A stretch of DNA of 64,000 nucleotides, taken from assembly GCA_016926255.1 (NCBI GenBank), contig JAFGOY010000049.1:1-64000 (forward strand), in the 5' to 3' direction. Both the position numbers and the translations under genes were made by a program. Source of the stretch: Anaerolineae bacterium (GTDB lineage: Bacteria; Chloroflexota; Anaerolineae; Aggregatilineales; UBA3940). Positions within the stretch are counted from its first letter, which is position 1. Every line of letters begins with the position of its first letter. Shown here piece after piece: positions 1 to 64,000 of this stretch. The notes under the pieces are model-generated. The model saw only the letters and a list, made by a program, of their open reading frames with translations, was not told where the DNA came from and made no database searches.

Positions 1-1
1 A

Positions 2-74
2 CGGGAGCGACGGGATTCGAACCCGCGATCTCTGGCTTGACAGGCCAGCATGTTAACCGCTACACTACGCCCCC
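2..74 (-). tRNA. tRNA-Asp (anticodon GTC)
   Basis: The minus strand folds into a full 73-nt cloverleaf. It has a 7-bp acceptor stem (GGGGGCG with CGCTCCC, one G-U pair), a D arm GTGT/ACAT, an anticodon stem CTGGC/GCCAG with loop CTGTCAA giving anticodon GTC, a 5-nt variable loop, and a T arm with the GTTCGAAT loop. The discriminator base is G, as expected for aspartate tRNA. The 3' CCA is not encoded. It lies downstream of the hydrogenase block on the same strand. Confidence 0.96.
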
Positions 75-193
75 CTATGCGAGAGGGAATTTACCACACC
101 AGTGGGCTTCCGTCAAGATTTCCTGGAACCGAAAAACTCTATCCGCCATTCCATGCCGAAAAGCTGAATAGCTCATCTCACGGGCCGATACCC

Positions 194-649
194 TCAGTCG
201 ATAAAGCTCACAAACTGTACACGAAGATTCGTCAGGCGCTCGCCGAGGGCCTGGGCCAACTGCTTCATCAGGTTATAGCCCAGATTCTTGTCGGCTTCCA
301 TCATTTCCGACAGCGCCACAGCGTCGATCTTCACCAGCGTCACATCCGAAGCCGCCATCGCACTTAACGTATAGGCGCAGGGTTCAACTAGAGACGACCA
401 CCCAATGACGGAACCTTCTCCCAGCTTTGTGATATCGATAAGTTTTTCACCCGCCTCGTCAAGTATAAACCTCAGGTCAACCTGGCCGGATTGGATGATA
501 TAGAGGGCATCCGCATCGTCACTCTCGCGGAAAATCCAACAGCCTTCTTCACATTGAACTTCTTCACTGATCATTGCGATATCTTTGAACGCCGCTGGCT
601 CAAGTCCCGCAAATAATGCAAAACGTCGCAGTGTCTCAGGTGAGATCAT
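194..649 (-). CDS. Stand-alone cyclic-nucleotide-binding-like domain protein
   Basis: This 151-aa protein has a short N-terminal helical part (about 1-30), a CNMP-binding-type beta barrel (about 31-115) and a C-terminal helix. There is no helix-turn-helix, so it is not a complete Crp/Fnr regulator. The phosphate-binding cassette is unusual: the region around residues 83-97 reads GWSSLVEP then CAYTLSA, so the usual glutamate and arginine of cAMP-binding domains are missing. Cysteines 33, 37 and 91 are possible redox or metal contacts. I chose the internal ATG at 649 because GGAGG lies 5 nt upstream and it forms a TAATG overlap with the maturation protease stop. Its place as last gene of the hdr-mvh operon suggests a regulatory or structural role for that complex; this is inference. 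Confidence 0.8.
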   Translation of the reverse strand: MISPETLRRFALFAGLEPAAFKDIAMISEEVQCEEGCWIFRESDDADALYIIQSGQVDLRFILDEAGEKLIDITKLGEGSVIGWSSLVEPCAYTLSAMAASDVTLVKIDAVALSEMMEADKNLGYNLMKQLAQALGERLTNLRVQFVSFID

Positions 650-1164
650 TATAGCCTCCAACAATCTGCTGGTGATAAAGTAAACGGGTCAATAACCGGA
701 TCATACCCCAATAAATCGAGCACCATATTGACCGCCTCCGGCAGTGCGGCACTGACCGGCGGTGTTGGCTCTTTGCCAAAATCGAGAACCTTGCGTGCCC
801 GGATACCGACTATCTGGATATTCTCGTCGACTGGCAAAGCCACCCCAATCTCCCGTCCAACGCAAAGGGCCAAGGGAAGGTCTGCATCGTGGGCGCTGGC
901 CGAATTCATCGTATCGGGCAGGTCACCTGCATTGAACCGGACAACCTGCCCGCTCTCGCCGTTGGGTGCCCACAGCGCGTCGATGATGATCACCCGCTCA
1001 TAGCCAATCATCGTCTCCATCAATTCGAGGCCACCAACAGCCAGTTCGACAATGTCGACTTCTGCATTTTTGGGCAACACACGTTCGACCATGCGCGCCG
1101 CATAGATGCCCGCGCCGTCATCGGTAAGGATTGGATTGCCCAGCCCGATAATCAGGGTTTTCAT
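649..1164 (-). CDS. [NiFe]-hydrogenase maturation endopeptidase
   Basis: This 171-aa protease of the HycI/HybD (peptidase A31) family would cut the C-terminal tail off the large hydrogenase subunit after nickel insertion. The N-terminal GLGNPILTDDG motif is clear. The three nickel-sensing positions of the family match Asp16, Asp62 and His92 (HybD uses Glu16, Asp62, His93). The start at 1164 begins directly before the conserved motif; the longer reading frame adds 32 residues with no family match. No strong ribosome binding site is visible, so it may be translated by coupling to mvhA, which ends 46 nt upstream. It overlaps the downstream CNMP-domain gene by one base. Its substrate is almost certainly the neighbouring large subunit, whose tail follows DPCxxCATH. 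Confidence 0.92.
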   Translation of the reverse strand: MKTLIIGLGNPILTDDGAGIYAARMVERVLPKNAEVDIVELAVGGLELMETMIGYERVIIIDALWAPNGESGQVVRFNAGDLPDTMNSASAHDADLPLALCVGREIGVALPVDENIQIVGIRARKVLDFGKEPTPPVSAALPEAVNMVLDLLGYDPVIDPFTLSPADCWRL

Positions 1165-1210
1165 AGACGGATAGTGAAGGGGGCAGGCTTCTGACCCGCC
1201 CCCGGTGACT

Positions 1211-2680
1211 TCAATCGATGTACTGCGAGCGTTGATCGACGACGTTGCCATCGCTATCACGAACGATGACCTCTAACGGCATCTGACCCGGCAGCGAGTG
1301 AGTTGCGCAGCTCAGACAGGGGTCATAGCTGCGGAAGGCCATCTCGACCATGTTCAGGATACCATCATCGACTTTACCTTCGTGGATAACCGCCGCCGCT
1401 GCCTTTTTGATGCTGAGCGTGATCGGCGCGTTGTTGTTGGTCGTCCCGACGACGAGGTTGACCTTGGTCAGGATGCCATTTTCGTCAGTTTCGAAGTGGT
1501 GGGTCAGCGTGCCGCGCGGCGCTTCGACAACGCCAATGCCGACCGTCGGCGTTTCGGTGGGAATGGCACGCACCACGGGGCTGGTGATCTCCGGGTCGGT
1601 TGCCAGTTCGAGCATATGCTCGGCGGCATAGAGAAGCTCGATCAGGCGTGCCCAGTGGGTCGCCAGCGTATGATGTACCGGCTTACCACCCAGAGTCGCG
1701 TAGAATTTCTCATAGGCTTCCTGGGCTTTCGGTGTTGCCATTCCGTCAGCAGCGTTCAAACGGCTGAGCGGTGTCGCCGCGTACATCCCAGAATCCTTGC
1801 CGTCGACGAAACCCTTCCATCCGACGTTCTTGAGGTAAGGGTACTTGAGGTAGCTGTACGGCTCGACGTGCTCGGCGATGTGATTCATGTAGTCCTGCGG
1901 CGCGTACTTGCAGAACTCAACGCCTTCTGGATCGACGACACGGACCATTCCATCATAGAAGTTAACGTGATTGTTCTCGTCGACCAGACCCATGTAATAG
2001 GTCTTCTGGGTATAGCCGTCGCTGACGATCAGATCGACATAGTCGCTGTTCTGCAGAACAATCTGGTTGAAGATTTCGAGCGACCACAGCGCAAAATCGA
2101 CGTTCTCACGGGCGGCCTGTTCGATGAACTGGCGTTCCTCTTCGTTGATCGCTTTCGCCATACCACCCGGCAATCCTGCCACCGGGTGAATCGGACGGCC
2201 ACCGATCATTTTTATGATCTCGTGGTTGCGCTTGCGCGTGTTGATAACCTTCATACCGGCTTCAACGCCGACCGCACCGACAACCCCCAGGATATTGCGC
2301 TGACCTTTAGGTGCACTTGGCCCGACGACAAAGTCGGGGCCGCCCAGGGCATAGAAGTGGGTGGTGTGATCGGTGACATAGAAAGCCATGTAAAATAACT
2401 CGCGCAGCTTTTTGCCAGCCGAAGGAACCTCGACCTTGTAAAGATCATCGAGTGCTTTGCTGGCCGCCATGTGATGCGCTTCCGGGCAAACGCCACAGAT
2501 GCGATTGGTCAGGCGAGGCATCTCTTCGGCGGGACGTCCCAGGCAGAACACCTCGAAGCCACGCAGCTCCGGTACCTGGAAGTAGGTATTGGCAACCTCG
2601 CCCTGATCATCCAGGAAGATTTCGATCTTGCCGTGGCCTTCGAGACGCGTAATGGGGTCTATTGTAATTCTTTGAGTCAT
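1211..2680 (-). CDS. mvhA: [NiFe]-hydrogenase large subunit, MvhA-type (group 3c)
   Basis: This 489-aa catalytic subunit carries the Ni-Fe(CN)2CO site that splits or makes H2. The L1 motif RICGVCPEAH (Cys62, Cys65, His69) and the L2 motif DPCLSCATH (Cys455, Cys458, His461) supply the four nickel ligands, all as cysteine with no selenocysteine. Cleavage after His461 would remove 28 residues, matching the protease encoded just downstream. The start has GGAG about 6 nt upstream. Membership of group 3c (MvhADG with HdrABC) is inferred from the neighbouring mvhG, mvhD and hdrA rather than from this sequence alone. The complex should be cytoplasmic because neither subunit has a Tat signal. Confidence 0.95.
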   Translation of the reverse strand: MTQRITIDPITRLEGHGKIEIFLDDQGEVANTYFQVPELRGFEVFCLGRPAEEMPRLTNRICGVCPEAHHMAASKALDDLYKVEVPSAGKKLRELFYMAFYVTDHTTHFYALGGPDFVVGPSAPKGQRNILGVVGAVGVEAGMKVINTRKRNHEIIKMIGGRPIHPVAGLPGGMAKAINEEERQFIEQAARENVDFALWSLEIFNQIVLQNSDYVDLIVSDGYTQKTYYMGLVDENNHVNFYDGMVRVVDPEGVEFCKYAPQDYMNHIAEHVEPYSYLKYPYLKNVGWKGFVDGKDSGMYAATPLSRLNAADGMATPKAQEAYEKFYATLGGKPVHHTLATHWARLIELLYAAEHMLELATDPEITSPVVRAIPTETPTVGIGVVEAPRGTLTHHFETDENGILTKVNLVVGTTNNNAPITLSIKKAAAAVIHEGKVDDGILNMVEMAFRSYDPCLSCATHSLPGQMPLEVIVRDSDGNVVDQRSQYID

Positions 2681-2690
2681 TATCGCTCTC

Positions 2691-3725
2691 CTACTCGTTT
2701 AAGCTCGGATCGAGCCGCGGCACTTCTTTGATAGGTTGGGCAACATTACGTCCATTGTCATTGACCAGATGAACCCGCCGCAGCAGTGAATGAGGAAGGC
2801 TGAAACGGTAGAAATATCCAGCCGGGTCGGGCAGTGTATCAAGCACTGCGTCAATGTCCTCGGCAGTGCGTCCTTCAATCACCGAGCCGATGGCACCAAT
2901 CAACCTTGCTCCACCATCGATGACGCCTTCATTCGGGCCGTAGCAGCCCCGACAGCCCATATTGACCTGCGGGCACAACGCTCCACAGCCTCCGCGAGTC
3001 GCGATACCGGCGCAGAAGATGCCCTGCTCCAGCAAGCAGATGTCTGGATCGGGGATGATTTCCTGCGGACGGTAGAAGCGGGTGATCTTCTTCTCGCTCT
3101 TGGTACGCGGACACTCATCACAGACGGTTACATCCGCGCCAATCACCGAACCAGGAGGCGGAAGCTCACCGCTCAAGATGGCACCGACGGCAACTTCGAT
3201 CCACTTAGCTTCGGGCGGACAGCCCGGCAGGTAGTATTCGACCGGTACAACCTGATCCAGCGTGCGGACGGTGTTCCAGAACGCTGGCAGTCTCAATTCC
3301 CCTTCTGCAACCTCGGTGATAACCTGCGGTTCGATACTTTCAGGATTGTCGGTAGTGGGTGAGTCGTGATAAATGAAATTCATCATTTGTTCACGGTCGG
3401 TAAAGTTCGCCAGCCCTGGCATACAACCTTCCATCGCGCAGCTGCCGAAGGCGACCATGACTTTGCTCTTCTGCCGCAGTAGATGAGCCATATGCTCGTT
3501 GTCATCATTGCGAATGGCGCCATTGAACAGACAGACATCAATTGAACCATCATCCATAGCCTTGATGTCTTCCTCTTTGAAATCCATCGCACATGGCCAG
3601 AAGACAATGTCAAAAGCATCGGCTACTTCGAGAATTTTTTCGTGAAGTGCCAGCACGGCAATCTCACAGCCGCCGCACGAAGAGGCCCAGTAGAGTGCCA
3701 GCTTGGGTTTACCATTACTTGCCAT
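2691..3725 (-). CDS. mvhG: [NiFe]-hydrogenase small subunit, MvhG-type
   Basis: This 344-aa electron-transfer subunit carries iron-sulfur clusters from the Ni-Fe site to MvhD. The proximal cluster motif is near the N terminus (SSCGGC, Cys17 and Cys20), with PGCPP further on. A cysteine-rich C-terminal part, including the CDECPRTKSEKK segment and GGCGALCPQVNMGCRGCYGP, would hold the medial and distal clusters. There is no Tat signal, as expected for a cytoplasmic enzyme. I chose the ATG at 3725, which has GAGGAGG 8 nt upstream and begins just before the conserved domain; the longer frame to 3812 adds 29 unrelated residues. It overlaps the end of mvhD by 11 nt and is 10 nt from mvhA. Confidence 0.94.
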   Translation of the reverse strand: MASNGKPKLALYWASSCGGCEIAVLALHEKILEVADAFDIVFWPCAMDFKEEDIKAMDDGSIDVCLFNGAIRNDDNEHMAHLLRQKSKVMVAFGSCAMEGCMPGLANFTDREQMMNFIYHDSPTTDNPESIEPQVITEVAEGELRLPAFWNTVRTLDQVVPVEYYLPGCPPEAKWIEVAVGAILSGELPPPGSVIGADVTVCDECPRTKSEKKITRFYRPQEIIPDPDICLLEQGIFCAGIATRGGCGALCPQVNMGCRGCYGPNEGVIDGGARLIGAIGSVIEGRTAEDIDAVLDTLPDPAGYFYRFSLPHSLLRRVHLVNDNGRNVAQPIKEVPRLDPSLNE

Positions 3726-4224
3726 GAGCAACCTCCTCGATTTCAGGGCTTGGCGTGCGTGGGGCGATGTCTTCGATGGTGTCGCGCCATTCCAGCGGCC
3801 CCAGTTCGGCAATACGTTCGGTCATGGCAGTTACCGTCTCGGTGAACAGCGCGCCTTGCGCTGCCGATGCCCAGCCCAGTTGGACGCGGTCAGGGTGAAC
3901 CCCCAATTGGGCCAACGTACGCCGCAGGAGCGCCATCCGGCGCATCGCCTTGTAGTTCCCTTCGTCATAATGGCACTGGTGCGGGTGACAACCCATCACC
4001 AGGACGCCATCGGCACCTTCGCGGAGCGCTTTGATTACAAAAGTCGGGTCAAGCCTTCCGGTACACATGATGCGAATATCGCGCAGCGTAGCCGGATAAC
4101 CAAATCGGCTGGTTCCGGCCAGGTCGGCGGCACGGTATGAACACCAGTTGCACAGGAAGCCGACAATCACAGGCTTGCGACCTTCCCAGGCCGGGTTAAT
4201 CTCGCTGTAGTTTTTCTCGGGCAT
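3715..4224 (-). CDS. mvhD: MvhD, [2Fe-2S] subunit linking hydrogenase to HdrA
   Basis: This 169-aa protein of the MvhD/FlpD family passes electrons between the hydrogenase and HdrA. Family cysteines are visible at CNWC (25 and 28), Cys54, and GCHPHQCHY (79 and 84). In methanogens and several bacteria this subunit is either separate, as here, or fused to HdrA. It lies 20 nt from hdrA and overlaps mvhG, so translation is probably coupled. The start ATG has a weak purine-rich site GAGAGG about 9 nt upstream. Its presence is the main reason for calling the hydrogenase an Hdr-coupled group 3c enzyme. Confidence 0.94.
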   Translation of the reverse strand: MPEKNYSEINPAWEGRKPVIVGFLCNWCSYRAADLAGTSRFGYPATLRDIRIMCTGRLDPTFVIKALREGADGVLVMGCHPHQCHYDEGNYKAMRRMALLRRTLAQLGVHPDRVQLGWASAAQGALFTETVTAMTERIAELGPLEWRDTIEDIAPRTPSPEIEEVAHGK

Positions 4225-4244
4225 AGTGGTGTCCTCTCTCGTAC

Positions 4245-6275
4245 CTATTTAGCTTCAGCCGGTTGCGAACCGAGGTAAGTGACACGCTCGGTGTCCTCCA
4301 TCCTGTCATACAGAACACCCTCAATCTGGGCCATAATGGAGTCGAAAGTAAAGTGCTGCCCCTCGATTACCTGGCTTGGGCAGGCAGCGACACAGGTGCC
4401 ACAGCCCTTACATAGAGCCGGGTTCACGCGGCTGACCCCCAGGTCCTCGACAAACTCGATAGCGCTGTAGGGGCAGAGATTGTTACAGATACGGCACCCG
4501 GAACAGCGATCCTCATCAATCGTGGCGCGAATGGGTTCAATTTCGATTTCACCCTGCCCAATTAAGGTCAACACGCGAGCCGCAGCAGCAGCGCCCTGTT
4601 CGACTGACTCAGGGATGTCCTTTGGCCCGGCGCAGGCTCCGGCGATGAAGACACCATCGGTCATCGTCGCAACCGGGTCAAGCTTGGGATGCTTCTCGGT
4701 AAAGAACCCTGCTTCCGAGCAGCCGATACCGAAACGGTGTGACACTTCGACTGCATCATCATAGGGTTCCATCGCGGCCATCAAAACGACCATATCGACC
4801 GGGATGCGGCGCTGTTTACCAATCAGCGTATCTTCGGCCTGAATGATCAGTTTGCCTTCTTCACCCGGCAAGCGGGCGGCATCGGTTACTTCAGCGGCGC
4901 GCCCACGAATCAAGTGGGCACCTTCTTCGAGAATACGATGGTAAAACTCTTCGTAGTTCTTGGAAGGCGTGCGGATATCTATATAGAAGTTATAGATTTC
5001 AGCGCCAGTACGTTCCTTAACCAGGTGAGCAAATTTCAAAGCGGCCATACAGCAGGTATTGGAGCAGTACTGATTGTAGCTCCTGTCACGGCTGCCAACA
5101 CAGTGAATTATCCCCACCGTCTGTGGCTCGGTGACACCATCTCGCAGCAAAACCTTACCGCCGGTTGGCCCAGAAGCATTGACCATTCGCTCGAATTCCA
5201 TGCTGGTGAATACGTTTGCCAGCCGTCCATAGCCATACTGCGGGACTTTGCGAGCATCGAACAGCTTGTAGCCGGTGGCAAGCACGATATTGCCAACATT
5301 CAGAACGACGATTTCGTCTTCCTGGTCAAAGTCGATTGCATCCGTTGGACAGAATTTTTGACAGGCCTTGCAGGTGCCCTTCTCGTAGTAAATGCACGTA
5401 TCGACATCGATGACGGGATACTTCGGCACCGCCTGGGGGAAAGGCCGGTAGATGGCGGTTCGATATCCCAACCCGGCTTCGTATACGTCATCGACCACTT
5501 TGGCCGGGCAGCGTGACCAGCAGTCACCGCACCCGGTGCAGAGATCGGTGATGATCTTTCTGGCCTTCTTGCGGACACGAACCGTGAAGTTCCCGACGTA
5601 GCCATCGACCTGTTCGACCTCGCTGTAGGTCATCAACGTAATGTTGGGGTGGTTGCCCACATCGAACATTTTCGGGGTCAGGATACAGGCCGAGCAGTCA
5701 AGCGTGGGGAAGGTTTTGTCGAGCTGAGCCATGTGACCACCGATGCTCGGTTCCCGCTCGACCATATAAACTGGGTGACCAGCATTGGCGATTTCAAGCG
5801 CCGTATTGATCCCGGCAATTCCGCCACCGACGACCAGCGTAGGCTCATTGATTTCAGCGATAAATGGCTCCAGCGGTTCCAGTTCCATCACACGACGGAT
5901 CGAACCACCCACAATGGCTTTGGCCTTCTCGGTCGCTGCATTGATGTCATCGGTGTGGACCCAACTGGCATGTTCGCGGATATTTGCCATTTCAAATAGA
6001 TAGGGGTTCAATCCTGCCCGCTCACAGGCACGCCGGAAGGTCGGCTCGTGCATGTGGGGAGAACAGGCAGCGACGACAATACGGGTCAGGCCATATTCCT
6101 TGACATCTTCTTCGACCAGCTCCTGGCCGAGGCTGGAGCACATAAATTTATAGTCACGAGAGATGGCGACGTTCGGCATACCTGCGGCCCATTCGGCCAC
6201 GTCTTCCACATCAACGGTACCGGCGATGTTGTGGCCGCAGTGACAGACATATACGCCAACTTTTTCTTCAGTCAT
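4245..6275 (-). CDS. hdrA: HdrA-like flavin/iron-sulfur bifurcating subunit
   Basis: This 676-aa protein is the FAD subunit where electron bifurcation takes place in HdrABC-MvhADG complexes. N-terminal cysteines (CHC at 11-13) are followed by a thioredoxin-reductase-like FAD domain with VVGGGIAG near 150. Two inserted cluster motifs follow (LCTGCGDCWSRC and TCKACQKFC), and two C-terminal ferredoxin motifs (RCSGCRICNNLC and LCKGCGTCVAAC). The length fits canonical HdrA, and no fused MvhD or selenocysteine is seen. It sits between hdrB and mvhD with short gaps. Which low-potential acceptor it uses (ferredoxin is typical) cannot be told from sequence. Confidence 0.95.
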   Translation of the reverse strand: MTEEKVGVYVCHCGHNIAGTVDVEDVAEWAAGMPNVAISRDYKFMCSSLGQELVEEDVKEYGLTRIVVAACSPHMHEPTFRRACERAGLNPYLFEMANIREHASWVHTDDINAATEKAKAIVGGSIRRVMELEPLEPFIAEINEPTLVVGGGIAGINTALEIANAGHPVYMVEREPSIGGHMAQLDKTFPTLDCSACILTPKMFDVGNHPNITLMTYSEVEQVDGYVGNFTVRVRKKARKIITDLCTGCGDCWSRCPAKVVDDVYEAGLGYRTAIYRPFPQAVPKYPVIDVDTCIYYEKGTCKACQKFCPTDAIDFDQEDEIVVLNVGNIVLATGYKLFDARKVPQYGYGRLANVFTSMEFERMVNASGPTGGKVLLRDGVTEPQTVGIIHCVGSRDRSYNQYCSNTCCMAALKFAHLVKERTGAEIYNFYIDIRTPSKNYEEFYHRILEEGAHLIRGRAAEVTDAARLPGEEGKLIIQAEDTLIGKQRRIPVDMVVLMAAMEPYDDAVEVSHRFGIGCSEAGFFTEKHPKLDPVATMTDGVFIAGACAGPKDIPESVEQGAAAAARVLTLIGQGEIEIEPIRATIDEDRCSGCRICNNLCPYSAIEFVEDLGVSRVNPALCKGCGTCVAACPSQVIEGQHFTFDSIMAQIEGVLYDRMEDTERVTYLGSQPAEAK

Positions 6276-6299
6276 TCTCAGCGTCCTTTCTCACCGGTG

Positions 6300-7256
6300 T
6301 TACGGAAGCGATTCCGGCATGGGTAGAGCCTTTTTGTCACGGCGTGCTTTCTTGGCTTTTTCGGGCGCTTCGTCTGCGATCTTCTTCAACGCTGCGTTCG
6401 CAGAAACCACCTCACTGCCAAAGCCGAGTTCTTTTTCGGAAATTCCAAAGGCCAGCCCCATCAACTGGGTGAAATAGAGAATCGGGATGTCGAAATCAGT
6501 CTTGAACATCCGGTTTACCTGGGGCTGGAAAACGTCCAGGTTCATCTGGCACATCGGACAAATGGTCGCGATTGCGTCGGCCTGGTACTCGTCGGCGTTG
6601 TGCAGCAAGCGCCGGATAAGCTCATAGGCAGTCTCATCGCTGATCTGAGTCATGTGGCCGCCGCAGCAGTGGGTCTTCAATGGAAAGTCGACCACCGTCG
6701 CGCCAAGGACACGCAGCAGCTCATCCAGATGGGTGGGATATTCAGGGTTGTATTTCGAGTCGGGGCGAACGATCAGGCAGCCATAGTAGGGAGCGACCCG
6801 CAGTCCCCATAAGGGTTTTTCGGTCTTTTCCGCGATGGTGTCAAAGCCGATGTCCTCGACGATCACGTCGAGCAGGTGACGGATTTGCAGGGAACCTGGC
6901 TCATAACCGAGATTCCCGGCAGCAAGCGCCTGATTGACGTCTTCGTTTAAATCCTTGTACTTGCCCATGTATTTGTCGGTCTTGTGCAAGTTCAGGAAAC
7001 AGGCTGAACAAGGCGCGACGAGATCGGATGCACCCTGCTCGGCTGCTAATGACAGATTTCGAGCAACCAGACTGTAGGCAGGCAGTGAATTGATGCTGAA
7101 GTATTCTGTCGCACCACAGCAGTTCCAGTCCTCGACTTCCTGGAAGGTCATTCCCAGGCTTTCGACGACCTTCATCGTTGATTGTTCATAGGCTTTTGAA
7201 GTCGAGCGAATTGAACAACCAGGATAGTACGCGTAGTGGTCATTTGCAGGGCTCAT
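6300..7256 (-). CDS. hdrB: HdrB-like CCG-domain subunit
   Basis: This 318-aa protein has the two CCG domains (each CX31-39CCX35-36CX2C) that in methanogens hold two noncubane [4Fe-4S] clusters and reduce the CoM-S-S-CoB disulfide. The first domain shows PGCSIR, NCCGA and CSACF. The second shows YGCLIV, HCCGG and CPMC. Bacteria lack that heterodisulfide, so the true substrate is unknown. The start ATG at 7256 has AAGGA 8 nt upstream and lies 3 nt after the hdrC stop. The C terminus ends in a lysine-rich stretch. Confidence 0.93.
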   Translation of the reverse strand: MSPANDHYAYYPGCSIRSTSKAYEQSTMKVVESLGMTFQEVEDWNCCGATEYFSINSLPAYSLVARNLSLAAEQGASDLVAPCSACFLNLHKTDKYMGKYKDLNEDVNQALAAGNLGYEPGSLQIRHLLDVIVEDIGFDTIAEKTEKPLWGLRVAPYYGCLIVRPDSKYNPEYPTHLDELLRVLGATVVDFPLKTHCCGGHMTQISDETAYELIRRLLHNADEYQADAIATICPMCQMNLDVFQPQVNRMFKTDFDIPILYFTQLMGLAFGISEKELGFGSEVVSANAALKKIADEAPEKAKKARRDKKALPMPESLP

Positions 7257-7259
7257 AAT

Positions 7260-7829
7260 TTATTCCTTCTGGCTTGCAATATGCTTCGCTTCGTCCAGGA
7301 TCGCGGTCAACTGCGGCATGTTCTCGATATGCTCAGGAGTCAGGCTGACGCGCCCTTTCTGCATCATACTCAAGCCATATCCACTCGCCTTCAAAGCAGA
7401 AGCGATAGGGTGGCTTGCCAGCATGGTCCGGGTCATTACACCGAGTTCAAAAGAACGCCCATTTTTCTCAACCAGATCAACAAAGTTGCTAGAGAATGTA
7501 ACGTGGGCATCTTTGTGATAGCGCCCCCTGGCAATAGCCATGCGTTTCAAGGTGTACATTAGGTCGGTGACTGGGATTTCTTGCGGACAGCGGACAGTGC
7601 AGTAGTAGCAAGATACACAGTACCATGGGGTGTTGCAGCCCAGCACCTCGTCCTCCATATTCGCGGCGATCATTGCGAATAGTCGGCGGGGTGTCGCATC
7701 CATATCCGGCCCGGAGGGACACGATCCACCACAGGTGCCACACTGCAGACAGAGTGAAAGTGCTTCTCCCCCAGGAGTTGCTTCTATCACGCGTTTGTAG
7801 AAGCTCGATCCCCTTGAGTTGTCTTGCAT
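7260..7829 (-). CDS. hdrC: HdrC-like iron-sulfur subunit
   Basis: This 189-aa protein has two ferredoxin-type cluster motifs, CLQCGTCGGSCP (about 27-38) and CVSCYYCTVRCP (about 71-82). It would carry electrons from HdrA to HdrB. It is the first gene of the hdrCBA-mvhDGA operon. The ATG at 7829 is preferred because AAGGAG lies 9 nt upstream; the alternative GTG at 7853 has no such site. Soluble HdrC of this kind partners HdrB rather than a membrane HdrE. Confidence 0.92.
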   Translation of the reverse strand: MQDNSRGSSFYKRVIEATPGGEALSLCLQCGTCGGSCPSGPDMDATPRRLFAMIAANMEDEVLGCNTPWYCVSCYYCTVRCPQEIPVTDLMYTLKRMAIARGRYHKDAHVTFSSNFVDLVEKNGRSFELGVMTRTMLASHPIASALKASGYGLSMMQKGRVSLTPEHIENMPQLTAILDEAKHIASQKE

Positions 7830-8226
7830 AGCAGCGATCTCCTTTCCTTGCACTTTAAAACATTTTTATCGAGATTGTGTTGAGATCACAGACCTGAAGG
7901 TGTTCATCCCGCTTCTTTGACCAGCCTGATTGTGTATAGAGGCTTAAGCGAAAATCAGGTCCAAAAAACAACCATTTATGTTAACCTACCAGAATCCCGA
8001 AAATCGTTCGGGTCCGCAGTGGGCCATTTGCGCAAAAAGGCAGAACAGGGCTTAAGTGTCAGCAGAACCGACCGCAGGTCAAGCTGAACAATCAATCTTG
8101 CTTTTGCCTACTCAAGGATAATTGCAGCATCGATTCTTAAGTAGTGACGAATGTCATTTGTGAATACAAATGTCATCAGTTCCCGCATTTATTAGTGGCA
8201 TATATGGAATGGGAGGGAGGTATTAC
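7830..8226 (-). promoter_or_regulatory. Upstream region of the hdr-mvh operon, no gene seen
   Basis: This is the longest non-coding stretch in the window, about 400 nt between the end of cofE and the start of hdrC. Both genes are on the minus strand, so it should hold the hdr-mvh promoter. It contains a 6-bp hairpin CCCGAA/TTCGGG at 7996-8012 and a perfect palindrome at 8155-8172. A Crp-like half-site pair TGTGT/TCACA is at 7876-7890 but with 5-nt spacing instead of 6. It is clearly AT-richer than the genes around it. No promoter hexamers stood out well enough to call. Confidence 0.5.
8155..8172. promoter_or_regulatory. Perfect inverted repeat, candidate operator
   Basis: CATTTGT and ACAAATG form an exact 7-bp inverted repeat around a 4-nt GAAT centre. 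The same element is flanked by two ATGTCAT direct repeats (8151-8157 and 8170-8176). The symmetry, spacing and position upstream of hdrC fit a dimeric repressor or activator site. It does not match the FNR (TTGAT-N4-ATCAA) or Crp consensus. Confidence 0.45.
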
Positions 8227-8988
8227 TCAGCAATAGAGGTCTTTATCACGAGGCCGATTCAAATCCGCTGCAGTTGACTGCTTGTCAATCGGATATGATA
8301 TTCCGCGTATGATTACTACCGGCATCCCTTCGGAGGCTTGCCCGGAAACCAGCCCGGCGGCAGCGGCCAGTTCATCGGCAAAACCGACCTCGGTGTGCTG
8401 CAGCCGTCTACCAAACAGGTCGGGCTGGCCGCGCAGGTCCCACAGGGCAGGCAGTCCTGCGGAACCAATCGCCACACCAACCGTTCCCAACCGGAAAGGG
8501 CGGCCATGACTGTCGCTGATCACTACTGCGATACACACACCAAAACGCCCGGCCAATCGATCCCGAATCCTGGAAGCGGATGTGTCGGGATTTTCGGGAA
8601 GCAGCAGAAGCCATTCGCCCTCGCCGCGCGTATTCGAATGGTCGACTCCGGCATTGGCACAGACAAAACCCAGCCGGTGTTTGACGATCAGTACATCATG
8701 GCCTGTTCTGGAAATGCCGCTCGACTCACTCAGGATGACCGAAACCAGGCGAGGGTCTTTATTACACTGCCCGGCGACCATGAGCGCCCGCTCATCGGGG
8801 ACTACTGAAGAGAGATCGATCCAGCGACCTTCCGCTTTAGAGACAATCTTCGAGGTAACGACGAGGACATCGTTCTCTTGCAGAATAAGGGCACTGCGTT
8901 CCAGAGCATCTCCGATGACCTGCGGGAGATCGTCTCCACTGGTAATCAGCGGGATGCCCGGCACACTGATCAGTTCGATATGAGACAT
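8227..8988 (-). CDS. cofE: F420-0:gamma-glutamyl ligase (CofE-like)
   Basis: This 253-aa protein belongs to the CofE/FbiB-N family that adds gamma-linked glutamates to coenzyme F420-0 using GTP. The family motif [16 protein letters not shown] is clear, along with [13 protein letters not shown] near the N terminus. It is a single-domain form like archaeal CofE, without the nitroreductase-like C-terminal half of actinobacterial FbiB. The start at 8988 is 4 nt after the stop of the F420 reductase gene, so the two are probably co-translated; no clear ribosome binding site is present. No other F420 biosynthesis genes are in the window. Confidence 0.88.
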
Positions 8989-8992
8989 GGTA

Positions 8993-9661
8993 TCAGTCGA
9001 TCCCGGTGATCCGTATTCCGGCACCTTTGACTTTGTAGCGTTTGTTGATCCCGACCAGGAGTGGGGTCAGGCTTTCGGCGACAATCGCATTGACCAGCGG
9101 TCCGGCGTCGATCCCCCGCATATCGGCAGCTTCGGCCAGCCGGATCGCGACCAGCTTTGCCTCTTCATCGTCACCGCAAATCAGCACGTCACAGTCGACC
9201 CTGTGATCGAGGTCTTTCAGGTGGCCCGCCGAAACATTCTGGAAGGCTGAAATGACCTTCACACCGTCGCCAAGAAGCGCCTGGGCTTCCTCGGCGGCGG
9301 TTCGACCCTCCGGCAGGTTGACAGTCGATACCTGGGGCGGTTTGAGTGGAACCGTCACATCGACCAGGGTCTTGCCCTGAACTGCCTCCCTGACGCTCTC
9401 CAGCGTCGCCCGGTGGGCGCTGTAGGGAACGGTCAGGACGACGAGATCGGCTTCGCGGGCGGCACCTTCGTTTGCCATCCCCCGGATGAGATTCTCGCCA
9501 AGTAGATCGTTCAATTCACCGGCCACGCGCAGGGCTTTATCCGGCGTGCGCGAGCCGATGATGATTTGATACCCACTGCGTGCCCATCGAAGGGACAGGC
9601 CGCTGCCTTCTTTCCCGGTGCCACCCAGCACCGCGACGATAGGAAGTTGTTCAGATGACAC
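8993..9661 (-). CDS. npdG: NADPH:coenzyme F420 oxidoreductase (Fno/NpdG-like)
   Basis: This 222-aa Rossmann protein fits the family that transfers hydride between NADPH and F420. The N-terminal GGTGKEGSGLSLRWA loop (about 13-27) is typical for this family. The following GSRTP is the expected NADP(H) phosphate-binding site. The start is GTG, supported by AAGGAG about 9 nt upstream. It is followed after 4 nt by cofE and preceded by ssnA with a 19-nt gap. The enzyme would link the NADPH pool to F420. Confidence 0.9.
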   Translation of the reverse strand: MSSEQLPIVAVLGGTGKEGSGLSLRWARSGYQIIIGSRTPDKALRVAGELNDLLGENLIRGMANEGAAREADLVVLTVPYSAHRATLESVREAVQGKTLVDVTVPLKPPQVSTVNLPEGRTAAEEAQALLGDGVKVISAFQNVSAGHLKDLDHRVDCDVLICGDDEEAKLVAIRLAEAADMRGIDAGPLVNAIVAESLTPLLVGINKRYKVKGAGIRITGID

Positions 9662-9680
9662 GTTTGAGTCTCCTTGTCGT

Positions 9681-11039
9681 TTACAGGGTTTTAGTTGCGA
9701 TTTCGTTGTAGCGATCCCATACCGCCGGAACCAGCTCCCGCGAGCGGGCGGTGATCGCGGCTTCGTCGAGCGTCAGGAGCCTTCGATCCTGCATCAGCAC
9801 CTTCCCGGCGCAGATCGTCGTAGTGACCATCGAGGCTTCGAAGCCAAAAATGATATGCCAGGGCAGGTTACCCGCCGTCAGCGGGGTGGTGGGGTGGTAA
9901 TCGACCAGGATGATGTCGGCGGCGGCTCCTTCGATCAGCAGGCCGGGAGGGGCCTGGGGGAAGTAGATACTGGCTAATGCCGCGTTATTTTGAATCGCCA
10001 TCTCGACGATGGTCATACCGTTAGCGCGGCGCGGGTCGCGATGCCATACCTTGTGAAGCAGGTAAGCGGTTTTCCATTCGGCCCACATATTGTTGCTGAA
10101 GCCATCGTTGCCCAGGCAAACGGAAATGCCAAGTCGAAGCATTCCCTCGATATCGGCAGCGCCGACCGCGTTGTTCATGTTCGAGCGAGGTTGATGGGTG
10201 ACCCACGTCCGTGTATCGCGGAGAATCTCCGCCTCCCGCTGATCGATATGAACGCAGTGGGCGACAATCGACTTCTCGCCCAGGATACCCGCATCATGCA
10301 GTCGGTCGACAACCCGCTTCCCCGACTTATTGAGACTGTCGTACTCGTCAACGGAGTGCTCGGCAACGTGGATATGAAATCCGGTGCAGCCGTCTGCAGC
10401 CTCGGCGCAAGCGGCGAGCGTCTCCTCGGAAACGGTGAGCGAGGCATGCAGCCCGAACGCGGCGGCAAGGTTAGGCCGGTCTTGAGCTGTTTTGATGAAA
10501 CGAACATTCTCGTCAATGCTGGCCTTTGCGCTTTCCGGCCCGTAGCGATCCGTCACTTCGTAGCACAGAGCAGCCCGCAATCCGGCCTCGTCGACCGCGT
10601 CGGCGATCACGTCCAGCGAACCCGCCAGGGCGTTGGGGCTGGCGTGGTGATCGAAGAGCGTCGTCGTGCCATGCTTGATCGCATCGATCAGGCAAACCAG
10701 CGTGCTGTAACGCACTGCTTCTTCATCAAGGGCCTGATCGAGAGGCCACCACAGGCGTTCGAGAATTTCGGGAAAATCTTTGGGAGCCGGGCCGGGGATC
10801 GCCATGCCGCGCGCAAATGCACCGTAGAAATGGGTATGGGCACAGATATTGCCCGGCATGATCAACTGGCCCTGTGCATCGATGCGTTTGGCCTGTGGGT
10901 AGCGGGATTCCAACGCCACCGCTTTTCCGACTTCAACGATTTTGCCTGATTCGGTAAAGACGGCACCCTCTTCGATGAGTTCAGCATCGTCTTCCCAGGT
11001 TACGACCGTACCATTCGTGATCAACAACGGATTGTTCAT
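9681..11039 (-). CDS. ssnA: SsnA-type amidohydrolase/deaminase
   Basis: This 452-aa metal-dependent amidohydrolase is close to E. coli SsnA. Shared features include CAHTHFYGAFARG (metal-binding His68 and His70), the LWWPLDQALDEE stretch, FDHHASP, and HQPRSNMNN. Further metal and catalytic residues are His222/His224 region, Glu227, His261 and Asp312. SsnA lies in the E. coli purine/urate catabolic region, but its exact reaction is not firmly known; ring opening or deamination of a heterocycle is likely. It is next to the 223-aa unknown protein and the PLP enzyme on the same strand. Confidence 0.88.
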   Translation of the reverse strand: MNNPLLITNGTVVTWEDDAELIEEGAVFTESGKIVEVGKAVALESRYPQAKRIDAQGQLIMPGNICAHTHFYGAFARGMAIPGPAPKDFPEILERLWWPLDQALDEEAVRYSTLVCLIDAIKHGTTTLFDHHASPNALAGSLDVIADAVDEAGLRAALCYEVTDRYGPESAKASIDENVRFIKTAQDRPNLAAAFGLHASLTVSEETLAACAEAADGCTGFHIHVAEHSVDEYDSLNKSGKRVVDRLHDAGILGEKSIVAHCVHIDQREAEILRDTRTWVTHQPRSNMNNAVGAADIEGMLRLGISVCLGNDGFSNNMWAEWKTAYLLHKVWHRDPRRANGMTIVEMAIQNNAALASIYFPQAPPGLLIEGAAADIILVDYHPTTPLTAGNLPWHIIFGFEASMVTTTICAGKVLMQDRRLLTLDEAAITARSRELVPAVWDRYNEIATKTL

Positions 11040-11058
11040 GACTGGCTCCTATAGATAC

Positions 11059-11730
11059 TCACAGTGCGGCATCGATCATCAATGGCCCGCCTCGCCGCTC
11101 GATGGCAGTATGAACCGTCTCAATATCGACAAGTTCATTCCCACCCAGAACAAGCGAGGTCGATGGACGTTCGGCACGGGAGGAAATGACAACCGGGCCC
11201 TCCTTGCAGGGAACAAGCAGATCAACCGTATAGCGCGAGTTCCCTTCCCGGTACTCGACCTCGCGCTCCGGCTGGATGCCGCGCATCTTCAAGGCATGGT
11301 AGACCCGATTGACAAACTGGTCGCTGCTGCTGAACAGGTCGTTGATTTCCCGCGCCGACACAAAGCGATCCCAAGTCGTTTGGATGAAGGTGATCCGCCG
11401 CCAGCGCAGGCTCACAATGGGTGGTATTTTCTCCCTCAGCGGGCCTAACTGGAGTTTATAGTATTGCTCCTGCGCACGCGGGTGATCGGGTTCGCCGGGC
11501 AGAAGATCGATGCGGCGCACCAGTTCGTGACCGGTGCGCCGTGCATAGTTATGAATGGCCCAACGAAGGTCTTCGCCAAACTTCCTGGTGAAGTAGAAAG
11601 CCACATACTCAGCATGTATCCCATTCGGCGCGTGTTTCTGGGGCACACGATACCAGTGCAGGTCCCGTGCACGTTCCAGGTCTTTCGGATCGGGCATCAC
11701 GCCCACCAGGACGCGGTCTTCAGGATACAT
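11059..11730 (-). CDS. Hypothetical protein in purine-catabolism island
   Basis: This 223-aa protein is not recognised. It is soluble, without signal peptide or membrane segments, and is rich in charged and aromatic residues. The N terminus reads DRVLVGVMPDPKDLERARD followed by HWYRVP. A central YYKLQLGPL segment and a basic SLRWRRITFI strand follow. The C-terminal half (VDLLVPCKEGPVVISSR) could be a small nuclease-like or regulatory fold, but nothing catalytic is certain. ATG at 11730 is preferred to the preceding TTG. It sits 15 nt after the PLP enzyme and 19 nt before ssnA, so it is probably part of the same transcript. Confidence 0.75.
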   Translation of the reverse strand: MYPEDRVLVGVMPDPKDLERARDLHWYRVPQKHAPNGIHAEYVAFYFTRKFGEDLRWAIHNYARRTGHELVRRIDLLPGEPDHPRAQEQYYKLQLGPLREKIPPIVSLRWRRITFIQTTWDRFVSAREINDLFSSSDQFVNRVYHALKMRGIQPEREVEYREGNSRYTVDLLVPCKEGPVVISSRAERPSTSLVLGGNELVDIETVHTAIERRGGPLMIDAAL

Positions 11731-11745
11731 CAAACATTCTATCGA

Positions 11746-13155
11746 CTATTCACCATGAATATGGTTTTCTTTACGATAAGCGATGATCTTCTCATCGATT
11801 TCCTGCACCATGTGCTGGTGCTGCTGCCACCAGGCGGGATCGCGCTGAGCATCCAGTTCTTCGACGGTCTTGCCCTGCTGCTCGACCCAGGTATAGTACT
11901 TCAGGTTGTGCCAGCGCTCACGTGATTCGCGGTTGCCTTCCGATATGTAATCGATCTTCTGCCCGTGGAAGGTCTGGCCCAGCCGGTAAGCGGCGAGAGT
12001 CTCATCCATCTTGCCCTCTTCGCCTTCCAGCCAGTCCATCACCGAGTGGTAGCGGTCGATGGCGTCGGTGCAGATGGTAATGATTACATCGTCTTCGCCC
12101 ATATCGTAATACTTGGCGGTCTTGATCGCCCCCAGCACGTTGCAAACACTGGAAATGCCGAAGAACTGGCTCATCGCCTCGACATCGGCTTCGGGGACGC
12201 CGAAACGCTTGACGAGCGTCTCTTTGCCGGCAGGGTCGGTCAACAGCGCCAGGCCGCGCACGGTTTCCATATCGTCAATAGCCATGATTGCGTCCATGTT
12301 GAAGACATTGTGTATCCAGGTGACGTGCTTGTCGCCGATCCCCTCGATGCGATGTCCGCCGTAGCCATTATCATAGAGCGTCCGGCACTGGATTGGCTCC
12401 AGGCCGACGATCTTGTGATCGGGCCATTCCTGCTTCATGCGGTCACCGGCGGCAATCGTACCGGCAGAACCCATCGCCGAAGTGTATGCGGCGATCTTCC
12501 CGTTACCGATCCCCTTCTTTTGCAGTTCGGCGGCCAGTTCGACCATCGTGTTGCCGGTAACGAAATAGTGGAAGCGGTAGTTGCCCATCACTTCGAACTG
12601 GTTGAGCACCCGCACGTTCGGGTCTTCGCGCAGTTCCCAGGTCTTGTCGTAGATTTCCTTGACGTTGCTCTCGCAGCCGGGCGTGGCGATTACATGCGCT
12701 CCCAGGCGCTCGATATATTCGAAGCGCTCGCGGCTCATCTCGGCGGGGAGAACGACGATGCTGTCGAAATTCATTCGGCAGCCGACAAACGCACCACCGA
12801 TCCCATAGTTGCCGGTCGAGGGCCAGACGAGTTTGTGTATGGCAGGGTCAACTTCTCCAAAGAGTTCTTTCTCGATCAAAACCGAATAGGTTGCGCCGAC
12901 CTTGTGGCTGCGCGTAGGGAAGTGAATACTGTGCAGCACGACGACATTGGCATCGATGCCGGTCAGTTCTTTGGGAAGAACATGATAGTGAATCTTGTTG
13001 CTGGCATCTTTCCAAGTGATATTAAACAGGTTGATCGGATCCAGGGGGTCTTCCCCCATCATCCGAAGCGCTTTAGCCCGAATATCCGGGGCAATTTTCT
13101 CCGGGTGCAGCATCTCGTCAAAAGTTGGGCCGGTTATAATTCTTTGTTCTGACAT
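11746..13155 (-). CDS. PLP-dependent fold-type II lyase/synthase-like protein
   Basis: This 469-aa protein has the features of the tryptophan-synthase-beta/cysteine-synthase superfamily. The likely Schiff-base lysine is Lys85 in SHKVGATY, an asparagine loop STGNYG is at 113-118, and a glycine/serine phosphate-binding loop SAMGSAGT is at 226-233. The C terminus is longer than in cysteine synthases and ends with a helical region rich in tryptophan and glutamine. I cannot name its substrate. In E. coli the matching neighbourhood holds ygeX, a diaminopropionate ammonia-lyase of the same fold, so an ammonia-lyase in ureide breakdown is an attractive guess. GAGGAG lies about 13 nt upstream of the start. 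Confidence 0.82.
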   Translation of the reverse strand: MSEQRIITGPTFDEMLHPEKIAPDIRAKALRMMGEDPLDPINLFNITWKDASNKIHYHVLPKELTGIDANVVVLHSIHFPTRSHKVGATYSVLIEKELFGEVDPAIHKLVWPSTGNYGIGGAFVGCRMNFDSIVVLPAEMSRERFEYIERLGAHVIATPGCESNVKEIYDKTWELREDPNVRVLNQFEVMGNYRFHYFVTGNTMVELAAELQKKGIGNGKIAAYTSAMGSAGTIAAGDRMKQEWPDHKIVGLEPIQCRTLYDNGYGGHRIEGIGDKHVTWIHNVFNMDAIMAIDDMETVRGLALLTDPAGKETLVKRFGVPEADVEAMSQFFGISSVCNVLGAIKTAKYYDMGEDDVIITICTDAIDRYHSVMDWLEGEEGKMDETLAAYRLGQTFHGQKIDYISEGNRESRERWHNLKYYTWVEQQGKTVEELDAQRDPAWWQQHQHMVQEIDEKIIAYRKENHIHGE

Positions 13156-13217
13156 TAGTTTTTATTACTCCTCAGTCTTTGTTTGTAATGAACGTAGGAA
13201 AAGCGAGTCGAGGCGGT

Positions 13218-13502
13218 TTACGATTCGGTGTTCGAGCCGGGAAGATCGAGGTGGGGGAATTGGCCGGTTGCTGCACCGGGGATATCGTCCAGCAGGGCAC
13301 GTTCGAAATGGCGCATCTGGTCATAAGCCATGTCCCTTTGCCGTGCCGCTTCCTGGTAAGCGACCATATCTTTGCGAGTCAGGTCTTTGACCCGTCTCCC
13401 TTTGAGCAGCATCTTAACTTTCTCATCCCATTTGCGATACTCCATCAACGCAGCTTTGTGTTGGTCGAGCAGGGAGTTGGTTGTTTTCTTATCATCAGAC
13501 AT
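13218..13502 (-). CDS. Small hypothetical helical protein
   Basis: This 94-aa highly charged protein has no cysteines, signal or membrane segments. Residues 5-70 look like one or two long helices rich in Lys, Arg, Glu, Asp and Met. The tail is Pro/Gly-rich. GAGGAG sits 8 nt upstream of the ATG, which supports translation. It lies 62 nt upstream of the PLP enzyme on the same strand. Function unknown. Confidence 0.72.
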   Translation of the reverse strand: MSDDKKTTNSLLDQHKAALMEYRKWDEKVKMLLKGRRVKDLTRKDMVAYQEAARQRDMAYDQMRHFERALLDDIPGAATGQFPHLDLPGSNTES

Positions 13503-13536
13503 ACGTCTCTCTCCTCAATGAACCGATGCGTATCCT

Positions 13537-14514
13537 TCACCTTGATCTCCGCTGTTCACCTTCCGGCGAAGCATCGATACCATATGTTTCGCGAACGATA
13601 TACAGCGGACGGCCTCTTACTTCGTTGTAAATGCGCCCCAGATATTCACCAATGATACCCAGGGAAAGCAGTTGAACGCTCCCCAGGAAGAGCACCATGA
13701 TCAGCGTGGTTGCCTGACCTTCGAGCGGTTTGGCGCTGGTGAATGCCCGCAGATAGATCACAAGAAGGATCGCAATACCACTTAAAGCCGCGATAGCAAA
13801 TCCCAGGTAGGTAGCAAGCTGAAGCGGGAAGTAGGAGAAACCGGTAATTCCATCCCAGGCAAATCGCAGCATCCTGTTCAGGGGATACTTCGTCACACCG
13901 GAATAGCGTTCGTGGCGCGTATACTCGATGCCCGTCTGACGATACCCAACCCAACTGACCATCCCCCGGATGAACCGGTGCCGCTCCCGCATCGAGAGGA
14001 CAGCATTGACTACTTTGCGATCCATCAGGCGAAAGTCGCCGGTATCGAGCGGAATGCTGATATCGGTGATCGAAAACATCAGCCGGTAGAACAACGACGC
14101 CGTAGTCCGCTTAAACCAGGATTCTCCCTCACGCTTTGCCCGTACGGCATAGATGACCTCGTAGCCTTCCCGCCACTTCACAATCATATCGAGGATGATT
14201 TCCGGCGGGTCTTGCAGGTCGGCATCGATCAGGATCACCGCCTGCCCCTGAGCATAATCCATCCCGGCGGTTACTGCTATCTGGTGGCCGAAGTTCCGGG
14301 CAAACGAGATAACACGAATATGCCCGGGGTCTGAATCGTACAGTTCGCGCACAGCGCTGCCGGAGCCATCGGTGCTGCCATCATCGACAAAGACCAGTTC
14401 CCAGGTTTCACCCGAACGGTCAAGGACATCGCTTATACGTCTATGCAGTTCTTGTAAGTTGCCCACTTCGTTATAAACGGGGGCGACAATCGAAATGACA
14501 GGGCCGTCGTCCAT
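13537..14514 (-). CDS. GT2 family glycosyltransferase, GtrB/dolichol-phosphate-sugar synthase type
   Basis: This 325-aa protein has an N-terminal GT-A domain with [16 protein letters not shown] and the metal-binding DADLQDPP motif. Two C-terminal hydrophobic helices (about 235-260 and 265-295) follow. This layout is typical of polyprenyl-phosphate glucosyl/mannosyl transferases such as GtrB and DPM1-like enzymes. It would load a sugar on undecaprenyl phosphate at the inner membrane. GT39-type membrane transferases elsewhere in the window (29642-31462, 58686-60779) could use such donors. Its place between a purine enzyme and thrC looks incidental. Confidence 0.9.
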
Positions 14515-14573
14515 TCACAACCAGTCTCGTTAAGATATTTTATTGTCAGGGAGCCTATTATACTCCGCCAGGC

Positions 14574-15830
14574 TCAAATAATCTCACTTATAATGCGATC
14601 AACTTCATCCAGCGTTGGCGCGATTTTCGGAGCCTGCCGCACCGACTTTTGCGCCGAAGCAATATCCTTCAGCCCATTTCCGGTGCTCAGGACAACGATC
14701 CGCTCATCGGCGGAGAACATCCCCAGCCCGGAGGCTTTCAGCAGCCCGGCATAGGCCGCCGACGCTGCCGGTTCGGCAAAGACGCCGGACATCTGCGCCA
14801 GCTTCGGAATGGCGGCGATGATCTCATCATCGCTGACGGTAATATATGCGCCGCCGGTTTCGGTGACGGCCCGCATCGCCTTGACGCGGTCACGGGGAAG
14901 CCCGGCGGAGATGCTGTCGGCGACCGTCTGCGCGTCGATAGGCTCCATCTTCGCAGGATTGATCCCTTCCTTCCAGGCTTTATACATCGCCGCTGAGCCT
15001 TCGGCCTGTACACCGATCAGGCGGGGCATTTTGTCGATCCAACCCAGAGCCAGCAGATCGCGCAGGCCCTTGTGAACACCGCTGATGATGTTGCCATCGC
15101 CGACGCTGACCAGGATCGTATCGGGGGCGGAAAACTGGCCGGGCCGGTCGGCAAGCTGCTCGCAAATCTCATAGGAGACGGTCTTCTTGCCTTCGGCGGT
15201 ATAGGGATTGTAGCCCGTGTTGCGGCAGTACCAACCATATTTATGCGTGGCTTTCAGGCACAGTTCAAAGGCATCGTCATAGGTACCATCGACCAGCAGC
15301 ACGTTCGCGCCATAAACCAACAACTGCGTGATCTTGGCCGGGGGAGCACTGGCAGGCACGAAGATGACGGTTGGCATCTGGACGCTGGCTGCTACCCCGG
15401 CCAGCGCAGCAGCGGCGTTACCCGTGCTGGCCGTCGTGACCAGATCGCGGCCCTCGACACCGGCCCTGGCGACGATCAGCGCACTGGCCCGGTCCTTCAG
15501 CGAAGCGGTTGGATTGCGGCCATCGTCTTTAATCCAGACCTGCCCCGCGCCGATCTGTTGGGCGACGTTGTCGACCCGGTACAGCGGCGTCGCGCCGACG
15601 ACCAGCGGCGGAACCGGCGCATCGATATCGATGGGCATCAGCGCCTTATAGCGCCAGATGCCGGTGACATCCGCCAGCCCGGTCTTACTCACCCGGTCGG
15701 CGATGCGGTCGTAGTCATACAGCACATCGAGGTTGCCATCGTCGCCGTGATCGGGGCAGATGTACTCGACCTCGCCCGGCGCATATTCTTTTCCACAGAT
15801 CGTACATTTCAGTCCAACAACGTGATCCAT
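14574..15830 (-). CDS. thrC: Threonine synthase
   Basis: This 418-aa fold-type II PLP enzyme converts O-phosphohomoserine to threonine. It starts with a small zinc-ribbon-like segment (Cys9, Cys12, Cys25, His28), common in this subgroup. The PLP lysine is Lys112 in NPTASLKDRAS, followed by TASTGNAAAAL and a serine/glycine loop VSVGDGN. The C-terminal part carries VLSTGNGLKD. Homoserine dehydrogenase is encoded separately at 40999-42030 and no thrB is seen. Some threonine-synthase-like proteins act on other phosphorylated amino acids, but the match is good. Confidence 0.9.
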   Translation of the reverse strand: MDHVVGLKCTICGKEYAPGEVEYICPDHGDDGNLDVLYDYDRIADRVSKTGLADVTGIWRYKALMPIDIDAPVPPLVVGATPLYRVDNVAQQIGAGQVWIKDDGRNPTASLKDRASALIVARAGVEGRDLVTTASTGNAAAALAGVAASVQMPTVIFVPASAPPAKITQLLVYGANVLLVDGTYDDAFELCLKATHKYGWYCRNTGYNPYTAEGKKTVSYEICEQLADRPGQFSAPDTILVSVGDGNIISGVHKGLRDLLALGWIDKMPRLIGVQAEGSAAMYKAWKEGINPAKMEPIDAQTVADSISAGLPRDRVKAMRAVTETGGAYITVSDDEIIAAIPKLAQMSGVFAEPAASAAYAGLLKASGLGMFSADERIVVLSTGNGLKDIASAQKSVRQAPKIAPTLDEVDRIISEII

Positions 15831-15875
15831 TTGAACAGGTTCATCCTTTTTCTTGAATTTATGATGACGTTCGAA

Positions 15876-16847
15876 TCAAGCCCCGCGCTCACCGCGAACA
15901 TAGGGTATCCCCAGGGCTGCCGGAGCACCCAATCGTTTTCGCATCGCCTCGCGGGAGCCAATCACCAGGACGATGATCGTAAAGGCATAGGGCAGCATTT
16001 GCAGGAAAAAGCCGAGATAGGGATCGTAAAAGAACGGGTTGCGCAGCACACCGAACAGGACCATCGGCCCCTGAATATCGAGGATCAGGCGGCGCAGTGC
16101 GCCAAAGAGAAACGATCCCAGCGCAGCGCGAATGGGGTTCCACTGGGCAAAGATCACCAACCCGATCGCGATCCAGCCTAACCCGGCGGTCGTCTTATCG
16201 CTGAACCAGCCGGGGGAGATCGCCAGACTGAGTGCTGCCCCGGCAAGGCCGCACAGCATCCCACCGATAAAGACATACAGATAACGCTGCCTGAACACGT
16301 TGATCCCCAGCGCATCGGCGGCAGCCGGGTATTCGCCCACCGCCCGGAGATGAAGCCCTGGACGGGTGCGGTTGATATAGTACCAGATCATCGGAACGAG
16401 CAAATAGCTCAAATAGGTTAGGATAGATTGATTGGCAAACATGATCGGCCCGATTACCGGAATGGCCGAAAGAAGAGGAATATCGAAAGCAGGCAGCAGA
16501 GCCACACCCCCGGCGTCGCTCAATCCCTCGCCCAATACCAGGCTAACGCCAGTTCCCAGGAAAGTGAGTGATAACCCACTGACAACCTGATCGGCGCGAA
16601 ACTGGATGACGACAATCCCGTGAAGGATGGCGAGGACCCCCCCAGCGAACATCGCCACGAGAAGCCCCAGCCATGCGTTGCCGGTCGAGTTAGCAATGCC
16701 GAAAGCCGCCATTGCACCCAGCAGCATCATCCCCTCGACCCCGAGATTCATGACCCCCGAACGTTCCGTGATCAGTTCGCCCAGCGTGGCGAAAAGAATC
16801 ACCGTCCCGGTTGCGACACCTGCATGCAGAATGATAATCAGGTCCAT
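15876..16847 (-). CDS. ABC transporter permease, nucleoside/sugar type (NupQ/BmpG-like)
   Basis: This 323-aa inner-membrane permease of the BPD_transp_2 (LivH-like) superfamily has about nine hydrophobic helices. The N terminus contains the ATLGELITERSGVMNLGVEG signature of BMP-linked nucleoside importers, and SLTFLGTG is also typical. The GGGG-containing start region lies 1 nt after the stop of the partner permease, with GGGGAG 9 nt upstream. The usual partners (ATPase and lipoprotein) are encoded just upstream. Substrate is probably a purine nucleoside or base, inferred from the neighbourhood. Confidence 0.9.
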   Translation of the reverse strand: MDLIIILHAGVATGTVILFATLGELITERSGVMNLGVEGMMLLGAMAAFGIANSTGNAWLGLLVAMFAGGVLAILHGIVVIQFRADQVVSGLSLTFLGTGVSLVLGEGLSDAGGVALLPAFDIPLLSAIPVIGPIMFANQSILTYLSYLLVPMIWYYINRTRPGLHLRAVGEYPAAADALGINVFRQRYLYVFIGGMLCGLAGAALSLAISPGWFSDKTTAGLGWIAIGLVIFAQWNPIRAALGSFLFGALRRLILDIQGPMVLFGVLRNPFFYDPYLGFFLQMLPYAFTIIVLVIGSREAMRKRLGAPAALGIPYVRGERGA

Positions 16848-16848
16848 G

Positions 16849-17973
16849 TTAGACGTCTCCCCGACGGCGAATTCGAATCCGGTAGCGAACCAGCACTTCG
16901 CTGCTGATAATACAAAACAAAATAATGCCCTGAAGCATGAGTGGAATGCCCGATGGCTGAATTTCTCGACCGGCGAGGATCAAACCGCCGAAAAGGATCG
17001 AGACCAGTATGACGGCAAACGGGTTGAGCTTGGCTAGCCAGGCGATAATGATCCCGGTGAAGCCATAACCTGACGAGATTTTCTCCTGAAAGCGGTGGAC
17101 AACCCCGGTGATCTCGATCATCCCGGCTAACCCGGCTAACCCGCCGGACAGCATCATGACCAGAACCGTGTTGCGCACAATATTGATCCCGGCATACTGG
17201 GCAGCCTTCGGATTATCGCCGATCAACCTGATTTCATATCCCCACCGGCTGCGATAGAGAATGAACCAGATGACGAAGACCATCAACAGGCTCAAAAGAA
17301 TACCCAGGTGCAGGGTATAACCGGAAAAGAGGGGAATCTGCTGCGCATAGTCGGCCAGGCGCGGAAGCCAGGCGCTCTTCGGGAAGGTCGGCGACATCTG
17401 GAAGCCGCTCTCGTTCCAGTGGGCGAAAATCCAGTAGTTGTTCCAGGAGATGGCGATATAGTTCATCATCAAGCTGGTGATGATCTCGTTCACGTTGAGC
17501 TTGGCCTTCAGGTATCCGGGGACAAAACCCCACAGCGCCCCGGCGATGAACCCGGCCAGCATCATGGTGGGCAGCATAATCCATATGGAGGTGTCCGGCG
17601 GTAAAATGGGAGCAAGCACGACCGCGCTGGCCCCAAACGCTCCGGCGTAGAACTGGCCCTCTGCACCGATATTCCATAGGCGCATCCGAAAAGCGATAGC
17701 GCAGGCCAGCCCGATCATGATCAATGGCGAGGCTTTGACCAGGGTATCGTTGAAAACGCCGAGGTTGCCGAAAGCCGCCCGTACAACATGGGCGTATGAT
17801 CGGAACGGGTTGCCGCCCGAAGCCCAGAGGATGACGCCACCGATGATCAGCGCGACGACGACAGCGCCCAAAGACGATGCGATTGGAAGCCAGCGCGGAA
17901 TGAACATCCGCTGTTCCAGCCGTATTCTGAATGGAATTCGTAGAGATCGCTGTTTAGAGGATATTCTTTCCAT
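16849..17973 (-). CDS. ABC transporter permease, nucleoside/sugar type (NupP/BmpF-like)
   Basis: This 374-aa permease is the heterodimer partner of the previous gene. A basic N-terminal stretch (about 1-25) precedes the first membrane helix. The family signature SPLIMIGLACAIAFRMRLWN and the following NIGAEGQ are clear. Eight to nine hydrophobic segments follow. The start codon overlaps the stop of the ATPase gene by one base (TAATG), so translation is coupled. Met23 is an alternative start, but the overlap favours the first ATG. Confidence 0.9.
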   Translation of the reverse strand: MERISSKQRSLRIPFRIRLEQRMFIPRWLPIASSLGAVVVALIIGGVILWASGGNPFRSYAHVVRAAFGNLGVFNDTLVKASPLIMIGLACAIAFRMRLWNIGAEGQFYAGAFGASAVVLAPILPPDTSIWIMLPTMMLAGFIAGALWGFVPGYLKAKLNVNEIITSLMMNYIAISWNNYWIFAHWNESGFQMSPTFPKSAWLPRLADYAQQIPLFSGYTLHLGILLSLLMVFVIWFILYRSRWGYEIRLIGDNPKAAQYAGINIVRNTVLVMMLSGGLAGLAGMIEITGVVHRFQEKISSGYGFTGIIIAWLAKLNPFAVILVSILFGGLILAGREIQPSGIPLMLQGIILFCIISSEVLVRYRIRIRRRGDV

Positions 17974-19511
17974 TATCGTTTGGCCTCTGTACTGATTTCT
18001 TCCTGCCGGGTGCCGGTCATCATCTGCCCGATGGTATCAATGTCGCCGTTTTGGACTTCTCCCATAACTTTCCCTTCATAGAGAACATAGATACGGTCGC
18101 TCAGGACAACAAGTTCTTCAAGTTCTTCTGAGATCAGCAGGATGGCTGCGCCTGCCTCCCGCTGATCCAGTAAAAGCTGTTGAACACCTTCGATTGCGCC
18201 AACATCCAGCCCTCGTGTGGGCTGAACGGCGATCATCAACTCCGGCTCGGCAGAGATTTCCCGCGCAAGGATCACGCGCTGCAAGTTTCCACCGGAAAGC
18301 AGCCTGACCGGGGTCTTGATCGTCGGGACGATAATGTCGTATTCGTCCTTGAGCGATTCGGCCTGTTCCTGCGCAACCGATTGGTTGATCGACATGCCAT
18401 GGCTGATTGGCGATCTGCGATAGCTTTTCATGATCAGGTTGTCGGTGACACTCAGGTTAGGTGCTGAGCCGACGTGAGTTCGATCTTCAGGGATGTGGGC
18501 CGCCCCGGCATCGATGGAAACGCGGGCCGAGCGATTCTGTACTTCGTTCTCCCCGATCAGCACCCGGCCTGCGGTACATTCACGCAGACCGGTGATTACC
18601 TCAGCGAGTTCGCTTTGCCCATTTCCGGCAATGGCCGCCACCCCGACGATCTCCCCAGCGCAGACATGCATCGATACGCCGCGCAGTGCCGGTAATCTAC
18701 GGTTGTTCAAGGCGTGGATATCTTCGATAGAGAGCACCCGTTTTCCCGGCTCCTGCTCCTTCTTTTCCAGTTCGAACAGAACCTTGCGTCCGACCATCAG
18801 ATGAGCGAGTTCGGCACGGTTCGTCTCACTGGCCTTGATGCCCACCGCTGTGACTTTACCACGCCGCAAAACGGTTATCCGGTCAGCAATTTCAAGCACC
18901 TCGTTGAGTTTGTGGCTGATAAAGACAATCGACTTCCCTTCAGCCGCCATCACGCGGAGGGTTTTGAAGAGACCCTCGATCTCCTGCGGCGCGAGCACGG
19001 CGGTCGGTTCGTCCATGATCAGCACCGAAACGCCGCGATAGAGCATCTTCAGGATTTCAACGCGCTGTTGTTCGCCAACCGACAACTGCCATATCTTGGC
19101 CTGGGGATCGACCTTCAAGTTGAACTGGTCTTCCAGTGCTTTGATCTTCTGTTCATATTTGGGCAGCTGAAGCCAAAAACGAGGTTCATCCAGACCGATT
19201 AAGATGTTCTCGGTCACACTTTGCGACGGTACCAGCATGAAATGCTGGTGAACCATCCCGATTCCGGCGTTGATCGCATCTTTAGGTGAATTGAAATACA
19301 CGCGCTGCCCATTGACACTGATTCCACCCTCATCCGGGCGATACAGACCCGTCAATATATTCATCAGCGTGCTTTTACCTGCGCCGTTTTCACCCAGCAG
19401 CGCGTGGATTTCACCCGTTCGCAGATTGAAATCGATATTGTCGTTTGCCAGGACGCCGGGGAAACGCCGGACGATGCCTTTCATTTCCACTGCATATTGT
19501 GATTCCGGCAT
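17973..19511 (-). CDS. ABC transporter ATPase with two nucleotide-binding domains (NupO-like)
   Basis: This 512-aa duplicated ATPase powers the nucleoside importer. The first domain has Walker A GENGAGKST, signature LSVGEQQR and Walker B LIMDEPTA. The second has a degenerate Walker A AIAGNGQSEL, signature LSGGNLQR and a Walker B-like region LMIAVQPTRGLD, where the catalytic glutamate is replaced. This asymmetry is normal for RbsA/YufO-type proteins. I use the ATG at 19511 because AAGGA is 8 nt upstream; the ATG at 19520 directly abuts the site. Confidence 0.92.
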   Translation of the reverse strand: MPESQYAVEMKGIVRRFPGVLANDNIDFNLRTGEIHALLGENGAGKSTLMNILTGLYRPDEGGISVNGQRVYFNSPKDAINAGIGMVHQHFMLVPSQSVTENILIGLDEPRFWLQLPKYEQKIKALEDQFNLKVDPQAKIWQLSVGEQQRVEILKMLYRGVSVLIMDEPTAVLAPQEIEGLFKTLRVMAAEGKSIVFISHKLNEVLEIADRITVLRRGKVTAVGIKASETNRAELAHLMVGRKVLFELEKKEQEPGKRVLSIEDIHALNNRRLPALRGVSMHVCAGEIVGVAAIAGNGQSELAEVITGLRECTAGRVLIGENEVQNRSARVSIDAGAAHIPEDRTHVGSAPNLSVTDNLIMKSYRRSPISHGMSINQSVAQEQAESLKDEYDIIVPTIKTPVRLLSGGNLQRVILAREISAEPELMIAVQPTRGLDVGAIEGVQQLLLDQREAGAAILLISEELEELVVLSDRIYVLYEGKVMGEVQNGDIDTIGQMMTGTRQEEISTEAKR

Positions 19512-19550
19512 AAAACTCATTCCTTCGGGTATTGAATGGCGGTGTATACT

Positions 19551-19586
19551 GGCGAAGCCGGGAGTGTTGATCAGCCCGGCTTCGCC
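19551..19586. other. Stable hairpin between lipoprotein and ATPase genes
   Basis: A perfect 12-bp inverted repeat (GGCGAAGCCGGG with CCCGGCTTCGCC) has a 12-nt loop. On the transcribed minus strand it is not followed by a T run, so it is not a clear terminator. It lies between the substrate-binding lipoprotein gene and the ATPase gene, a place where many importer operons keep an mRNA-stabilising or attenuating hairpin. That would allow excess binding protein over transporter. Confidence 0.6.
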
Positions 19587-19673
19587 GAATTATTAGCTGC
19601 AAAGAGGCTGCCAGCAAAAAGTTCGTTGACAAACCTCAATATACGAGAAGTGACAGGCTACGGCTAGCTCATA

Positions 19674-20888
19674 TTACTCCAGTTCGGGCAGTTCGGCGGT
19701 GACGCCTTCGGCCCACCAGTACATGCAGTACTCGCATTCAAGCCCTTCCGCGCCTGGCGGGAACTGATCGAGGTCGGCCTGGACAAAGCTCTTGCCTGCC
19801 GCGATGATCTCGTTGCCCTGGTTATCCGTGATGGGGCCGCTGAACACGTCGAAGCGGTCGAAGTCGCCAGCGAGCATCGCGGCGAGAGTATCCTTCACAA
19901 GCTGGACATCTTCGGCGGGAAGATCGGCAACGCCGGGCATCGGTTCTTCGCCTTCCATGAAGCCATAAAGCCCCAGACCACCGGTTTCGGCGTCGAAGTA
20001 TTCCCAGCCGCCGACATACTCACCGGCCATAGAACGCTCAGTAATGTCTGCGTAGATCGGCCCCCAGTTCCAGTAGGGAGCAGTCAGGCAGGCATCGCTC
20101 TTGCAGGAGCCGTAGTAGTCATAGGTGATACCCCATTTGCCCTTCTCCTCGGCCACATCGGCACTGGCAGGAGTATCTGCACCGGTAAAGACCACCTGCA
20201 CACCAGCGTCAAACAGTGATGCAGCAGCTTCCTTCTCGATTACCGGGTCATGCCAGGTATTGATCCAGCGAACGTCCATCGTGCATTCGGGGCAGGTAAC
20301 CTTCATACCGAGAGCAAACGCGTTACCCAGGCGGAGTTCTTCCGGAATAGGGAAGGTTGCCATATAGCCGATCCTCGGGTTGCCATCAAGCTTGGCGCGC
20401 GAACCGGCCAGCATACCGGCCAGGTATTTCATGTCTTCCATTGCGCCCATCACGTTGCCAAAGTTTGTACCGTTCGCCTTGTAACCCGAAACGTGAACAA
20501 AGTCGATATCGGGGAACTCACCGGCAACTGTCTCGGTGGGATCCATATAACCAAACGACGTTGTGAAGATCAGGTCAAAGCCCTTGCGAGCAAGCGAACG
20601 AATGACCTGCTCACTGTCGGCACCTTCGGCGACTATTTCGACATAAGCAGTATGGACACCATCGACGTTGTCCTGGACATACTGACGGCCAACGTCGTGG
20701 GACTGTGACCAGCCACCATCATCATGTGGGCCAATATAGACAAACGCGACATTGAACATACCTTCTTCGATGTCAGGTATCTGGTAAGCTGCCTCTTCTT
20801 CAGCAGGTGCAGCCTGGCCGCAACTGACCAGCACGGGAACAATCAAAACCAAAGCAATGATCCAAAATAGATGCTTACGGTTAACCAT
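19674..20888 (-). CDS. BMP family substrate-binding lipoprotein (nucleoside-type)
   Basis: This 404-aa binding protein of the basic membrane protein/PnrA family captures the substrate outside the membrane. The signal peptide ends in a lipobox LVSC (Cys23), followed by an acidic linker. The mature part starts NVAFVYIGPHDDGGWSQSHD, typical of this family, and contains GYMDPTE and TGADTPAS. The ATG at 20888 is preferred because GAGGAG is 10 nt away; the ATG at 20897 is only 1 nt from it. It is the first gene of the importer unit. Purine nucleosides are the known ligands of PnrA-type members, but the ligand here is inferred. Confidence 0.92.
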   Translation of the reverse strand: MVNRKHLFWIIALVLIVPVLVSCGQAAPAEEEAAYQIPDIEEGMFNVAFVYIGPHDDGGWSQSHDVGRQYVQDNVDGVHTAYVEIVAEGADSEQVIRSLARKGFDLIFTTSFGYMDPTETVAGEFPDIDFVHVSGYKANGTNFGNVMGAMEDMKYLAGMLAGSRAKLDGNPRIGYMATFPIPEELRLGNAFALGMKVTCPECTMDVRWINTWHDPVIEKEAAASLFDAGVQVVFTGADTPASADVAEEKGKWGITYDYYGSCKSDACLTAPYWNWGPIYADITERSMAGEYVGGWEYFDAETGGLGLYGFMEGEEPMPGVADLPAEDVQLVKDTLAAMLAGDFDRFDVFSGPITDNQGNEIIAAGKSFVQADLDQFPPGAEGLECEYCMYWWAEGVTAELPELE

Positions 20889-20923
20889 TTTATGCATTCT
20901 CCTCGTTAATATTCCAAAAAGGC

Positions 20924-20994
20924 GTTTGATCTCAAACAGACATAAAACTGTTTGTGGGCACCTCCTCCAAACTAGATCAGCATATTCAGCATAT
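20924..20994 (-). promoter_or_regulatory. Overlapping palindromes and tandem repeat upstream of the BMP lipoprotein gene
   Basis: The short gap between carbamate kinase and the lipoprotein gene holds three ordered elements. A perfect 14-bp palindrome GTTTGATCTCAAAC is at 20924-20937. A 7-bp inverted repeat CAAACAG/CTGTTTG with an 8-nt spacer (20933-20954) overlaps it. A perfect tandem 9-bp repeat TCAGCATAT occupies 20977-20994. Such density suggests operator sites controlling the importer. Confidence 0.5.
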
Positions 20995-21959
20995 TATGAT
21001 GGGTTATCAGGCACGATCCACGTTCCGGTTTCCCCGGCCAGGGCACGGGCGATATTCTCCGGATTGGTGATCAATGCCTGCTGACCGCCGTTTTCGAGAT
21101 ATGAGATGACGGCTTCAATCTTCGGTTTCATGCTTCCTTCGGCAAAGTGACCATCGGCCAGATATTGACGGGCCTCGCTGATAGTCATGGTATCCAACCA
21201 TTTCTGATTGGGCTGGTTGAAGTTCAAGGCAACCCGTTCGACCGCCGTCGAGATCAGGTACAGGTCGGCCTGAACACCGGTCGCCAGCAGCGCAGTGGCC
21301 CGATCCTTATCAATGACCGAGGGTGGGGCTTCACGGAGTTCGCCTTTTGAGTTCTCGACCACCGGAATGCCGCCACCACCGACACAGATGACGGTAAACG
21401 ATTGCGCGATCAGCGCCTTGATGGCGTCCAATTCGACAATTTTGCGTGGAATTGGAGAGGCGATCATCCGACGCAGGCCGCGACCGGCATCGTCGACAAC
21501 CGTCCAACCCTCTTTACGGAAATACTCCGCCTGTTCCTCGGTCAGATAACCGCCGATACCTTTGGTCGGCCTCTGAAAGGCGGAATCATTGGCATCGACC
21601 AGCACCTGGGAAACAAGGGCAATGGCTTTGTTGTCCAGGTTTCGCCGCCGGAACTCGTTTTCCAGCGTTTGCTGAAGCATATAGCCAATCGATCCCTGTG
21701 TGTCCGCCCCGATGATATCCAGCGGCACCGTGTGAACTTCATCGGCGGCCAGCTCAGAACGGCGCAGGATAAATCCGACCTGCGGCCCGTTTCCGTGGGT
21801 GATGACCAGGTTCCAACCCTGCTCGATCATATTGGCCAGATGGGAGATGGTTTCACGAACCGCATCCCATTGATGGCGAAGATCGGGCTTGTTCTTATCC
21901 TGGATGAGCGAGTTTCCTCCAATCGCTACAACGGCCAGCTTCTGATGTGTAGTATTCAT
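20994..21959 (-). CDS. arcC: Carbamate kinase
   Basis: This 321-aa protein of the amino-acid-kinase fold makes ATP and carbamate from carbamoyl phosphate and ADP when working in the catabolic direction. Family motifs include VAIGGNSL at the start, ITHGNGPQVGF (about 54-64), the CVGGGGIPV stretch and VIDKDRATALLA. Length is normal. A GGAG-x-AAGG site lies just upstream of the ATG. It is followed by the importer genes and preceded by two carbamoyltransferases, so it probably uses carbamoyl phosphate released from ureido compounds, as in arginine or purine fermentation. Confidence 0.93.
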   Translation of the reverse strand: MNTTHQKLAVVAIGGNSLIQDKNKPDLRHQWDAVRETISHLANMIEQGWNLVITHGNGPQVGFILRRSELAADEVHTVPLDIIGADTQGSIGYMLQQTLENEFRRRNLDNKAIALVSQVLVDANDSAFQRPTKGIGGYLTEEQAEYFRKEGWTVVDDAGRGLRRMIASPIPRKIVELDAIKALIAQSFTVICVGGGGIPVVENSKGELREAPPSVIDKDRATALLATGVQADLYLISTAVERVALNFNQPNQKWLDTMTISEARQYLADGHFAEGSMKPKIEAVISYLENGGQQALITNPENIARALAGETGTWIVPDNPS

Positions 21960-22002
21960 GTTTTTGACCTTGCTCCAGTACTGACCGAAAGATCGACGCT
22001 GA

Positions 22003-22986
22003 CTAACGCATAGTAAGGGCCATCACAGCCTTCTGGACGTGGAGCCGGTTTTCAGCTTCATCATACACGGCACTCCAGCGGCCATCAATGACCCCATCGG
22101 TTACTTCTATGTTTCTATCGGCGGGCAGGCAATGCATATAGATGCCCTCACCATTATTGGTCAATGCCATCCGGCGTTCATCGGTGATCCAATCCGTGTA
22201 CTGCTTCGATATTTCCGCCGATTCATCGTTATCGGTGGTAGTCAGCATGGCTCCCCAACTCTTGGGGTAGACCACGTCAGCGCCTTCGAATCCTGCGTCG
22301 AAATCGTCCAGCACTTCGAAGCTGCCGCCCGATCTCTGAGCGTTCTCAGCCGCCTGATCGACGATATCCGGCATGACCTTGAATTCCGGCGGGCGGGTGA
22401 GGCGAACGTTCATTCCGTAGCGGGTTGCCAGCAGGATCAAACTCTGCGGGGCGGACATCGGCTTCTGATAGCTCGAGGCATAGGCATAGGACACGTTGAT
22501 CGTCTTGCCGCGTGGATTGCGCCCAAACCGCTCGAAGATGGTGAGCATGTCGGCCAGTCCCTGGAAGGGATGGTAGTAGTCGCACTGCATGTTGAGCACC
22601 GGCACGCGGCTGGCTTCAGCGACACCACGAATGTAGTCATTGCCAATTCCCCAGTCACACTGGCGAATGGCGATCCCATCGCAGTAACGCCCGATGATCT
22701 CGCCGATCTCCTTGCCGGTGTCACCATGAGAAATCTGCGTGGTGCGGCTGTCGATGAACTGGGCATGGCCGCCCAACTGGGCCATCCCCGCCTCGAAGCT
22801 GACGCGCGTCCGTGTACTGGAGAAGAAGAACAGCATCGCCAGCACCTTATCACGCAGGTAGGCATGCGGTTCGCCGAGCGCCCGTTTACGCTTGAGGTCG
22901 AAAGCGACATCGAAGATCGTCTCAAGCTCGTCTTTAGTGAATTCCTGGGTCGTGATCATGTCACGACCGGCCAGATAGCTCTGCAT
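22003..22986 (-). CDS. Carbamoyltransferase of the ornithine/aspartate family, YgeW-like
   Basis: This 327-aa protein has the carbamoyl-phosphate-binding SSTRTR motif (56-61), followed by SFEAGMAQLGG. The usual HPTQ motif is HPFQ (139-142), and HCLP is at 285-288. The specificity region VVYPKSWGAM differs from anabolic ornithine carbamoyltransferase (DxxxSMG) and resembles knotted family members that use acylated or ureido substrates. With carbamate kinase 43 nt downstream it probably runs in the carbamoyl-phosphate-forming direction. YgeW in E. coli sits in a similar purine region; equivalence is inference. The acceptor cannot be told. Confidence 0.82.
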   Translation of the reverse strand: MQSYLAGRDMITTQEFTKDELETIFDVAFDLKRKRALGEPHAYLRDKVLAMLFFFSSTRTRVSFEAGMAQLGGHAQFIDSRTTQISHGDTGKEIGEIIGRYCDGIAIRQCDWGIGNDYIRGVAEASRVPVLNMQCDYYHPFQGLADMLTIFERFGRNPRGKTINVSYAYASSYQKPMSAPQSLILLATRYGMNVRLTRPPEFKVMPDIVDQAAENAQRSGGSFEVLDDFDAGFEGADVVYPKSWGAMLTTTDNDESAEISKQYTDWITDERRMALTNNGEGIYMHCLPADRNIEVTDGVIDGRWSAVYDEAENRLHVQKAVMALTMR

Positions 22987-23006
22987 GTGTATCCTCCGGG
23001 TTGCGC

Positions 23007-23960
23007 TTATTCGAATGCGCCCAGGATCAGGGACAGGAGCGCCATACGCATCAGAACGCCGTTGTAAGCCTCGACCCAGTAGCGCTGGTGGCGGGTGGTA
23101 TCGACATCGGGGGTCAGTTCGTCCATGCGCGGCAGCGAGTGGAGAACGATAGCGTCGGCTTTGGCCTTCCCGAATAACAGTTTCTTGGTCACCTGATAGT
23201 TGGGCGGCGTGAGGCCAACATCGCCAGTGCGCTCGTCACGGGACTTGGTGTAGTCGGGCTGAACGACGGGTTCCATGTAGATCACGTCGGCTTCGCCCAC
23301 CACCTGATCGATGTGTTCCTTACGCTCCCAGTTGAGGCCCCTCTCGGTGATCTCGTCGGCAAATTCGGGGAGGAAGTACATCTCATCGGGCGCGATGACA
23401 TACACCTTGGTATCGAACTGGCTCAACGCATAGCTGATGGAATGCATGGTGCGCATCCGCATATCGCCAATCAAGACCCAGGTGAGACCGTCGAGCGTGC
23501 CGCGCTCACGGTAGATGGTCATCATATCAGTGAGCACCTGGGTGGGATGCTCGCCCCAACCATCACCACAGTTGATTACCGGGACGCTGGCGTGTTTAGC
23601 GGCTTCGGCAGGCGCACCCTGCTGGAAGTGGCGCATGGCGATCACATCGCCGTAGCATTCCAGCATACGGACGGTATCCTGAATGCCTTCCTGGTAGAAG
23701 TCACCGGCGCGGGTCATCTTGGCATCCGAGAAACCGGTCACATGGCCGCCCAGACGATGCATCGCTGCTTCGGTAGCCAGACGGGTGCGGGTGCTGGGCT
23801 GGTAGAAGGCGGTGACCAGCGTTTTGTGCTGGAGGAGGTCACCGTTGTGGCGATCGCGCGCATAAGGCTCCACCCGGTCGGCAATCTCGAAAACACGGAA
23901 ATACTCGTTACGTTCGAATTCCTTCAAAGAAAGAATGTCACGGCCTGCAAAACTACGCAT
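23007..23960 (-). CDS. Aspartate-carbamoyltransferase homologue with altered substrate site
   Basis: This 317-aa protein is clearly of the PyrB family: PSTRTR (55-60), the carbonyl-binding MRHFQ region, HPTQ (138-141), MRTMHS matching the Arg167 region, and HSLPRMDEL followed by a typical C-terminal helix. Two substrate regions are changed. The loop that gives Ser80 and Lys84 in E. coli ATCase is several residues longer (78-96). The TRVQ motif with Arg229 reads EPVVQ, so the arginine that binds aspartate is absent while the glutamine remains. It may therefore carbamoylate or decarbamoylate something else. No pyrI follows. It is 20 nt upstream of the YgeW-like gene. Biosynthetic PyrB remains possible. 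Confidence 0.8.
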   Translation of the reverse strand: MRSFAGRDILSLKEFERNEYFRVFEIADRVEPYARDRHNGDLLQHKTLVTAFYQPSTRTRLATEAAMHRLGGHVTGFSDAKMTRAGDFYQEGIQDTVRMLECYGDVIAMRHFQQGAPAEAAKHASVPVINCGDGWGEHPTQVLTDMMTIYRERGTLDGLTWVLIGDMRMRTMHSISYALSQFDTKVYVIAPDEMYFLPEFADEITERGLNWERKEHIDQVVGEADVIYMEPVVQPDYTKSRDERTGDVGLTPPNYQVTKKLLFGKAKADAIVLHSLPRMDELTPDVDTTRHQRYWVEAYNGVLMRMALLSLILGAFE

Positions 23961-24016
23961 GTCTATAATCTCCTAGAATCAAATTTTCGAAAGAACCTTT
24001 TAGATGTTCTCTCCCG

Positions 24017-25726
24017 TCAACTTATGAATAGTTCGACAACCTTGAACTGATCGACATCGACCAATCCGACATCGGTCAGTTTCAGGCTGGGAATCACCTC
24101 TAAGGCCATAAAGCTCATCGCCATGAACGGATCATGCAACGGTGATCCCAACTGTCCCGCGGCTTCCAGCAGGACATCCATCTCCTGCCGGACTTCGACC
24201 ACCGGCTGATCGGACATCAATCCGCCGACCGGCAAGGGCAGCTTCGCCAGCACCAGGTCGCCGTCCACCACGACCAGCCCGCCACCCATCGCATCGACTG
24301 CTTTCGCGGCAGCCATCATGCTCCGGTCGTCAGCACCGATCACGACCAGGTTGTGATGATCGTGGGCAACCGTTCCAGCAATCGCGCCATGCTTCAGGCC
24401 GATCCCCTGGATGAAGCCCAGACCGATATTGCCGGTCGCCCTGTGGCGCTCGATGACCGCCATCTTCAAAACGTCCCGCTCGACATCGGTGACGGCCATC
24501 CCGTCAACGACCTTCACGCCCTCAACACGGTTCTCGGTAAACACCTGGTTCGGAATGCTGCCGATCACATGGGCATGCGAACCACCGGCAGGAATGGCGA
24601 AATCAACCGCTTCCCACTTGACATGCATCGTGTTCACAATATGGGTAGCCAACTTCTGTGCCTTCTTAGCCGTCATCCTGCCATCACGGGCAACGACTTC
24701 ACCACCCGCATAGACGATCTCCGGCACCGGCTTCTGCAAATCGGAGAAGACGAACAGGTCAGCGCGGCGGCCCGGAACAATCGCGCCTCGATCATCAAGG
24801 CCGAAGTACTGCGCCGTGTTGATCGTCCCCATCTGGATCGCCCGAACGGGATCGAGGCCCGCGTCGATAGCCATGCGAACGATATGATCGATTGAGCCAT
24901 CGTCGATTAAATCGGAGGGCTGGCGGTCGTCGGTGCAGAAGCAGAACCGGTGAGCGTTCTCCGGCGTCACCGCCGGGAGCAGGTTGAGAAGGTTCTGGGC
25001 GTTGGTCGCCTGGCGGATGAGGATGGTCATCCCCAGGCGCAGCTTTTCGAGTGCCTCGTCAGGCGTCGTGCATTCGTGATCCGACATGATCCCGGCGGCG
25101 ACATAGGCATTGAGCTGCTTCCCGGCCAGGCCAGGACTATGCCCGTCGATCACTTTCCCCTCGAAAGCGTCGAGCTTCGCCATCACACCCGGATCGCCGA
25201 AGATGACGCCGGGGAAGTTCATCACCTCGGCCAGCCCGATCACACGCGGGTGATCGCGCAGCGGGGCGATATCGGCAGCTTCGAGAGCGGCCCCGGCTGA
25301 TTCCATATGGGTGGCAGGCACACACGAAGAAACCATTACAAAAACACTCAACGGGATGCCTTCGGATTCATCCAGCATGAACTGAATGCCTTCGATTCCC
25401 TGCACGTTGGCGATTTCATGCGGATCGGTCACCACCGAGGTGACGCCGTGGGGCAGGATCGCCCCAGCGAACTCCGAGGGAATGCACATCGAGCTTTCGA
25501 TGTGAACGTGGGCATCGATATAACCGGGGGCGACGAACTTGCCTTTCAGATCGATAGTCTCCGCCGCCTCGTACCCATCACCCAGCCCGACAATCGTCGA
25601 GCCGCTGATCGCAATATCGGTCTGGTAGACTTCGCCGGTAAATACGTTGACAAGGTTTGCATTCTTCAACAACAAATCGGCGGGAGCATCCCCGCGTGCA
25701 ATCTTAATCCGTTCCACACGATCCAT
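24017..25726 (-). CDS. adeC: Adenine deaminase
   Basis: This 569-aa amidohydrolase matches the Ade/AdeC family that converts adenine to hypoxanthine and ammonia. Metal-binding DAHVHIESS (His73, His75), DPHEIANV, DGHSPGL, and the SDHECTT segment are typical. The C-terminal domain keeps IGADDRSMMAAAKA. The start at 25726 follows GGAGG and begins the conserved family N terminus; the longer frame would overlap the hydantoinase gene. It lies between the hydantoinase and the carbamoyltransferases, consistent with purine salvage or breakdown. Confidence 0.93.
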   Translation of the reverse strand: MDRVERIKIARGDAPADLLLKNANLVNVFTGEVYQTDIAISGSTIVGLGDGYEAAETIDLKGKFVAPGYIDAHVHIESSMCIPSEFAGAILPHGVTSVVTDPHEIANVQGIEGIQFMLDESEGIPLSVFVMVSSCVPATHMESAGAALEAADIAPLRDHPRVIGLAEVMNFPGVIFGDPGVMAKLDAFEGKVIDGHSPGLAGKQLNAYVAAGIMSDHECTTPDEALEKLRLGMTILIRQATNAQNLLNLLPAVTPENAHRFCFCTDDRQPSDLIDDGSIDHIVRMAIDAGLDPVRAIQMGTINTAQYFGLDDRGAIVPGRRADLFVFSDLQKPVPEIVYAGGEVVARDGRMTAKKAQKLATHIVNTMHVKWEAVDFAIPAGGSHAHVIGSIPNQVFTENRVEGVKVVDGMAVTDVERDVLKMAVIERHRATGNIGLGFIQGIGLKHGAIAGTVAHDHHNLVVIGADDRSMMAAAKAVDAMGGGLVVVDGDLVLAKLPLPVGGLMSDQPVVEVRQEMDVLLEAAGQLGSPLHDPFMAMSFMALEVIPSLKLTDVGLVDVDQFKVVELFIS

Positions 25727-25745
25727 ACACCCCCTCCTTCGGGTA

Positions 25746-27134
25746 CTATTCAGAAATAAGGTCTGGAACTTCGAACGGGCTGCCGGGCACAAATCGCCCG
25801 CGCCCTGCATCAGCCGTAATCTGCCCGTCTTTGTAAACGACTTCCCCGCGCGAAAGGGTGAGCTTCACCTCACCCTTTACCTTCATTCCATCATAGGGGC
25901 TGTACCCCGAAAGATAGTGCAAATCGGCATGATCGACGACCTTTTCGGGCTCAGGATCATAAAGCACGATATCGGCGTCACTACCAGGGGCCAGGAAACC
26001 CTTGCGCGAGGCCAGCCCGAACAGGCGGGCAGGGTTCTCGGCGAGCATCCGGCAGAGATCGGTTAGTTCGATCCGCCCGGCGTCGACGCCATAGGTGTAG
26101 ACCAGCGGCAGCAGGGTTTCGATTCCGGGCAGGCCGCCGGGTGTTTTGGTGAACTCGGTAAATTCCCGTTTCTGCTGGAGAGTGTAATCACAGCTGTCGG
26201 TCGAGATGACGCTGACTGCCCCATTTTCAACAAGCTTCCAGACTTTTTCAGGCTCGCCTTCGGGACGGATCGGCGGCTGGAGAATGTAATGTTCGGGGTG
26301 ACCTCCGGCGTAAACGCGTTCGTCGAAAAGAAGATACTGCGGACAGGTTTCGCACCAGGCAGGCTGACCGTTCCGGGCGGCTTCGGCAACCAGTTCGATG
26401 CTGCGCCCGGTGGTGCAATGGACGATATAGACGGGAGCATTGGCCGCTTCCGAAAGAAACAGGATGCGGTTGACTGCTTCCTGCTCGGCCAGCGCGGGGC
26501 GCGCCTGGGCATGGAACTGCCAGCCGGTCCGACCGGTCTGAACAAGGTGACCGGTTGCCTCGCTGACCATCGCATCATTCTCGGCATGGACGATCACCAG
26601 CCCGCCGATCCGTGCTGATTCGGCCATCAGGCGGAGGATGGTCGCATCATCCAGATAGTAATTAGGACGATAGGTCGTATAGATTTTCAGGCTGGGCAAC
26701 CCCCGATCGATCAGGGTCTGGAGCGACGGCTCCGCCCCGATGGGAAATTCGGTGACCATACAGTGCAACGCATAGTCAACAATCGAGGGCTGTGCCTCGG
26801 CCAGCCGGTTGTCGACGGCTTCGTCAAAGGTCTGGCCGGGGAACTGGGTGGCAAAGTCAATGACGGTGGTCACGCCGCCCGCTGCCGCCGTCCGGCTGCC
26901 GACGAGCCAATCATCAGCGGTTTTGTAGATTCCCGTATCGAGTTGAATGTGGGTATGAGCGTCGATTATACCGGGGAGGACAAGCAGTCCGGTAGCGTCG
27001 ATAATGGTATCCTGTGGTCCAACATCAGCCGCAGGAGCGACTTCCACGATTTGCCCTGCTTTAAAGACAACGTCAGCGGCGATCACTTCTTTTGCGCTGA
27101 CAACCGTTCCGCCCCTGATGATCGTCCGTGACAT
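25746..27134 (-). CDS. hyuA: Dihydropyrimidinase/hydantoinase
   Basis: This 462-aa cyclic amidohydrolase opens dihydropyrimidine or hydantoin rings. The metal site is well kept: His60 and His62 in DAHTH, Lys150 in SLKIYTTY (carboxylated in the family), VHAEND, VHCTTG and STDSCDY. Lengths and motifs match D-hydantoinase and E. coli HyuA (YgeZ). I use the ATG at 27134 with GGAG 10 nt upstream; the GTG at 27143 overlaps the preceding stop (GTGA) and is an alternative. Allantoin-type or dihydropyrimidine substrates fit the neighbourhood, but the exact one is unknown. Confidence 0.92.
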   Translation of the reverse strand: MSRTIIRGGTVVSAKEVIAADVVFKAGQIVEVAPAADVGPQDTIIDATGLLVLPGIIDAHTHIQLDTGIYKTADDWLVGSRTAAAGGVTTVIDFATQFPGQTFDEAVDNRLAEAQPSIVDYALHCMVTEFPIGAEPSLQTLIDRGLPSLKIYTTYRPNYYLDDATILRLMAESARIGGLVIVHAENDAMVSEATGHLVQTGRTGWQFHAQARPALAEQEAVNRILFLSEAANAPVYIVHCTTGRSIELVAEAARNGQPAWCETCPQYLLFDERVYAGGHPEHYILQPPIRPEGEPEKVWKLVENGAVSVISTDSCDYTLQQKREFTEFTKTPGGLPGIETLLPLVYTYGVDAGRIELTDLCRMLAENPARLFGLASRKGFLAPGSDADIVLYDPEPEKVVDHADLHYLSGYSPYDGMKVKGEVKLTLSRGEVVYKDGQITADAGRGRFVPGSPFEVPDLISE

Positions 27135-27139
27135 GGCCG

Positions 27140-28495
27140 TCACTCTCCATCCACCATCGTGTGCGCGATTTCATTGTGTCGTTCGATGATAGGGCCAATG
27201 TCGATTGTCGTCAATTGACCTTCCTCAACGACTACCCTGCCATTAATCATAGACCAGTCGACCCGAACCGGGGCACAAAACATCACCGCTGCAACCGGGT
27301 CATGAAGCGCCCCGGCATATTCGAGGCGGTTGAGATTGATTGCGATCAGGTCGGCGGCCTTGCCTGGCTCCAACGAGCCGATATCATCCCGGCGCAGCAC
27401 ACTGGCCCCACCCAGCGTGACAACTTCAAGTGTCTGGCGGGCGGTCAGCCCGGCAGGGTCACCCTGCACACGCTGTAAGAGCATCGCGAGACGTGCCTCG
27501 CCGATCAGGTGATTGCCGTCATTGCTGGCCGATCCGTCGACGCCGAGGCCGACCGGAGCACCCTGCGCTAACAACTGTTTGATCGGCGCGATGCCCGAAG
27601 CCAGACGCATATTGCTTCCGGGGCAGTGAGCGACCCCTGTGCCGGTTCGTCCGAACAACTCGATCTCACGTTCGCTCATATGGACGCAGTGAGCATGCCA
27701 GACCCGATCACCGATCCAGCCTAATTCTTCCATATATTCGACGGGACGTTTGCCAAACAACTCGATACAGAACTGCTCCTCGTCGAGTGTCTCGGCGAGG
27801 TGAGTATGCAGGCAGACATCATATTCTTCCGCCAGCTTGACCGATTCGCGCATCAGGTCGGAGGTCACGGAGAAGGGCGAACAGGGAGCGAGCACCACGC
27901 GCAGCATGGCGTAGGGATCGGGATCGTGGTACTGCTCGATCACCCGGCGGCAGTCTTCGAGAATGTCTTCCTCGTCTTCCACTACCCGATCCGGGGGCAG
28001 ACCGCCCTTGCTCTCGCCCAGGCTCATCGATCCGCGCGCGGCGTGGAAACGCAGCCCGATCTCCTGCGCCGCCCGGATTTCGTCGTCGATCAGTGCATCA
28101 TTGGGATAGATGTAGAGATGATCGGAGGAGGTCGTGCATCCGGTGAGCATCATCTCGGCGATTGCAACCAGTGCGGAGACGTAGATCGCCTCACCGTTCA
28201 GATTGGCCCATACCGGATAGAGTGTCTTGAGCCAGTTGAACAGGTTCGCATCCTGGGCGGCAGGCACAGCACGGGTCAGCGTCTGGTAAAAATGGTGGTG
28301 GGTATTGACCAATCCGGGCAGCACGATGTGATCACTCAGGTCAACGACTCTATCAGCGATGGCAGGCAGTTGACCGGTCGGGCCGACCTGCTCAATCACA
28401 TTGTCGCGGATAAAAAGTCCGCCGTCAGGGATTTCCCTGCGTTCTGCATCCATTGTCACAAGCGTGTGTACGTGGCGGATCAAAGTGGTAGACAT
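27140..28495 (-). CDS. 8-oxoguanine deaminase-like amidohydrolase
   Basis: This 451-aa amidohydrolase of the COG0402 family resembles 8-oxoguanine deaminases, which make urate, and hydroxydechloroatrazine ethylaminohydrolase. Metal-binding residues are His66 and His68 in NTHHHFYQTL, with HTHLAE, HAHCVHM and GVDGSASND further on. The SMSLGESKGGLPPD stretch and FSVTSDLM are typical of this subfamily. GGAGG is 5 nt upstream. It is the first gene of the segment that continues to the carbamoyltransferases. A role in channelling oxidised or deaminated purines into the pathway is likely. Confidence 0.85.
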   Translation of the reverse strand: MSTTLIRHVHTLVTMDAERREIPDGGLFIRDNVIEQVGPTGQLPAIADRVVDLSDHIVLPGLVNTHHHFYQTLTRAVPAAQDANLFNWLKTLYPVWANLNGEAIYVSALVAIAEMMLTGCTTSSDHLYIYPNDALIDDEIRAAQEIGLRFHAARGSMSLGESKGGLPPDRVVEDEEDILEDCRRVIEQYHDPDPYAMLRVVLAPCSPFSVTSDLMRESVKLAEEYDVCLHTHLAETLDEEQFCIELFGKRPVEYMEELGWIGDRVWHAHCVHMSEREIELFGRTGTGVAHCPGSNMRLASGIAPIKQLLAQGAPVGLGVDGSASNDGNHLIGEARLAMLLQRVQGDPAGLTARQTLEVVTLGGASVLRRDDIGSLEPGKAADLIAINLNRLEYAGALHDPVAAVMFCAPVRVDWSMINGRVVVEEGQLTTIDIGPIIERHNEIAHTMVDGE

Positions 28496-28685
28496 TGCGC
28501 CTCCTTGCCACCGGTTTGATGTGGATCAATCAGTCCTGACCGGTTATCGCGGCCTCCGGTCAGGGTCGAGGTTTTTAATCTGAGCAAAGCTCAAACAGCT
28601 AATAATCGCGGTCACTCCGATACTCTATAGTATATGATGGGATTCTCCCATTTACTATGATTTTGCGCTTTTCCACACAAACGGG
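28496..28685 (-). promoter_or_regulatory. Inverted-repeat-rich leader upstream of the deaminase operon
   Basis: This 190-nt gap has four inverted repeats. CCTGACCGG/CCGGTCAGG is at 28535-28564 with a 12-nt loop. TGAGC-AAA-GCTCA is at 28581-28593. ATACT-CTAT-AGTAT is at 28620-28633, containing TATACT on the minus strand as a possible -10. ATGGGA-TTC-TCCCAT is at 28637-28651. None is followed by a T run, so they are not obvious terminators of folD. The pattern suits operators or a structured leader RNA; no known purine riboswitch core was recognised. Confidence 0.45.
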
Positions 28686-29582
28686 TCACACGTTGATTGA
28701 TCTCTGAGCGCTGGTCAGGGTATTTTTGAGCAGCATGGCAATAGTCATCGGGCCGACACCGCCCGGCACAGGCGTGATCGCGGCGACCCGTTCGGCTGCC
28801 TTATCATACTCAAAGTCGCCTTTCCAGACGTATCCCTTCTTTGCCGTCGGATCGTCGACTTTGACGGTGGCTACGTCGATGGCGACCGCCCCTTCTTTGA
28901 ACCACTCCCCTTTGATCATCTCCGGACGGCCCATCGCCCCGATCACGATATCGGCTTCTCCAACCAGCGAGGGAATATCCTTTGTACGGCTGTGAACGAC
29001 GGTGACGGTGGCATTGGCATGGATAAGCAGCAGGGCCATCGGCATCCCGACGATATTGCTGCGCCCCAGCACAACTGCCCGGCTCCCCTCGATCTGGAAG
29101 CCTTCGACCAGTTTTTCGGCTTCATGCAGTAAGTACATACATCCATATGGAGTAGCAGGCAGATAGAGCGGATCGCGGCCTTTCATGGTCAGGCGGCCAA
29201 CATTGATCGGGTGGAAGCCATCGACATCTTTACTCAGGTCGATAGCCTTCAGCGCGGCCTCTTCGTCAATATGATCGGGGATCGGGAGCTGCACGAGAAT
29301 GCCGTCAACGCGCGGGTCGGCGTTCAGGGCAGCGATCAGGCCCTCCAGTTCCCCCTGGGTAGCACTGGCCGGAAGCTCATGCAGAAACGACTCCATCCCC
29401 ACCTCAGCACAGCGGTTGCGCTTCATCTGGACATACATCTGCGAGGCCGGGTCAGCCCCGACGATGACCGCTGCGAGACCGGGGACTCTGCCATATTTGT
29501 TCTTCATTCTGGCAATGTCTGCGGCAACTTCCTGTTGAATCCGTTTAGCGATGGCCCGGCCATCCAGTATTATGGCAGTCAT
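28686..29582 (-). CDS. folD: Methylenetetrahydrofolate dehydrogenase/cyclohydrolase
   Basis: This 298-aa bifunctional enzyme interconverts methylene-, methenyl- and formyl-tetrahydrofolate. Typical segments are the YVQMKRNRCAEVGM region with the active-site lysine, VQLPIPDHIDE, DVDGFHPINVG and the NAD(P)-binding GRSNIVGMPMALLL. The start at 29582 has GGGAGG about 5 nt upstream. In purine-fermenting clostridia FolD recovers one-carbon units released from formiminoglycine. Here that link rests only on the neighbouring genes, because FolD is also a general housekeeping enzyme. Confidence 0.95.
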   Translation of the reverse strand: MTAIILDGRAIAKRIQQEVAADIARMKNKYGRVPGLAAVIVGADPASQMYVQMKRNRCAEVGMESFLHELPASATQGELEGLIAALNADPRVDGILVQLPIPDHIDEEAALKAIDLSKDVDGFHPINVGRLTMKGRDPLYLPATPYGCMYLLHEAEKLVEGFQIEGSRAVVLGRSNIVGMPMALLLIHANATVTVVHSRTKDIPSLVGEADIVIGAMGRPEMIKGEWFKEGAVAIDVATVKVDDPTAKKGYVWKGDFEYDKAAERVAAITPVPGGVGPMTIAMLLKNTLTSAQRSINV

Positions 29583-29641
29583 GTTTTCCTCCCTGACTGG
29601 TTCACTATTCAGCATACCATGAGTATATCGAGACACGACAG

Positions 29642-31462
29642 TCAGCGGAACGAATGGCGATCAACCCGCGCAGCCTGTTCCTGATTTTGTGAGCGCCACA
29701 GCGCCCAGGCAATCCCAACGACCAAGCCCCCTGTCCATATCCAGGTAATCGCAAAGAGGCCCGGCCACCCCCGGTCTACAATCACAGTGGGATATTGATT
29801 TGCAGCAGGTTGGGCAGCGTACATGCGCAGATATTCGACACCGTCAAACGAAATGAGAAGCTGTGGTTCCCGGTCGCTGTATTCGTTCCAGGTCGATTCC
29901 CACTGTCCGGGGAACAGGTAGCGCTGCCGGTAAGCTGTATGAAACAGGCAAAAGTCGTCTTCCTCGCTCATTCCGGCGACGATCTCGCCGGGGAAATACT
30001 GCCACAGCGATTCGGGTACCAGCCCGACAGTGCCAACCTGCTGATCAGCTCCGGAGTAGTCGGCAAGATACTGCCCGACGATCTGCATTCCCTCGTTGCC
30101 GATCCCGATCTCGATCATGCGGAGGGCCGCCCGGTTTCCGCCCAGCAGTTGATTGTGGTAAGCGCCGTAATCGGGGGCATAGGGGATCAGCAAGCCGATT
30201 TGCAGGCCAGTTACAATCACTGCGAGAGAGGCGGGGAGCGCCTGCTGTAACATAAGACGATCCTCCCCGATGGCATTTTTCAGCAGGGTGATGAATCCAG
30301 CCAGGCCAACCCCGGCGAGAATCTCCATCACCAGGTGAACCGGGAGCAGGTAGCGCTGCATCTGCTTGTTGCTCAAAGTCAACTGGAGCAGAAAGAAAAA
30401 CAGGTAGGCAAACAGAAGCCAGAAATACTGGGGGTGGAGCGATGGCTTCCAGCATTTTTTCCAGAACGTGTAGCTACCCAGCGCGAACAGGAACAGGGTC
30501 AGGGTGAGGAAACTACTGTTGAGTGCAAGCGCTACCAGCCAGAACAGCCGGTTCGGGGATTCCTCCGGGGAGTAAATACGCCCGGCAAAAAAGGTCGGGT
30601 TGGGATGGGTGGTGATTACCTTGTCGGTCGAGAGAAGGAACACCGCCCCCGGCGTGCGGATCGGCTTGACCCACATTGCAGGCCACAGGCAGTAGACCAG
30701 GCCGACCATCACCCCCCAGAGCAGGAGAGGCCGGATCACCCCCCGCCACATCTCGTCGATCAGCCAGCGTGTGCGCCGCTGCTGGTGATCGTCCCAGCCG
30801 CCGTAGACCTTGATCGCTACCTCGACGCACATCACCAGCCCGGTATAAGGCAGCAGGAACAGCGCCGGAGACTTGGTCAGCAGGGCAAAGCCGCTCACAA
30901 TCCCCGACAGCACCAGGAATCGCGACTTGCGGGCTTCGAAGTGGCGGATCATCAGCAGGGCCGAGAGTATCATCAGCGTGCTGAACAGGGCATCGACGTG
31001 GAAATAGCGGCATTGAGAGAGATAAAAGGGGGCAAAACACATAAAGCTGGCCGAGGCCAGCGCGACCAGCCAGTCCGAGAGCTTGTAAAGCTGCCAGGTG
31101 ATCAGCACGATCAGCGCCGAGAGCACCAGCGACATCGCAATGACTATCGCGACCATTTCACGGCCATAGTCGGTGGCGAAGGGCGGCGCAGCCCAATCGA
31201 TCAGGGCCGAAAGTGGGCCGGGGTGCGATTCGCTCCATTCATAGATCGGGAGCGTGGCCGCACCCAGTGCCATCGTCGTGACGCCGGGGTGATACTGCTG
31301 GTAGGTCGCCGCCCAGTCATGGGCTTCGATGGCAGCAGCGAAATCGTGCGACCGGGACAGCCACTGCGAGGGGCGGGCCATCGGATGGTAGATTCGCACA
31401 ACAAATGAGGCGATGAATACACACGCAAGGATGATAATAGTCTGGAAGGTCGATCTCTTCAT
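29642..31462 (-). CDS. GT39/ArnT-like membrane glycosyltransferase
   Basis: This 606-aa integral membrane protein has about 11-12 hydrophobic helices. The first extracytoplasmic loop carries the SRSHDFAAA and YHPGVTTM segments, with acidic and histidine residues typical of the PMT/ArnT (GT-C) fold. The C-terminal 130 residues form a soluble domain followed by a last membrane helix near 575. It would move a sugar from a polyprenyl-phosphate donor to lipid or protein outside the membrane. Substrate is unknown. It ends 60 nt upstream of folD. Confidence 0.8.
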   Translation of the reverse strand: MKRSTFQTIIILACVFIASFVVRIYHPMARPSQWLSRSHDFAAAIEAHDWAATYQQYHPGVTTMALGAATLPIYEWSESHPGPLSALIDWAAPPFATDYGREMVAIVIAMSLVLSALIVLITWQLYKLSDWLVALASASFMCFAPFYLSQCRYFHVDALFSTLMILSALLMIRHFEARKSRFLVLSGIVSGFALLTKSPALFLLPYTGLVMCVEVAIKVYGGWDDHQQRRTRWLIDEMWRGVIRPLLLWGVMVGLVYCLWPAMWVKPIRTPGAVFLLSTDKVITTHPNPTFFAGRIYSPEESPNRLFWLVALALNSSFLTLTLFLFALGSYTFWKKCWKPSLHPQYFWLLFAYLFFFLLQLTLSNKQMQRYLLPVHLVMEILAGVGLAGFITLLKNAIGEDRLMLQQALPASLAVIVTGLQIGLLIPYAPDYGAYHNQLLGGNRAALRMIEIGIGNEGMQIVGQYLADYSGADQQVGTVGLVPESLWQYFPGEIVAGMSEEDDFCLFHTAYRQRYLFPGQWESTWNEYSDREPQLLISFDGVEYLRMYAAQPAANQYPTVIVDRGWPGLFAITWIWTGGLVVGIAWALWRSQNQEQAARVDRHSFR

Positions 31463-31554
31463 AGTTTCTGCCTGATGACGAAAAGTGTGTCACGAATGTA
31501 CTCACATTCAGGCCGTGCGGCAACCTCCGACCGATCAACGATCTCCCTTTTTAT

Positions 31555-31591
31555 TTGTCCAGGCCCGGCGAGACGGGCATACTATATCCTA
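31555..31591 (+). promoter_or_regulatory. Candidate promoter for a leaderless dihydroorotase mRNA
   Basis: TTGTCC (31555-31560) and CATACT (31578-31583) are spaced 17 bp apart and each match the sigma-70 consensus at four of six positions. A start site 7-8 nt downstream would fall on or next to the ATG at 31591. No ribosome binding site precedes that ATG, which supports a leaderless transcript. The call is weak because the hexamers are imperfect. Confidence 0.35.
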
Positions 31592-32883
31592 TGGCTGAGA
31601 AAAAACTGCTTTTCGGTGGGAGCGTCGTCGGGCAGGAAGGCGTCGAACGGGCCGATGTGCTGGTCGAGGGCGAACGGATCGCCACTGTCGGCCCGAACCT
31701 TGCAGCGGACGAATCGGACGCGCAAAAGATCAACGTAACCGGGCTGACGCTGCTGCCGGGCCTGATCGACGCTCACGTTCACCTGCGCGAACCGGGTGGC
31801 GAGCACAAAGAGGATTTCCACACCGGAACCTGTGCGGCACTGGCTGGGGGCGTCACGACGGTGCTGGCGATGCCAAACACCAACCCACCGATCACCGATC
31901 AGGCCGCGCTGGATGATATTCTGAACAGGGCCGCTTCGAAGGCGGTCTGCGACTTTGACCTATACCTGGGCGGGACAGCGGATAACATCGAGGAGGCCCG
32001 TTCACTGGCCGATCAGGTTGCCGGGTTGAAGCTCTATGTCGGTTCCAGCACCGGCAGCCTGCTGGTCGATCATCTCCCAGCGCAGATACAGCACTTCGAA
32101 CGGTTCCCGCGTGAGGCAATCATCGCCGCTCACGCCGAAGACGAAGCCGCCGTTCGCTATTACGCCTCGCTGGGACAGCGCCGCCCACCGATCTGTGCGG
32201 CGCTGTCGGTGGCCCATTTGCTGACCCTCGCGGAACAAATCGGGCGGCGGCTGCACGTCTGCCACGTCTCGACCGGGGCCGAACTCGCGCTGATCCGCGA
32301 TGCAAAACACCGGGGAGTACAGGTCACCTGCGAGGCGACACCCCATCACCTGTTCCTCTCTACCGAAGACGAGATCGAACTGGGGGCATTAGGCAGGGTC
32401 AACCCTCCGCTGCGCAGTGCCAAAGACATCGATGCGCTGTGGGAGAACCTCGACGTGATCGATCTGATCGCCACCGACCACGCGCCGCACACCGTCGAGG
32501 AGAAAGAGAGCGATACTCCCCCATCCGGTATGCCCGGACTGGAAACAATGCTCCCCCTGCTGCTAACTGCTTATCATGACAATCGGCTGACCCTGCCCGA
32601 CATCGCCCAGATGACCTCGACCCGACCGGCGAAAGTATTCGGCATCGAAGACAGAGGAGAGATCGCCCCCGGATATTTTGCCGACCTGACGCTGGTCGAT
32701 CTTGCAGAGACATGGCAGATTAGCAACGAATCGCTGTTCACCCGCTGCGGGTGGTCGCCTTTTGCCGGGAGACAGGCCAGGGGGAAAGTCAGGCAGGTTT
32801 ATTTGAGGGGCGAACTCGTATTCGATCAGGGCAAGGTGATCGCCGCCCCAGGCTATGGGCGAAATATCAAGTCATCCAGATGA
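31591..32883 (+). CDS. pyrC: Dihydroorotase
   Basis: This 430-aa zinc amidohydrolase closes carbamoyl-aspartate to dihydroorotate in pyrimidine synthesis. Signature residues are DAHVHLREPGGEHKEDF (His62, His64), MPNTNPP, the KLYVGSSTGS segment with a lysine, HAEDE, and ATDHAPHT. It matches the long bacterial class I form. The ATG at 31591 starts just before the conserved beta-strand; the frame continues 36 nt upstream without support. It is on the strand opposite to the catabolic island and may be biosynthetic. Allantoinase-like activity cannot be excluded. Confidence 0.88.
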   Translation: MAEKKLLFGGSVVGQEGVERADVLVEGERIATVGPNLAADESDAQKINVTGLTLLPGLIDAHVHLREPGGEHKEDFHTGTCAALAGGVTTVLAMPNTNPPITDQAALDDILNRAASKAVCDFDLYLGGTADNIEEARSLADQVAGLKLYVGSSTGSLLVDHLPAQIQHFERFPREAIIAAHAEDEAAVRYYASLGQRRPPICAALSVAHLLTLAEQIGRRLHVCHVSTGAELALIRDAKHRGVQVTCEATPHHLFLSTEDEIELGALGRVNPPLRSAKDIDALWENLDVIDLIATDHAPHTVEEKESDTPPSGMPGLETMLPLLLTAYHDNRLTLPDIAQMTSTRPAKVFGIEDRGEIAPGYFADLTLVDLAETWQISNESLFTRCGWSPFAGRQARGKVRQVYLRGELVFDQGKVIAAPGYGRNIKSSR

Positions 32884-32902
32884 CAGGTCTACCAGCTAAC
32901 AA

Positions 32903-34177
32903 ATGACGAATCAGACACTTACCCCAGAAATATTGGTGATCGGGGCCGGGCCGGGCGGGTCGGCGGCGGCCTGGGCGCTCGCAAATTCAGGTCACGACGT
33001 GCTGCTGGTCGATGCCGCCGAGTTCCCGCGTGAAAAAACCTGCGGGGATGGGCTGACGCCGATGGCGGTGCGCACGCTCGACCGGATGGGTCTCCTCGAT
33101 GAGGTGCTGGCTGCCGGTGCCGGGCGGATCGACACTTTCCGGATTACCGGGCCGTTTGGAATTTCAGTGTCGACGCCATTTGAGAATTATCAAAAAGAGT
33201 TTCCCTACGCGCTGGTGCTGCCGCGCATCCAGTTCGACGACATCGTCACCCGGAATGCGGTCGGGGCGGGGGTTGAGCATCTCTTCAAGGTGCGGGTCGA
33301 GCAGATCGCGCGGGAGGGTGACCAGATCACCCAGGTCGAGGCGAAAGGCCCGCAGGGGACGATCATGATTCTGCCCAAACACACCATCATCGCCGTCGGC
33401 GCGAAATCAGGGCTGCTCAAGAAAGCCGGGTTTATTCACCACGATGTCAGGTATATCCGTGCGTCACGAGCCTATTTTACGAACAATCAGGCAAAAGAAC
33501 CGCTCTACGATTTCTATTTCGACTTCGAGCTTATCCCAGGCTACGGTTGGGTATTCTCGGATGGCAATGGGCTGATGAATATCGGCGTAGGAATACTCCC
33601 CATTCCTCTGATTTCGACCAAAAAATCGACAAGTCAACTGCTCGAACAATTCGTTCAGAGACGGCAAAAGGAAGGCGTTCTCGGTGATGTCGAACTTGCC
33701 GGGCCGATCAAGGGCTACCCGCTGCGGATTGATTTCCCGGCGATGCGAGTCGCGGGGGCAAACTGGATGATCGTCGGGGAGGCCGCCGGACTGGTCAACC
33801 CGGTCACCGGGGAAGGGATCGACCTGGCGTTGGAAAGCGGGCTGATCGCCGCCCGAATACTGCACGACAACATCGAACAGGGGAGCCGCAACCATCGCGG
33901 GTATCAACGGGAAGTCTGGGATCAATTTGGGCCGCTTTTTACCGGGCTGCGGGTTCTGCGAGACGTACTGATTATGCCCTTATTCACCGATTATGCTCTC
34001 TGGCTGATGAAACAGCACCGCTTCCTGACCCGAACCGTCATGTCGATTTCCCAGGGGTTCGCCCCGCCTCAGAATGTGTTCCATCCCCGGTTTATCGTGA
34101 ATTTCTTCACGCCGATCACCCCCCGGCTGGTGATCGAAGAAATCAGGAAGAAGCGCCAGAACAATGACACCCCCTAG
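32903..34177 (+). CDS. Geranylgeranyl-reductase-family FAD oxidoreductase
   Basis: This 424-aa flavoprotein has an N-terminal FAD-binding GAGPGGSAAAWALA (about 13-26), the PREKTCGDGLTP family signature (about 41-52), and a second FAD motif VGEAAGLVNPVTGEGI near 290. It belongs to the COG0644 group, which saturates isoprenoid chains in archaeal and bacterial lipids or chlorophyll. The C terminus is basic and may touch the membrane. It overlaps the next glycosyltransferase gene by 14 nt and follows pyrC after 19 nt. A role in polyprenyl or quinone modification is plausible. Confidence 0.87.
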   Translation: MTNQTLTPEILVIGAGPGGSAAAWALANSGHDVLLVDAAEFPREKTCGDGLTPMAVRTLDRMGLLDEVLAAGAGRIDTFRITGPFGISVSTPFENYQKEFPYALVLPRIQFDDIVTRNAVGAGVEHLFKVRVEQIAREGDQITQVEAKGPQGTIMILPKHTIIAVGAKSGLLKKAGFIHHDVRYIRASRAYFTNNQAKEPLYDFYFDFELIPGYGWVFSDGNGLMNIGVGILPIPLISTKKSTSQLLEQFVQRRQKEGVLGDVELAGPIKGYPLRIDFPAMRVAGANWMIVGEAAGLVNPVTGEGIDLALESGLIAARILHDNIEQGSRNHRGYQREVWDQFGPLFTGLRVLRDVLIMPLFTDYALWLMKQHRFLTRTVMSISQGFAPPQNVFHPRFIVNFFTPITPRLVIEEIRKKRQNNDTP

Positions 34178-35045
34178 TGTTTCGATTGTCATAACCGCCT
34201 ACCGGGAAGCCTCGACAATTGGCCGGGCAATAGAGGCGCTGCTGGCCCAATCCACTGGGACAGAGATCCTCGTCGTCTGCCCGGACGACGAGACGGCATC
34301 GGCTGCTGCTACCTATGAAGGCGTCACGGTTCTGCGCGATCCGGGGCAGGGGAAACCGGCAGCGCTCAACCTTGCCTTGCAGCAGACCAGTGGATCGATC
34401 ATCATCATGACCGACGGCGACGTTTACGTCGGGCCGGAGGCGCTGGCGGCGCTGTTAGCCCCCTTCGACGATCCGGACACGGGCGCGGTCAGCGGCAGGC
34501 CGATCTCAACCAGCCCACGTGACACGATGCTGGGGTACTGGTCACATCTGCTGACCGACGCAGGTGCACACATCGAACGGACTGAACGGGATCAAAACGA
34601 ACAATTCCTGGTCTGCTCCGGGTATCTCTACGCGATCCGCACCGGGCTGATCGACAGGATTCCGGAGGATGCCCTGGCCGAAGATGCCGTCGTCTCGCAC
34701 CTGATCGGCCAGCAGGGGTATCGAATCCGTTACGCACCAGCGGCTGAGGTGTTTGTAAAGTATCCAGACACATACCGGGATTGGTTGAGCCAGAAGGTGC
34801 GCAGCGCAGGCGGATATGCCCAACCGGTAATCGCCAGTTCTCAACTGCGGATGCGAAGTTTCCGGCAAGAGGCAGCATCGGGCACCATGCGCGCCCTGAA
34901 ATATCCTGAGAATCTACAAGAGTTCATCTGGACGCTGGTACAGTTCCTGGCACGTTTGCATATGTGGCTGTTGATTTTCTGGCGGGTACGCATTCAAAAA
35001 ATGCCGCTGACGACATTATGGAAGCGGGTAGAAAGCACAAAGTAG
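34164..35045 (+). CDS. GT2 family glycosyltransferase
   Basis: This 293-aa protein has a GT-A fold with VSIVITAYREAS at the N terminus, a nucleotide-sugar loop LVVCPDDE, and the metal-binding TDGDVYVG motif (an unusual DGD variant of DxD). A later LAEDAVVSHLI segment resembles the ED catalytic region of processive-type GT2 enzymes. One hydrophobic helix lies near residue 265. The gene overlaps the reductase gene, so the two are translated together. Acceptor unknown. Confidence 0.85.
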   Translation: MTPPSVSIVITAYREASTIGRAIEALLAQSTGTEILVVCPDDETASAAATYEGVTVLRDPGQGKPAALNLALQQTSGSIIIMTDGDVYVGPEALAALLAPFDDPDTGAVSGRPISTSPRDTMLGYWSHLLTDAGAHIERTERDQNEQFLVCSGYLYAIRTGLIDRIPEDALAEDAVVSHLIGQQGYRIRYAPAAEVFVKYPDTYRDWLSQKVRSAGGYAQPVIASSQLRMRSFRQEAASGTMRALKYPENLQEFIWTLVQFLARLHMWLLIFWRVRIQKMPLTTLWKRVESTK

Positions 35046-35058
35046 AGGAAGGATTGGC

Positions 35059-36081
35059 ATGATCCGAGTCTTGGTCACCGGAAGCACCGGCGGAGTTGGG
35101 GCAAACTTGGTAGCAGCACTCAACAAACGCGGAGTCGATGTGATCGGGCTGCGGCGCAAGAGTTCGCCAGGCGATGCCGTCGACGATTTACAGATGACGC
35201 CGGTAACAGGTGATATTCTCGATCCGGATTCGCTGCGGCGGGCAATGGACGGCGTCGACTGGGTGTTTCACGTCGCCGCCATCTCTGACGACTGGAATTA
35301 CCCGGTCGAGCAGTTATACCAGGTGAACGTCGATGGAACCCGAAACGTATTACAGGTAGCACTCGAAGCAGGCGTCAAACGCTTTGTATATACCAGTTCG
35401 ACGGCAGCGTTAGGCGTTCCCCCGGTGAAGCGCGAACCTATCGACGAGACGGCGCAGTTCAACATTCCACCTGAGGACTGGCACTACGGATACAGCAAAC
35501 ACCTGGCCGAACAGGTCGTACAGGAATATGTCGACAAAGGACTTCATGCGACCATTGTACTGCCCGCCGCCGTGATGGGGCCCAGGGATTTGAAATTCAT
35601 CTCCGGGCAGTTGATCGCCCGCGTGATCAAGCAGCCAATCCAACCTTTCCCAAATGGTGGCTTGAATTTCATCGACTCGCGTGACGCGGCTGCGGGCCAT
35701 ATCGCTGCTGCGGAAAAAGGCAGAGTGGGCGAACGGTACATCCTGGCCGGGCACGACATGACACATATCGAGGCCGTAAAGCGGATCGGGAAAGTGCTGG
35801 GCATCCCGGTCAGAACGGTGACCATCCCCCAGTTTGTGATCCCACCCCTGGGCAAGGTCATCAATATATTGCACCGGTTAAGGGTCAATATCCCCATAGA
35901 ACGTGGACGAATTCTAATTAGCCGCGAATACCTGTATTATGATAACAGCAAGGCCGTGCGGGAACTTGGCTTGCAAGTCCGCCCGTTTTCAGAGAGCGTC
36001 TATGATGCGTATCGCTGGTACGTCGAACACAACTACTTCGAACGTTGGCAGATTCCCGCTCACGCGCTACCCTCTATTTAG
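35059..36081 (+). CDS. NAD-dependent epimerase/dehydratase (extended SDR)
   Basis: This 340-aa protein has a Rossmann N-terminal VTGSTGGVGANLV motif, TSSTAALG, and catalytic YGYSK (Tyr-x-x-x-Lys). The pattern resembles dihydroflavonol-reductase/3-beta-hydroxysteroid-dehydrogenase-like SDRs found in isoprenoid or sugar pathways. The GAGGAAGG site lies 7 nt upstream of ATG. It follows the glycosyltransferase after 13 nt and probably shares its operon with the FAD reductase. Confidence 0.88.
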   Translation: MIRVLVTGSTGGVGANLVAALNKRGVDVIGLRRKSSPGDAVDDLQMTPVTGDILDPDSLRRAMDGVDWVFHVAAISDDWNYPVEQLYQVNVDGTRNVLQVALEAGVKRFVYTSSTAALGVPPVKREPIDETAQFNIPPEDWHYGYSKHLAEQVVQEYVDKGLHATIVLPAAVMGPRDLKFISGQLIARVIKQPIQPFPNGGLNFIDSRDAAAGHIAAAEKGRVGERYILAGHDMTHIEAVKRIGKVLGIPVRTVTIPQFVIPPLGKVINILHRLRVNIPIERGRILISREYLYYDNSKAVRELGLQVRPFSESVYDAYRWYVEHNYFERWQIPAHALPSI

Positions 36082-36136
36082 GATACTTATCCTGTACGGG
36101 CTGGTTGACTGTTTGTAGATGAAGGGAGAACAACTC

Positions 36137-36565
36137 ATGGCAGAAGAACCACGTTTTGATATGCCAGCTATCTTTCGAGCATTGGCCATTATCGTCGGAG
36201 TGACCGGCCTGTTCGGATTCCTGGTACCGGCTGTTGTGACCATGGCTTTCAATCCCGGACCAACCGGGCCAGCGGCGGGAAACGAGATTTTTCGCTGGGC
36301 ATTCTGGGCGATTGCCTGGGCGCTAACAATCTGGCAGGGATCGGTGATGCTGCGCCGCGTTCACGATGCCATCATCGATGATATGATCCTGACCGCGGCC
36401 ATCGCTGCCGTCTTGCTGTTGATTGTCAAGTTCATCATGTCGCTGGTATACGTTCCGGTAAACAAAGAAGGTGAACTGCTGCCATTGATTTCGACAATCG
36501 ACGCAGGGGGAGCGCTGCTCCTGATCGTCGTCGCCGTGATCGGCTCCCGCGCCAATCGATTCTAA
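36137..36565 (+). CDS. Small multi-pass membrane protein
   Basis: This 142-aa protein is predicted to have four membrane helices at about 12-35, 50-70, 84-108 and 118-136. I do not recognise a family. The ATG at 36137 has GAAGGGAG 8 nt upstream; an earlier ATG at 36119 lacks a site. A strong hairpin terminator follows directly. Confidence 0.78.
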   Translation: MAEEPRFDMPAIFRALAIIVGVTGLFGFLVPAVVTMAFNPGPTGPAAGNEIFRWAFWAIAWALTIWQGSVMLRRVHDAIIDDMILTAAIAAVLLLIVKFIMSLVYVPVNKEGELLPLISTIDAGGALLLIVVAVIGSRANRF

Positions 36566-36570
36566 TCAAA

Positions 36571-36602
36571 AAGGCACGGATGAGTTTTTCTTTCCGTGCC
36601 TT
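36571..36602. terminator. Bidirectional rho-independent terminator
   Basis: AAGGCACGG and CCGTGCCTT form a 9-bp stem with a 14-nt loop. An A-rich stretch precedes it. It lies between convergent genes ending at 36565 and 36623. The A run before it serves as the T tail for the minus-strand gene. Confidence 0.8.
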
Positions 36603-36622
36603 CTACCCAAATCTAAACTGGA

Positions 36623-37216
36623 TTATTCCTTTGCCGCCGCGTCTTCCTTTTTGTTGCCATCCTGTCCGGCTTTGTCTGCTTCTACCTGAACCTGCTTTTT
36701 CTCGGCAGCTGGTTTCTCGGCAGCTGGCTTCTCAGCAGGTGGCTTCTCAAAGGAGGGCTTCTCCGGAGAAGAAACCTTTTCCGGCTCTTTGGGAAGTTTG
36801 GCAGAAGGAGCTTCTTCACCCGCTTTTGATTCTTCCTTAGCCGGGCTTTTGGTCAAAGCACTGCTGACAATCACCACCATCTGGCCGATGTCCAGTTCCC
36901 CTTTATTGAGCACACCCACCACTGGCCAGTCTTCCAGCTTTTCCTGATCAGATTCCTCAAGCACTTTAGCCGTCGCGACTAAAACACGAAGGGGCTTATT
37001 CTGCATTTCCTGGCGAAGCCTAGAGAGCAGACCAAACCCATCAAGGTTTGGCATCATCAGATCAAGCAGAACCAGATCGGGTATGTCACCCTTCAGCTTA
37101 TCAATTGCTTCCAGGCCATCTTTAGCTGTATCGGTGACATGCCCTGCCATTTTCAGGGTGATGTTGAATAATTCTCGGACATCAGGTTCGTCATCCACAA
37201 CCAGGATACGCGCCAC
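36623..37216 (-). CDS. Response-regulator receiver protein with Lys/Pro/Glu-rich tail
   Basis: This 197-aa protein has a receiver domain in residues 1-120 with Asp8, Asp9, phosphoacceptor Asp52 and Lys105 all present. The C-terminal 75 residues are low complexity, with repeated EKPPAEKPAAEKPAAEK units and a lysine-rich end. There is no output DNA-binding or enzymatic domain. The start is GTG, with GAGG about 9 nt upstream. It lies 190 nt downstream of another receiver protein on the same strand. The tail may act as a flexible linker or binding region. Confidence 0.87.
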   Translation of the reverse strand: MARILVVDDEPDVRELFNITLKMAGHVTDTAKDGLEAIDKLKGDIPDLVLLDLMMPNLDGFGLLSRLRQEMQNKPLRVLVATAKVLEESDQEKLEDWPVVGVLNKGELDIGQMVVIVSSALTKSPAKEESKAGEEAPSAKLPKEPEKVSSPEKPSFEKPPAEKPAAEKPAAEKKQVQVEADKAGQDGNKKEDAAAKE

Positions 37217-37406
37217 TATGAAATACCTCGTATATTGGGTTAATTAGAGCAAATATAATCTAACAACCGAAAAAACGCTACTGAATCAAAATAGTAAACG
37301 GCTGTCAGTTTGTGAACGTAATGAGGGAAAAACAATCTCAGGCCAGCAGGATAACCATCATTAGTTCTTGCTGCCCAACGACTCGTAAGTACAGTGGGCA
37401 CTCAAC

Positions 37407-38516
37407 TCAATCGATCTCCGTGTCTTCGGGAATTAACCCTAACTCAACTGCTTCATCGAGAGATAAAGCATCATCGCTAACTTTTGTCTCAATCGATCCG
37501 GCCTCTTCCCAGAATGCATCCAGGTTCCCCAGGTCCTTTTCCAGGTCACTTTCCAGGCTATCCAGGTCAAGGTCAAGTTCTGCAATAGTCTCGTCGCTTT
37601 CCGCTAACACAAGGTCTTCAAGCGCTTCTGTCTCGGACGCCTCGATGACGGCTTCTGGAACATTCGGGGGTTCCTCGCTTATCAGCGGCTCTTCCTCCGT
37701 TGACGTTTCAGCGATGAGCTCTTGAAGTTTCAGTATGGCCGGTTTGCCATAGCGAAGCACCGGCCCCATTTGTTTTTGACTCCCCCCAGGGAAAACAATT
37801 GTAACAAAGAATCTGGTCCCAACCGAAAGCGTGTAGACATCGTACCAGTTGCTTTCATAGTAATGGACAGCCGCCGCGGTTTTATCGCCGATATGCGTCG
37901 AAATACCGGATATGGTCGCATAATTGTTCGCTAGCAGCACCGCCAGTTCATCAAATCGCGGTAAATCATCTACCGCTCCTTCGCGAAGGAGAACTTTACC
38001 ATTCCGGCTGATAAAAGCAACACCGCGCGAGCCGAGTTCACCATGCAGCTTCTCAAGTCCCCTGGCAACTGCCGCTTCGTTAAATTCAGGAATAGCATCG
38101 ACCAATACCGTCGAAACAGCCTGCTCTTCGACAGCCGCTTCACCATGAATAGCTACCGTCACCGATTCGACAAACGCCCCGGTGTCAATCGGCTTCTCGA
38201 AAATCTTGTAGACTTCCAAGCCCTTCAGCTCTTGTCTGACCTCGTCAAGCGGATAACCGGTGATAAGAATGGCCTTCATTTCAGGCTTCATCTTAGCAAT
38301 ACGCCTGATAAGTTCCGTCCCATTCATGCCGGGCAGTCGATAATCCGTCACGATAACATCAAAACCGCGTTCGAGTTCAAGCAGAGCTTCTTCTCCGGAG
38401 GGAACATCGACAACATAATAGCCACGATTCGACAGCTCAAGTGCAGTCCGAAGCACACGAGCCACTTCGCGTTGATCATCGACAACCAGTATTCGCGCTT
38501 CACGATCCAGACTCAT
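37407..38516 (-). CDS. Receiver domain fused to a roadblock/LC7-like domain
   Basis: This 369-aa protein has an N-terminal receiver domain (about 8-125) with Asp13, Asp14, Asp58, Thr86 and Lys108. The middle (about 140-265) has the pattern of a roadblock/LC7 domain, with GVAFISRNGKVLLREG and a later VGTRFFVTIVFPGG strand. An acidic tail rich in Glu, Asp and Leu (about 270-369) follows. Roadblock domains often bind small GTPases such as MglA. No histidine kinase or GTPase gene is nearby. The ATG at 38516 has AGGA 6 nt upstream. Confidence 0.83.
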   Translation of the reverse strand: MSLDREARILVVDDQREVARVLRTALELSNRGYYVVDVPSGEEALLELERGFDVIVTDYRLPGMNGTELIRRIAKMKPEMKAILITGYPLDEVRQELKGLEVYKIFEKPIDTGAFVESVTVAIHGEAAVEEQAVSTVLVDAIPEFNEAAVARGLEKLHGELGSRGVAFISRNGKVLLREGAVDDLPRFDELAVLLANNYATISGISTHIGDKTAAAVHYYESNWYDVYTLSVGTRFFVTIVFPGGSQKQMGPVLRYGKPAILKLQELIAETSTEEEPLISEEPPNVPEAVIEASETEALEDLVLAESDETIAELDLDLDSLESDLEKDLGNLDAFWEEAGSIETKVSDDALSLDEAVELGLIPEDTEID

Positions 38517-38624
38517 GGGTTTTCCTGCCATCAATTACCTGTATCGAGCAGAAATGATGCTTTCCTCGAAGCCATTATACTCGATATTAACCTCGTATGG
38601 AATCTTTGAAGCGTGGATAATAAA

Positions 38625-38664
38625 AAATACAGGGAGCGACTGGATACAATCGCTCCCTGTATTT
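38625..38664 (-). terminator. Strong terminator, also copy 1 of a repeated element
   Basis: AAATACAGGGAGCGA and TCGCTCCCTGTATTT form a perfect 15-bp stem with a 10-nt loop. On the minus strand it is followed by a T run, so it terminates the LysM protein gene. A related copy lies at 49843-49877, sharing ACAGGGAGC, GCTCCCTGT and the flanking GATTCACTT. Confidence 0.88.
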
Positions 38665-38690
38665 GATTCACTTATAGGGTCAAACCGGTG

Positions 38691-40157
38691 CTATATGGTC
38701 TGGCGCTGGATGACAAAGTAGTAGATAGCGACGCCGATTCCGCCAAGCACAATAATGACACCAAGAGCGCCTAACAACGCCACTAACCACCCGGGCATAC
38801 CGTCGCCGTCACCCCCATCGCCAGTGTCAGCCGCAGCGCCACCTTCAAGAGGCAAGGCCCCGAACTCGCGACTCTGAATTGAGCCAGCACCGACATCCAC
38901 CGTCCAGCTTTGTTCTGTGGTCGGCTGGAAAGTATCCCCCGTCCATGAAACGATATAGGTTCCAGGAGTGAGGTCGGCAAAGCAGTACGGCTCGCTGATT
39001 GCGTCAGTGGTGTAGCGCCCCACAACCTGGGTTCCATCACTGAGCGTGAATGTGATCCCGGCGACTTTAGCTTCGTCGGCTTCACGAAGGCCATTCGAAT
39101 TGCCATCATCGTAACTCATCACGCATACGGTGCCGTTCCCTGCCGAGTCGGCTGGGAGAGGTTCTGCTTCCTCAGCCTGTGGCGGTGCCTCTGCTTCGGC
39201 TGGCGCTTCCTCAGCCGGTTCCTCCACTGCCGCTTCCTCAGCTGGTTCCTCCACTGTAGGGGCTTCCGCTGCAGGCTGTTCACCCCCTTCCCGGATAACC
39301 AACTGCACGCCGAGAACCGCAAAATCTGAGGTCAAGCCATTCAAGCGTTTGATTTCTTCAATGGTGGTGCCATACTGCCAGGCAATCTGCGACAGGGTAT
39401 CACCGACCTGAACGGTGTGGACAAGACGACCGGTCGCATCGGGAGTTGCTAACACGTATGGCCCACTCGACTGTACCGGTGCTGCGGCGGAGGACTGGGT
39501 AGGTTCTTCAGTAGCCTCAGGTGCGCTCACTTTGTACATTTTGCCATCATCCCAATAGGCAAAGTTCCATGCCACACAAGCATCGGGGCGGTTGCGCAAC
39601 CAGACCGTTACCTGGTTTCCGGCTGCCTTAGCCGTAACTGAGAACTGCTGCCAGGAATCCACCGCTGATTTCGCATCCGACCATACAATAGAGGATGAGT
39701 GCGGACTGACTCCACCCTGGGGGTCAATGCCGATCATCATCTGGGTGGTTGACGAACTCGCGCCATCAGGGCTGGCACCAGATATGGCGTACCCATACAT
39801 GGTAAACTCATACCACTTGCCTGATTCGACTTTAACCGCCTGCCATAACCCGGCATTGTGGCTGGCATAGGAAGTATAGTACCGGACAAACGTCGGCCCG
39901 GTTTTCGCCGAGCCATCGGTGGTTACTTCGAATGTGGGAGTAGAGTTGAAACACTCATTAGTAACAGGCTGATCCCACCATATCGACCAACCAGTTGGAG
40001 CTTCGAGCTTTGCATCTCCATCGTGCAGATAACTGCCACCCTCAAAACTCGGGTGGGTCAGAAGCTGATCCTGTGCAAGAACCGGCGTAGCAAGGATGGC
40101 CAGCGTGATGAATATGAAACCTAACGTCACCACTCGCGATAATCTAGCTGTTGTCAT
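38691..40157 (-). CDS. Secreted LysM-domain cell-surface protein
   Basis: This 488-aa protein has a signal peptide (1-28), then a beta-rich domain (about 30-215) resembling carbohydrate-binding modules. A LysM domain follows (about 245-290, with VQVGDTLSQIAWQYG), then an Ala/Glu/Pro repeat linker. An SdrD/Cna-B-like domain (about 345-440) contains DDGNSNGLREADEAKVAG, a typical calcium-loop-like motif. A single membrane helix near the C terminus (about 458-482) anchors it. It is probably held on the membrane with domains reaching the wall or envelope. Function unknown. Confidence 0.85.
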   Translation of the reverse strand: MTTARLSRVVTLGFIFITLAILATPVLAQDQLLTHPSFEGGSYLHDGDAKLEAPTGWSIWWDQPVTNECFNSTPTFEVTTDGSAKTGPTFVRYYTSYASHNAGLWQAVKVESGKWYEFTMYGYAISGASPDGASSSTTQMMIGIDPQGGVSPHSSSIVWSDAKSAVDSWQQFSVTAKAAGNQVTVWLRNRPDACVAWNFAYWDDGKMYKVSAPEATEEPTQSSAAAPVQSSGPYVLATPDATGRLVHTVQVGDTLSQIAWQYGTTIEEIKRLNGLTSDFAVLGVQLVIREGGEQPAAEAPTVEEPAEEAAVEEPAEEAPAEAEAPPQAEEAEPLPADSAGNGTVCVMSYDDGNSNGLREADEAKVAGITFTLSDGTQVVGRYTTDAISEPYCFADLTPGTYIVSWTGDTFQPTTEQSWTVDVGAGSIQSREFGALPLEGGAAADTGDGGDGDGMPGWLVALLGALGVIIVLGGIGVAIYYFVIQRQTI

Positions 40158-40483
40158 GGATGACCCCTCTCTATTGCATTCTGGTCATCGGCCTTGCCGA
40201 CGATAAGGATAAAGCAGTAATCGACGATGCTGTTATCGCCAACTTGACCAATCCAAAAAATAATAACGCTTACTGGCGTAGCTGACAAAGACAAATTGTA
40301 CGCACAACAACGAAAGTATGCGAATAAATTTCTCTTTTCTCTCGCTTTTTGTGAGAAGGGAAAGTTAGTGACAGCCTGACGCCATTCAGAGAAACATAAC
40401 TCAACCGGAGGATTCTTGGCTCAACAAAAAAGCCCTCCGAACACCGTCGCGGGCTTCTTGAGTTTTGAGTGCGGATAACATCA
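40158..40483 (-). promoter_or_regulatory. Region upstream of the LysM gene with candidate promoter
   Basis: This 326-nt gap has no gene. On the minus strand TTCGCA (40319-40324) and TACAAT (40295-40300) form a -35/-10 pair with an 18-bp spacer; the -10 matches five of six consensus positions. This would give a leader of about 130 nt for the LysM protein gene. The part from 40420 holds the rsfS terminator. Much of the sequence is AT-rich. Confidence 0.5.
40420..40462 (-). terminator. Rho-independent terminator of rsfS
   Basis: Inner stem AAGCCC/GGGCTT with outer CTCAA/TTGAG is followed by a T6 run when read on the minus strand. It lies 22 nt after the rsfS stop. Confidence 0.8.
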
Positions 40484-40852
40484 TTATTGCATTTTCAACA
40501 TGACGCTTGCCCCATTCTCAGCCCAGAAACCTTCCAGATTATAGTAATGTCGTATCTCTGGTGCAAAAGCATGGATCACCACGTCAACATAGTCAATGAG
40601 CACCCACCCGGTCTTCGCATCACCTTCTATTGACCGGGGATCGATCTGGTGTTCTTTTTTAATTTCCTCGTCAATGCCATCGACGATGGCCTTTAATTGA
40701 CGCTCGCTGCCCCCGCTGCAAATAATAAAATAGTCGGCGATTATCGTTTGCTCACGGATATCGAGAAGGACAATATCCTCCCCTTTTTTATCAGCGATCA
40801 GGTTAACGATCTCGCGTGATAGCTTGAAACTGTCTAAAGTCTTAACGGCCAT
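40484..40852 (-). CDS. rsfS: Ribosomal silencing factor RsfS (Iojap family)
   Basis: This 122-aa protein binds ribosomal protein uL14 and blocks joining of the ribosomal subunits when nutrients are low. Family features are the DIVLLDIREQTIIADYFI stretch, CSGGSERQLKAI, and GWVLIDYVDVVIHAF. Length is normal. AGGTG lies only 3 nt upstream of the ATG. It appears to be a single-gene unit ending in a strong terminator; the usual neighbour nadD is not here. Confidence 0.95.
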   Translation of the reverse strand: MAVKTLDSFKLSREIVNLIADKKGEDIVLLDIREQTIIADYFIICSGGSERQLKAIVDGIDEEIKKEHQIDPRSIEGDAKTGWVLIDYVDVVIHAFAPEIRHYYNLEGFWAENGASVMLKMQ

Positions 40853-40998
40853 TTCACCTCATTTTAACCGATACCTCTTACAATTTTAGCACGACCGGCA
40901 GATAAGCCACAACTACCAACCATTTCGTCAACAGTTCCTTTTCTGGTCACCGTCCCTGATCGTGGGGTCTAATATGGGCGATATCTAAGGAGGAGCGC

Positions 40999-42030
40999 AT
41001 GCAAACGGTTCGACTGGCTTTGATCGGCTTTGGCAATGTTGGGCAGGGGCTGACTGAAATCATCGCGGAGAAAAATGATAACTTCGCCAAACAGTTTGGC
41101 CTGAAGTTCCAGATCGTCGCAGTCAGCGACATTTACTGGGGAAGCGTTTGCGATCCCGATGGGCTGGACCCCGATCAGCTTCTCGGCGCGGTTCAAAAAG
41201 GCGAGAAGCTGGCAACGATCCCGGCAGCAGAATACGGCTGGGATGCGAATACCACTATCGAAAAGTCCGGTGCCGATGCGCTGGCCGAGGTCAGCTTCAC
41301 CGACCTGAAAACCGGTGAGCCTGCGGCGAGTTTTATTCGCACGGCGCTCAAACAGGGAATGAACGTGGTTACCTCGAACAAGGGGCCAATCGCTCTGCAT
41401 TACCCGGAATTGAGTCGGTTGGCTGCTGAGAGCGGCGTTCAGATCGGTTTTGAAGGCACCGTGATGAGCGGCACGCCTGTTTTGCGCATGGGGAGCGACA
41501 TCCTGAAGGCAGCAGGCGTCAATCGCATCCAGGGTATACTTAATGGCACCACGAACTATATTCTCTCGCGGATGGAAGATGGCGCATCTTATGCTGATGC
41601 TTTGGCCGAAGCCCAGGAAAAGGGATATGCCGAAGCCGATCCGACCGGTGACGTGGAAGGTTTCGACGCAGCCGGGAAGGTGGTGATCCTGAGCAACCTA
41701 CTGATGGGCACCGAAATCGGCATGGATGACGTCGAACGATCCGGGATCACCAACTTGACTTCTGAAGACATCCGTAATGCAAAAATCGACGACCGGCGCT
41801 GGAAGTTGATCGGAGCTGTCGAGAAAGACGGGGATAAGGTCACCGCCAGCGTGCAACCAATACCACTGCCGATGAGCCACCCACTGGCGACCATCGGAGG
41901 GGCAACCAACGCGGTCACGTTCAGCACCGATCTGCTTGGCGATATCACACTGGCCGGGCCGGGCGCAGGCCGACAGGAAACAGGCTACGCACTGATCTCC
42001 GACCTGATCGCCATCTACAACAAGTCGTGA
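40999..42030 (+). CDS. hom: Homoserine dehydrogenase
   Basis: This 343-aa NAD(P)-dependent enzyme reduces aspartate semialdehyde to homoserine. The N terminus has LIGFGNVGQGL, the middle VTSNKGPIALHY with the catalytic-site lysine, and GILNGTTNYILSRM followed by GYAEADPTGDVEGFDAAGK, all typical. It is short and lacks the C-terminal ACT domain, so feedback control by threonine is not expected through that route. GGAGG lies 5 nt upstream of the ATG. Threonine synthase is encoded at 14574-15830. Confidence 0.95.
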   Translation: MQTVRLALIGFGNVGQGLTEIIAEKNDNFAKQFGLKFQIVAVSDIYWGSVCDPDGLDPDQLLGAVQKGEKLATIPAAEYGWDANTTIEKSGADALAEVSFTDLKTGEPAASFIRTALKQGMNVVTSNKGPIALHYPELSRLAAESGVQIGFEGTVMSGTPVLRMGSDILKAAGVNRIQGILNGTTNYILSRMEDGASYADALAEAQEKGYAEADPTGDVEGFDAAGKVVILSNLLMGTEIGMDDVERSGITNLTSEDIRNAKIDDRRWKLIGAVEKDGDKVTASVQPIPLPMSHPLATIGGATNAVTFSTDLLGDITLAGPGAGRQETGYALISDLIAIYNKS

Positions 42031-42034
42031 AACA

Positions 42035-42062
42035 CGAGCGCCCCGACAATCCGGGGCGCTCG
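42035..42062. terminator. GC-rich hairpin between convergent genes
   Basis: CGAGCGCCCCG and CGGGGCGCTCG form an 11-bp stem with a 6-nt loop, 4 nt after the hom stop and 22 nt before the end of the glucosidase gene. No T run follows on either strand, so termination strength is uncertain. Confidence 0.6.
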
Positions 42063-42084
42063 AATATCACTGGCGTACTGGCTG

Positions 42085-43469
<1,385 letters not shown>

Positions 43470-43565
43470 TCAAAGTGTCTTCTGTTTTTCACACAATTGC
43501 TTATTTTCACATAAAATAACTATCGATCTACTCTATGACACGATGATACCATCTCGGGCAACCTT

Positions 43566-44480
43566 ATGAGTAAATTACACTGGGTGGCGCTCATTTCATC
43601 AGCACGCATCGGTGGAACACTGGCTACCCGGTTATTGAAATACTTCGGAAGCCTGGAAGCGGTCTTCACCGCCGACGCCGTCGATCTGATGCAGGTTCAA
43701 GGCATCGGGCAGAATACCGCTAATGCGATAATGCGGGCTGACCTTACATCGGTTCAGGATATGCTTGAACGCCTGACCAGAGCCGGTATCGAAGCAGTTA
43801 CCTGGGAAGAACCGATCTACCCACAAAACCTGTTATGCATCCCCGACGCGCCGCCGGTGCTTTTTGTCCGGGGAGAACTTCGCCGGGAAGATGCAAGAGC
43901 CATCGCCATCGTTGGCACTCGACAACCGGTACAGGAAGCGTTGATGCTGGCCGAGCATCTTGCCTTCGAACTGGCTCAACGCGGCTGGATCATCGTCAGC
44001 GGGATGGCTATCGGCATTGACACCGCCGCCCATTCCGGGGCGCTGAAAGCCGCTGGCCGGACGCTGGCGGTGCTTGGTTCGGGTATCCAGAATATCTATC
44101 CAAGAAGAAACAGATCACTCGCCGAATTGATTGTTGGTAGTGGAGCGCTGCTGTCGGAAGTGCTTCCCGATGCACCGGTCAGCCGACAGGGTTTGATCGC
44201 CCGCAACCGGATCACCAGCGGGTTGAGCCGCGCCGTTTTTGTCATTCAATCAACCGAGGACAGCGGCAGCATTAACACCGCGCGAAGGGCCAGGAAACAA
44301 GGACGCACCCTGTACGCGCTCGACGATGGCACCCCATCCCATGATCAACTGCTGGCAATAAACGCCACTGCGCTTCAAGCCGGGCAAATTGACTGGGACA
44401 ATCTCTCCAACGAGTTAGACAGACGCGAAGTTAAACCGGTGGAGAACCACACCGACGGCTCACAGCCCAGGCTGTTATAA
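43566..44480 (+). CDS. DprA/Smf-family DNA-processing protein, short form
   Basis: This 304-aa protein has a helix-hairpin-helix-like N-terminal part (QVQGIGQNTANAIM) and a Rossmann-like DprA core. Core motifs are IAIVGTRQP, IIVSGMAIGIDTAAHSGAL, LAVLGSGIQNIYP and IARNRITSGLS. The C-terminal winged-helix (DprA-WH) domain found in the second copy is absent. DprA proteins load RecA on incoming single-stranded DNA in transformation. Its 3' end overlaps the convergent PIG-L gene by 6 nt. No clear ribosome binding site precedes the ATG. Confidence 0.88.
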   Translation: MSKLHWVALISSARIGGTLATRLLKYFGSLEAVFTADAVDLMQVQGIGQNTANAIMRADLTSVQDMLERLTRAGIEAVTWEEPIYPQNLLCIPDAPPVLFVRGELRREDARAIAIVGTRQPVQEALMLAEHLAFELAQRGWIIVSGMAIGIDTAAHSGALKAAGRTLAVLGSGIQNIYPRRNRSLAELIVGSGALLSEVLPDAPVSRQGLIARNRITSGLSRAVFVIQSTEDSGSINTARRARKQGRTLYALDDGTPSHDQLLAINATALQAGQIDWDNLSNELDRREVKPVENHTDGSQPRLL

Positions 44481-45227
44481 GAACTCCGGTATCCACGCTC
44501 CGGCAGCGAGAAGCAGATCGGAAAATGCATCGCGGGGACTGCCCGCTTCGACTGGCGGGATATGCCGATGGACGGCCTCGGTTCCACGCACCAACTGGTG
44601 GAAGGTTTCGCCGGGGTGATGCCGCTTGAACAGCCCATGCTGGCTGACATGGCAGCGGGCCGCTTCTGCTTTGGCATCCAGCCAGGGGCCGATATCAACT
44701 GCCAGATGCGCCGGGTTGCTGTCATTCCAGATGTGGTCGTCAATCCCCGGCACTTTCGCCGCGAAGGAGTAGAACAGGACTTCGCCGCCTTCCTGCTCGA
44801 CGGCTGCTTTGGCCGCTTCATGCACCAGTTGGTGGGCCGGGTGCCCGTACTCACCATCGGTGCCGTGCGCCAGCACGACCTCTGCCTCTACCTGATGAAT
44901 GACGCGCCGGATTTCGCCAACCAGCGTGTCGAAGTCAGCTTCAAACGGGTACAACTCTTCACCGGGGCCAACCAGCGGATCGACATAATCCAGAATGTAG
45001 ACACTAGTCGCCCCCAACTGCTCCGCCGCGCAGTAGAGCTCCTGTTCGCGAACCGCGCCCAGTTCCGAACGCTCACAGACCGGCGGATCGCCCATTTCCC
45101 CACCTTCGCCCCGTGTGGCACAGAGAATGTGAACGCCGACTCCGTGTGAGCTTAGAAGCGCCAGAATCCCACCGGTCAGCATTGTCTCGTCGTCAGGATG
45201 CGCACCTACCACCAAAACCGATTTCAT
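44475..45227 (-). CDS. PIG-L/LmbE family N-acetylglucosamine deacetylase
   Basis: This 250-aa zinc hydrolase has the metal-binding GAHPDDE motif (about 8-14) and the later YGHPAHQ motif. Family members remove acetyl groups from GlcNAc conjugates such as GlcNAc-inositol, GlcNAc-malate or GlcNAc-PI, and others act on small conjugates. The substrate here is unknown. The ATG at 45227 has AGGA 7 nt upstream; the frame extends further upstream without support. Confidence 0.93.
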   Translation of the reverse strand: MKSVLVVGAHPDDETMLTGGILALLSSHGVGVHILCATRGEGGEMGDPPVCERSELGAVREQELYCAAEQLGATSVYILDYVDPLVGPGEELYPFEADFDTLVGEIRRVIHQVEAEVVLAHGTDGEYGHPAHQLVHEAAKAAVEQEGGEVLFYSFAAKVPGIDDHIWNDSNPAHLAVDIGPWLDAKAEAARCHVSQHGLFKRHHPGETFHQLVRGTEAVHRHIPPVEAGSPRDAFSDLLLAAGAWIPEFL

Positions 45228-45296
45228 TTTATTTCCTGTATGTCTATCATTCAAAATCACCGCTTGTGAGGATAGCATCCCGCTTCACTCAAATCA

Positions 45297-45323
45297 AAAA
45301 GCCAGGCGGCAAACCTGGCTTTT
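45297..45323 (-). terminator. Rho-independent terminator
   Basis: AAAAGCCAGG and CCTGGCTTTT form a 10-bp stem with a 7-nt loop and T runs on both sides. It lies 38 nt after the small membrane protein gene on the minus strand. Confidence 0.85.
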
Positions 45324-45360
45324 CTCGATTCGACATCCTGCTTACCACGCGGAAGGCGGT

Positions 45361-45618
45361 TTATTCCATCTCCTCGATAACGTTTGAGAACACATTGCCG
45401 ACAGATGGCCCCATCAACGCCAATACCGCCGGTGCAAGCACCGAGAGCAGGCAACCGACGATGATGCACAGCACGATCAACCCACCAATAACGATCAGGA
45501 TGATTGCCCAGGTTGGCAGTTTCTTCTTATCCTCGGATGGCATCATTGGCGCATCTGCAAGCCGCAGCATCACAAGGCTGATCAGGTACCGAACGAACAA
45601 AATGCCCCAGGTCTTCAT
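45361..45618 (-). CDS. Small hypothetical membrane protein
   Basis: This 85-aa protein has an N-terminal hydrophobic segment (about 5-20), a charged stretch PSEDKKKLPTW, and a strong membrane helix (about 38-60) with cysteines. A short acidic end (VIEEME) follows. GAGGAG is 8 nt upstream of the ATG, and a terminator follows. I do not recognise a family. A shorter start at Met25 would give a single-span protein. Confidence 0.7.
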   Translation of the reverse strand: MKTWGILFVRYLISLVMLRLADAPMMPSEDKKKLPTWAIILIVIGGLIVLCIIVGCLLSVLAPAVLALMGPSVGNVFSNVIEEME

Positions 45619-45745
45619 TGTTGTATTCTCCTCACTTATCAGCGATGATTGAATTCGAATGCATCATACATTGACCCGGTTAGATGGTCAAGCGAAGCAA
45701 ACCCGGTGCAATCACTTGATGACAAGGCCACCTCAGGTGAGAACT

Positions 45746-47365
45746 ATGAACACGGATATCATTCTTTACAACGGGAGAATCTATACCCAGCAGACTGATC
45801 GCCCCTGGGTGTCGGCGCTTGCTGTCCACGAGGGCCGGATCGTCGCACATGGCGATGACGACGAACTCCGTCCTGTGATGACTCCCGGCAGCGAAGCGGT
45901 CGATCTTGGACAGCGCCTTGTGATCCCCGGTCTGGTCGATGCCCATGTGCATCTCGCGTGGTACGCCGATTTTCTGCGCGACGTTGATCTGACGCGGGCA
46001 TCGTCAGCCCGCCACGCTGCCGAACTGGTCGGCAAACGCGCCCGGCAGACACCTCCCGGCGAATGGGTTCACGGACGCGGCTGGTCGCAGGAGCGCTGGC
46101 CCGACCACACCTTCCCGACCGCTGTAATTCTCGACGAATGCGTTCCCGACCACCCTGTTTCCCTTGATGCGCAGTCGGGCCACGCCTTATGGGTCAACAG
46201 CCTTGCGCTGGCGCGGTCGAGCATCACCGCCAGCACCCCCGATCCGACCGGCGGCAGAATCGCGCGGGATGAATCGGGCAGACCGACCGGCGTCCTGCTC
46301 GAAAACGCAATGGAACTGGTCACCCGCATGATCCCCCGGCCAACGCCGGAACAGATGATCGACAGGATGAAAGAAGCCCTCGCCCGCGCGAACCGGGCCG
46401 GGCTGACCGGCGTCCACGATTTCGACGGGGCGCTGGCTTTCCAGGTTTTTCAGATACTCAAAGCGTCGGGTGATCTTTCCCTGCGCATCGTGAAAAACAT
46501 CCCGATCGATTTGCTCGACCATGCCGTTGAACTTGGTTTACGCTGGGGATTTGGCGACGACCTCCTGCGTATCGGCGGGGTAAAGCAGTTCGCCGACGGC
46601 GCACTCGGATCGCGCACCGCCTGGATGCTCGCCCCGTTCGAAGACAACCCGGACAACCTGGGGATCAGCACCACCGGCCCGCAAATACTCCTCGACAATG
46701 CCCGCCGGGCCAGTATCGCCGGGCTGCCGTCGGCGATCCACGCCATCGGCGACCGGGCGGTCCGGGAGGTGCTCGACATCTACGAGATGCTCCGCCGGGA
46801 GGAAGCCGCACGGGGCATTTTACCCAACCAGATGCCGCACCGGATCGAACATGTGCAGCTTATCGATCCCGACGACATCCCCCGGCTGGCCAAACTGGGG
46901 ATCATCGCCTCGATGCAGCCCATCCACGCCACCTCGGATATGGAAATGGCCGACCGCTACTGGGGGGATCGCGCCGACCATGCCTACGACTGGCGCAGCC
47001 AGCTCGACGCGGGGGCGGTGCTTGCCTTTGGCAGCGACGCCCCGGTCGAGCCTATCGAGCCGCTGGGCAACATACAGGCAGCGGTCACCCGCCGCCGCAG
47101 TGACGGCGCGCCGGGGCCATCGGGATGGAGATCGAGGGCGGACAGTAGTGGACGGTTGACCGTCGAAGAAGCCCTGCGTGGGTTCACCATTGGTCCGGCC
47201 ATCGCCGCCGGGATGGGAGATCGGTGCGGGCGGCTTGCACCCGGCTATCTGGCCGACCTGACCGTGCTGGGGCAGGACATCTTCACCCGCGACCCAATGA
47301 CAATTGGCGAGACGGAGGTGCTGGCGGTGATGGTCAACGGGCGCTGGGTGTTTACTGACCTGTAG
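45746..47365 (+). CDS. YtcJ-type metal-dependent amidohydrolase
   Basis: This 539-aa protein belongs to the COG1574 amidohydrolases. It has the VDAHVHLAW metal motif, HGRGWSQERW, and LDAQSGHALWVNS, then a catalytic region GVKQFADGALGSRTAWML and ASMQPIHATSD. The C-terminal FGSDAPVEP and GYLADLTVL are typical. Substrates of the family are poorly known (exoenzyme regulators, N-substituted formamides, amides). AGGTGA lies 7 nt upstream of the chosen ATG. It is separate from the main purine island and the link is uncertain. Confidence 0.9.
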   Translation: MNTDIILYNGRIYTQQTDRPWVSALAVHEGRIVAHGDDDELRPVMTPGSEAVDLGQRLVIPGLVDAHVHLAWYADFLRDVDLTRASSARHAAELVGKRARQTPPGEWVHGRGWSQERWPDHTFPTAVILDECVPDHPVSLDAQSGHALWVNSLALARSSITASTPDPTGGRIARDESGRPTGVLLENAMELVTRMIPRPTPEQMIDRMKEALARANRAGLTGVHDFDGALAFQVFQILKASGDLSLRIVKNIPIDLLDHAVELGLRWGFGDDLLRIGGVKQFADGALGSRTAWMLAPFEDNPDNLGISTTGPQILLDNARRASIAGLPSAIHAIGDRAVREVLDIYEMLRREEAARGILPNQMPHRIEHVQLIDPDDIPRLAKLGIIASMQPIHATSDMEMADRYWGDRADHAYDWRSQLDAGAVLAFGSDAPVEPIEPLGNIQAAVTRRRSDGAPGPSGWRSRADSSGRLTVEEALRGFTIGPAIAAGMGDRCGRLAPGYLADLTVLGQDIFTRDPMTIGETEVLAVMVNGRWVFTDL

Positions 47366-47437
47366 TGGGTATTACCCTGTACAGTTTGGTTGTAGAATAC
47401 AGGAGTTGATTCCAGTTCACACGCAACAGGAGGCTCG

Positions 47438-48739
47438 ATGAGTATAACATTTCCTCCTCCCGGTTATATCCCGGTCGAATCGGCCATAGAGGGGATCGAA
47501 ATCTACAAGCCTGCCCCGGTCGAGGAGAAGCAGCCCGATACGGTCGATTTCTCCTGCCCGCAGTGCGGCGCGAAGACGGCCTACAGCATCGCGGATGGAG
47601 GACTTAAATGCACCAGCTGCGGCTTCTACGAACCGCCAGCCAAAGAGATCGTCGGTAGGGGCGCTCAGGAATTCGAGTTCAAGGTCGAAACGATGGAGCA
47701 GGCCGCACGCGGATGGGGCCAGGCACGCAAGCAGATCGAGTGCCAGTCATGCTACGCGATCACTGTCCTGCCCCCCGGCCAGATGACCCTCACCTGCCCG
47801 TTCTGCGGATCGAGCAGCGTGGTTCAGGGAGACGCTTCTCAGGATGCCCTACGTCCCCGGTTCATCATCCCCTTCAAACAAACCCTGGAGGAGTGCCGGG
47901 CCAAAGTCGACGAGTGGCTGGGAAGCAACTGGCTCACCCCACGCAAGCTACGCCAGGTGGCCGGACTGGGCACCTTCACGACCATCTACCTGCCCTTCTG
48001 GACATTCGACGCGAAAACGCTCGCCACCTGGCGCGCGCAGGTCGGCTACGACCACACAGAGCGCTACTACTCGAACGGTGAATGGAAAACCCGAACGGTT
48101 ACCCAATGGCGCTGGGAATCGGGCAATGTCAGCAGGCTTTTTGACGATCTCCTCGTTTCAGGTACAGCGAAGATCAAAGAAGGCGTGCTGGCACGCATCA
48201 ACACCTTCAACATGAATAACCTCGCACCCTATGAAGCGACCTACCTGGCCGGGTATCAGGCCCAATCATATGACACCCCACTCGAAACGGCCTGGGAAAA
48301 CGGGCGGAGTCAGATGCGTGAAGATACGCGGCTGGCCTGCCGCGCCAACGCACTCGACCATGGTGGGGATCACATCCGCAGCTTCACGATGGAGCTTGAT
48401 TTCGGCGACGAAAGCTGGCGACACATCCTGCTGCCCGTCTATCTGGCGACCTATGACTACGGGGAGGAGAATTACCAGGTAGTGGTCAACGGGGAGACGG
48501 GAGCGGTCGGCGGAGAACGCCCTATCGATTGGACGAAGATCATCATATTGATAGCAGCAGCCCTGGCTCTAACGGTCGTTGCCGGGCTGATCGGAATAGC
48601 AGTTCCCCCACTGTTATGCGTGGCCGGGATGCTGTTTATCGGCACGATTGTTGGGGCGATTGCACTTGTGTCTTATGCGCAATCCATCATCGATCCCAAC
48701 CGCACCCGCTGGACACCGTTCAGGAGGAAAACATCGTGA
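47438..48739 (+). CDS. Zinc-ribbon membrane protein, first of a pair
   Basis: This 433-aa protein has two zinc ribbons: CPQC/CTSC (about 40-61) and CQSC/CPFC (about 102-124). A large soluble domain follows with LRQVAGLGTFTTIYLPFWTF and a HILLPVYLATYDY region, ending in VNGETGAVGGERP. Two hydrophobic helices (about 370-415) close the chain. It resembles TFIIB-type zinc-ribbon proteins of unknown role in Chloroflexota and Firmicutes. It starts with AGGAGG 5 nt upstream and overlaps the next gene by 4 nt. Confidence 0.8.
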   Translation: MSITFPPPGYIPVESAIEGIEIYKPAPVEEKQPDTVDFSCPQCGAKTAYSIADGGLKCTSCGFYEPPAKEIVGRGAQEFEFKVETMEQAARGWGQARKQIECQSCYAITVLPPGQMTLTCPFCGSSSVVQGDASQDALRPRFIIPFKQTLEECRAKVDEWLGSNWLTPRKLRQVAGLGTFTTIYLPFWTFDAKTLATWRAQVGYDHTERYYSNGEWKTRTVTQWRWESGNVSRLFDDLLVSGTAKIKEGVLARINTFNMNNLAPYEATYLAGYQAQSYDTPLETAWENGRSQMREDTRLACRANALDHGGDHIRSFTMELDFGDESWRHILLPVYLATYDYGEENYQVVVNGETGAVGGERPIDWTKIIILIAAALALTVVAGLIGIAVPPLLCVAGMLFIGTIVGAIALVSYAQSIIDPNRTRWTPFRRKTS

Positions 48740-49836
48740 GCCAACCAGTTGACTGGTCTGCATTATGGAACATCGAGTGCCAGGCTGTGGCCTGTGAACA
48801 CTGCAACAACGCCTACCTAGTTCCCTCCAGCGTCGGCGTCGTTCGCTGCCCAACCTGCCAGGGGGACGATCTCGATCCCCTGGAAGCGGACGCGGAGCAG
48901 ATGGCCTATTCACAGCCGCCGGAACTTGTGCTGGGCTACACCATCGAGGAAACGAATGCGCTACAGCGCATCCTCAAGTTTACCGACAATATTCCACTCC
49001 GGCCAAAGGATATCCAGCCGCAGAATCTGCGCGGGCGTCTGCGAAGGGTATATCTTCCCATGTGGCTGGTCGATGGCGACATACAGGCCACCTGGCAGGC
49101 CGAGGCGGGGTATTTCTACGAGGTCGTCAGTCACCGCGAACAGCTTGCCAGCGGGCAGTGGCAGTCACGCGAAGTCAAAGAGCGACGCACCCGCTGGGAG
49201 CCGCGTGTCGGGCGGCTTGCCCGCCACTACGACAACGTGATCGCCCCGGCGCTGGAACGCTTCGGGAGAATCCGGCAGGCGCTCGGTGACAGCGATATTT
49301 CGAAGGCGGCGGCTTACACACCGGAGGCCGTTCAATCTGCTTTCGTCTGCCTGCCCGACCGGTCACCCGACGACGCCTGGGCAGAGGCGATCAAGGGTTT
49401 CCAATCATCCGCCGCCGAGGAATGCCGAAAAGCGGCAGAGGCGGACGAAATCCGTGAGTACCGCTGGTCACCGGAGGTCGAGAAACGCAACTGGACCCAA
49501 CTACTGATCCCGTTCTATTCGACCTACTATCTAGATGACGAGGGTGAGCCGAGGATGATCTACATCAACGGGCAGACCGGGCAGGTCTGGGGCCACCGCC
49601 AGACTTCGTTGAGACGTGCCCAGACCGCCGCCCTGATCTCGGCAGGCGTGGCGCTGCTGTTCTTCGTGTTGAGCCTGCTGGCTTTCTTCCTGGCGGTTGC
49701 CGTGCCGCCGGTCGTCGCTCTTGGCGTGATCGGCCTGCTGGTAGCGGCTGTGTTCGGCATCGTAGGGCTGGTGCGGCTGCTCCATGCCTCGCAGTTCAAC
49801 AAGAAAAATCAGGCTGATCTCGGATTTACACTCTGA
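48736..49836 (+). CDS. Zinc-ribbon membrane protein, second of a pair
   Basis: This 366-aa protein is a paralogue of the preceding gene. It has one zinc ribbon (CEHC/CPTC, about 17-38), then LRRVYLPMWLVDGD aligned with the LPFWTFD region of its neighbour, and LLIPFYSTYYLDD followed by INGQTGQVWG. Two membrane helices (about 290-340) end the protein. The GTG at 48736 overlaps the previous stop as GTGA and has a perfect AGGAGG 8 nt upstream. The longer frame upstream lies inside the first gene and is rejected. The two probably form a complex. Confidence 0.82.
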   Translation: MSQPVDWSALWNIECQAVACEHCNNAYLVPSSVGVVRCPTCQGDDLDPLEADAEQMAYSQPPELVLGYTIEETNALQRILKFTDNIPLRPKDIQPQNLRGRLRRVYLPMWLVDGDIQATWQAEAGYFYEVVSHREQLASGQWQSREVKERRTRWEPRVGRLARHYDNVIAPALERFGRIRQALGDSDISKAAAYTPEAVQSAFVCLPDRSPDDAWAEAIKGFQSSAAEECRKAAEADEIREYRWSPEVEKRNWTQLLIPFYSTYYLDDEGEPRMIYINGQTGQVWGHRQTSLRRAQTAALISAGVALLFFVLSLLAFFLAVAVPPVVALGVIGLLVAAVFGIVGLVRLLHASQFNKKNQADLGFTL

Positions 49837-49842
49837 CAAAAA

Positions 49843-49877
49843 AACAGGGAGCCGTTCGAGCAGATTGGCTCCCTGTT
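49843..49877. terminator. Terminator, copy 2 of a repeated element
   Basis: AACAGGGAGCC and GGCTCCCTGTT form an 11-bp stem with a 13-nt loop between convergent genes. The A run before it gives a T run on the minus strand, so it best serves the aminopeptidase gene. Stem and flank (GATTCACTT) match the element at 38625-38664. Confidence 0.8.
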
Positions 49878-49906
49878 GGATTCACTTCGATGCAGTGCAG
49901 ATCGCC

Positions 49907-51013
49907 TTACACCTGGAATTCACCATCCTTATAGAACAACACGTCGTCGACATAAATCTCGCCGCCCGACCGCATATCGCAGATCATGTCCCAGTGGAGA
50001 GCCGATTCGTTCACCGAGCCGGTTTCCGGGTAGCCATGCCCCAATGCAATGTGGAACGTCCCGCCGATCTTTTCATCGTATAAAATATTGCCCGTGAACT
50101 GCTGGATGTTCTCATTGGTGGCAATCGCAAACTCGCCGACCCACCGCGCCCCGGCATCGACATCGAGGATGCTGTTGAGATAGTCCTCGCCCTTCGAGGC
50201 GGTCGCCTTTACCGCTTTGCCATTCTCGAACTTAAGCTCGACATCGCGGGCTTCGTGACCGTCATAGATCGCCGGGTAGGTGAAGCGCACCCAGCCGTTG
50301 ACCGAGTCTTCGACCGGGCCGGTGAATATCTCACCGTCGGGCATGTTGTTGTCGCCATCGGCATTGATAAATACCCGGTCCTTGATCGAGAGCGTCAGAT
50401 CAACATTTTCAGCCTTGACGACCACCCGATCTTTCCCCTTCAGCCATTCGACCAGCCGCTGCTGCTCCGCCGATTTCTGCTTCCAGTAAGCAACGGGATC
50501 ATCCAGGTGAACCATGCAGGCTCCATAAACAAAATCCTCGTACTCGCTCAGGCTCATGCCTGCTTCCTGGGCGCTGGCCTCGGTCGGCAGTTCGGTCAGT
50601 GCCCAGCGAAGCGCGCCAGTCGATTGGCGATCCATGAATACCTTCCAGTAAGGGGTTTCGCTTTTCTTGAGCAGTTGAGCCTTTCGCGCATCGACGTTCG
50701 TCAGGCGCTTGGTATTGGACGAGGCCCGCAGCGCAAAGCGCACGTCAATGGTTTCCATCAGCCAGATATTTAACGGATTCGGCTTTTCGATCAATTCGTC
50801 GCTGCCGTATTTAAGCAGGATTTCGTTCGCCGCAGTCGGGTCGACGCGAAAGATGCCGTAGGCCCCGGCCTGCAAGACTTCTTTGTACACGGCCAGCCCC
50901 AGCGGTTCGGCGAGCGGATCGTAGAGGTGGATCATCGCCAGGTCTCCCGGCCGGACTTTCGCCGAGTAATGCACCAGAAGCTGTGCCAGTTTATCGATTC
51001 TTGGGTCGTTCAT
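49907..51013 (-). CDS. M29-family aminopeptidase
   Basis: This 368-aa metalloaminopeptidase (AmpS/AmpT type) removes N-terminal residues from peptides. Family parts are the N-terminal ALRASSNTKRL region, NMPDGEIFTGPVEDSVNG, EFAIATNENIQQFTGNILYDEKIGGT with catalytic Glu residues, and HIALGHGYPETG with the HWDMICDM metal-binding segment. AGGAG lies 6 nt upstream. It is monocistronic with a terminator after it. Length is close to the usual 370-410. Confidence 0.94.
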   Translation of the reverse strand: MNDPRIDKLAQLLVHYSAKVRPGDLAMIHLYDPLAEPLGLAVYKEVLQAGAYGIFRVDPTAANEILLKYGSDELIEKPNPLNIWLMETIDVRFALRASSNTKRLTNVDARKAQLLKKSETPYWKVFMDRQSTGALRWALTELPTEASAQEAGMSLSEYEDFVYGACMVHLDDPVAYWKQKSAEQQRLVEWLKGKDRVVVKAENVDLTLSIKDRVFINADGDNNMPDGEIFTGPVEDSVNGWVRFTYPAIYDGHEARDVELKFENGKAVKATASKGEDYLNSILDVDAGARWVGEFAIATNENIQQFTGNILYDEKIGGTFHIALGHGYPETGSVNESALHWDMICDMRSGGEIYVDDVLFYKDGEFQV

Positions 51014-51128
51014 GATTATCTCCTAACTACCATCGGGGAATGTACTGATGTATCTATTCATGAAGTTCAGGTATCTTTAGCATACCTCGATCAGATAGTT
51101 AGCGCATAACGTTCGCCTGATACGCCTG

Positions 51129-51158
51129 TTGACACTCACTCAGTGCTGGTGATAGACT
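51129..51158 (+). promoter_or_regulatory. Sigma-70-type promoter of the dGTPase gene
   Basis: A perfect -35 TTGACA (51129-51134) is followed after 18 bp by TAGACT (51153-51158), with TG-A just before it as an extended -10. It lies about 40 nt upstream of the GTG start. This is the clearest promoter in the window. Confidence 0.7.
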
Positions 51159-51200
51159 GCCTAAACATCACCCGTAACAGATGGGGAAAAGGACAATAAG

Positions 51201-52361
51201 GTGATATACACACGAGAGCAAATCGAAGAAAGAGAACGGCAGTATCTCGCTCCCTACGGTATGAAAAGCGCCGATACCCAGGGCCGAAAGTATCCCGAAC
51301 CAGAACCGACACACCGAACCACGTTTCAACGCGACCGCGACCGTGTTTTACACACCACCGCCTTCCGGCGTCTCGAATACAAGACCCAGGTATTCATCAA
51401 TCACGAGGGCGATTATTACCGGACACGCCTCACCCATACACTGGAAGTCGCACAGGTGGGGCGGACAATCGCCCGCGCACTGGGCGCAAACGAAGACCTG
51501 ATCGAAGCGATCTGTCTCGCCCACGATGTCGGGCACCCACCGTTTGGACATTCTGGCGAGGTAACTCTGGCCCGGCTGATGGAAGATCACGGTGGATTCG
51601 ATCATAACCAGCAGTCGCTGCGGATCGTCACTTATCTTGAGCGGCGTTATCCGGCTTATAATGGTCTCAACCTCACCTTCGAAGTATGCGAAGGCATCGT
51701 CAAACACGAGACGGAATACGACGTAAGTTCGGTCGCGCCGGAATACAAACCCGATCTCCTTGCCAACCTGGAAGCCCAGATCGCCAACGTCGCCGACGAA
51801 CTGGCCTATACTGCCCACGATCTCGATGATGGCCTCTACGCGGGGTTGATTAGCCCCTGGCAGGTCGACGGACTGGGATTATGGGAACTGGGCCGCGAGG
51901 AAATCAATTTCAAGACCGAAGACTTCGACGAGATGACCCGCCACCGGCTTATTCGCCGGTTGATCGGTGTGCTGGTGCGTGACGTTGTCGAAGCCACCAA
52001 CAAACGATTGATGGAAGCCAAACCCCAATCGGTGGAGGAGCTTCAGCGCCTCCCGACAACCTTGATCGGTCACAGCGACGAAATCGGCGCGATGGTGCGC
52101 GAGTTGAAGAACTTCCTCTACGAGAATATGTACCGCCATTACCGGGTCATCCGGATGGCGCAGAAAGCCGAAAAGTTCATCACGGAACTGTTTAACGCCT
52201 ATATCGCTGAACCATCCCAACTGCCCAATTCGACAAAGGAGCGCTGGAAAGCGGGAGACGATCAGCTGGAGCGAGTGGTTTGTGACTATCTCGCCGGAAT
52301 GACCGACCGCTACGCATTGCAAGAATACCAGAAGCTGTTCGACCCATTCACACGCCCGTAA
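51201..52361 (+). CDS. dgt: dGTP triphosphohydrolase (HD domain)
   Basis: This 386-aa HD-domain protein cleaves dGTP or related dNTPs to nucleoside and triphosphate. Metal-binding residues are His79 in LTHTLEV and His108-Asp109 in LAHDVGHPPFGHSGE, with ELAYTAHDLDDG completing the site. The N-terminal FQRDRDRVLHTTAFRRL is typical of the Dgt-like subgroup. The start is GTG at 51201 with AAAAGG about 8 nt upstream. It is the first gene of a plus-strand run and is preceded by a good promoter. Confidence 0.94.
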   Translation: MIYTREQIEERERQYLAPYGMKSADTQGRKYPEPEPTHRTTFQRDRDRVLHTTAFRRLEYKTQVFINHEGDYYRTRLTHTLEVAQVGRTIARALGANEDLIEAICLAHDVGHPPFGHSGEVTLARLMEDHGGFDHNQQSLRIVTYLERRYPAYNGLNLTFEVCEGIVKHETEYDVSSVAPEYKPDLLANLEAQIANVADELAYTAHDLDDGLYAGLISPWQVDGLGLWELGREEINFKTEDFDEMTRHRLIRRLIGVLVRDVVEATNKRLMEAKPQSVEELQRLPTTLIGHSDEIGAMVRELKNFLYENMYRHYRVIRMAQKAEKFITELFNAYIAEPSQLPNSTKERWKAGDDQLERVVCDYLAGMTDRYALQEYQKLFDPFTRP

Positions 52362-52503
52362 CGGAGAGATTATTGCAGAAAGCAATCATTTACGGCGCGT
52401 GCCTTGACATACCTGGGCTTTTGCGACATCCTATCGACCTTAGTGGTCGGCTGTTGAAATGAACGAATTTCACCTGAGTCTCATCGTCCACTAAGGAATT
52501 CCC

Positions 52504-53595
52504 GTGAGTGAGCGCCAGTATTGGGTAAGCTTCAGTCTTGTAAAAGGCATTGGCCCAGTTCGGGTGCGCCAACTGCTTGACACTTTCGGTTCGCTTAAAG
52601 AAGCCTGGCATGCCTCTGAAAGGGCGATTCGAGAAGCAGGGATTGACCGGCGCACCCTGGAAAGTCTGACCGCCACGCGTCGCGAGATCGACCCGGCGGC
52701 TGAACTGGCACGGCTGGACAAGCTCGGCATCGCAGTGCTGACCTGGGATGACGAAGAGTATCCTTCGCTGCTGGCACAGCTTCGCCCCATCGACCAGGCC
52801 CCACCGTTGATTTACCTGCGCGGGAGCCTGGCACAAACCGACGAATGGGCAATCGCAGTGGTAGGCACCCGCTCGGCAACTGCCTACGGGCGGCAGGTCG
52901 CTTACCGAGTCTCCGGGGAACTAGCCTTGAACGGACTGACGATAGTCAGCGGGTTGGCGCTTGGCATCGACGCGGAAGCGCATCTCGCGGCGCTTGAAAA
53001 CCGGCAGCGAACGATTGCTGTATTACCGTGCGGGTTGGATACAATCTATCCACCTGAACATCGAAATCTGGTTGCTCGCATCATTCAACAGGGGGCGGTG
53101 ATCAGCCCTTTCCCACTGGGGACAAAGCCGCTGCGCACCAACTTCAACGCGCGCAACCGGGTGTTGAGCGGGCTGGCGCGGGCGGTGGCCGTTGTAGAAG
53201 CAAGTGATAAGAGCGGTGCATTGATCACGGCGGGCTATGCGCTTGACCAGGGTCGCCCGGTGTTTGCTGTTCCTGGTAATATCACGGCGCGAAGCAGTGC
53301 GGGCACGAACCGGTTGATCCAGGATGGCGCTCACCCGGTTCTATCGGCGCAAGATATACTTGAAGGGCTGGCCCTTGATCACCTTCCCCAGCATATCAAT
53401 GCCGTAAATGCGCTGCCACCAATGAGCGCAGTCGAACAGGCCATCCTCGAATCGCTTTCGGCAGAACCGCAGCATATCGACGAGCTATCCAGCCACTGCT
53501 CGCTCCCGGTTGCGACAGTGAGTAGCTCGCTGGTCATATTGGAACTTAAAGGACTGGTCAGGCAGGTTGGACATATGATATATGTTCGGGCCTGA
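52504..53595 (+). CDS. dprA: DNA-processing protein DprA, full length
   Basis: This 363-aa protein has an N-terminal HhH/SAM-like part, the Rossmann-like core (VVGTRSATAYGRQVA, IVSGLALGIDAEAH, AVLPCGLDTIYP, FNARNRVLSGLARA, GALITAGYALDQGR) and a C-terminal winged helix (about 300-363) ending with VRQVGHMIYVRA. It protects incoming single-stranded DNA and recruits RecA in transformation. The start is GTG with GGA 7 nt upstream. The next gene may start at the stop of this one. It usually neighbours topA, and here topA is two genes away. Confidence 0.94.
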   Translation: MSERQYWVSFSLVKGIGPVRVRQLLDTFGSLKEAWHASERAIREAGIDRRTLESLTATRREIDPAAELARLDKLGIAVLTWDDEEYPSLLAQLRPIDQAPPLIYLRGSLAQTDEWAIAVVGTRSATAYGRQVAYRVSGELALNGLTIVSGLALGIDAEAHLAALENRQRTIAVLPCGLDTIYPPEHRNLVARIIQQGAVISPFPLGTKPLRTNFNARNRVLSGLARAVAVVEASDKSGALITAGYALDQGRPVFAVPGNITARSSAGTNRLIQDGAHPVLSAQDILEGLALDHLPQHINAVNALPPMSAVEQAILESLSAEPQHIDELSSHCSLPVATVSSSLVILELKGLVRQVGHMIYVRA

Positions 53596-53630
53596 TGAAG
53601 CAGCAGTCCATCAAAAAGGAAATGGTCAAC

Positions 53631-54712
53631 ATGGGCAATGCCTACGCAGTCATCATGGCTGGCGGATCCGGAACACGGCTCTGGCCGTTGAGCCGCAAGG
53701 ATCATCCGAAGCCGCTTATACCGCTGGTCGAAAAAGAGCGAACCATGGTTCAGATCGCCGTCAGGCGGCTGCACCCGCTGTTTCTACCTGAGAGAATCCT
53801 GATTGTCGCCAACGAACAGCTTACCCCCCTCCTCAAAACCCAGATTCCGGAAATACCCGAAGAAAACTTCATCGTCGAGCCACTGGGACGCGACACCGCC
53901 CCGGCGGTCGGCCTGGGCGCAATCCACGTCCGGCAACGTGACTCCGAGGGCGTGATGGTGGTGCTCACCGCGGATCATCACATTGCCGATGAAGACATGT
54001 TTCGGAACGCCTTGGCGGTGGCAATCGACACAGCTCAGAAGGGCGGGGTTGTAACTCTAGGTATCAAACCATCATATCCATCGACGGGATTCGGCTATAT
54101 CGAAAGGGGAGAGATCAAGGAGACACTCAACGGCCTGGATATCTTCACGCTCGAACAATTTCACGAAAAACCCGACCAGAAAACCGCCGAACAATATATC
54201 TCCAGTGGAAATTTTAGCTGGAATAGTGGTATGTTTATCTGGCCGGTGGATCGCGTGATGGCCGAATTCGAACGAAATGTACCAGAACTCCATCGTTCTC
54301 TTGAGCAGTTAGCCGCAGTTATTGGTCAACCTGCATATGAGAAAACAATCGCCAGGATGTGGCCGGAAATGCCCCGCATCTCAGTCGATTATGCCCTGAT
54401 GGAGAAGATCGATAGAGAAGCGTACGTCATCCCGGTTGAAATGGGGTGGACCGACATCGGCAATTTCAGCACGCTATATGACCTGCTGTCAGGATATGAG
54501 GGTGAAAATATCACCAATTCTGAGGAAGGTGCGCTGCTGATCGATGCCAGCCGCACGCTCATCTTCAGCAACCGGCTGGTCGCTGTACTTGGCCTTGAAG
54601 ATTTGGTTATCGTGGATACAGATGATATCTTACTGGTCTGTCACTATGACCGCGCCCAGGATGTCAAGAAACTGGTAGAACAACTTAAGAAAGAGAAACG
54701 AGACAGGTATTT

Positions 54713-54716
<4 letters not shown>
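53631..54716 (+). CDS. manC: Mannose-1-phosphate guanylyltransferase
   Basis: This 361-aa nucleotidyltransferase makes GDP-mannose from mannose-1-phosphate and GTP. N-terminal VIMAGGSGTRLWPLSR and the lysine in HPKPLIPL form the nucleotide site. EPLGRDTAPA, FHEKPD and NSGMFIWP follow, all family marks. The ATG at 53631 has AGGA 10 nt upstream. Other candidate starts are the ATG at 53622 (too near the site) and the one at 53595 that overlaps the dprA stop. It overlaps topA by 4 nt. GDP-mannose would feed the polyprenyl sugar pathway. Confidence 0.93.
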
Positions 54717-57085
<2,369 letters not shown>

Positions 57086-57311
57086 ATCTTAATTATTTAC
57101 TGCGTCATATCAAGCAACTTGTGTTCAACAAGCGTTGGAGTAAAATACATTTATTGTTCATGGAGAAAACCTGTCTGGTACAGGTTGACTTAACTGTGTA
57201 ATACAGCAGTTTCCACCAATCTTTTAGCCGGGGAACTGCTGGCAAGTGAAAACCAATGGTTTTATTCAAAATACATACTGGTTTTCGCCTAATGGGAAGG
57301 GTCGTGCAACA
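57086..57311 (+). promoter_or_regulatory. Structured leader before the two-TM hypothetical gene
   Basis: This 226-nt gap has several complementary segments. AACCTGT/ACAGGTT is at 57168-57186. An 11-bp stem (one G-U) joins 57204-57214 to 57231-57241. AACTG at 57192-57196 could compete for the same CAGTT at 57207-57211. AAAACC (57249-57254) can pair with GGTTTT at 57258-57263 or at 57280-57285. The mutually exclusive pairings resemble an attenuator or cis-acting RNA; no terminator T run is seen. Confidence 0.45.
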
Positions 57312-58628
57312 ATGTCCAAACAGCTCTCCAAACTAAGGCCAACGCTTATCGTGCTGGCGGTTCTTGTTATCAGTGCTGTTTTCGGCTATGTCTGGGGAGC
57401 CTCGGCGGTTGAGATCGTCGATACCGGCATCTGGCAGCTCCAGATGAGCTATCAGGGCATCTATATTCAGACAATAGCCGATGCCTATGCCCTCGACGCT
57501 AATGATGCTCTTGCACTTGAGCGTCTGTCATTCATCTGTCAGCAAGATGTACAAAAGCTGCAGCTCTCGACCGGGGCCGAGATCGAAGGAAATTCACTCA
57601 ATCTTGCTTTTGCCTCCGCCGAAGATCGCTATGGCTCAGATCCAACCAAAAAAGCCAACCTCGATCAGCTCAGCACACTTGTCACAAGCGGATTGGTCGC
57701 CCAGAACACACAGGTTCAAGTATGTAACACACAGAGCATCACACCTGGCACGCGTACGGGCCGATTACTTGGACCTATTGTGTTGGTCTTGATGGGAGTG
57801 ATCACCGTCGGCTTTGCTATCAGAACTTATATTCGGGCGGAAGACGATACAACTGCCCCAGTGAGTGCGCCAAAAGTTACTCCTGTACCGGGGACGAAAC
57901 CGGCTATACCGACGCCTTCTACCTCCGAAGAAACGGTCCAGCGTCCGCGTGCGGCACTGCCATCCATCCCCGGTTTAGGCAGAAGGAAAGCAAAAGAGGA
58001 AGAGCAAGAACCACGAAGTGCAGCAGCGGCGGGTGCGCGGTTATCCCAGGCTGCTGAAAAAACCGACTACACCGCGATAGGGCAGGATACACCACTCGTT
58101 CAATTCATGACCACCTACCTGCACGGGGACGATCTGTATGATGACTCATTCAGCATCGAAACACCGTCGGGAGAATTCCTCGGCGAAACGGGGGTCGGGG
58201 TCTCAGAGACACTCAGCGTGGGCGGCGAGGCCAAGAACGTCACCGCCTTGGAGGTCTGGTTATTCGACAAGAACGATATCCGTACCGTCACCAAGGTACT
58301 GATGAGCGATCACGCCTTTAACGACGACGCCATCCGGGCGAAGCTGGCTCCTAAGGGAGACGCCGTCCAGATCAAAGCCAATGATAAATTCGCACTTGAG
58401 ACGGCAACGCTGCGGGTTCAGTGTCGCATTGTCGACCTGGCCTACAAATCCGCCGCCATGCCGCCTAATAGTGTCCTGGAGCGAATTACTATTGAACTAG
58501 CCGCCTGGAAACGGGATACGGGCGCCGGACGTCCGGGCAGCCCTCCCTCCGGAGGCGGCCTACCCGGTGTCGGAGCAGGGACGCCCCCCACTGGCCTCCC
58601 CTCGATCCCAAGAGGCCCAGGTTCATAA
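57312..58628 (+). CDS. Hypothetical two-TM protein with proline-rich linker
   Basis: This 438-aa protein has a membrane helix at 11-30 and another at 151-172. The extracytoplasmic part between them is helical (Leu/Ala/Asp rich) with two cysteines. A Pro/Thr/Lys linker (about 180-245) leads to a cytoplasmic domain (about 250-410). That part contains FMTTYLHGDDLYDDSF and SVGGEAKNVTALEVWLFDKND and looks like a beta sandwich. The end is Gly/Pro-rich. I do not recognise a family. The ATG at 57312 starts just before the hydrophobic helix; AAGGG is about 12 nt upstream. A strong terminator follows. Confidence 0.8.
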   Translation: MSKQLSKLRPTLIVLAVLVISAVFGYVWGASAVEIVDTGIWQLQMSYQGIYIQTIADAYALDANDALALERLSFICQQDVQKLQLSTGAEIEGNSLNLAFASAEDRYGSDPTKKANLDQLSTLVTSGLVAQNTQVQVCNTQSITPGTRTGRLLGPIVLVLMGVITVGFAIRTYIRAEDDTTAPVSAPKVTPVPGTKPAIPTPSTSEETVQRPRAALPSIPGLGRRKAKEEEQEPRSAAAAGARLSQAAEKTDYTAIGQDTPLVQFMTTYLHGDDLYDDSFSIETPSGEFLGETGVGVSETLSVGGEAKNVTALEVWLFDKNDIRTVTKVLMSDHAFNDDAIRAKLAPKGDAVQIKANDKFALETATLRVQCRIVDLAYKSAAMPPNSVLERITIELAAWKRDTGAGRPGSPPSGGGLPGVGAGTPPTGLPSIPRGPGS

Positions 58629-58633
58629 AATAG

Positions 58634-58665
58634 AAACCCCCATCGCGGCACCGTGATGGGGGTTT
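58634..58665 (+). terminator. Rho-independent terminator
   Basis: AAACCCCCATC and GATGGGGGTTT form an 11-bp stem with a 10-nt loop, followed by T5. It lies 6 nt after the two-TM gene and before the convergent membrane transferase. Confidence 0.9.
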
Positions 58666-58685
58666 TTCTATGTTTATTATGGTGG

Positions 58686-60779
58686 TCATTTCGATGTCAG
58701 CGGCCACCCTTCGAGAAGTTCTTCAATCTCCGGGTTTCCCTGTCTGATATAGACCTGCTGTGAGAACCCCCCGTTATCCGGGTCGATCTCACCTACCAGG
58801 TGATAGTATTCGTCAAGCCATTCAGCGATCTCACCCGCTCCAGGCTCCGGCCAGATCATCACTACCAGCGGCGCTTCCTGTTCATAGCTTTCGACGATAG
58901 CTTCATCCGTCCAGCCCGAAATACGCAGGGCGCGCTTTGCCAGCCCACCTAACTGAATGACCGGTGACGGATTCTGTTGATCGGTCAGCGCCTGATACCA
59001 GAGGCTGCCAACACCGAGTACTGTTTGCCCCGGCTCTAACATCCCTGCCAGTTCATTTGCCATTTCCGTCTGTTCGGCCAGCGAATAAGCACAGGACGAA
59101 TACAGGTAATCCTGATGTTTAAACGAATCGGCCAGCCCCAACAGGAGAACTAAACCGGCGGCGAACCATTCAAGGCTCGACAACAGGGAAGACCGGGCCG
59201 CTACCTGCTTCAAGCGGGTAAGTCGATTAATCCCCCAGACAGGCACCCCTGCACCGAAGGGAGCCAGCAGCACGACGAGCATGATCGAGTCACGCATACT
59301 CCCGTCGAAGTTGAGCCAGAAAGCCCCCGCCATCAAAACAGTAGAGAGAGTCAACACCGAGAGTTCTGGTCTGCGTAATGTGTCAACTAACCCATGACGA
59401 ATAAAAAGGATGGGGAATCCAACAACCATAAGCGCAGCCAGTTCCCAATCACCACGCAGCAGCCACTTGAACACACGGCCAAACCAGCGCAGTTTGCTAA
59501 AGAAACCGCGCGAGCTGGCTGCGGTTTCATCCTGGCCGGGAACAAATTTCGAGGACACAAGGTTCCACACCGTCGAAACATTCTGACGAAATGCCTCGCT
59601 TGCCGATCCCACGATCAGCAGGCCACCGTACAGGATTCCGGCAAGTAGCATCGCACCGCTGACCACCAGAAATATCGCCCGAAGTTTCGGCTGTTCTTTC
59701 TGTAACAGGGCTGCGATCAGCATCGCGGCGAGGCTGATACTGGCTGGTGCCCACAAAAGCGCCGCAGCACTACCAAACAATCCGGCCCAGAACCACCTTT
59801 TTCGCTGGGCCATCCAGATTCCCAGCAGCATGAACAGCACTGTCGTCAGCCGGAACGTAGGGCCGGTGATCAACAGTTGATGCATGTGCTCGGTGCCGAG
59901 CAATAAAACTGCCGCCAGCAGCCCGCCTACTTTCCGTCCGGTGAACTCACGACCAACGGCATAGAGCGCTGCCAGCACTCCCACACTGATGCCAAGTTCG
60001 AACAACCTAGAGAAGGTTACTACTGACAACCCGGTCAGGGCAGCACCCAGACTCCAGAGAAGGCTTACGACGAACCGCATCGGTGGATGAATGTAAAAGA
60101 TCGTATGGTAAGGGATACCACCATCCAGTACATGCTGGCCCAGATAAATGTGAACACTCGAATCAAGCCCCAGCACGTGATCCCAGAATGCGGGGCGGAT
60201 CAGGAAGATCAGATAGCTGGCTGCGATGAGACAGAACCCAACAATCACGGCCAACTGTCGCTGTTCGATAATCGCTCTGGGCAGCATGTTTAATTTTTGA
60301 TCGGCGGCATCGAGCAGGGGGGGATCGGCGATAAGGGCTACCAGGACAATCAGTGGGACCAAAAACAATGCTGGCACAACCGCCATTGTTGAGGCATAAG
60401 AACCGGGTAAGACGATTATCAAAGAAAGCAGCGCACACCGGAACCCGACGATACCGGCGATCACTATCCCCAGGCCGCCTAGCCACAGATTCAAATGTTC
60501 GCCGATATACTGGCGCAGTTGATCAAGATGTCGTCCGTTCAGCCAGATCGCAAGTCCGGCAGCGATCCCCAGCCAGATCAAAACCCCGACCAGATACCCG
60601 GCTAGCAGTAGGAAATACTTCAGCGTATAACGTCCCAACACAGCTCCGCCGGGACTGATGTGAGAGAGCATGTGGGGTAGCGGCCAGATCAGGAAAGCTA
60701 AACTGAGAATTGCAGCCAGCCGTATGAAGAAAATTCTTAACGACTTATCATCGTTACGGGGATTCGGCAAGAGTGACAC
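58686..60779 (-). CDS. Multi-pass membrane glycosyltransferase-like protein
   Basis: This 697-aa protein has about 13 or more hydrophobic helices. A loop near 200-225 reads WDHVLGLDSSVHIYLGQHVLDG followed by GIPYHTIFYIHPP, resembling the acidic first-loop region of GT-C enzymes (PMT/ArnT/GT39 or GT87). The C-terminal 110 residues are a soluble domain. The start is GTG; no alternative methionine lies near it. It ends close to a terminator shared with the convergent gene. Donor and acceptor are unknown. Confidence 0.72.
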   Translation of the reverse strand: MSLLPNPRNDDKSLRIFFIRLAAILSLAFLIWPLPHMLSHISPGGAVLGRYTLKYFLLLAGYLVGVLIWLGIAAGLAIWLNGRHLDQLRQYIGEHLNLWLGGLGIVIAGIVGFRCALLSLIIVLPGSYASTMAVVPALFLVPLIVLVALIADPPLLDAADQKLNMLPRAIIEQRQLAVIVGFCLIAASYLIFLIRPAFWDHVLGLDSSVHIYLGQHVLDGGIPYHTIFYIHPPMRFVVSLLWSLGAALTGLSVVTFSRLFELGISVGVLAALYAVGREFTGRKVGGLLAAVLLLGTEHMHQLLITGPTFRLTTVLFMLLGIWMAQRKRWFWAGLFGSAAALLWAPASISLAAMLIAALLQKEQPKLRAIFLVVSGAMLLAGILYGGLLIVGSASEAFRQNVSTVWNLVSSKFVPGQDETAASSRGFFSKLRWFGRVFKWLLRGDWELAALMVVGFPILFIRHGLVDTLRRPELSVLTLSTVLMAGAFWLNFDGSMRDSIMLVVLLAPFGAGVPVWGINRLTRLKQVAARSSLLSSLEWFAAGLVLLLGLADSFKHQDYLYSSCAYSLAEQTEMANELAGMLEPGQTVLGVGSLWYQALTDQQNPSPVIQLGGLAKRALRISGWTDEAIVESYEQEAPLVVMIWPEPGAGEIAEWLDEYYHLVGEIDPDNGGFSQQVYIRQGNPEIEELLEGWPLTSK

Positions 60780-60857
60780 GCGATAGTCTTTCGATTCTTC
60801 CCGTCACATCCAACACAAACGTTGGAGTTCCATCCGGACAGGCTAAACGGATTTGAC

Positions 60858-61334
60858 TCAATCAATGTTGATAATCTTGAACACCAGATCGCCATCCGGC
60901 GCTTCGACTCGCACCACATCGTCAACATGGCAGCCAACCAGCACCCGGCCCAGTGGAGACTCGTCCGAGATTTTCCCTTCGCGGGGATTGGCTTCTACAG
61001 CCCCGACAATCATATAGGTTTCCGGTTCGTCTCCACCATCTTCGACTACCGTAACACGGGTTCCCAACTCGACCGTATCACTCCCCCCCTGGCTTTCATT
61101 GATGATCACCGCATAGCGAATCATGACTTCCAATTCCTGGATACGCCCTTCGAGGAAACCCTGCTCTTCTTTTGCGGCGATATAGTCGGCGTTTTCCGAA
61201 AGGTCGCCCATTTCAATTGCAGCTTTCAGGCGGGCAGCCAGAGCCGGACGTTTTACCTGTATTTTTTCCTCAAGCTCCGCTCGCAACTTATCGAGCGCGG
61301 TATGTGTCATTGGGTAGGAGGGCTGGTTGTTCAT
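60858..61334 (-). CDS. greA: Transcription elongation factor GreA
   Basis: This 158-aa factor rescues backtracked RNA polymerase by stimulating transcript cleavage. The N-terminal coiled coil carries GDLSENADYIAAKEEQ with tip acids Asp44 and Glu47. The C-terminal domain has VGAVEANPREGKISDESPLG, the FKBP-like GreA end. I chose the ATG at 61334, which has GGAAAGAG 4 nt upstream. It begins a two-gene unit with the membrane transferase. Confidence 0.95.
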   Translation of the reverse strand: MNNQPSYPMTHTALDKLRAELEEKIQVKRPALAARLKAAIEMGDLSENADYIAAKEEQGFLEGRIQELEVMIRYAVIINESQGGSDTVELGTRVTVVEDGGDEPETYMIVGAVEANPREGKISDESPLGRVLVGCHVDDVVRVEAPDGDLVFKIINID

Positions 61335-61429
61335 TGTGCTCTTTCCATTACTACCGTGCTTGAAAATCGCCAAATCCTTTTAGAAACGGCGATTCAAGCC
61401 TACAGAATACACGATTTGTTTTAAACGCT

Positions 61430-62047
61430 CTACTGATTTTCGCCAGAGTGGTTGGGGTTTTGCAACAATCCATCCAGAAGGTTGATCGTTAGCACTTTCT
61501 TTTCTACATCCACATGTTTGATTACTTCGGGGATAACCGGAATAAGGATTTCCTTATCATCCGGTGAAGTGATAACATACACATCGTTCGCGCCAGTTTC
61601 TAGACAGTCGGTCAGGGTGCCGAGCACCTGACCATCCTCAGTAACGACCTGCGCCCCTACGATTTGAAAAAGGTAGTATTCCCCTTCTTCAAGCGGCACG
61701 GCATCGTCAATATGCACATAAACCATCAACCCACGCAGAACTTCAGCCGCGTTTCGATCTTCGACTCCCTCAAATAGCATCAGAGTGCCACCAGCATGAA
61801 AGCGAACACCTTTAACCTGATACGGTTCAAAAGTCGGACCGACATAAAGCGTATCGATCTCCGGCAGGCGTTCCGGGTAATCGGTGATAACCTTCATTGC
61901 CAGATCACCCCGTATGCCATGCGGCTTGATAATCCGGCCTACAACCAAAAATTCAGGCTCAGGAGATCCTTTTGTCCCGCCTGCTGAGCCTGAATGGTAG
62001 CGCTTGTTTGGTTTAGGTCTGGATGTTCGACGGTGCGTTTGCCCCAT
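61430..62047 (-). CDS. rimM: 16S rRNA processing protein RimM with basic N-terminal extension
   Basis: This 205-aa protein helps maturation of the 30S subunit head and binds uS19. The RimM core starts near residue 33 (FLVVGRIIKPHGIRGDLAMK) and ends with the PRC-barrel domain (EILIPVIPEVIKHVD). The first 32 residues are basic (HRRTSRPKPNKRYHSG) and not part of the family. No clear ribosome binding site supports the ATG at 62047, so a later start is possible, but none close to the core has an ATG. It follows khpA after 7 nt. Confidence 0.92.
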   Translation of the reverse strand: MGQTHRRTSRPKPNKRYHSGSAGGTKGSPEPEFLVVGRIIKPHGIRGDLAMKVITDYPERLPEIDTLYVGPTFEPYQVKGVRFHAGGTLMLFEGVEDRNAAEVLRGLMVYVHIDDAVPLEEGEYYLFQIVGAQVVTEDGQVLGTLTDCLETGANDVYVITSPDDKEILIPVIPEVIKHVDVEKKVLTINLLDGLLQNPNHSGENQ

Positions 62048-62054
62048 CTGTCAG

Positions 62055-62282
62055 TTATACAATCTCCAGTGTGACACGTTTACCCTGTTTGGCCGCTATT
62101 ACACGTAATAGGGTACGCATTGCATTAGCAACTCGCCCATTCCGGCCAATCACACGTCCCATATCTTCCGGTGCTACACTGAGTTCCAGTATGACTGATG
62201 TAGCTCCTTGTATCTCAGTCACTTTCACTTGTGACGGATCATCCACGAGTGATTTAGCAATGTACTCGACCAGCTCCTTCAT
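62055..62282 (-). CDS. khpA: KH-domain RNA-binding protein KhpA
   Basis: This 75-aa single KH-domain protein has the GRVIGRNGRVANAMR loop (GxxG) that binds RNA. The order rpsP-khpA-rimM is conserved in many bacteria. GGGAGG lies 7 nt upstream of the ATG at 62282. The reading frame extends upstream without support. Confidence 0.95.
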   Translation of the reverse strand: MKELVEYIAKSLVDDPSQVKVTEIQGATSVILELSVAPEDMGRVIGRNGRVANAMRTLLRVIAAKQGKRVTLEIV

Positions 62283-62379
62283 TGGCGTACCTCCCCAGGT
62301 GACGGGTTTGACTAAGCAAGGTGACGTGGGATTGAACAAATTTCTTCATTCTCCCAATGCGGGACTTTAAGGATCGGCT

Positions 62380-62967
62380 CTATTCCTCTTCTGGCTCAGG
62401 TTCCGCCTCGTCCTGTGCTTCTTCAATTTCTTCTTCGACCTCAGAATTGGCGGCTTCCTCAGCTTCCTCTTCCTCGGCTTCCTCCTCAGCCGTTTCTTCG
62501 ACTGTATCTTTTTCAGCTTCGACGATCTCTTCTACTGTCTCCTCAACCTCAGCCTCGACTTCAACGGCTTCAGCCACTGGCTTTTCTTCAGCCTTGGCCT
62601 TCTTCGGGGCTTTTGCCACTTCGTCCCGGCGGGTTCTTGGATCGACTGGCTTTCGTGCGACGGCCTCGGCTTCGGCTTCAGCCAGAAGCGCTTCAAGCGC
62701 TTCGCCCTTCCGCAGTCGTTCAAAGCGATCCATCGTCCCCATCTTTACCAGCAAACGCCGGACAGCATTGCTGGGCTGCGCACCGTTGTTAAGCCAGTGC
62801 AGCGCTCTTTCTTCGTCGATTTCTATTGTCGATGGCTCTGTCCGAGGATTATAAAAGCCAATCTTTTCAATAAAACGCCCATCGCGAGGGCTACGACCAT
62901 CCGCGACTACGACGCGGTAACTGGGTTGGTTTTTTGCCCCGACACGGCGCAATCTAATACGAACCAT
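62380..62967 (-). CDS. rpsP: Small ribosomal subunit protein bS16 with long acidic tail
   Basis: The first 85 residues are a normal bS16 ([45 protein letters not shown]). A tail of about 105 residues follows, first Lys/Arg/Ala-rich and then extremely rich in Glu and Ala (about 130-195). Typical bS16 is 80-120 aa, so this tail is far longer than usual. The frame is continuous to a single stop, so it is not a frameshift. It lies 97 nt from khpA. Confidence 0.95.
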
Positions 62968-63102
62968 TGCTAACTCACTACTCCTTTTTGCAGTTATTCG
63001 AGTTGATTTCCTGATTAAGTAAGCCGCTGTATTTTGTATGCAATCAGCAACCTACATCAAGTAAAAAACCGAAATGAATGTTTTCTGTTTCTATTCTGGC
63101 TT

Positions 63103-64000
63103 TCACCCAAGCAGGCCTCTAAAATTAGCAGGCAGCTTTTGCTTAGAAAGCTTTTTCATCATGCGTTGTGCAGTCTGAAACTGCTTGATCAACTGGTTAA
63201 CGTCCTGGACACTCGTTCCACTCCCGGCGGCAATCCGCTTTCGGCGGCTCGCATTTAGAATGCGCGGCCTTTCCCGTTCATGGGGTGTCATCGAGTTCAT
63301 TATAGCCTCAAACACCTTTAACTGCCGATCTAACGCCTCTGGCTCGATCTGATCGACAGCCTGACCAAGTCCGGCCATTTCCAGGATCTGGTTGAGTGAC
63401 CCCAACTTCTTCATTTGTTTAAGCTGCTTGCGAAAATCTTCGAGGGTAAAACTTGCCGTGCGCATTTTCTGCTGCATGGCGAGTGCTTCTTCCTCTTCGA
63501 TTTCCAGGGTTTCGGCGCGTTCGATCAGGCTTAGAACGTCGCCCATTCCCAGTATTCGGCTGGAAAGCCGGTCGGGGTGAAAGACTTCCAACCCATCAGC
63601 CTTCTCGCTTGTGCCCAGAAACTTGATCGGGACGCCCGTCACTTCGCGCATCGAGATCGCTGCACCGCCGCGTGCGTCACCATCAATCTTTGTCAGGATC
63701 AACCCCGTAAGGCCAACCTGGTTGTTAAAACCCTCGGCGATATTAACGGCTTCCTGACCGGTCATCGCATCGGCAACCAGCAGAATTTCAGCCGGTGAGA
63801 CACGATCGCGGATAGACACCAGTTCATCCATCATATCCGGGTCGATCTGTAACCGCCCGGCGGTGTCTATAATTACAAGACTGGCGTTTTCTCGCTTTCC
63901 CTTCTCTACTCCATTATACGCAATATCCGTAGGAGCGCGATCTACGCCTTCTTCATGTACCGGTATGTTAAGCTGCTTGCCCAACGCGACAAGCTGATCG
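63103..64000 (-). CDS. ffh: Signal recognition particle protein Ffh (partial, N terminus outside window)
   Basis: The C-terminal part of the SRP54 GTPase is present; the frame runs out of the right edge. G-domain pieces are VIIDTAGRLQIDPDMMDEL, LTKIDGDARGG and FLGTSEKADGLEVFHPDR. The methionine-rich M domain (about the last 150 residues) has FRKQLKQMKKLG, MTPHERERP and RKRIAAGSGTSVQDVNQL, which binds 4.5S RNA. There is no real start in the window. It is the first of the ffh-rpsP-khpA-rimM order. Confidence 0.96.
   Translation of the reverse strand, partial: DQLVALGKQLNIPVHEEGVDRAPTDIAYNGVEKGKRENASLVIIDTAGRLQIDPDMMDELVSIRDRVSPAEILLVADAMTGQEAVNIAEGFNNQVGLTGLILTKIDGDARGGAAISMREVTGVPIKFLGTSEKADGLEVFHPDRLSSRILGMGDVLSLIERAETLEIEEEEALAMQQKMRTASFTLEDFRKQLKQMKKLGSLNQILEMAGLGQAVDQIEPEALDRQLKVFEAIMNSMTPHERERPRILNASRRKRIAAGSGTSVQDVNQLIKQFQTAQRMMKKLSKQKLPANFRGLLG

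Follow-up and report, generated by a model that had tools for sequence, protein, structure and literature searches.

An uncharacterised fold-type II PLP enzyme encoded beside SsnA among purine and uric-acid genes, with a possible role at the YgeX step

The protein encoded at 11746-13155 represents an uncharacterised subfamily in the cysteine-synthase/cystathionine-beta-synthase (CBS) branch of fold-type II PLP enzymes, and its placement among purine and uric-acid genes across phyla is not a matter of chance. The gene lies in the window, the whole stretch of 64,000 nucleotides analysed here, which comprises positions 1 to 64,000 of contig JAFGOY010000049.1 from assembly GCA_016926255.1 of an Anaerolineae bacterium. 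Regarding its function, we give an even chance to the reading that the enzyme is a beta-lyase acting on 2,3-diaminopropionate (DAP) or on the ureido-amino acid that precedes it, paired with a threonine-synthase-like (ThrS-like) enzyme, the pair standing in for YgeX. The purine-cluster genes of the window, from 8-oxoguanine deaminase through CofE, share the same strand and are as follows, with NCBIfam scores given against the cut-off.

8227-9024, minus strand: F420 gamma-glutamyl ligase CofE (TIGR01916, 280 against 180.65)
8993-9661, minus strand: NADPH-dependent F420 reductase NpdG (TIGR01915, 220.4 against 149.8)
9681-11039, minus strand: SsnA (NF005540, 532.6 against 444; TIGR03314, 504.5 against 455.5)
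11059-11733, minus strand: protein of 224 aa between the PLP enzyme gene and ssnA, its model weakly like ASCH/YTH (PUA-like)
11746-13155, minus strand: the PLP enzyme, fold-type II, OASS/CBS branch; 469 aa, ATG start, about 95 residues longer at the C-terminus than cysteine synthase
13537-14514, minus strand: glycosyltransferase family 2, between both PLP genes and in the same place in other Chloroflexota loci
14574-15830, minus strand: second PLP enzyme, ThrS-like, phosphate-loop motif GDG
15876-20897, minus strand: ABC transporter with two permeases, ATPase and lipoprotein, by eye of nucleoside/purine type; 19674-20897 matched no NCBIfam family at E<=1e-20
20994-21959, minus strand: carbamate kinase, relative of E. 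coli YqeA (NF009007, 370.7 against 266)
22003-22986, minus strand: carbamoyltransferase, YgeW-like, 36% to E. coli YgeW (TIGR03316, 204 against 500, below the cut-off)
23007-23960, minus strand: second carbamoyltransferase, aspartate-carbamoyltransferase-like (TIGR00670, 243 against 236.95)
24017-25810, minus strand: adenine deaminase (TIGR01178, 623 against 472.5)
25746-27143, minus strand: hydantoinase, HyuA-like, 38% to E. coli HyuA (TIGR02033, 436 against 393)
27140-28495, minus strand: 8-oxoguanine deaminase (NF006055, 706 against 532)

Reading 11746-13155 on the plus strand does not give the PLP enzyme protein. The frame on the minus strand is not a chance ORF, since strong matches were obtained in 50 of 60 related genomes besides the window genome, at 42-82% identity, and at least 588 candidates were confirmed in genome_contigs. 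Lys85, STGNYG (113-118) and SAMGSAGT (226-233), the fold-type II residues reported in an earlier note on this DNA, which gave no strand, are all located where that note had placed them. PALP was the sole family in the Pfam scan (72 bits), and the protein stays under every NCBIfam cut-off. The top model is cysKM (TIGR01136) with 107.1 against 344.15 bits, and the other relevant scores are 105 bits for cysteine synthase (TIGR01139, cut-off 350.95), 22 for cysteate synthase (NF053679, cut-off 600), 18.6 for DAP ammonia-lyase (NF006058, cut-off 276) and 18.5 for threonine synthase (NF004996, cut-off 266); TIGR00260, also a threonine synthase model, is absent from the 12 NCBIfam families that match at E<=0.001. 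By these models the protein is, as the note had said, not a recognised cysteine synthase, threonine synthase or DAP lyase, the cut-offs for all three, and for cysteate synthase, being missed by a wide margin.

When the PDB sequences were searched with the enzyme, cysteine synthases came out on top (7n2t at 1.4e-25), and a profile of 75 of its sequences reached 2.1e-34 at best. Lys85, STGN and Ser335 are kept in all 75 rows of alignment A2, which excludes L076, L091, L101 and L117, where a stop interrupts the match, and the partial loci L093 and L095. The loop that reads GIGAGF in cysteine synthase is GIGDKH in the enzyme, and KVG is found where cysteine synthase has KDR. Loci L067-L146 were retrieved with this motif as part of the pattern, which biases its invariance among them; in a recheck of 65 sequences, all of Chloroflexota, from a whole-genome search run without the motif pattern (and without L012, for which no ORF was obtained), Asp275 and Lys276 were present in 65 of 65 and His277 in 63. 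The PALP tree, from which L077, L123 and L136 are omitted, as they are from the motif block, is weak at depth, where long branches meet.

The predicted structure of the enzyme has a mean pLDDT of 94.0. In the structure-based search that the earlier note had proposed, the nearest folds listed are relatives of cysteine synthase, beta-cyanoalanine synthase and CBS, with identities of 20-29%. The best match listed is beta-cyanoalanine synthase 3vc3_D (Z 37.1 over 311 residues), and the closest ones also include O-ureidoserine synthase (Z 34.7), CBS and O-acetylserine sulfhydrylases; the matches listed consist of cysteine-synthase and CBS relatives, and the absence of YgeX among them carries no weight. 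The fold, the PLP lysine, the asparagine loop, the glycine-rich phosphate loop and Ser335 in the GIS motif are held in common with cysteine synthase and CBS, while the low identity in the listed structural rows, KVG, GIGDKH and a helix-rich C-terminal extension set the enzyme apart from them. O-ureido-L-serine synthase (3x43 and 3x44, Z 33.4 and 34.7) shares the fold at 22% identity and, by its entry titles, acts on ureido-bearing serine; it is a biosynthetic beta-replacement enzyme. Residues 12-393 of the model are spanned by at least one fifth of the listed solved structures, and none listed passes residue 401. The long C-terminal region remarked upon earlier is real: a conserved HNLKYYTWVEQQGK block is located at about 416-429, beyond the structurally matched part. 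In the predicted model this C-terminal part is rich in helices and is without a partner among the listed structures, from which a new fold does not follow.

As a set, the genes of the window resemble the cluster of the reductive uric-acid pathway, which a 2025 paper described from E. coli and C. difficile (PMC12507026, in its available text). As in that cluster, SsnA, HyuA, carbamoyltransferase and carbamate kinase are found together; unlike it, as far as the available text describes it, the window has two carbamoyltransferases and two different PLP enzymes. A tblastn search of the 64-kb window with E. coli proteins gave relatives of YgeW, HyuA, YqeA, SsnA and GuaD and no match to YgeY, YgfK, YgfM or XdhD, the lack of XdhD, YgfK and YgeY being a further difference from the published cluster. 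The sole YgeX match was weak and fell on the ThrS-like gene at 14574-15830. In the same text, Chloroflexota are described as being without YgfK/UacX and as having a putative F420 enzyme. Loci of the L069 type have an F420 arrangement with SsnA, NpdG and CofE, and by eye also CofD, CofC and a luciferase-family enzyme; no match to the luciferase-family protein of L069 was found in the 64-kb window.

The surroundings of the enzyme were examined in 80 genome_contigs loci (L067-L146), drawn with the DKH motif in the retrieval pattern, the titles of which include Chloroflexota, Bacillota, Thermotogae, Ignavibacteria, Bacteroidota, Acidobacteriota and Elusimicrobia. In 45 of the 80, one or more genes of the uric-acid cluster lie near the enzyme. 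The neighbours are SsnA in 28 loci, YgeY in 20, YgeW/OTC in 24 and a ThrS-like protein in 32. Each label was taken from the best BLAST hit among window and E. coli references, so that a weak one (XdhD at 25%, for example) names the superfamily only. In the other 35 loci no cluster gene is nearby, some of the contigs being short, and six of these have a ThrS-like gene. Fifty of the 52 genomes that are without a local SsnA were surveyed for SsnA elsewhere (L134 and L136 being left out): an SsnA-like match at E<=1e-70 was present in 41, in 30 of them over a cut-off that E. coli alone passed among 14 control genomes. The same linkage with other gene orders is seen under titles of Ignavibacteria, Bacteroidetes/Bacteroidales, Acidobacteria/Holophagaceae, Clostridium, Tissierellia and Mycoplasmatota.

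At the level of genomes, the association with SsnA can also be observed. Among 301 Chloroflexota genomes, in which 47 were counted as carriers of the PLP enzyme (<1e-90; 214 genomes match it at E<=1e-10), both proteins occur in 36, the PLP enzyme only in 11, SsnA only in 15 and neither in 239; SsnA is thus present in 36 of the 47 carriers against 15 of the 254 others (Fisher 5.7e-25, the kinship of the genomes being ignored). In the window genome and its 60 close relatives, both occur in 46, SsnA only in three, the PLP enzyme only in five and neither in seven, with SsnA taken at E<=1e-90 (Fisher 1.7e-4, kinship again ignored). The two genes are less than 2 kb apart in 31 of the 46 genomes, and in most of the others they lie on separate contigs. 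The surroundings were inspected for seven of the 11 Chloroflexota genomes that have the PLP enzyme only: five have YgeW-like genes of 29-36% (L189, L190, L191, L193, L194), one has an SsnA-like ORF (39%) that fell outside the SsnA count, together with YgfK and XdhD matches (L188), and one has YgeY-like ORFs and a ThrS-like enzyme (L192). The ssnA neighbourhood pointed out in the earlier note is thus borne out, SsnA of the window being over both its cut-offs and linked to the enzyme across genomes.

That note had further placed the enzyme in the position of ygeX. YgeX is likewise a fold-type II protein (PALP) found beside SsnA, YgeW and YgeY; the PLP enzyme differs from it in its low score with NF006058, and the two coexist. 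In three clusters (L087, L097 and L140) a YgeX homologue with 47-49% identity to E. coli YgeX stands beside the PLP enzyme, on the opposite strand in L087 and L097. YgeY, YgeW, HyuA and SsnA are also present in L087 and L140, and L097 has YgeX and YgeY, so that the known steps of the pathway look covered in these three clusters despite the presence of the PLP enzyme. Clostridium algoriphilum is among the bacteria that have both the PLP enzyme and YgeX. Of 61 close genomes, 10 have a TIGR03528 (YgeX) match at E<=1e-20, which exceeds the cut-off in one. Six of these matches fall in the 46 genomes carrying both the PLP enzyme and SsnA, and all six stay below the cut-off; at this threshold the window genome has no match. 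Outside Chloroflexota, 43 of 50 carriers have no YgeX match at E<=1e-60, and two of the seven remaining exceed the cut-off. The placement in the position of ygeX is only partly right, because a second PLP enzyme is present in the window and YgeX stands alongside in three clusters: this version of the cluster is mostly without YgeX, and a simple replacement of YgeX by the one enzyme is weakened. Membership of the Chloroflexota YgeX in the cluster was rejected, its stretches in six of ten genomes (L182-L187, 6-19 kb) having no other cluster-reference matches. With E. coli YgeY as query, relatives at E<=1e-40 were detected in 57 of the 301 Chloroflexota genomes, including the window genome, where the relative is on contig C17 (34%, 4.8e-71); a direct elimination of urea from albizziin as a consequence of the local lack of YgeY is weakened by these relatives.

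The second PLP enzyme of the window was counted along with the first. Among 26 genomes (its own and 25 relatives), both are present in 22 and neither in three; the ThrS-like enzyme occurs alone in one, which is 65% complete (G004), and the PLP enzyme alone in none. Across the 301 Chloroflexota genomes, both occur in 37, the PLP enzyme only in 10, the ThrS-like enzyme only in five and neither in 249, where the ThrS-like enzyme was counted at E<1e-100 (42 genomes), ten genomes at 6e-76 to 7e-90 being left out of the 52 at E<=1e-75. All aligned cluster-linked copies (30 rows including that of the window, of 33) have GDG in the phosphate loop, a position at which six ThrC-like paralogues have other letters; the window genome has two more ThrC-like matches elsewhere, of 31% and 33%. 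A second PALP is found in 30 of the 45 cluster loci within the stretch examined. The partner in the slot beside the PLP enzyme varies, being ThrS-like, YgeX or a third type (L209, L189-L191), and because this slot holds different PLP families, the partner may be the DAP lyase and the PLP enzyme something else. The third type (3545-4954 in L209) is a divergent PLP enzyme whose N-terminus bears Cys, located beside the PLP enzyme and a YgeW-like gene; it occurs in a single Chloroflexota family as well as in G287.

Together, the two PLP enzymes seem to account for the YgeX step or to extend it. The distinct lyase suggested in the earlier note is largely right: the model scores describe a distinct and unnamed fold-type II enzyme, and its lyase chemistry is inferred. 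In the reading given an even chance above, the enzyme would act late in reductive purine/uric-acid breakdown, after SsnA, HyuA and the carbamoyltransferases, on a C3 amino acid that would be either DAP or the ureido-amino acid one step earlier. Alpha-amino acids, namely albizziin and DAP, are among the late intermediates in the available text of PMC12507026 and PMC12990295. Because the carboxylate loop and the PLP contacts resemble those of cysteine synthase, an alpha-amino acid is the likely substrate. By analogy with that enzyme, PLP would be bound by Lys85, which would also abstract the alpha proton; the carboxylate would be held by STGN (113-116) together with Gln186, and the phosphate by GSAGT. 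The beta nitrogen would subsequently leave, yielding aminoacrylate and finally pyruvate and ammonia. Asp275, Lys276 and His277, which take the place of AGF in a loop that lines the active site in cysteine-synthase and CBS structures, may protonate the leaving nitrogen, and a charged DKH loop there would be suited to protonating an amine or urea as it leaves. The GDG protein at 14574-15830 would share the work, and the pair would replace the dual-specificity YgeX of E. coli, which acts equally on both DAP isomers (available text of PMC12507026). More tentatively, and at a level that we consider doubtful, the pair may, in many bacterial lineages with this cluster, consist of two specialists, the PLP enzyme for one DAP enantiomer (or albizziin) and the ThrS-like enzyme for the other, and two carbamoyltransferases with carbamate kinase could then use both ureido groups of uric acid to make ATP.

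A different division of labour, unlikely in our estimate although of some weight, would make the ThrS-like protein the real DAP ammonia-lyase and leave to the PLP enzyme either the elimination of urea from albizziin (2-amino-3-ureidopropionate) or the racemisation of D- to L-DAP. The DAP-lyase model gives 63 bits for the ThrS-like protein against 18.6 for the PLP enzyme, and across the 80 loci the slot for a second PLP enzyme is held by a ThrS-like protein or YgeX and not by both, L084 alone excepted, whose YgeX-like ORF is only 27% identical. YgeW, the maker of albizziin in one published version of the pathway (available text of PMC12990295), directly adjoins the PLP enzyme in nine of the 80, and the cluster of G144 (L201) has YgeY and the ThrS-like protein in a genome where the PLP enzyme is matched only weakly (9.4e-11). 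Direct cleavage of albizziin would, however, often be unneeded, since YgeY relatives (E<=1e-40) are present in 34 of the 47 Chloroflexota carriers, the window genome included. A short relative of the PLP enzyme, moreover, occurs by itself in L197, L198, L199 and L205, with no ThrS-like gene within 12-19 kb and no ThrS-like match at E<=1e-75 in these genomes.

This short relative, a cysteine-synthase-like PALP, was observed in six of the stretches inspected from 10 of the 15 SsnA-only Chloroflexota genomes (the four just named, L195 and L196), and those examined from G282, G144, G088 and G326 have none. It is 345-356 aa in length in the four copies with a clear start, and adjoins YgeW in four loci and the ThrS-like gene in two. 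Asp275, Cys257, Glu162 and Ser163 are in common with the PLP enzyme, and the motifs KDR and TGNTG are ordinary. The short PALP may be misannotated, because two copies are at or just over the cysteine-synthase cut-offs, their cysKM scores being 351 and 360 where 344 is required.

The same two scores, from copies in the same slot, would fit a cysteine-synthase-like beta-replacement on the aminoacrylate from DAP or albizziin, making cysteine for example, as would the nearness of the PLP enzyme to cysteine synthase, beta-cyanoalanine synthase and CBS in both sequence and fold. The nearest characterised relatives mostly form C-S or C-N bonds by beta-replacement. We regard this explanation as improbable: the conserved DKH replaces the AGF of the loop, KVG replaces KDR, the cysKM score of the PLP enzyme is 107 against 344, and catabolic genes are frequent neighbours. 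That an unrelated amino-acid enzyme lies in the operon by an accident of Chloroflexota gene order is very improbable, for although 35 of the 80 loci have no cluster gene nearby and a glycosyltransferase separates the two PLP genes, the association recurs in other phyla with different gene orders and the co-occurrence with SsnA holds at the genome level.

The pathway itself was published recently, and within it the PLP enzyme is a variant form of a known enzyme type. In the available text of PMC12507026, the spread of the pathway was mapped by family labels, with PF00291 standing for YgeX; the PF00291-type proteins near SsnA in the Chloroflexota and several other loci examined here belong to two families other than YgeX. 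A literature search that included PMC12507026, PMC12990295, PMC4016543 and PMC2276186, within the text available from these, found no paper naming a second PLP family in these clusters. Naming the PLP enzyme would close the uric-acid pathway in many anaerobes and correct likely labels such as "cysteine synthase" and "threonine synthase". In which order and with what stereochemistry the ureido groups are cleaved, questions raised in the available text of PMC12990295, are matters on which the enzyme bears as well.

Three further features of the cluster were observed. The two carbamoyltransferases lie side by side (22003-23960) together with carbamate kinase, and the same pair is found in L090, L105, L139 and L193; L069, L070, L076 and L078 have YgeY and no second carbamoyltransferase in the stretch examined. 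Both ureido groups are possibly phosphorolysed where the pair occurs. The model of the protein at 11059-11733 has a pLDDT of 87.6 and a weak match to an ASCH structure (5y6c, E 6.8e-4), with YTH domains lower; judged by this model, the protein could be PUA-like and possibly nucleobase-binding, and thus a purine-responsive regulator. Just past the F420 genes, at 649-7853, lie HdrCBA-like genes and apparent hydrogenase subunits.
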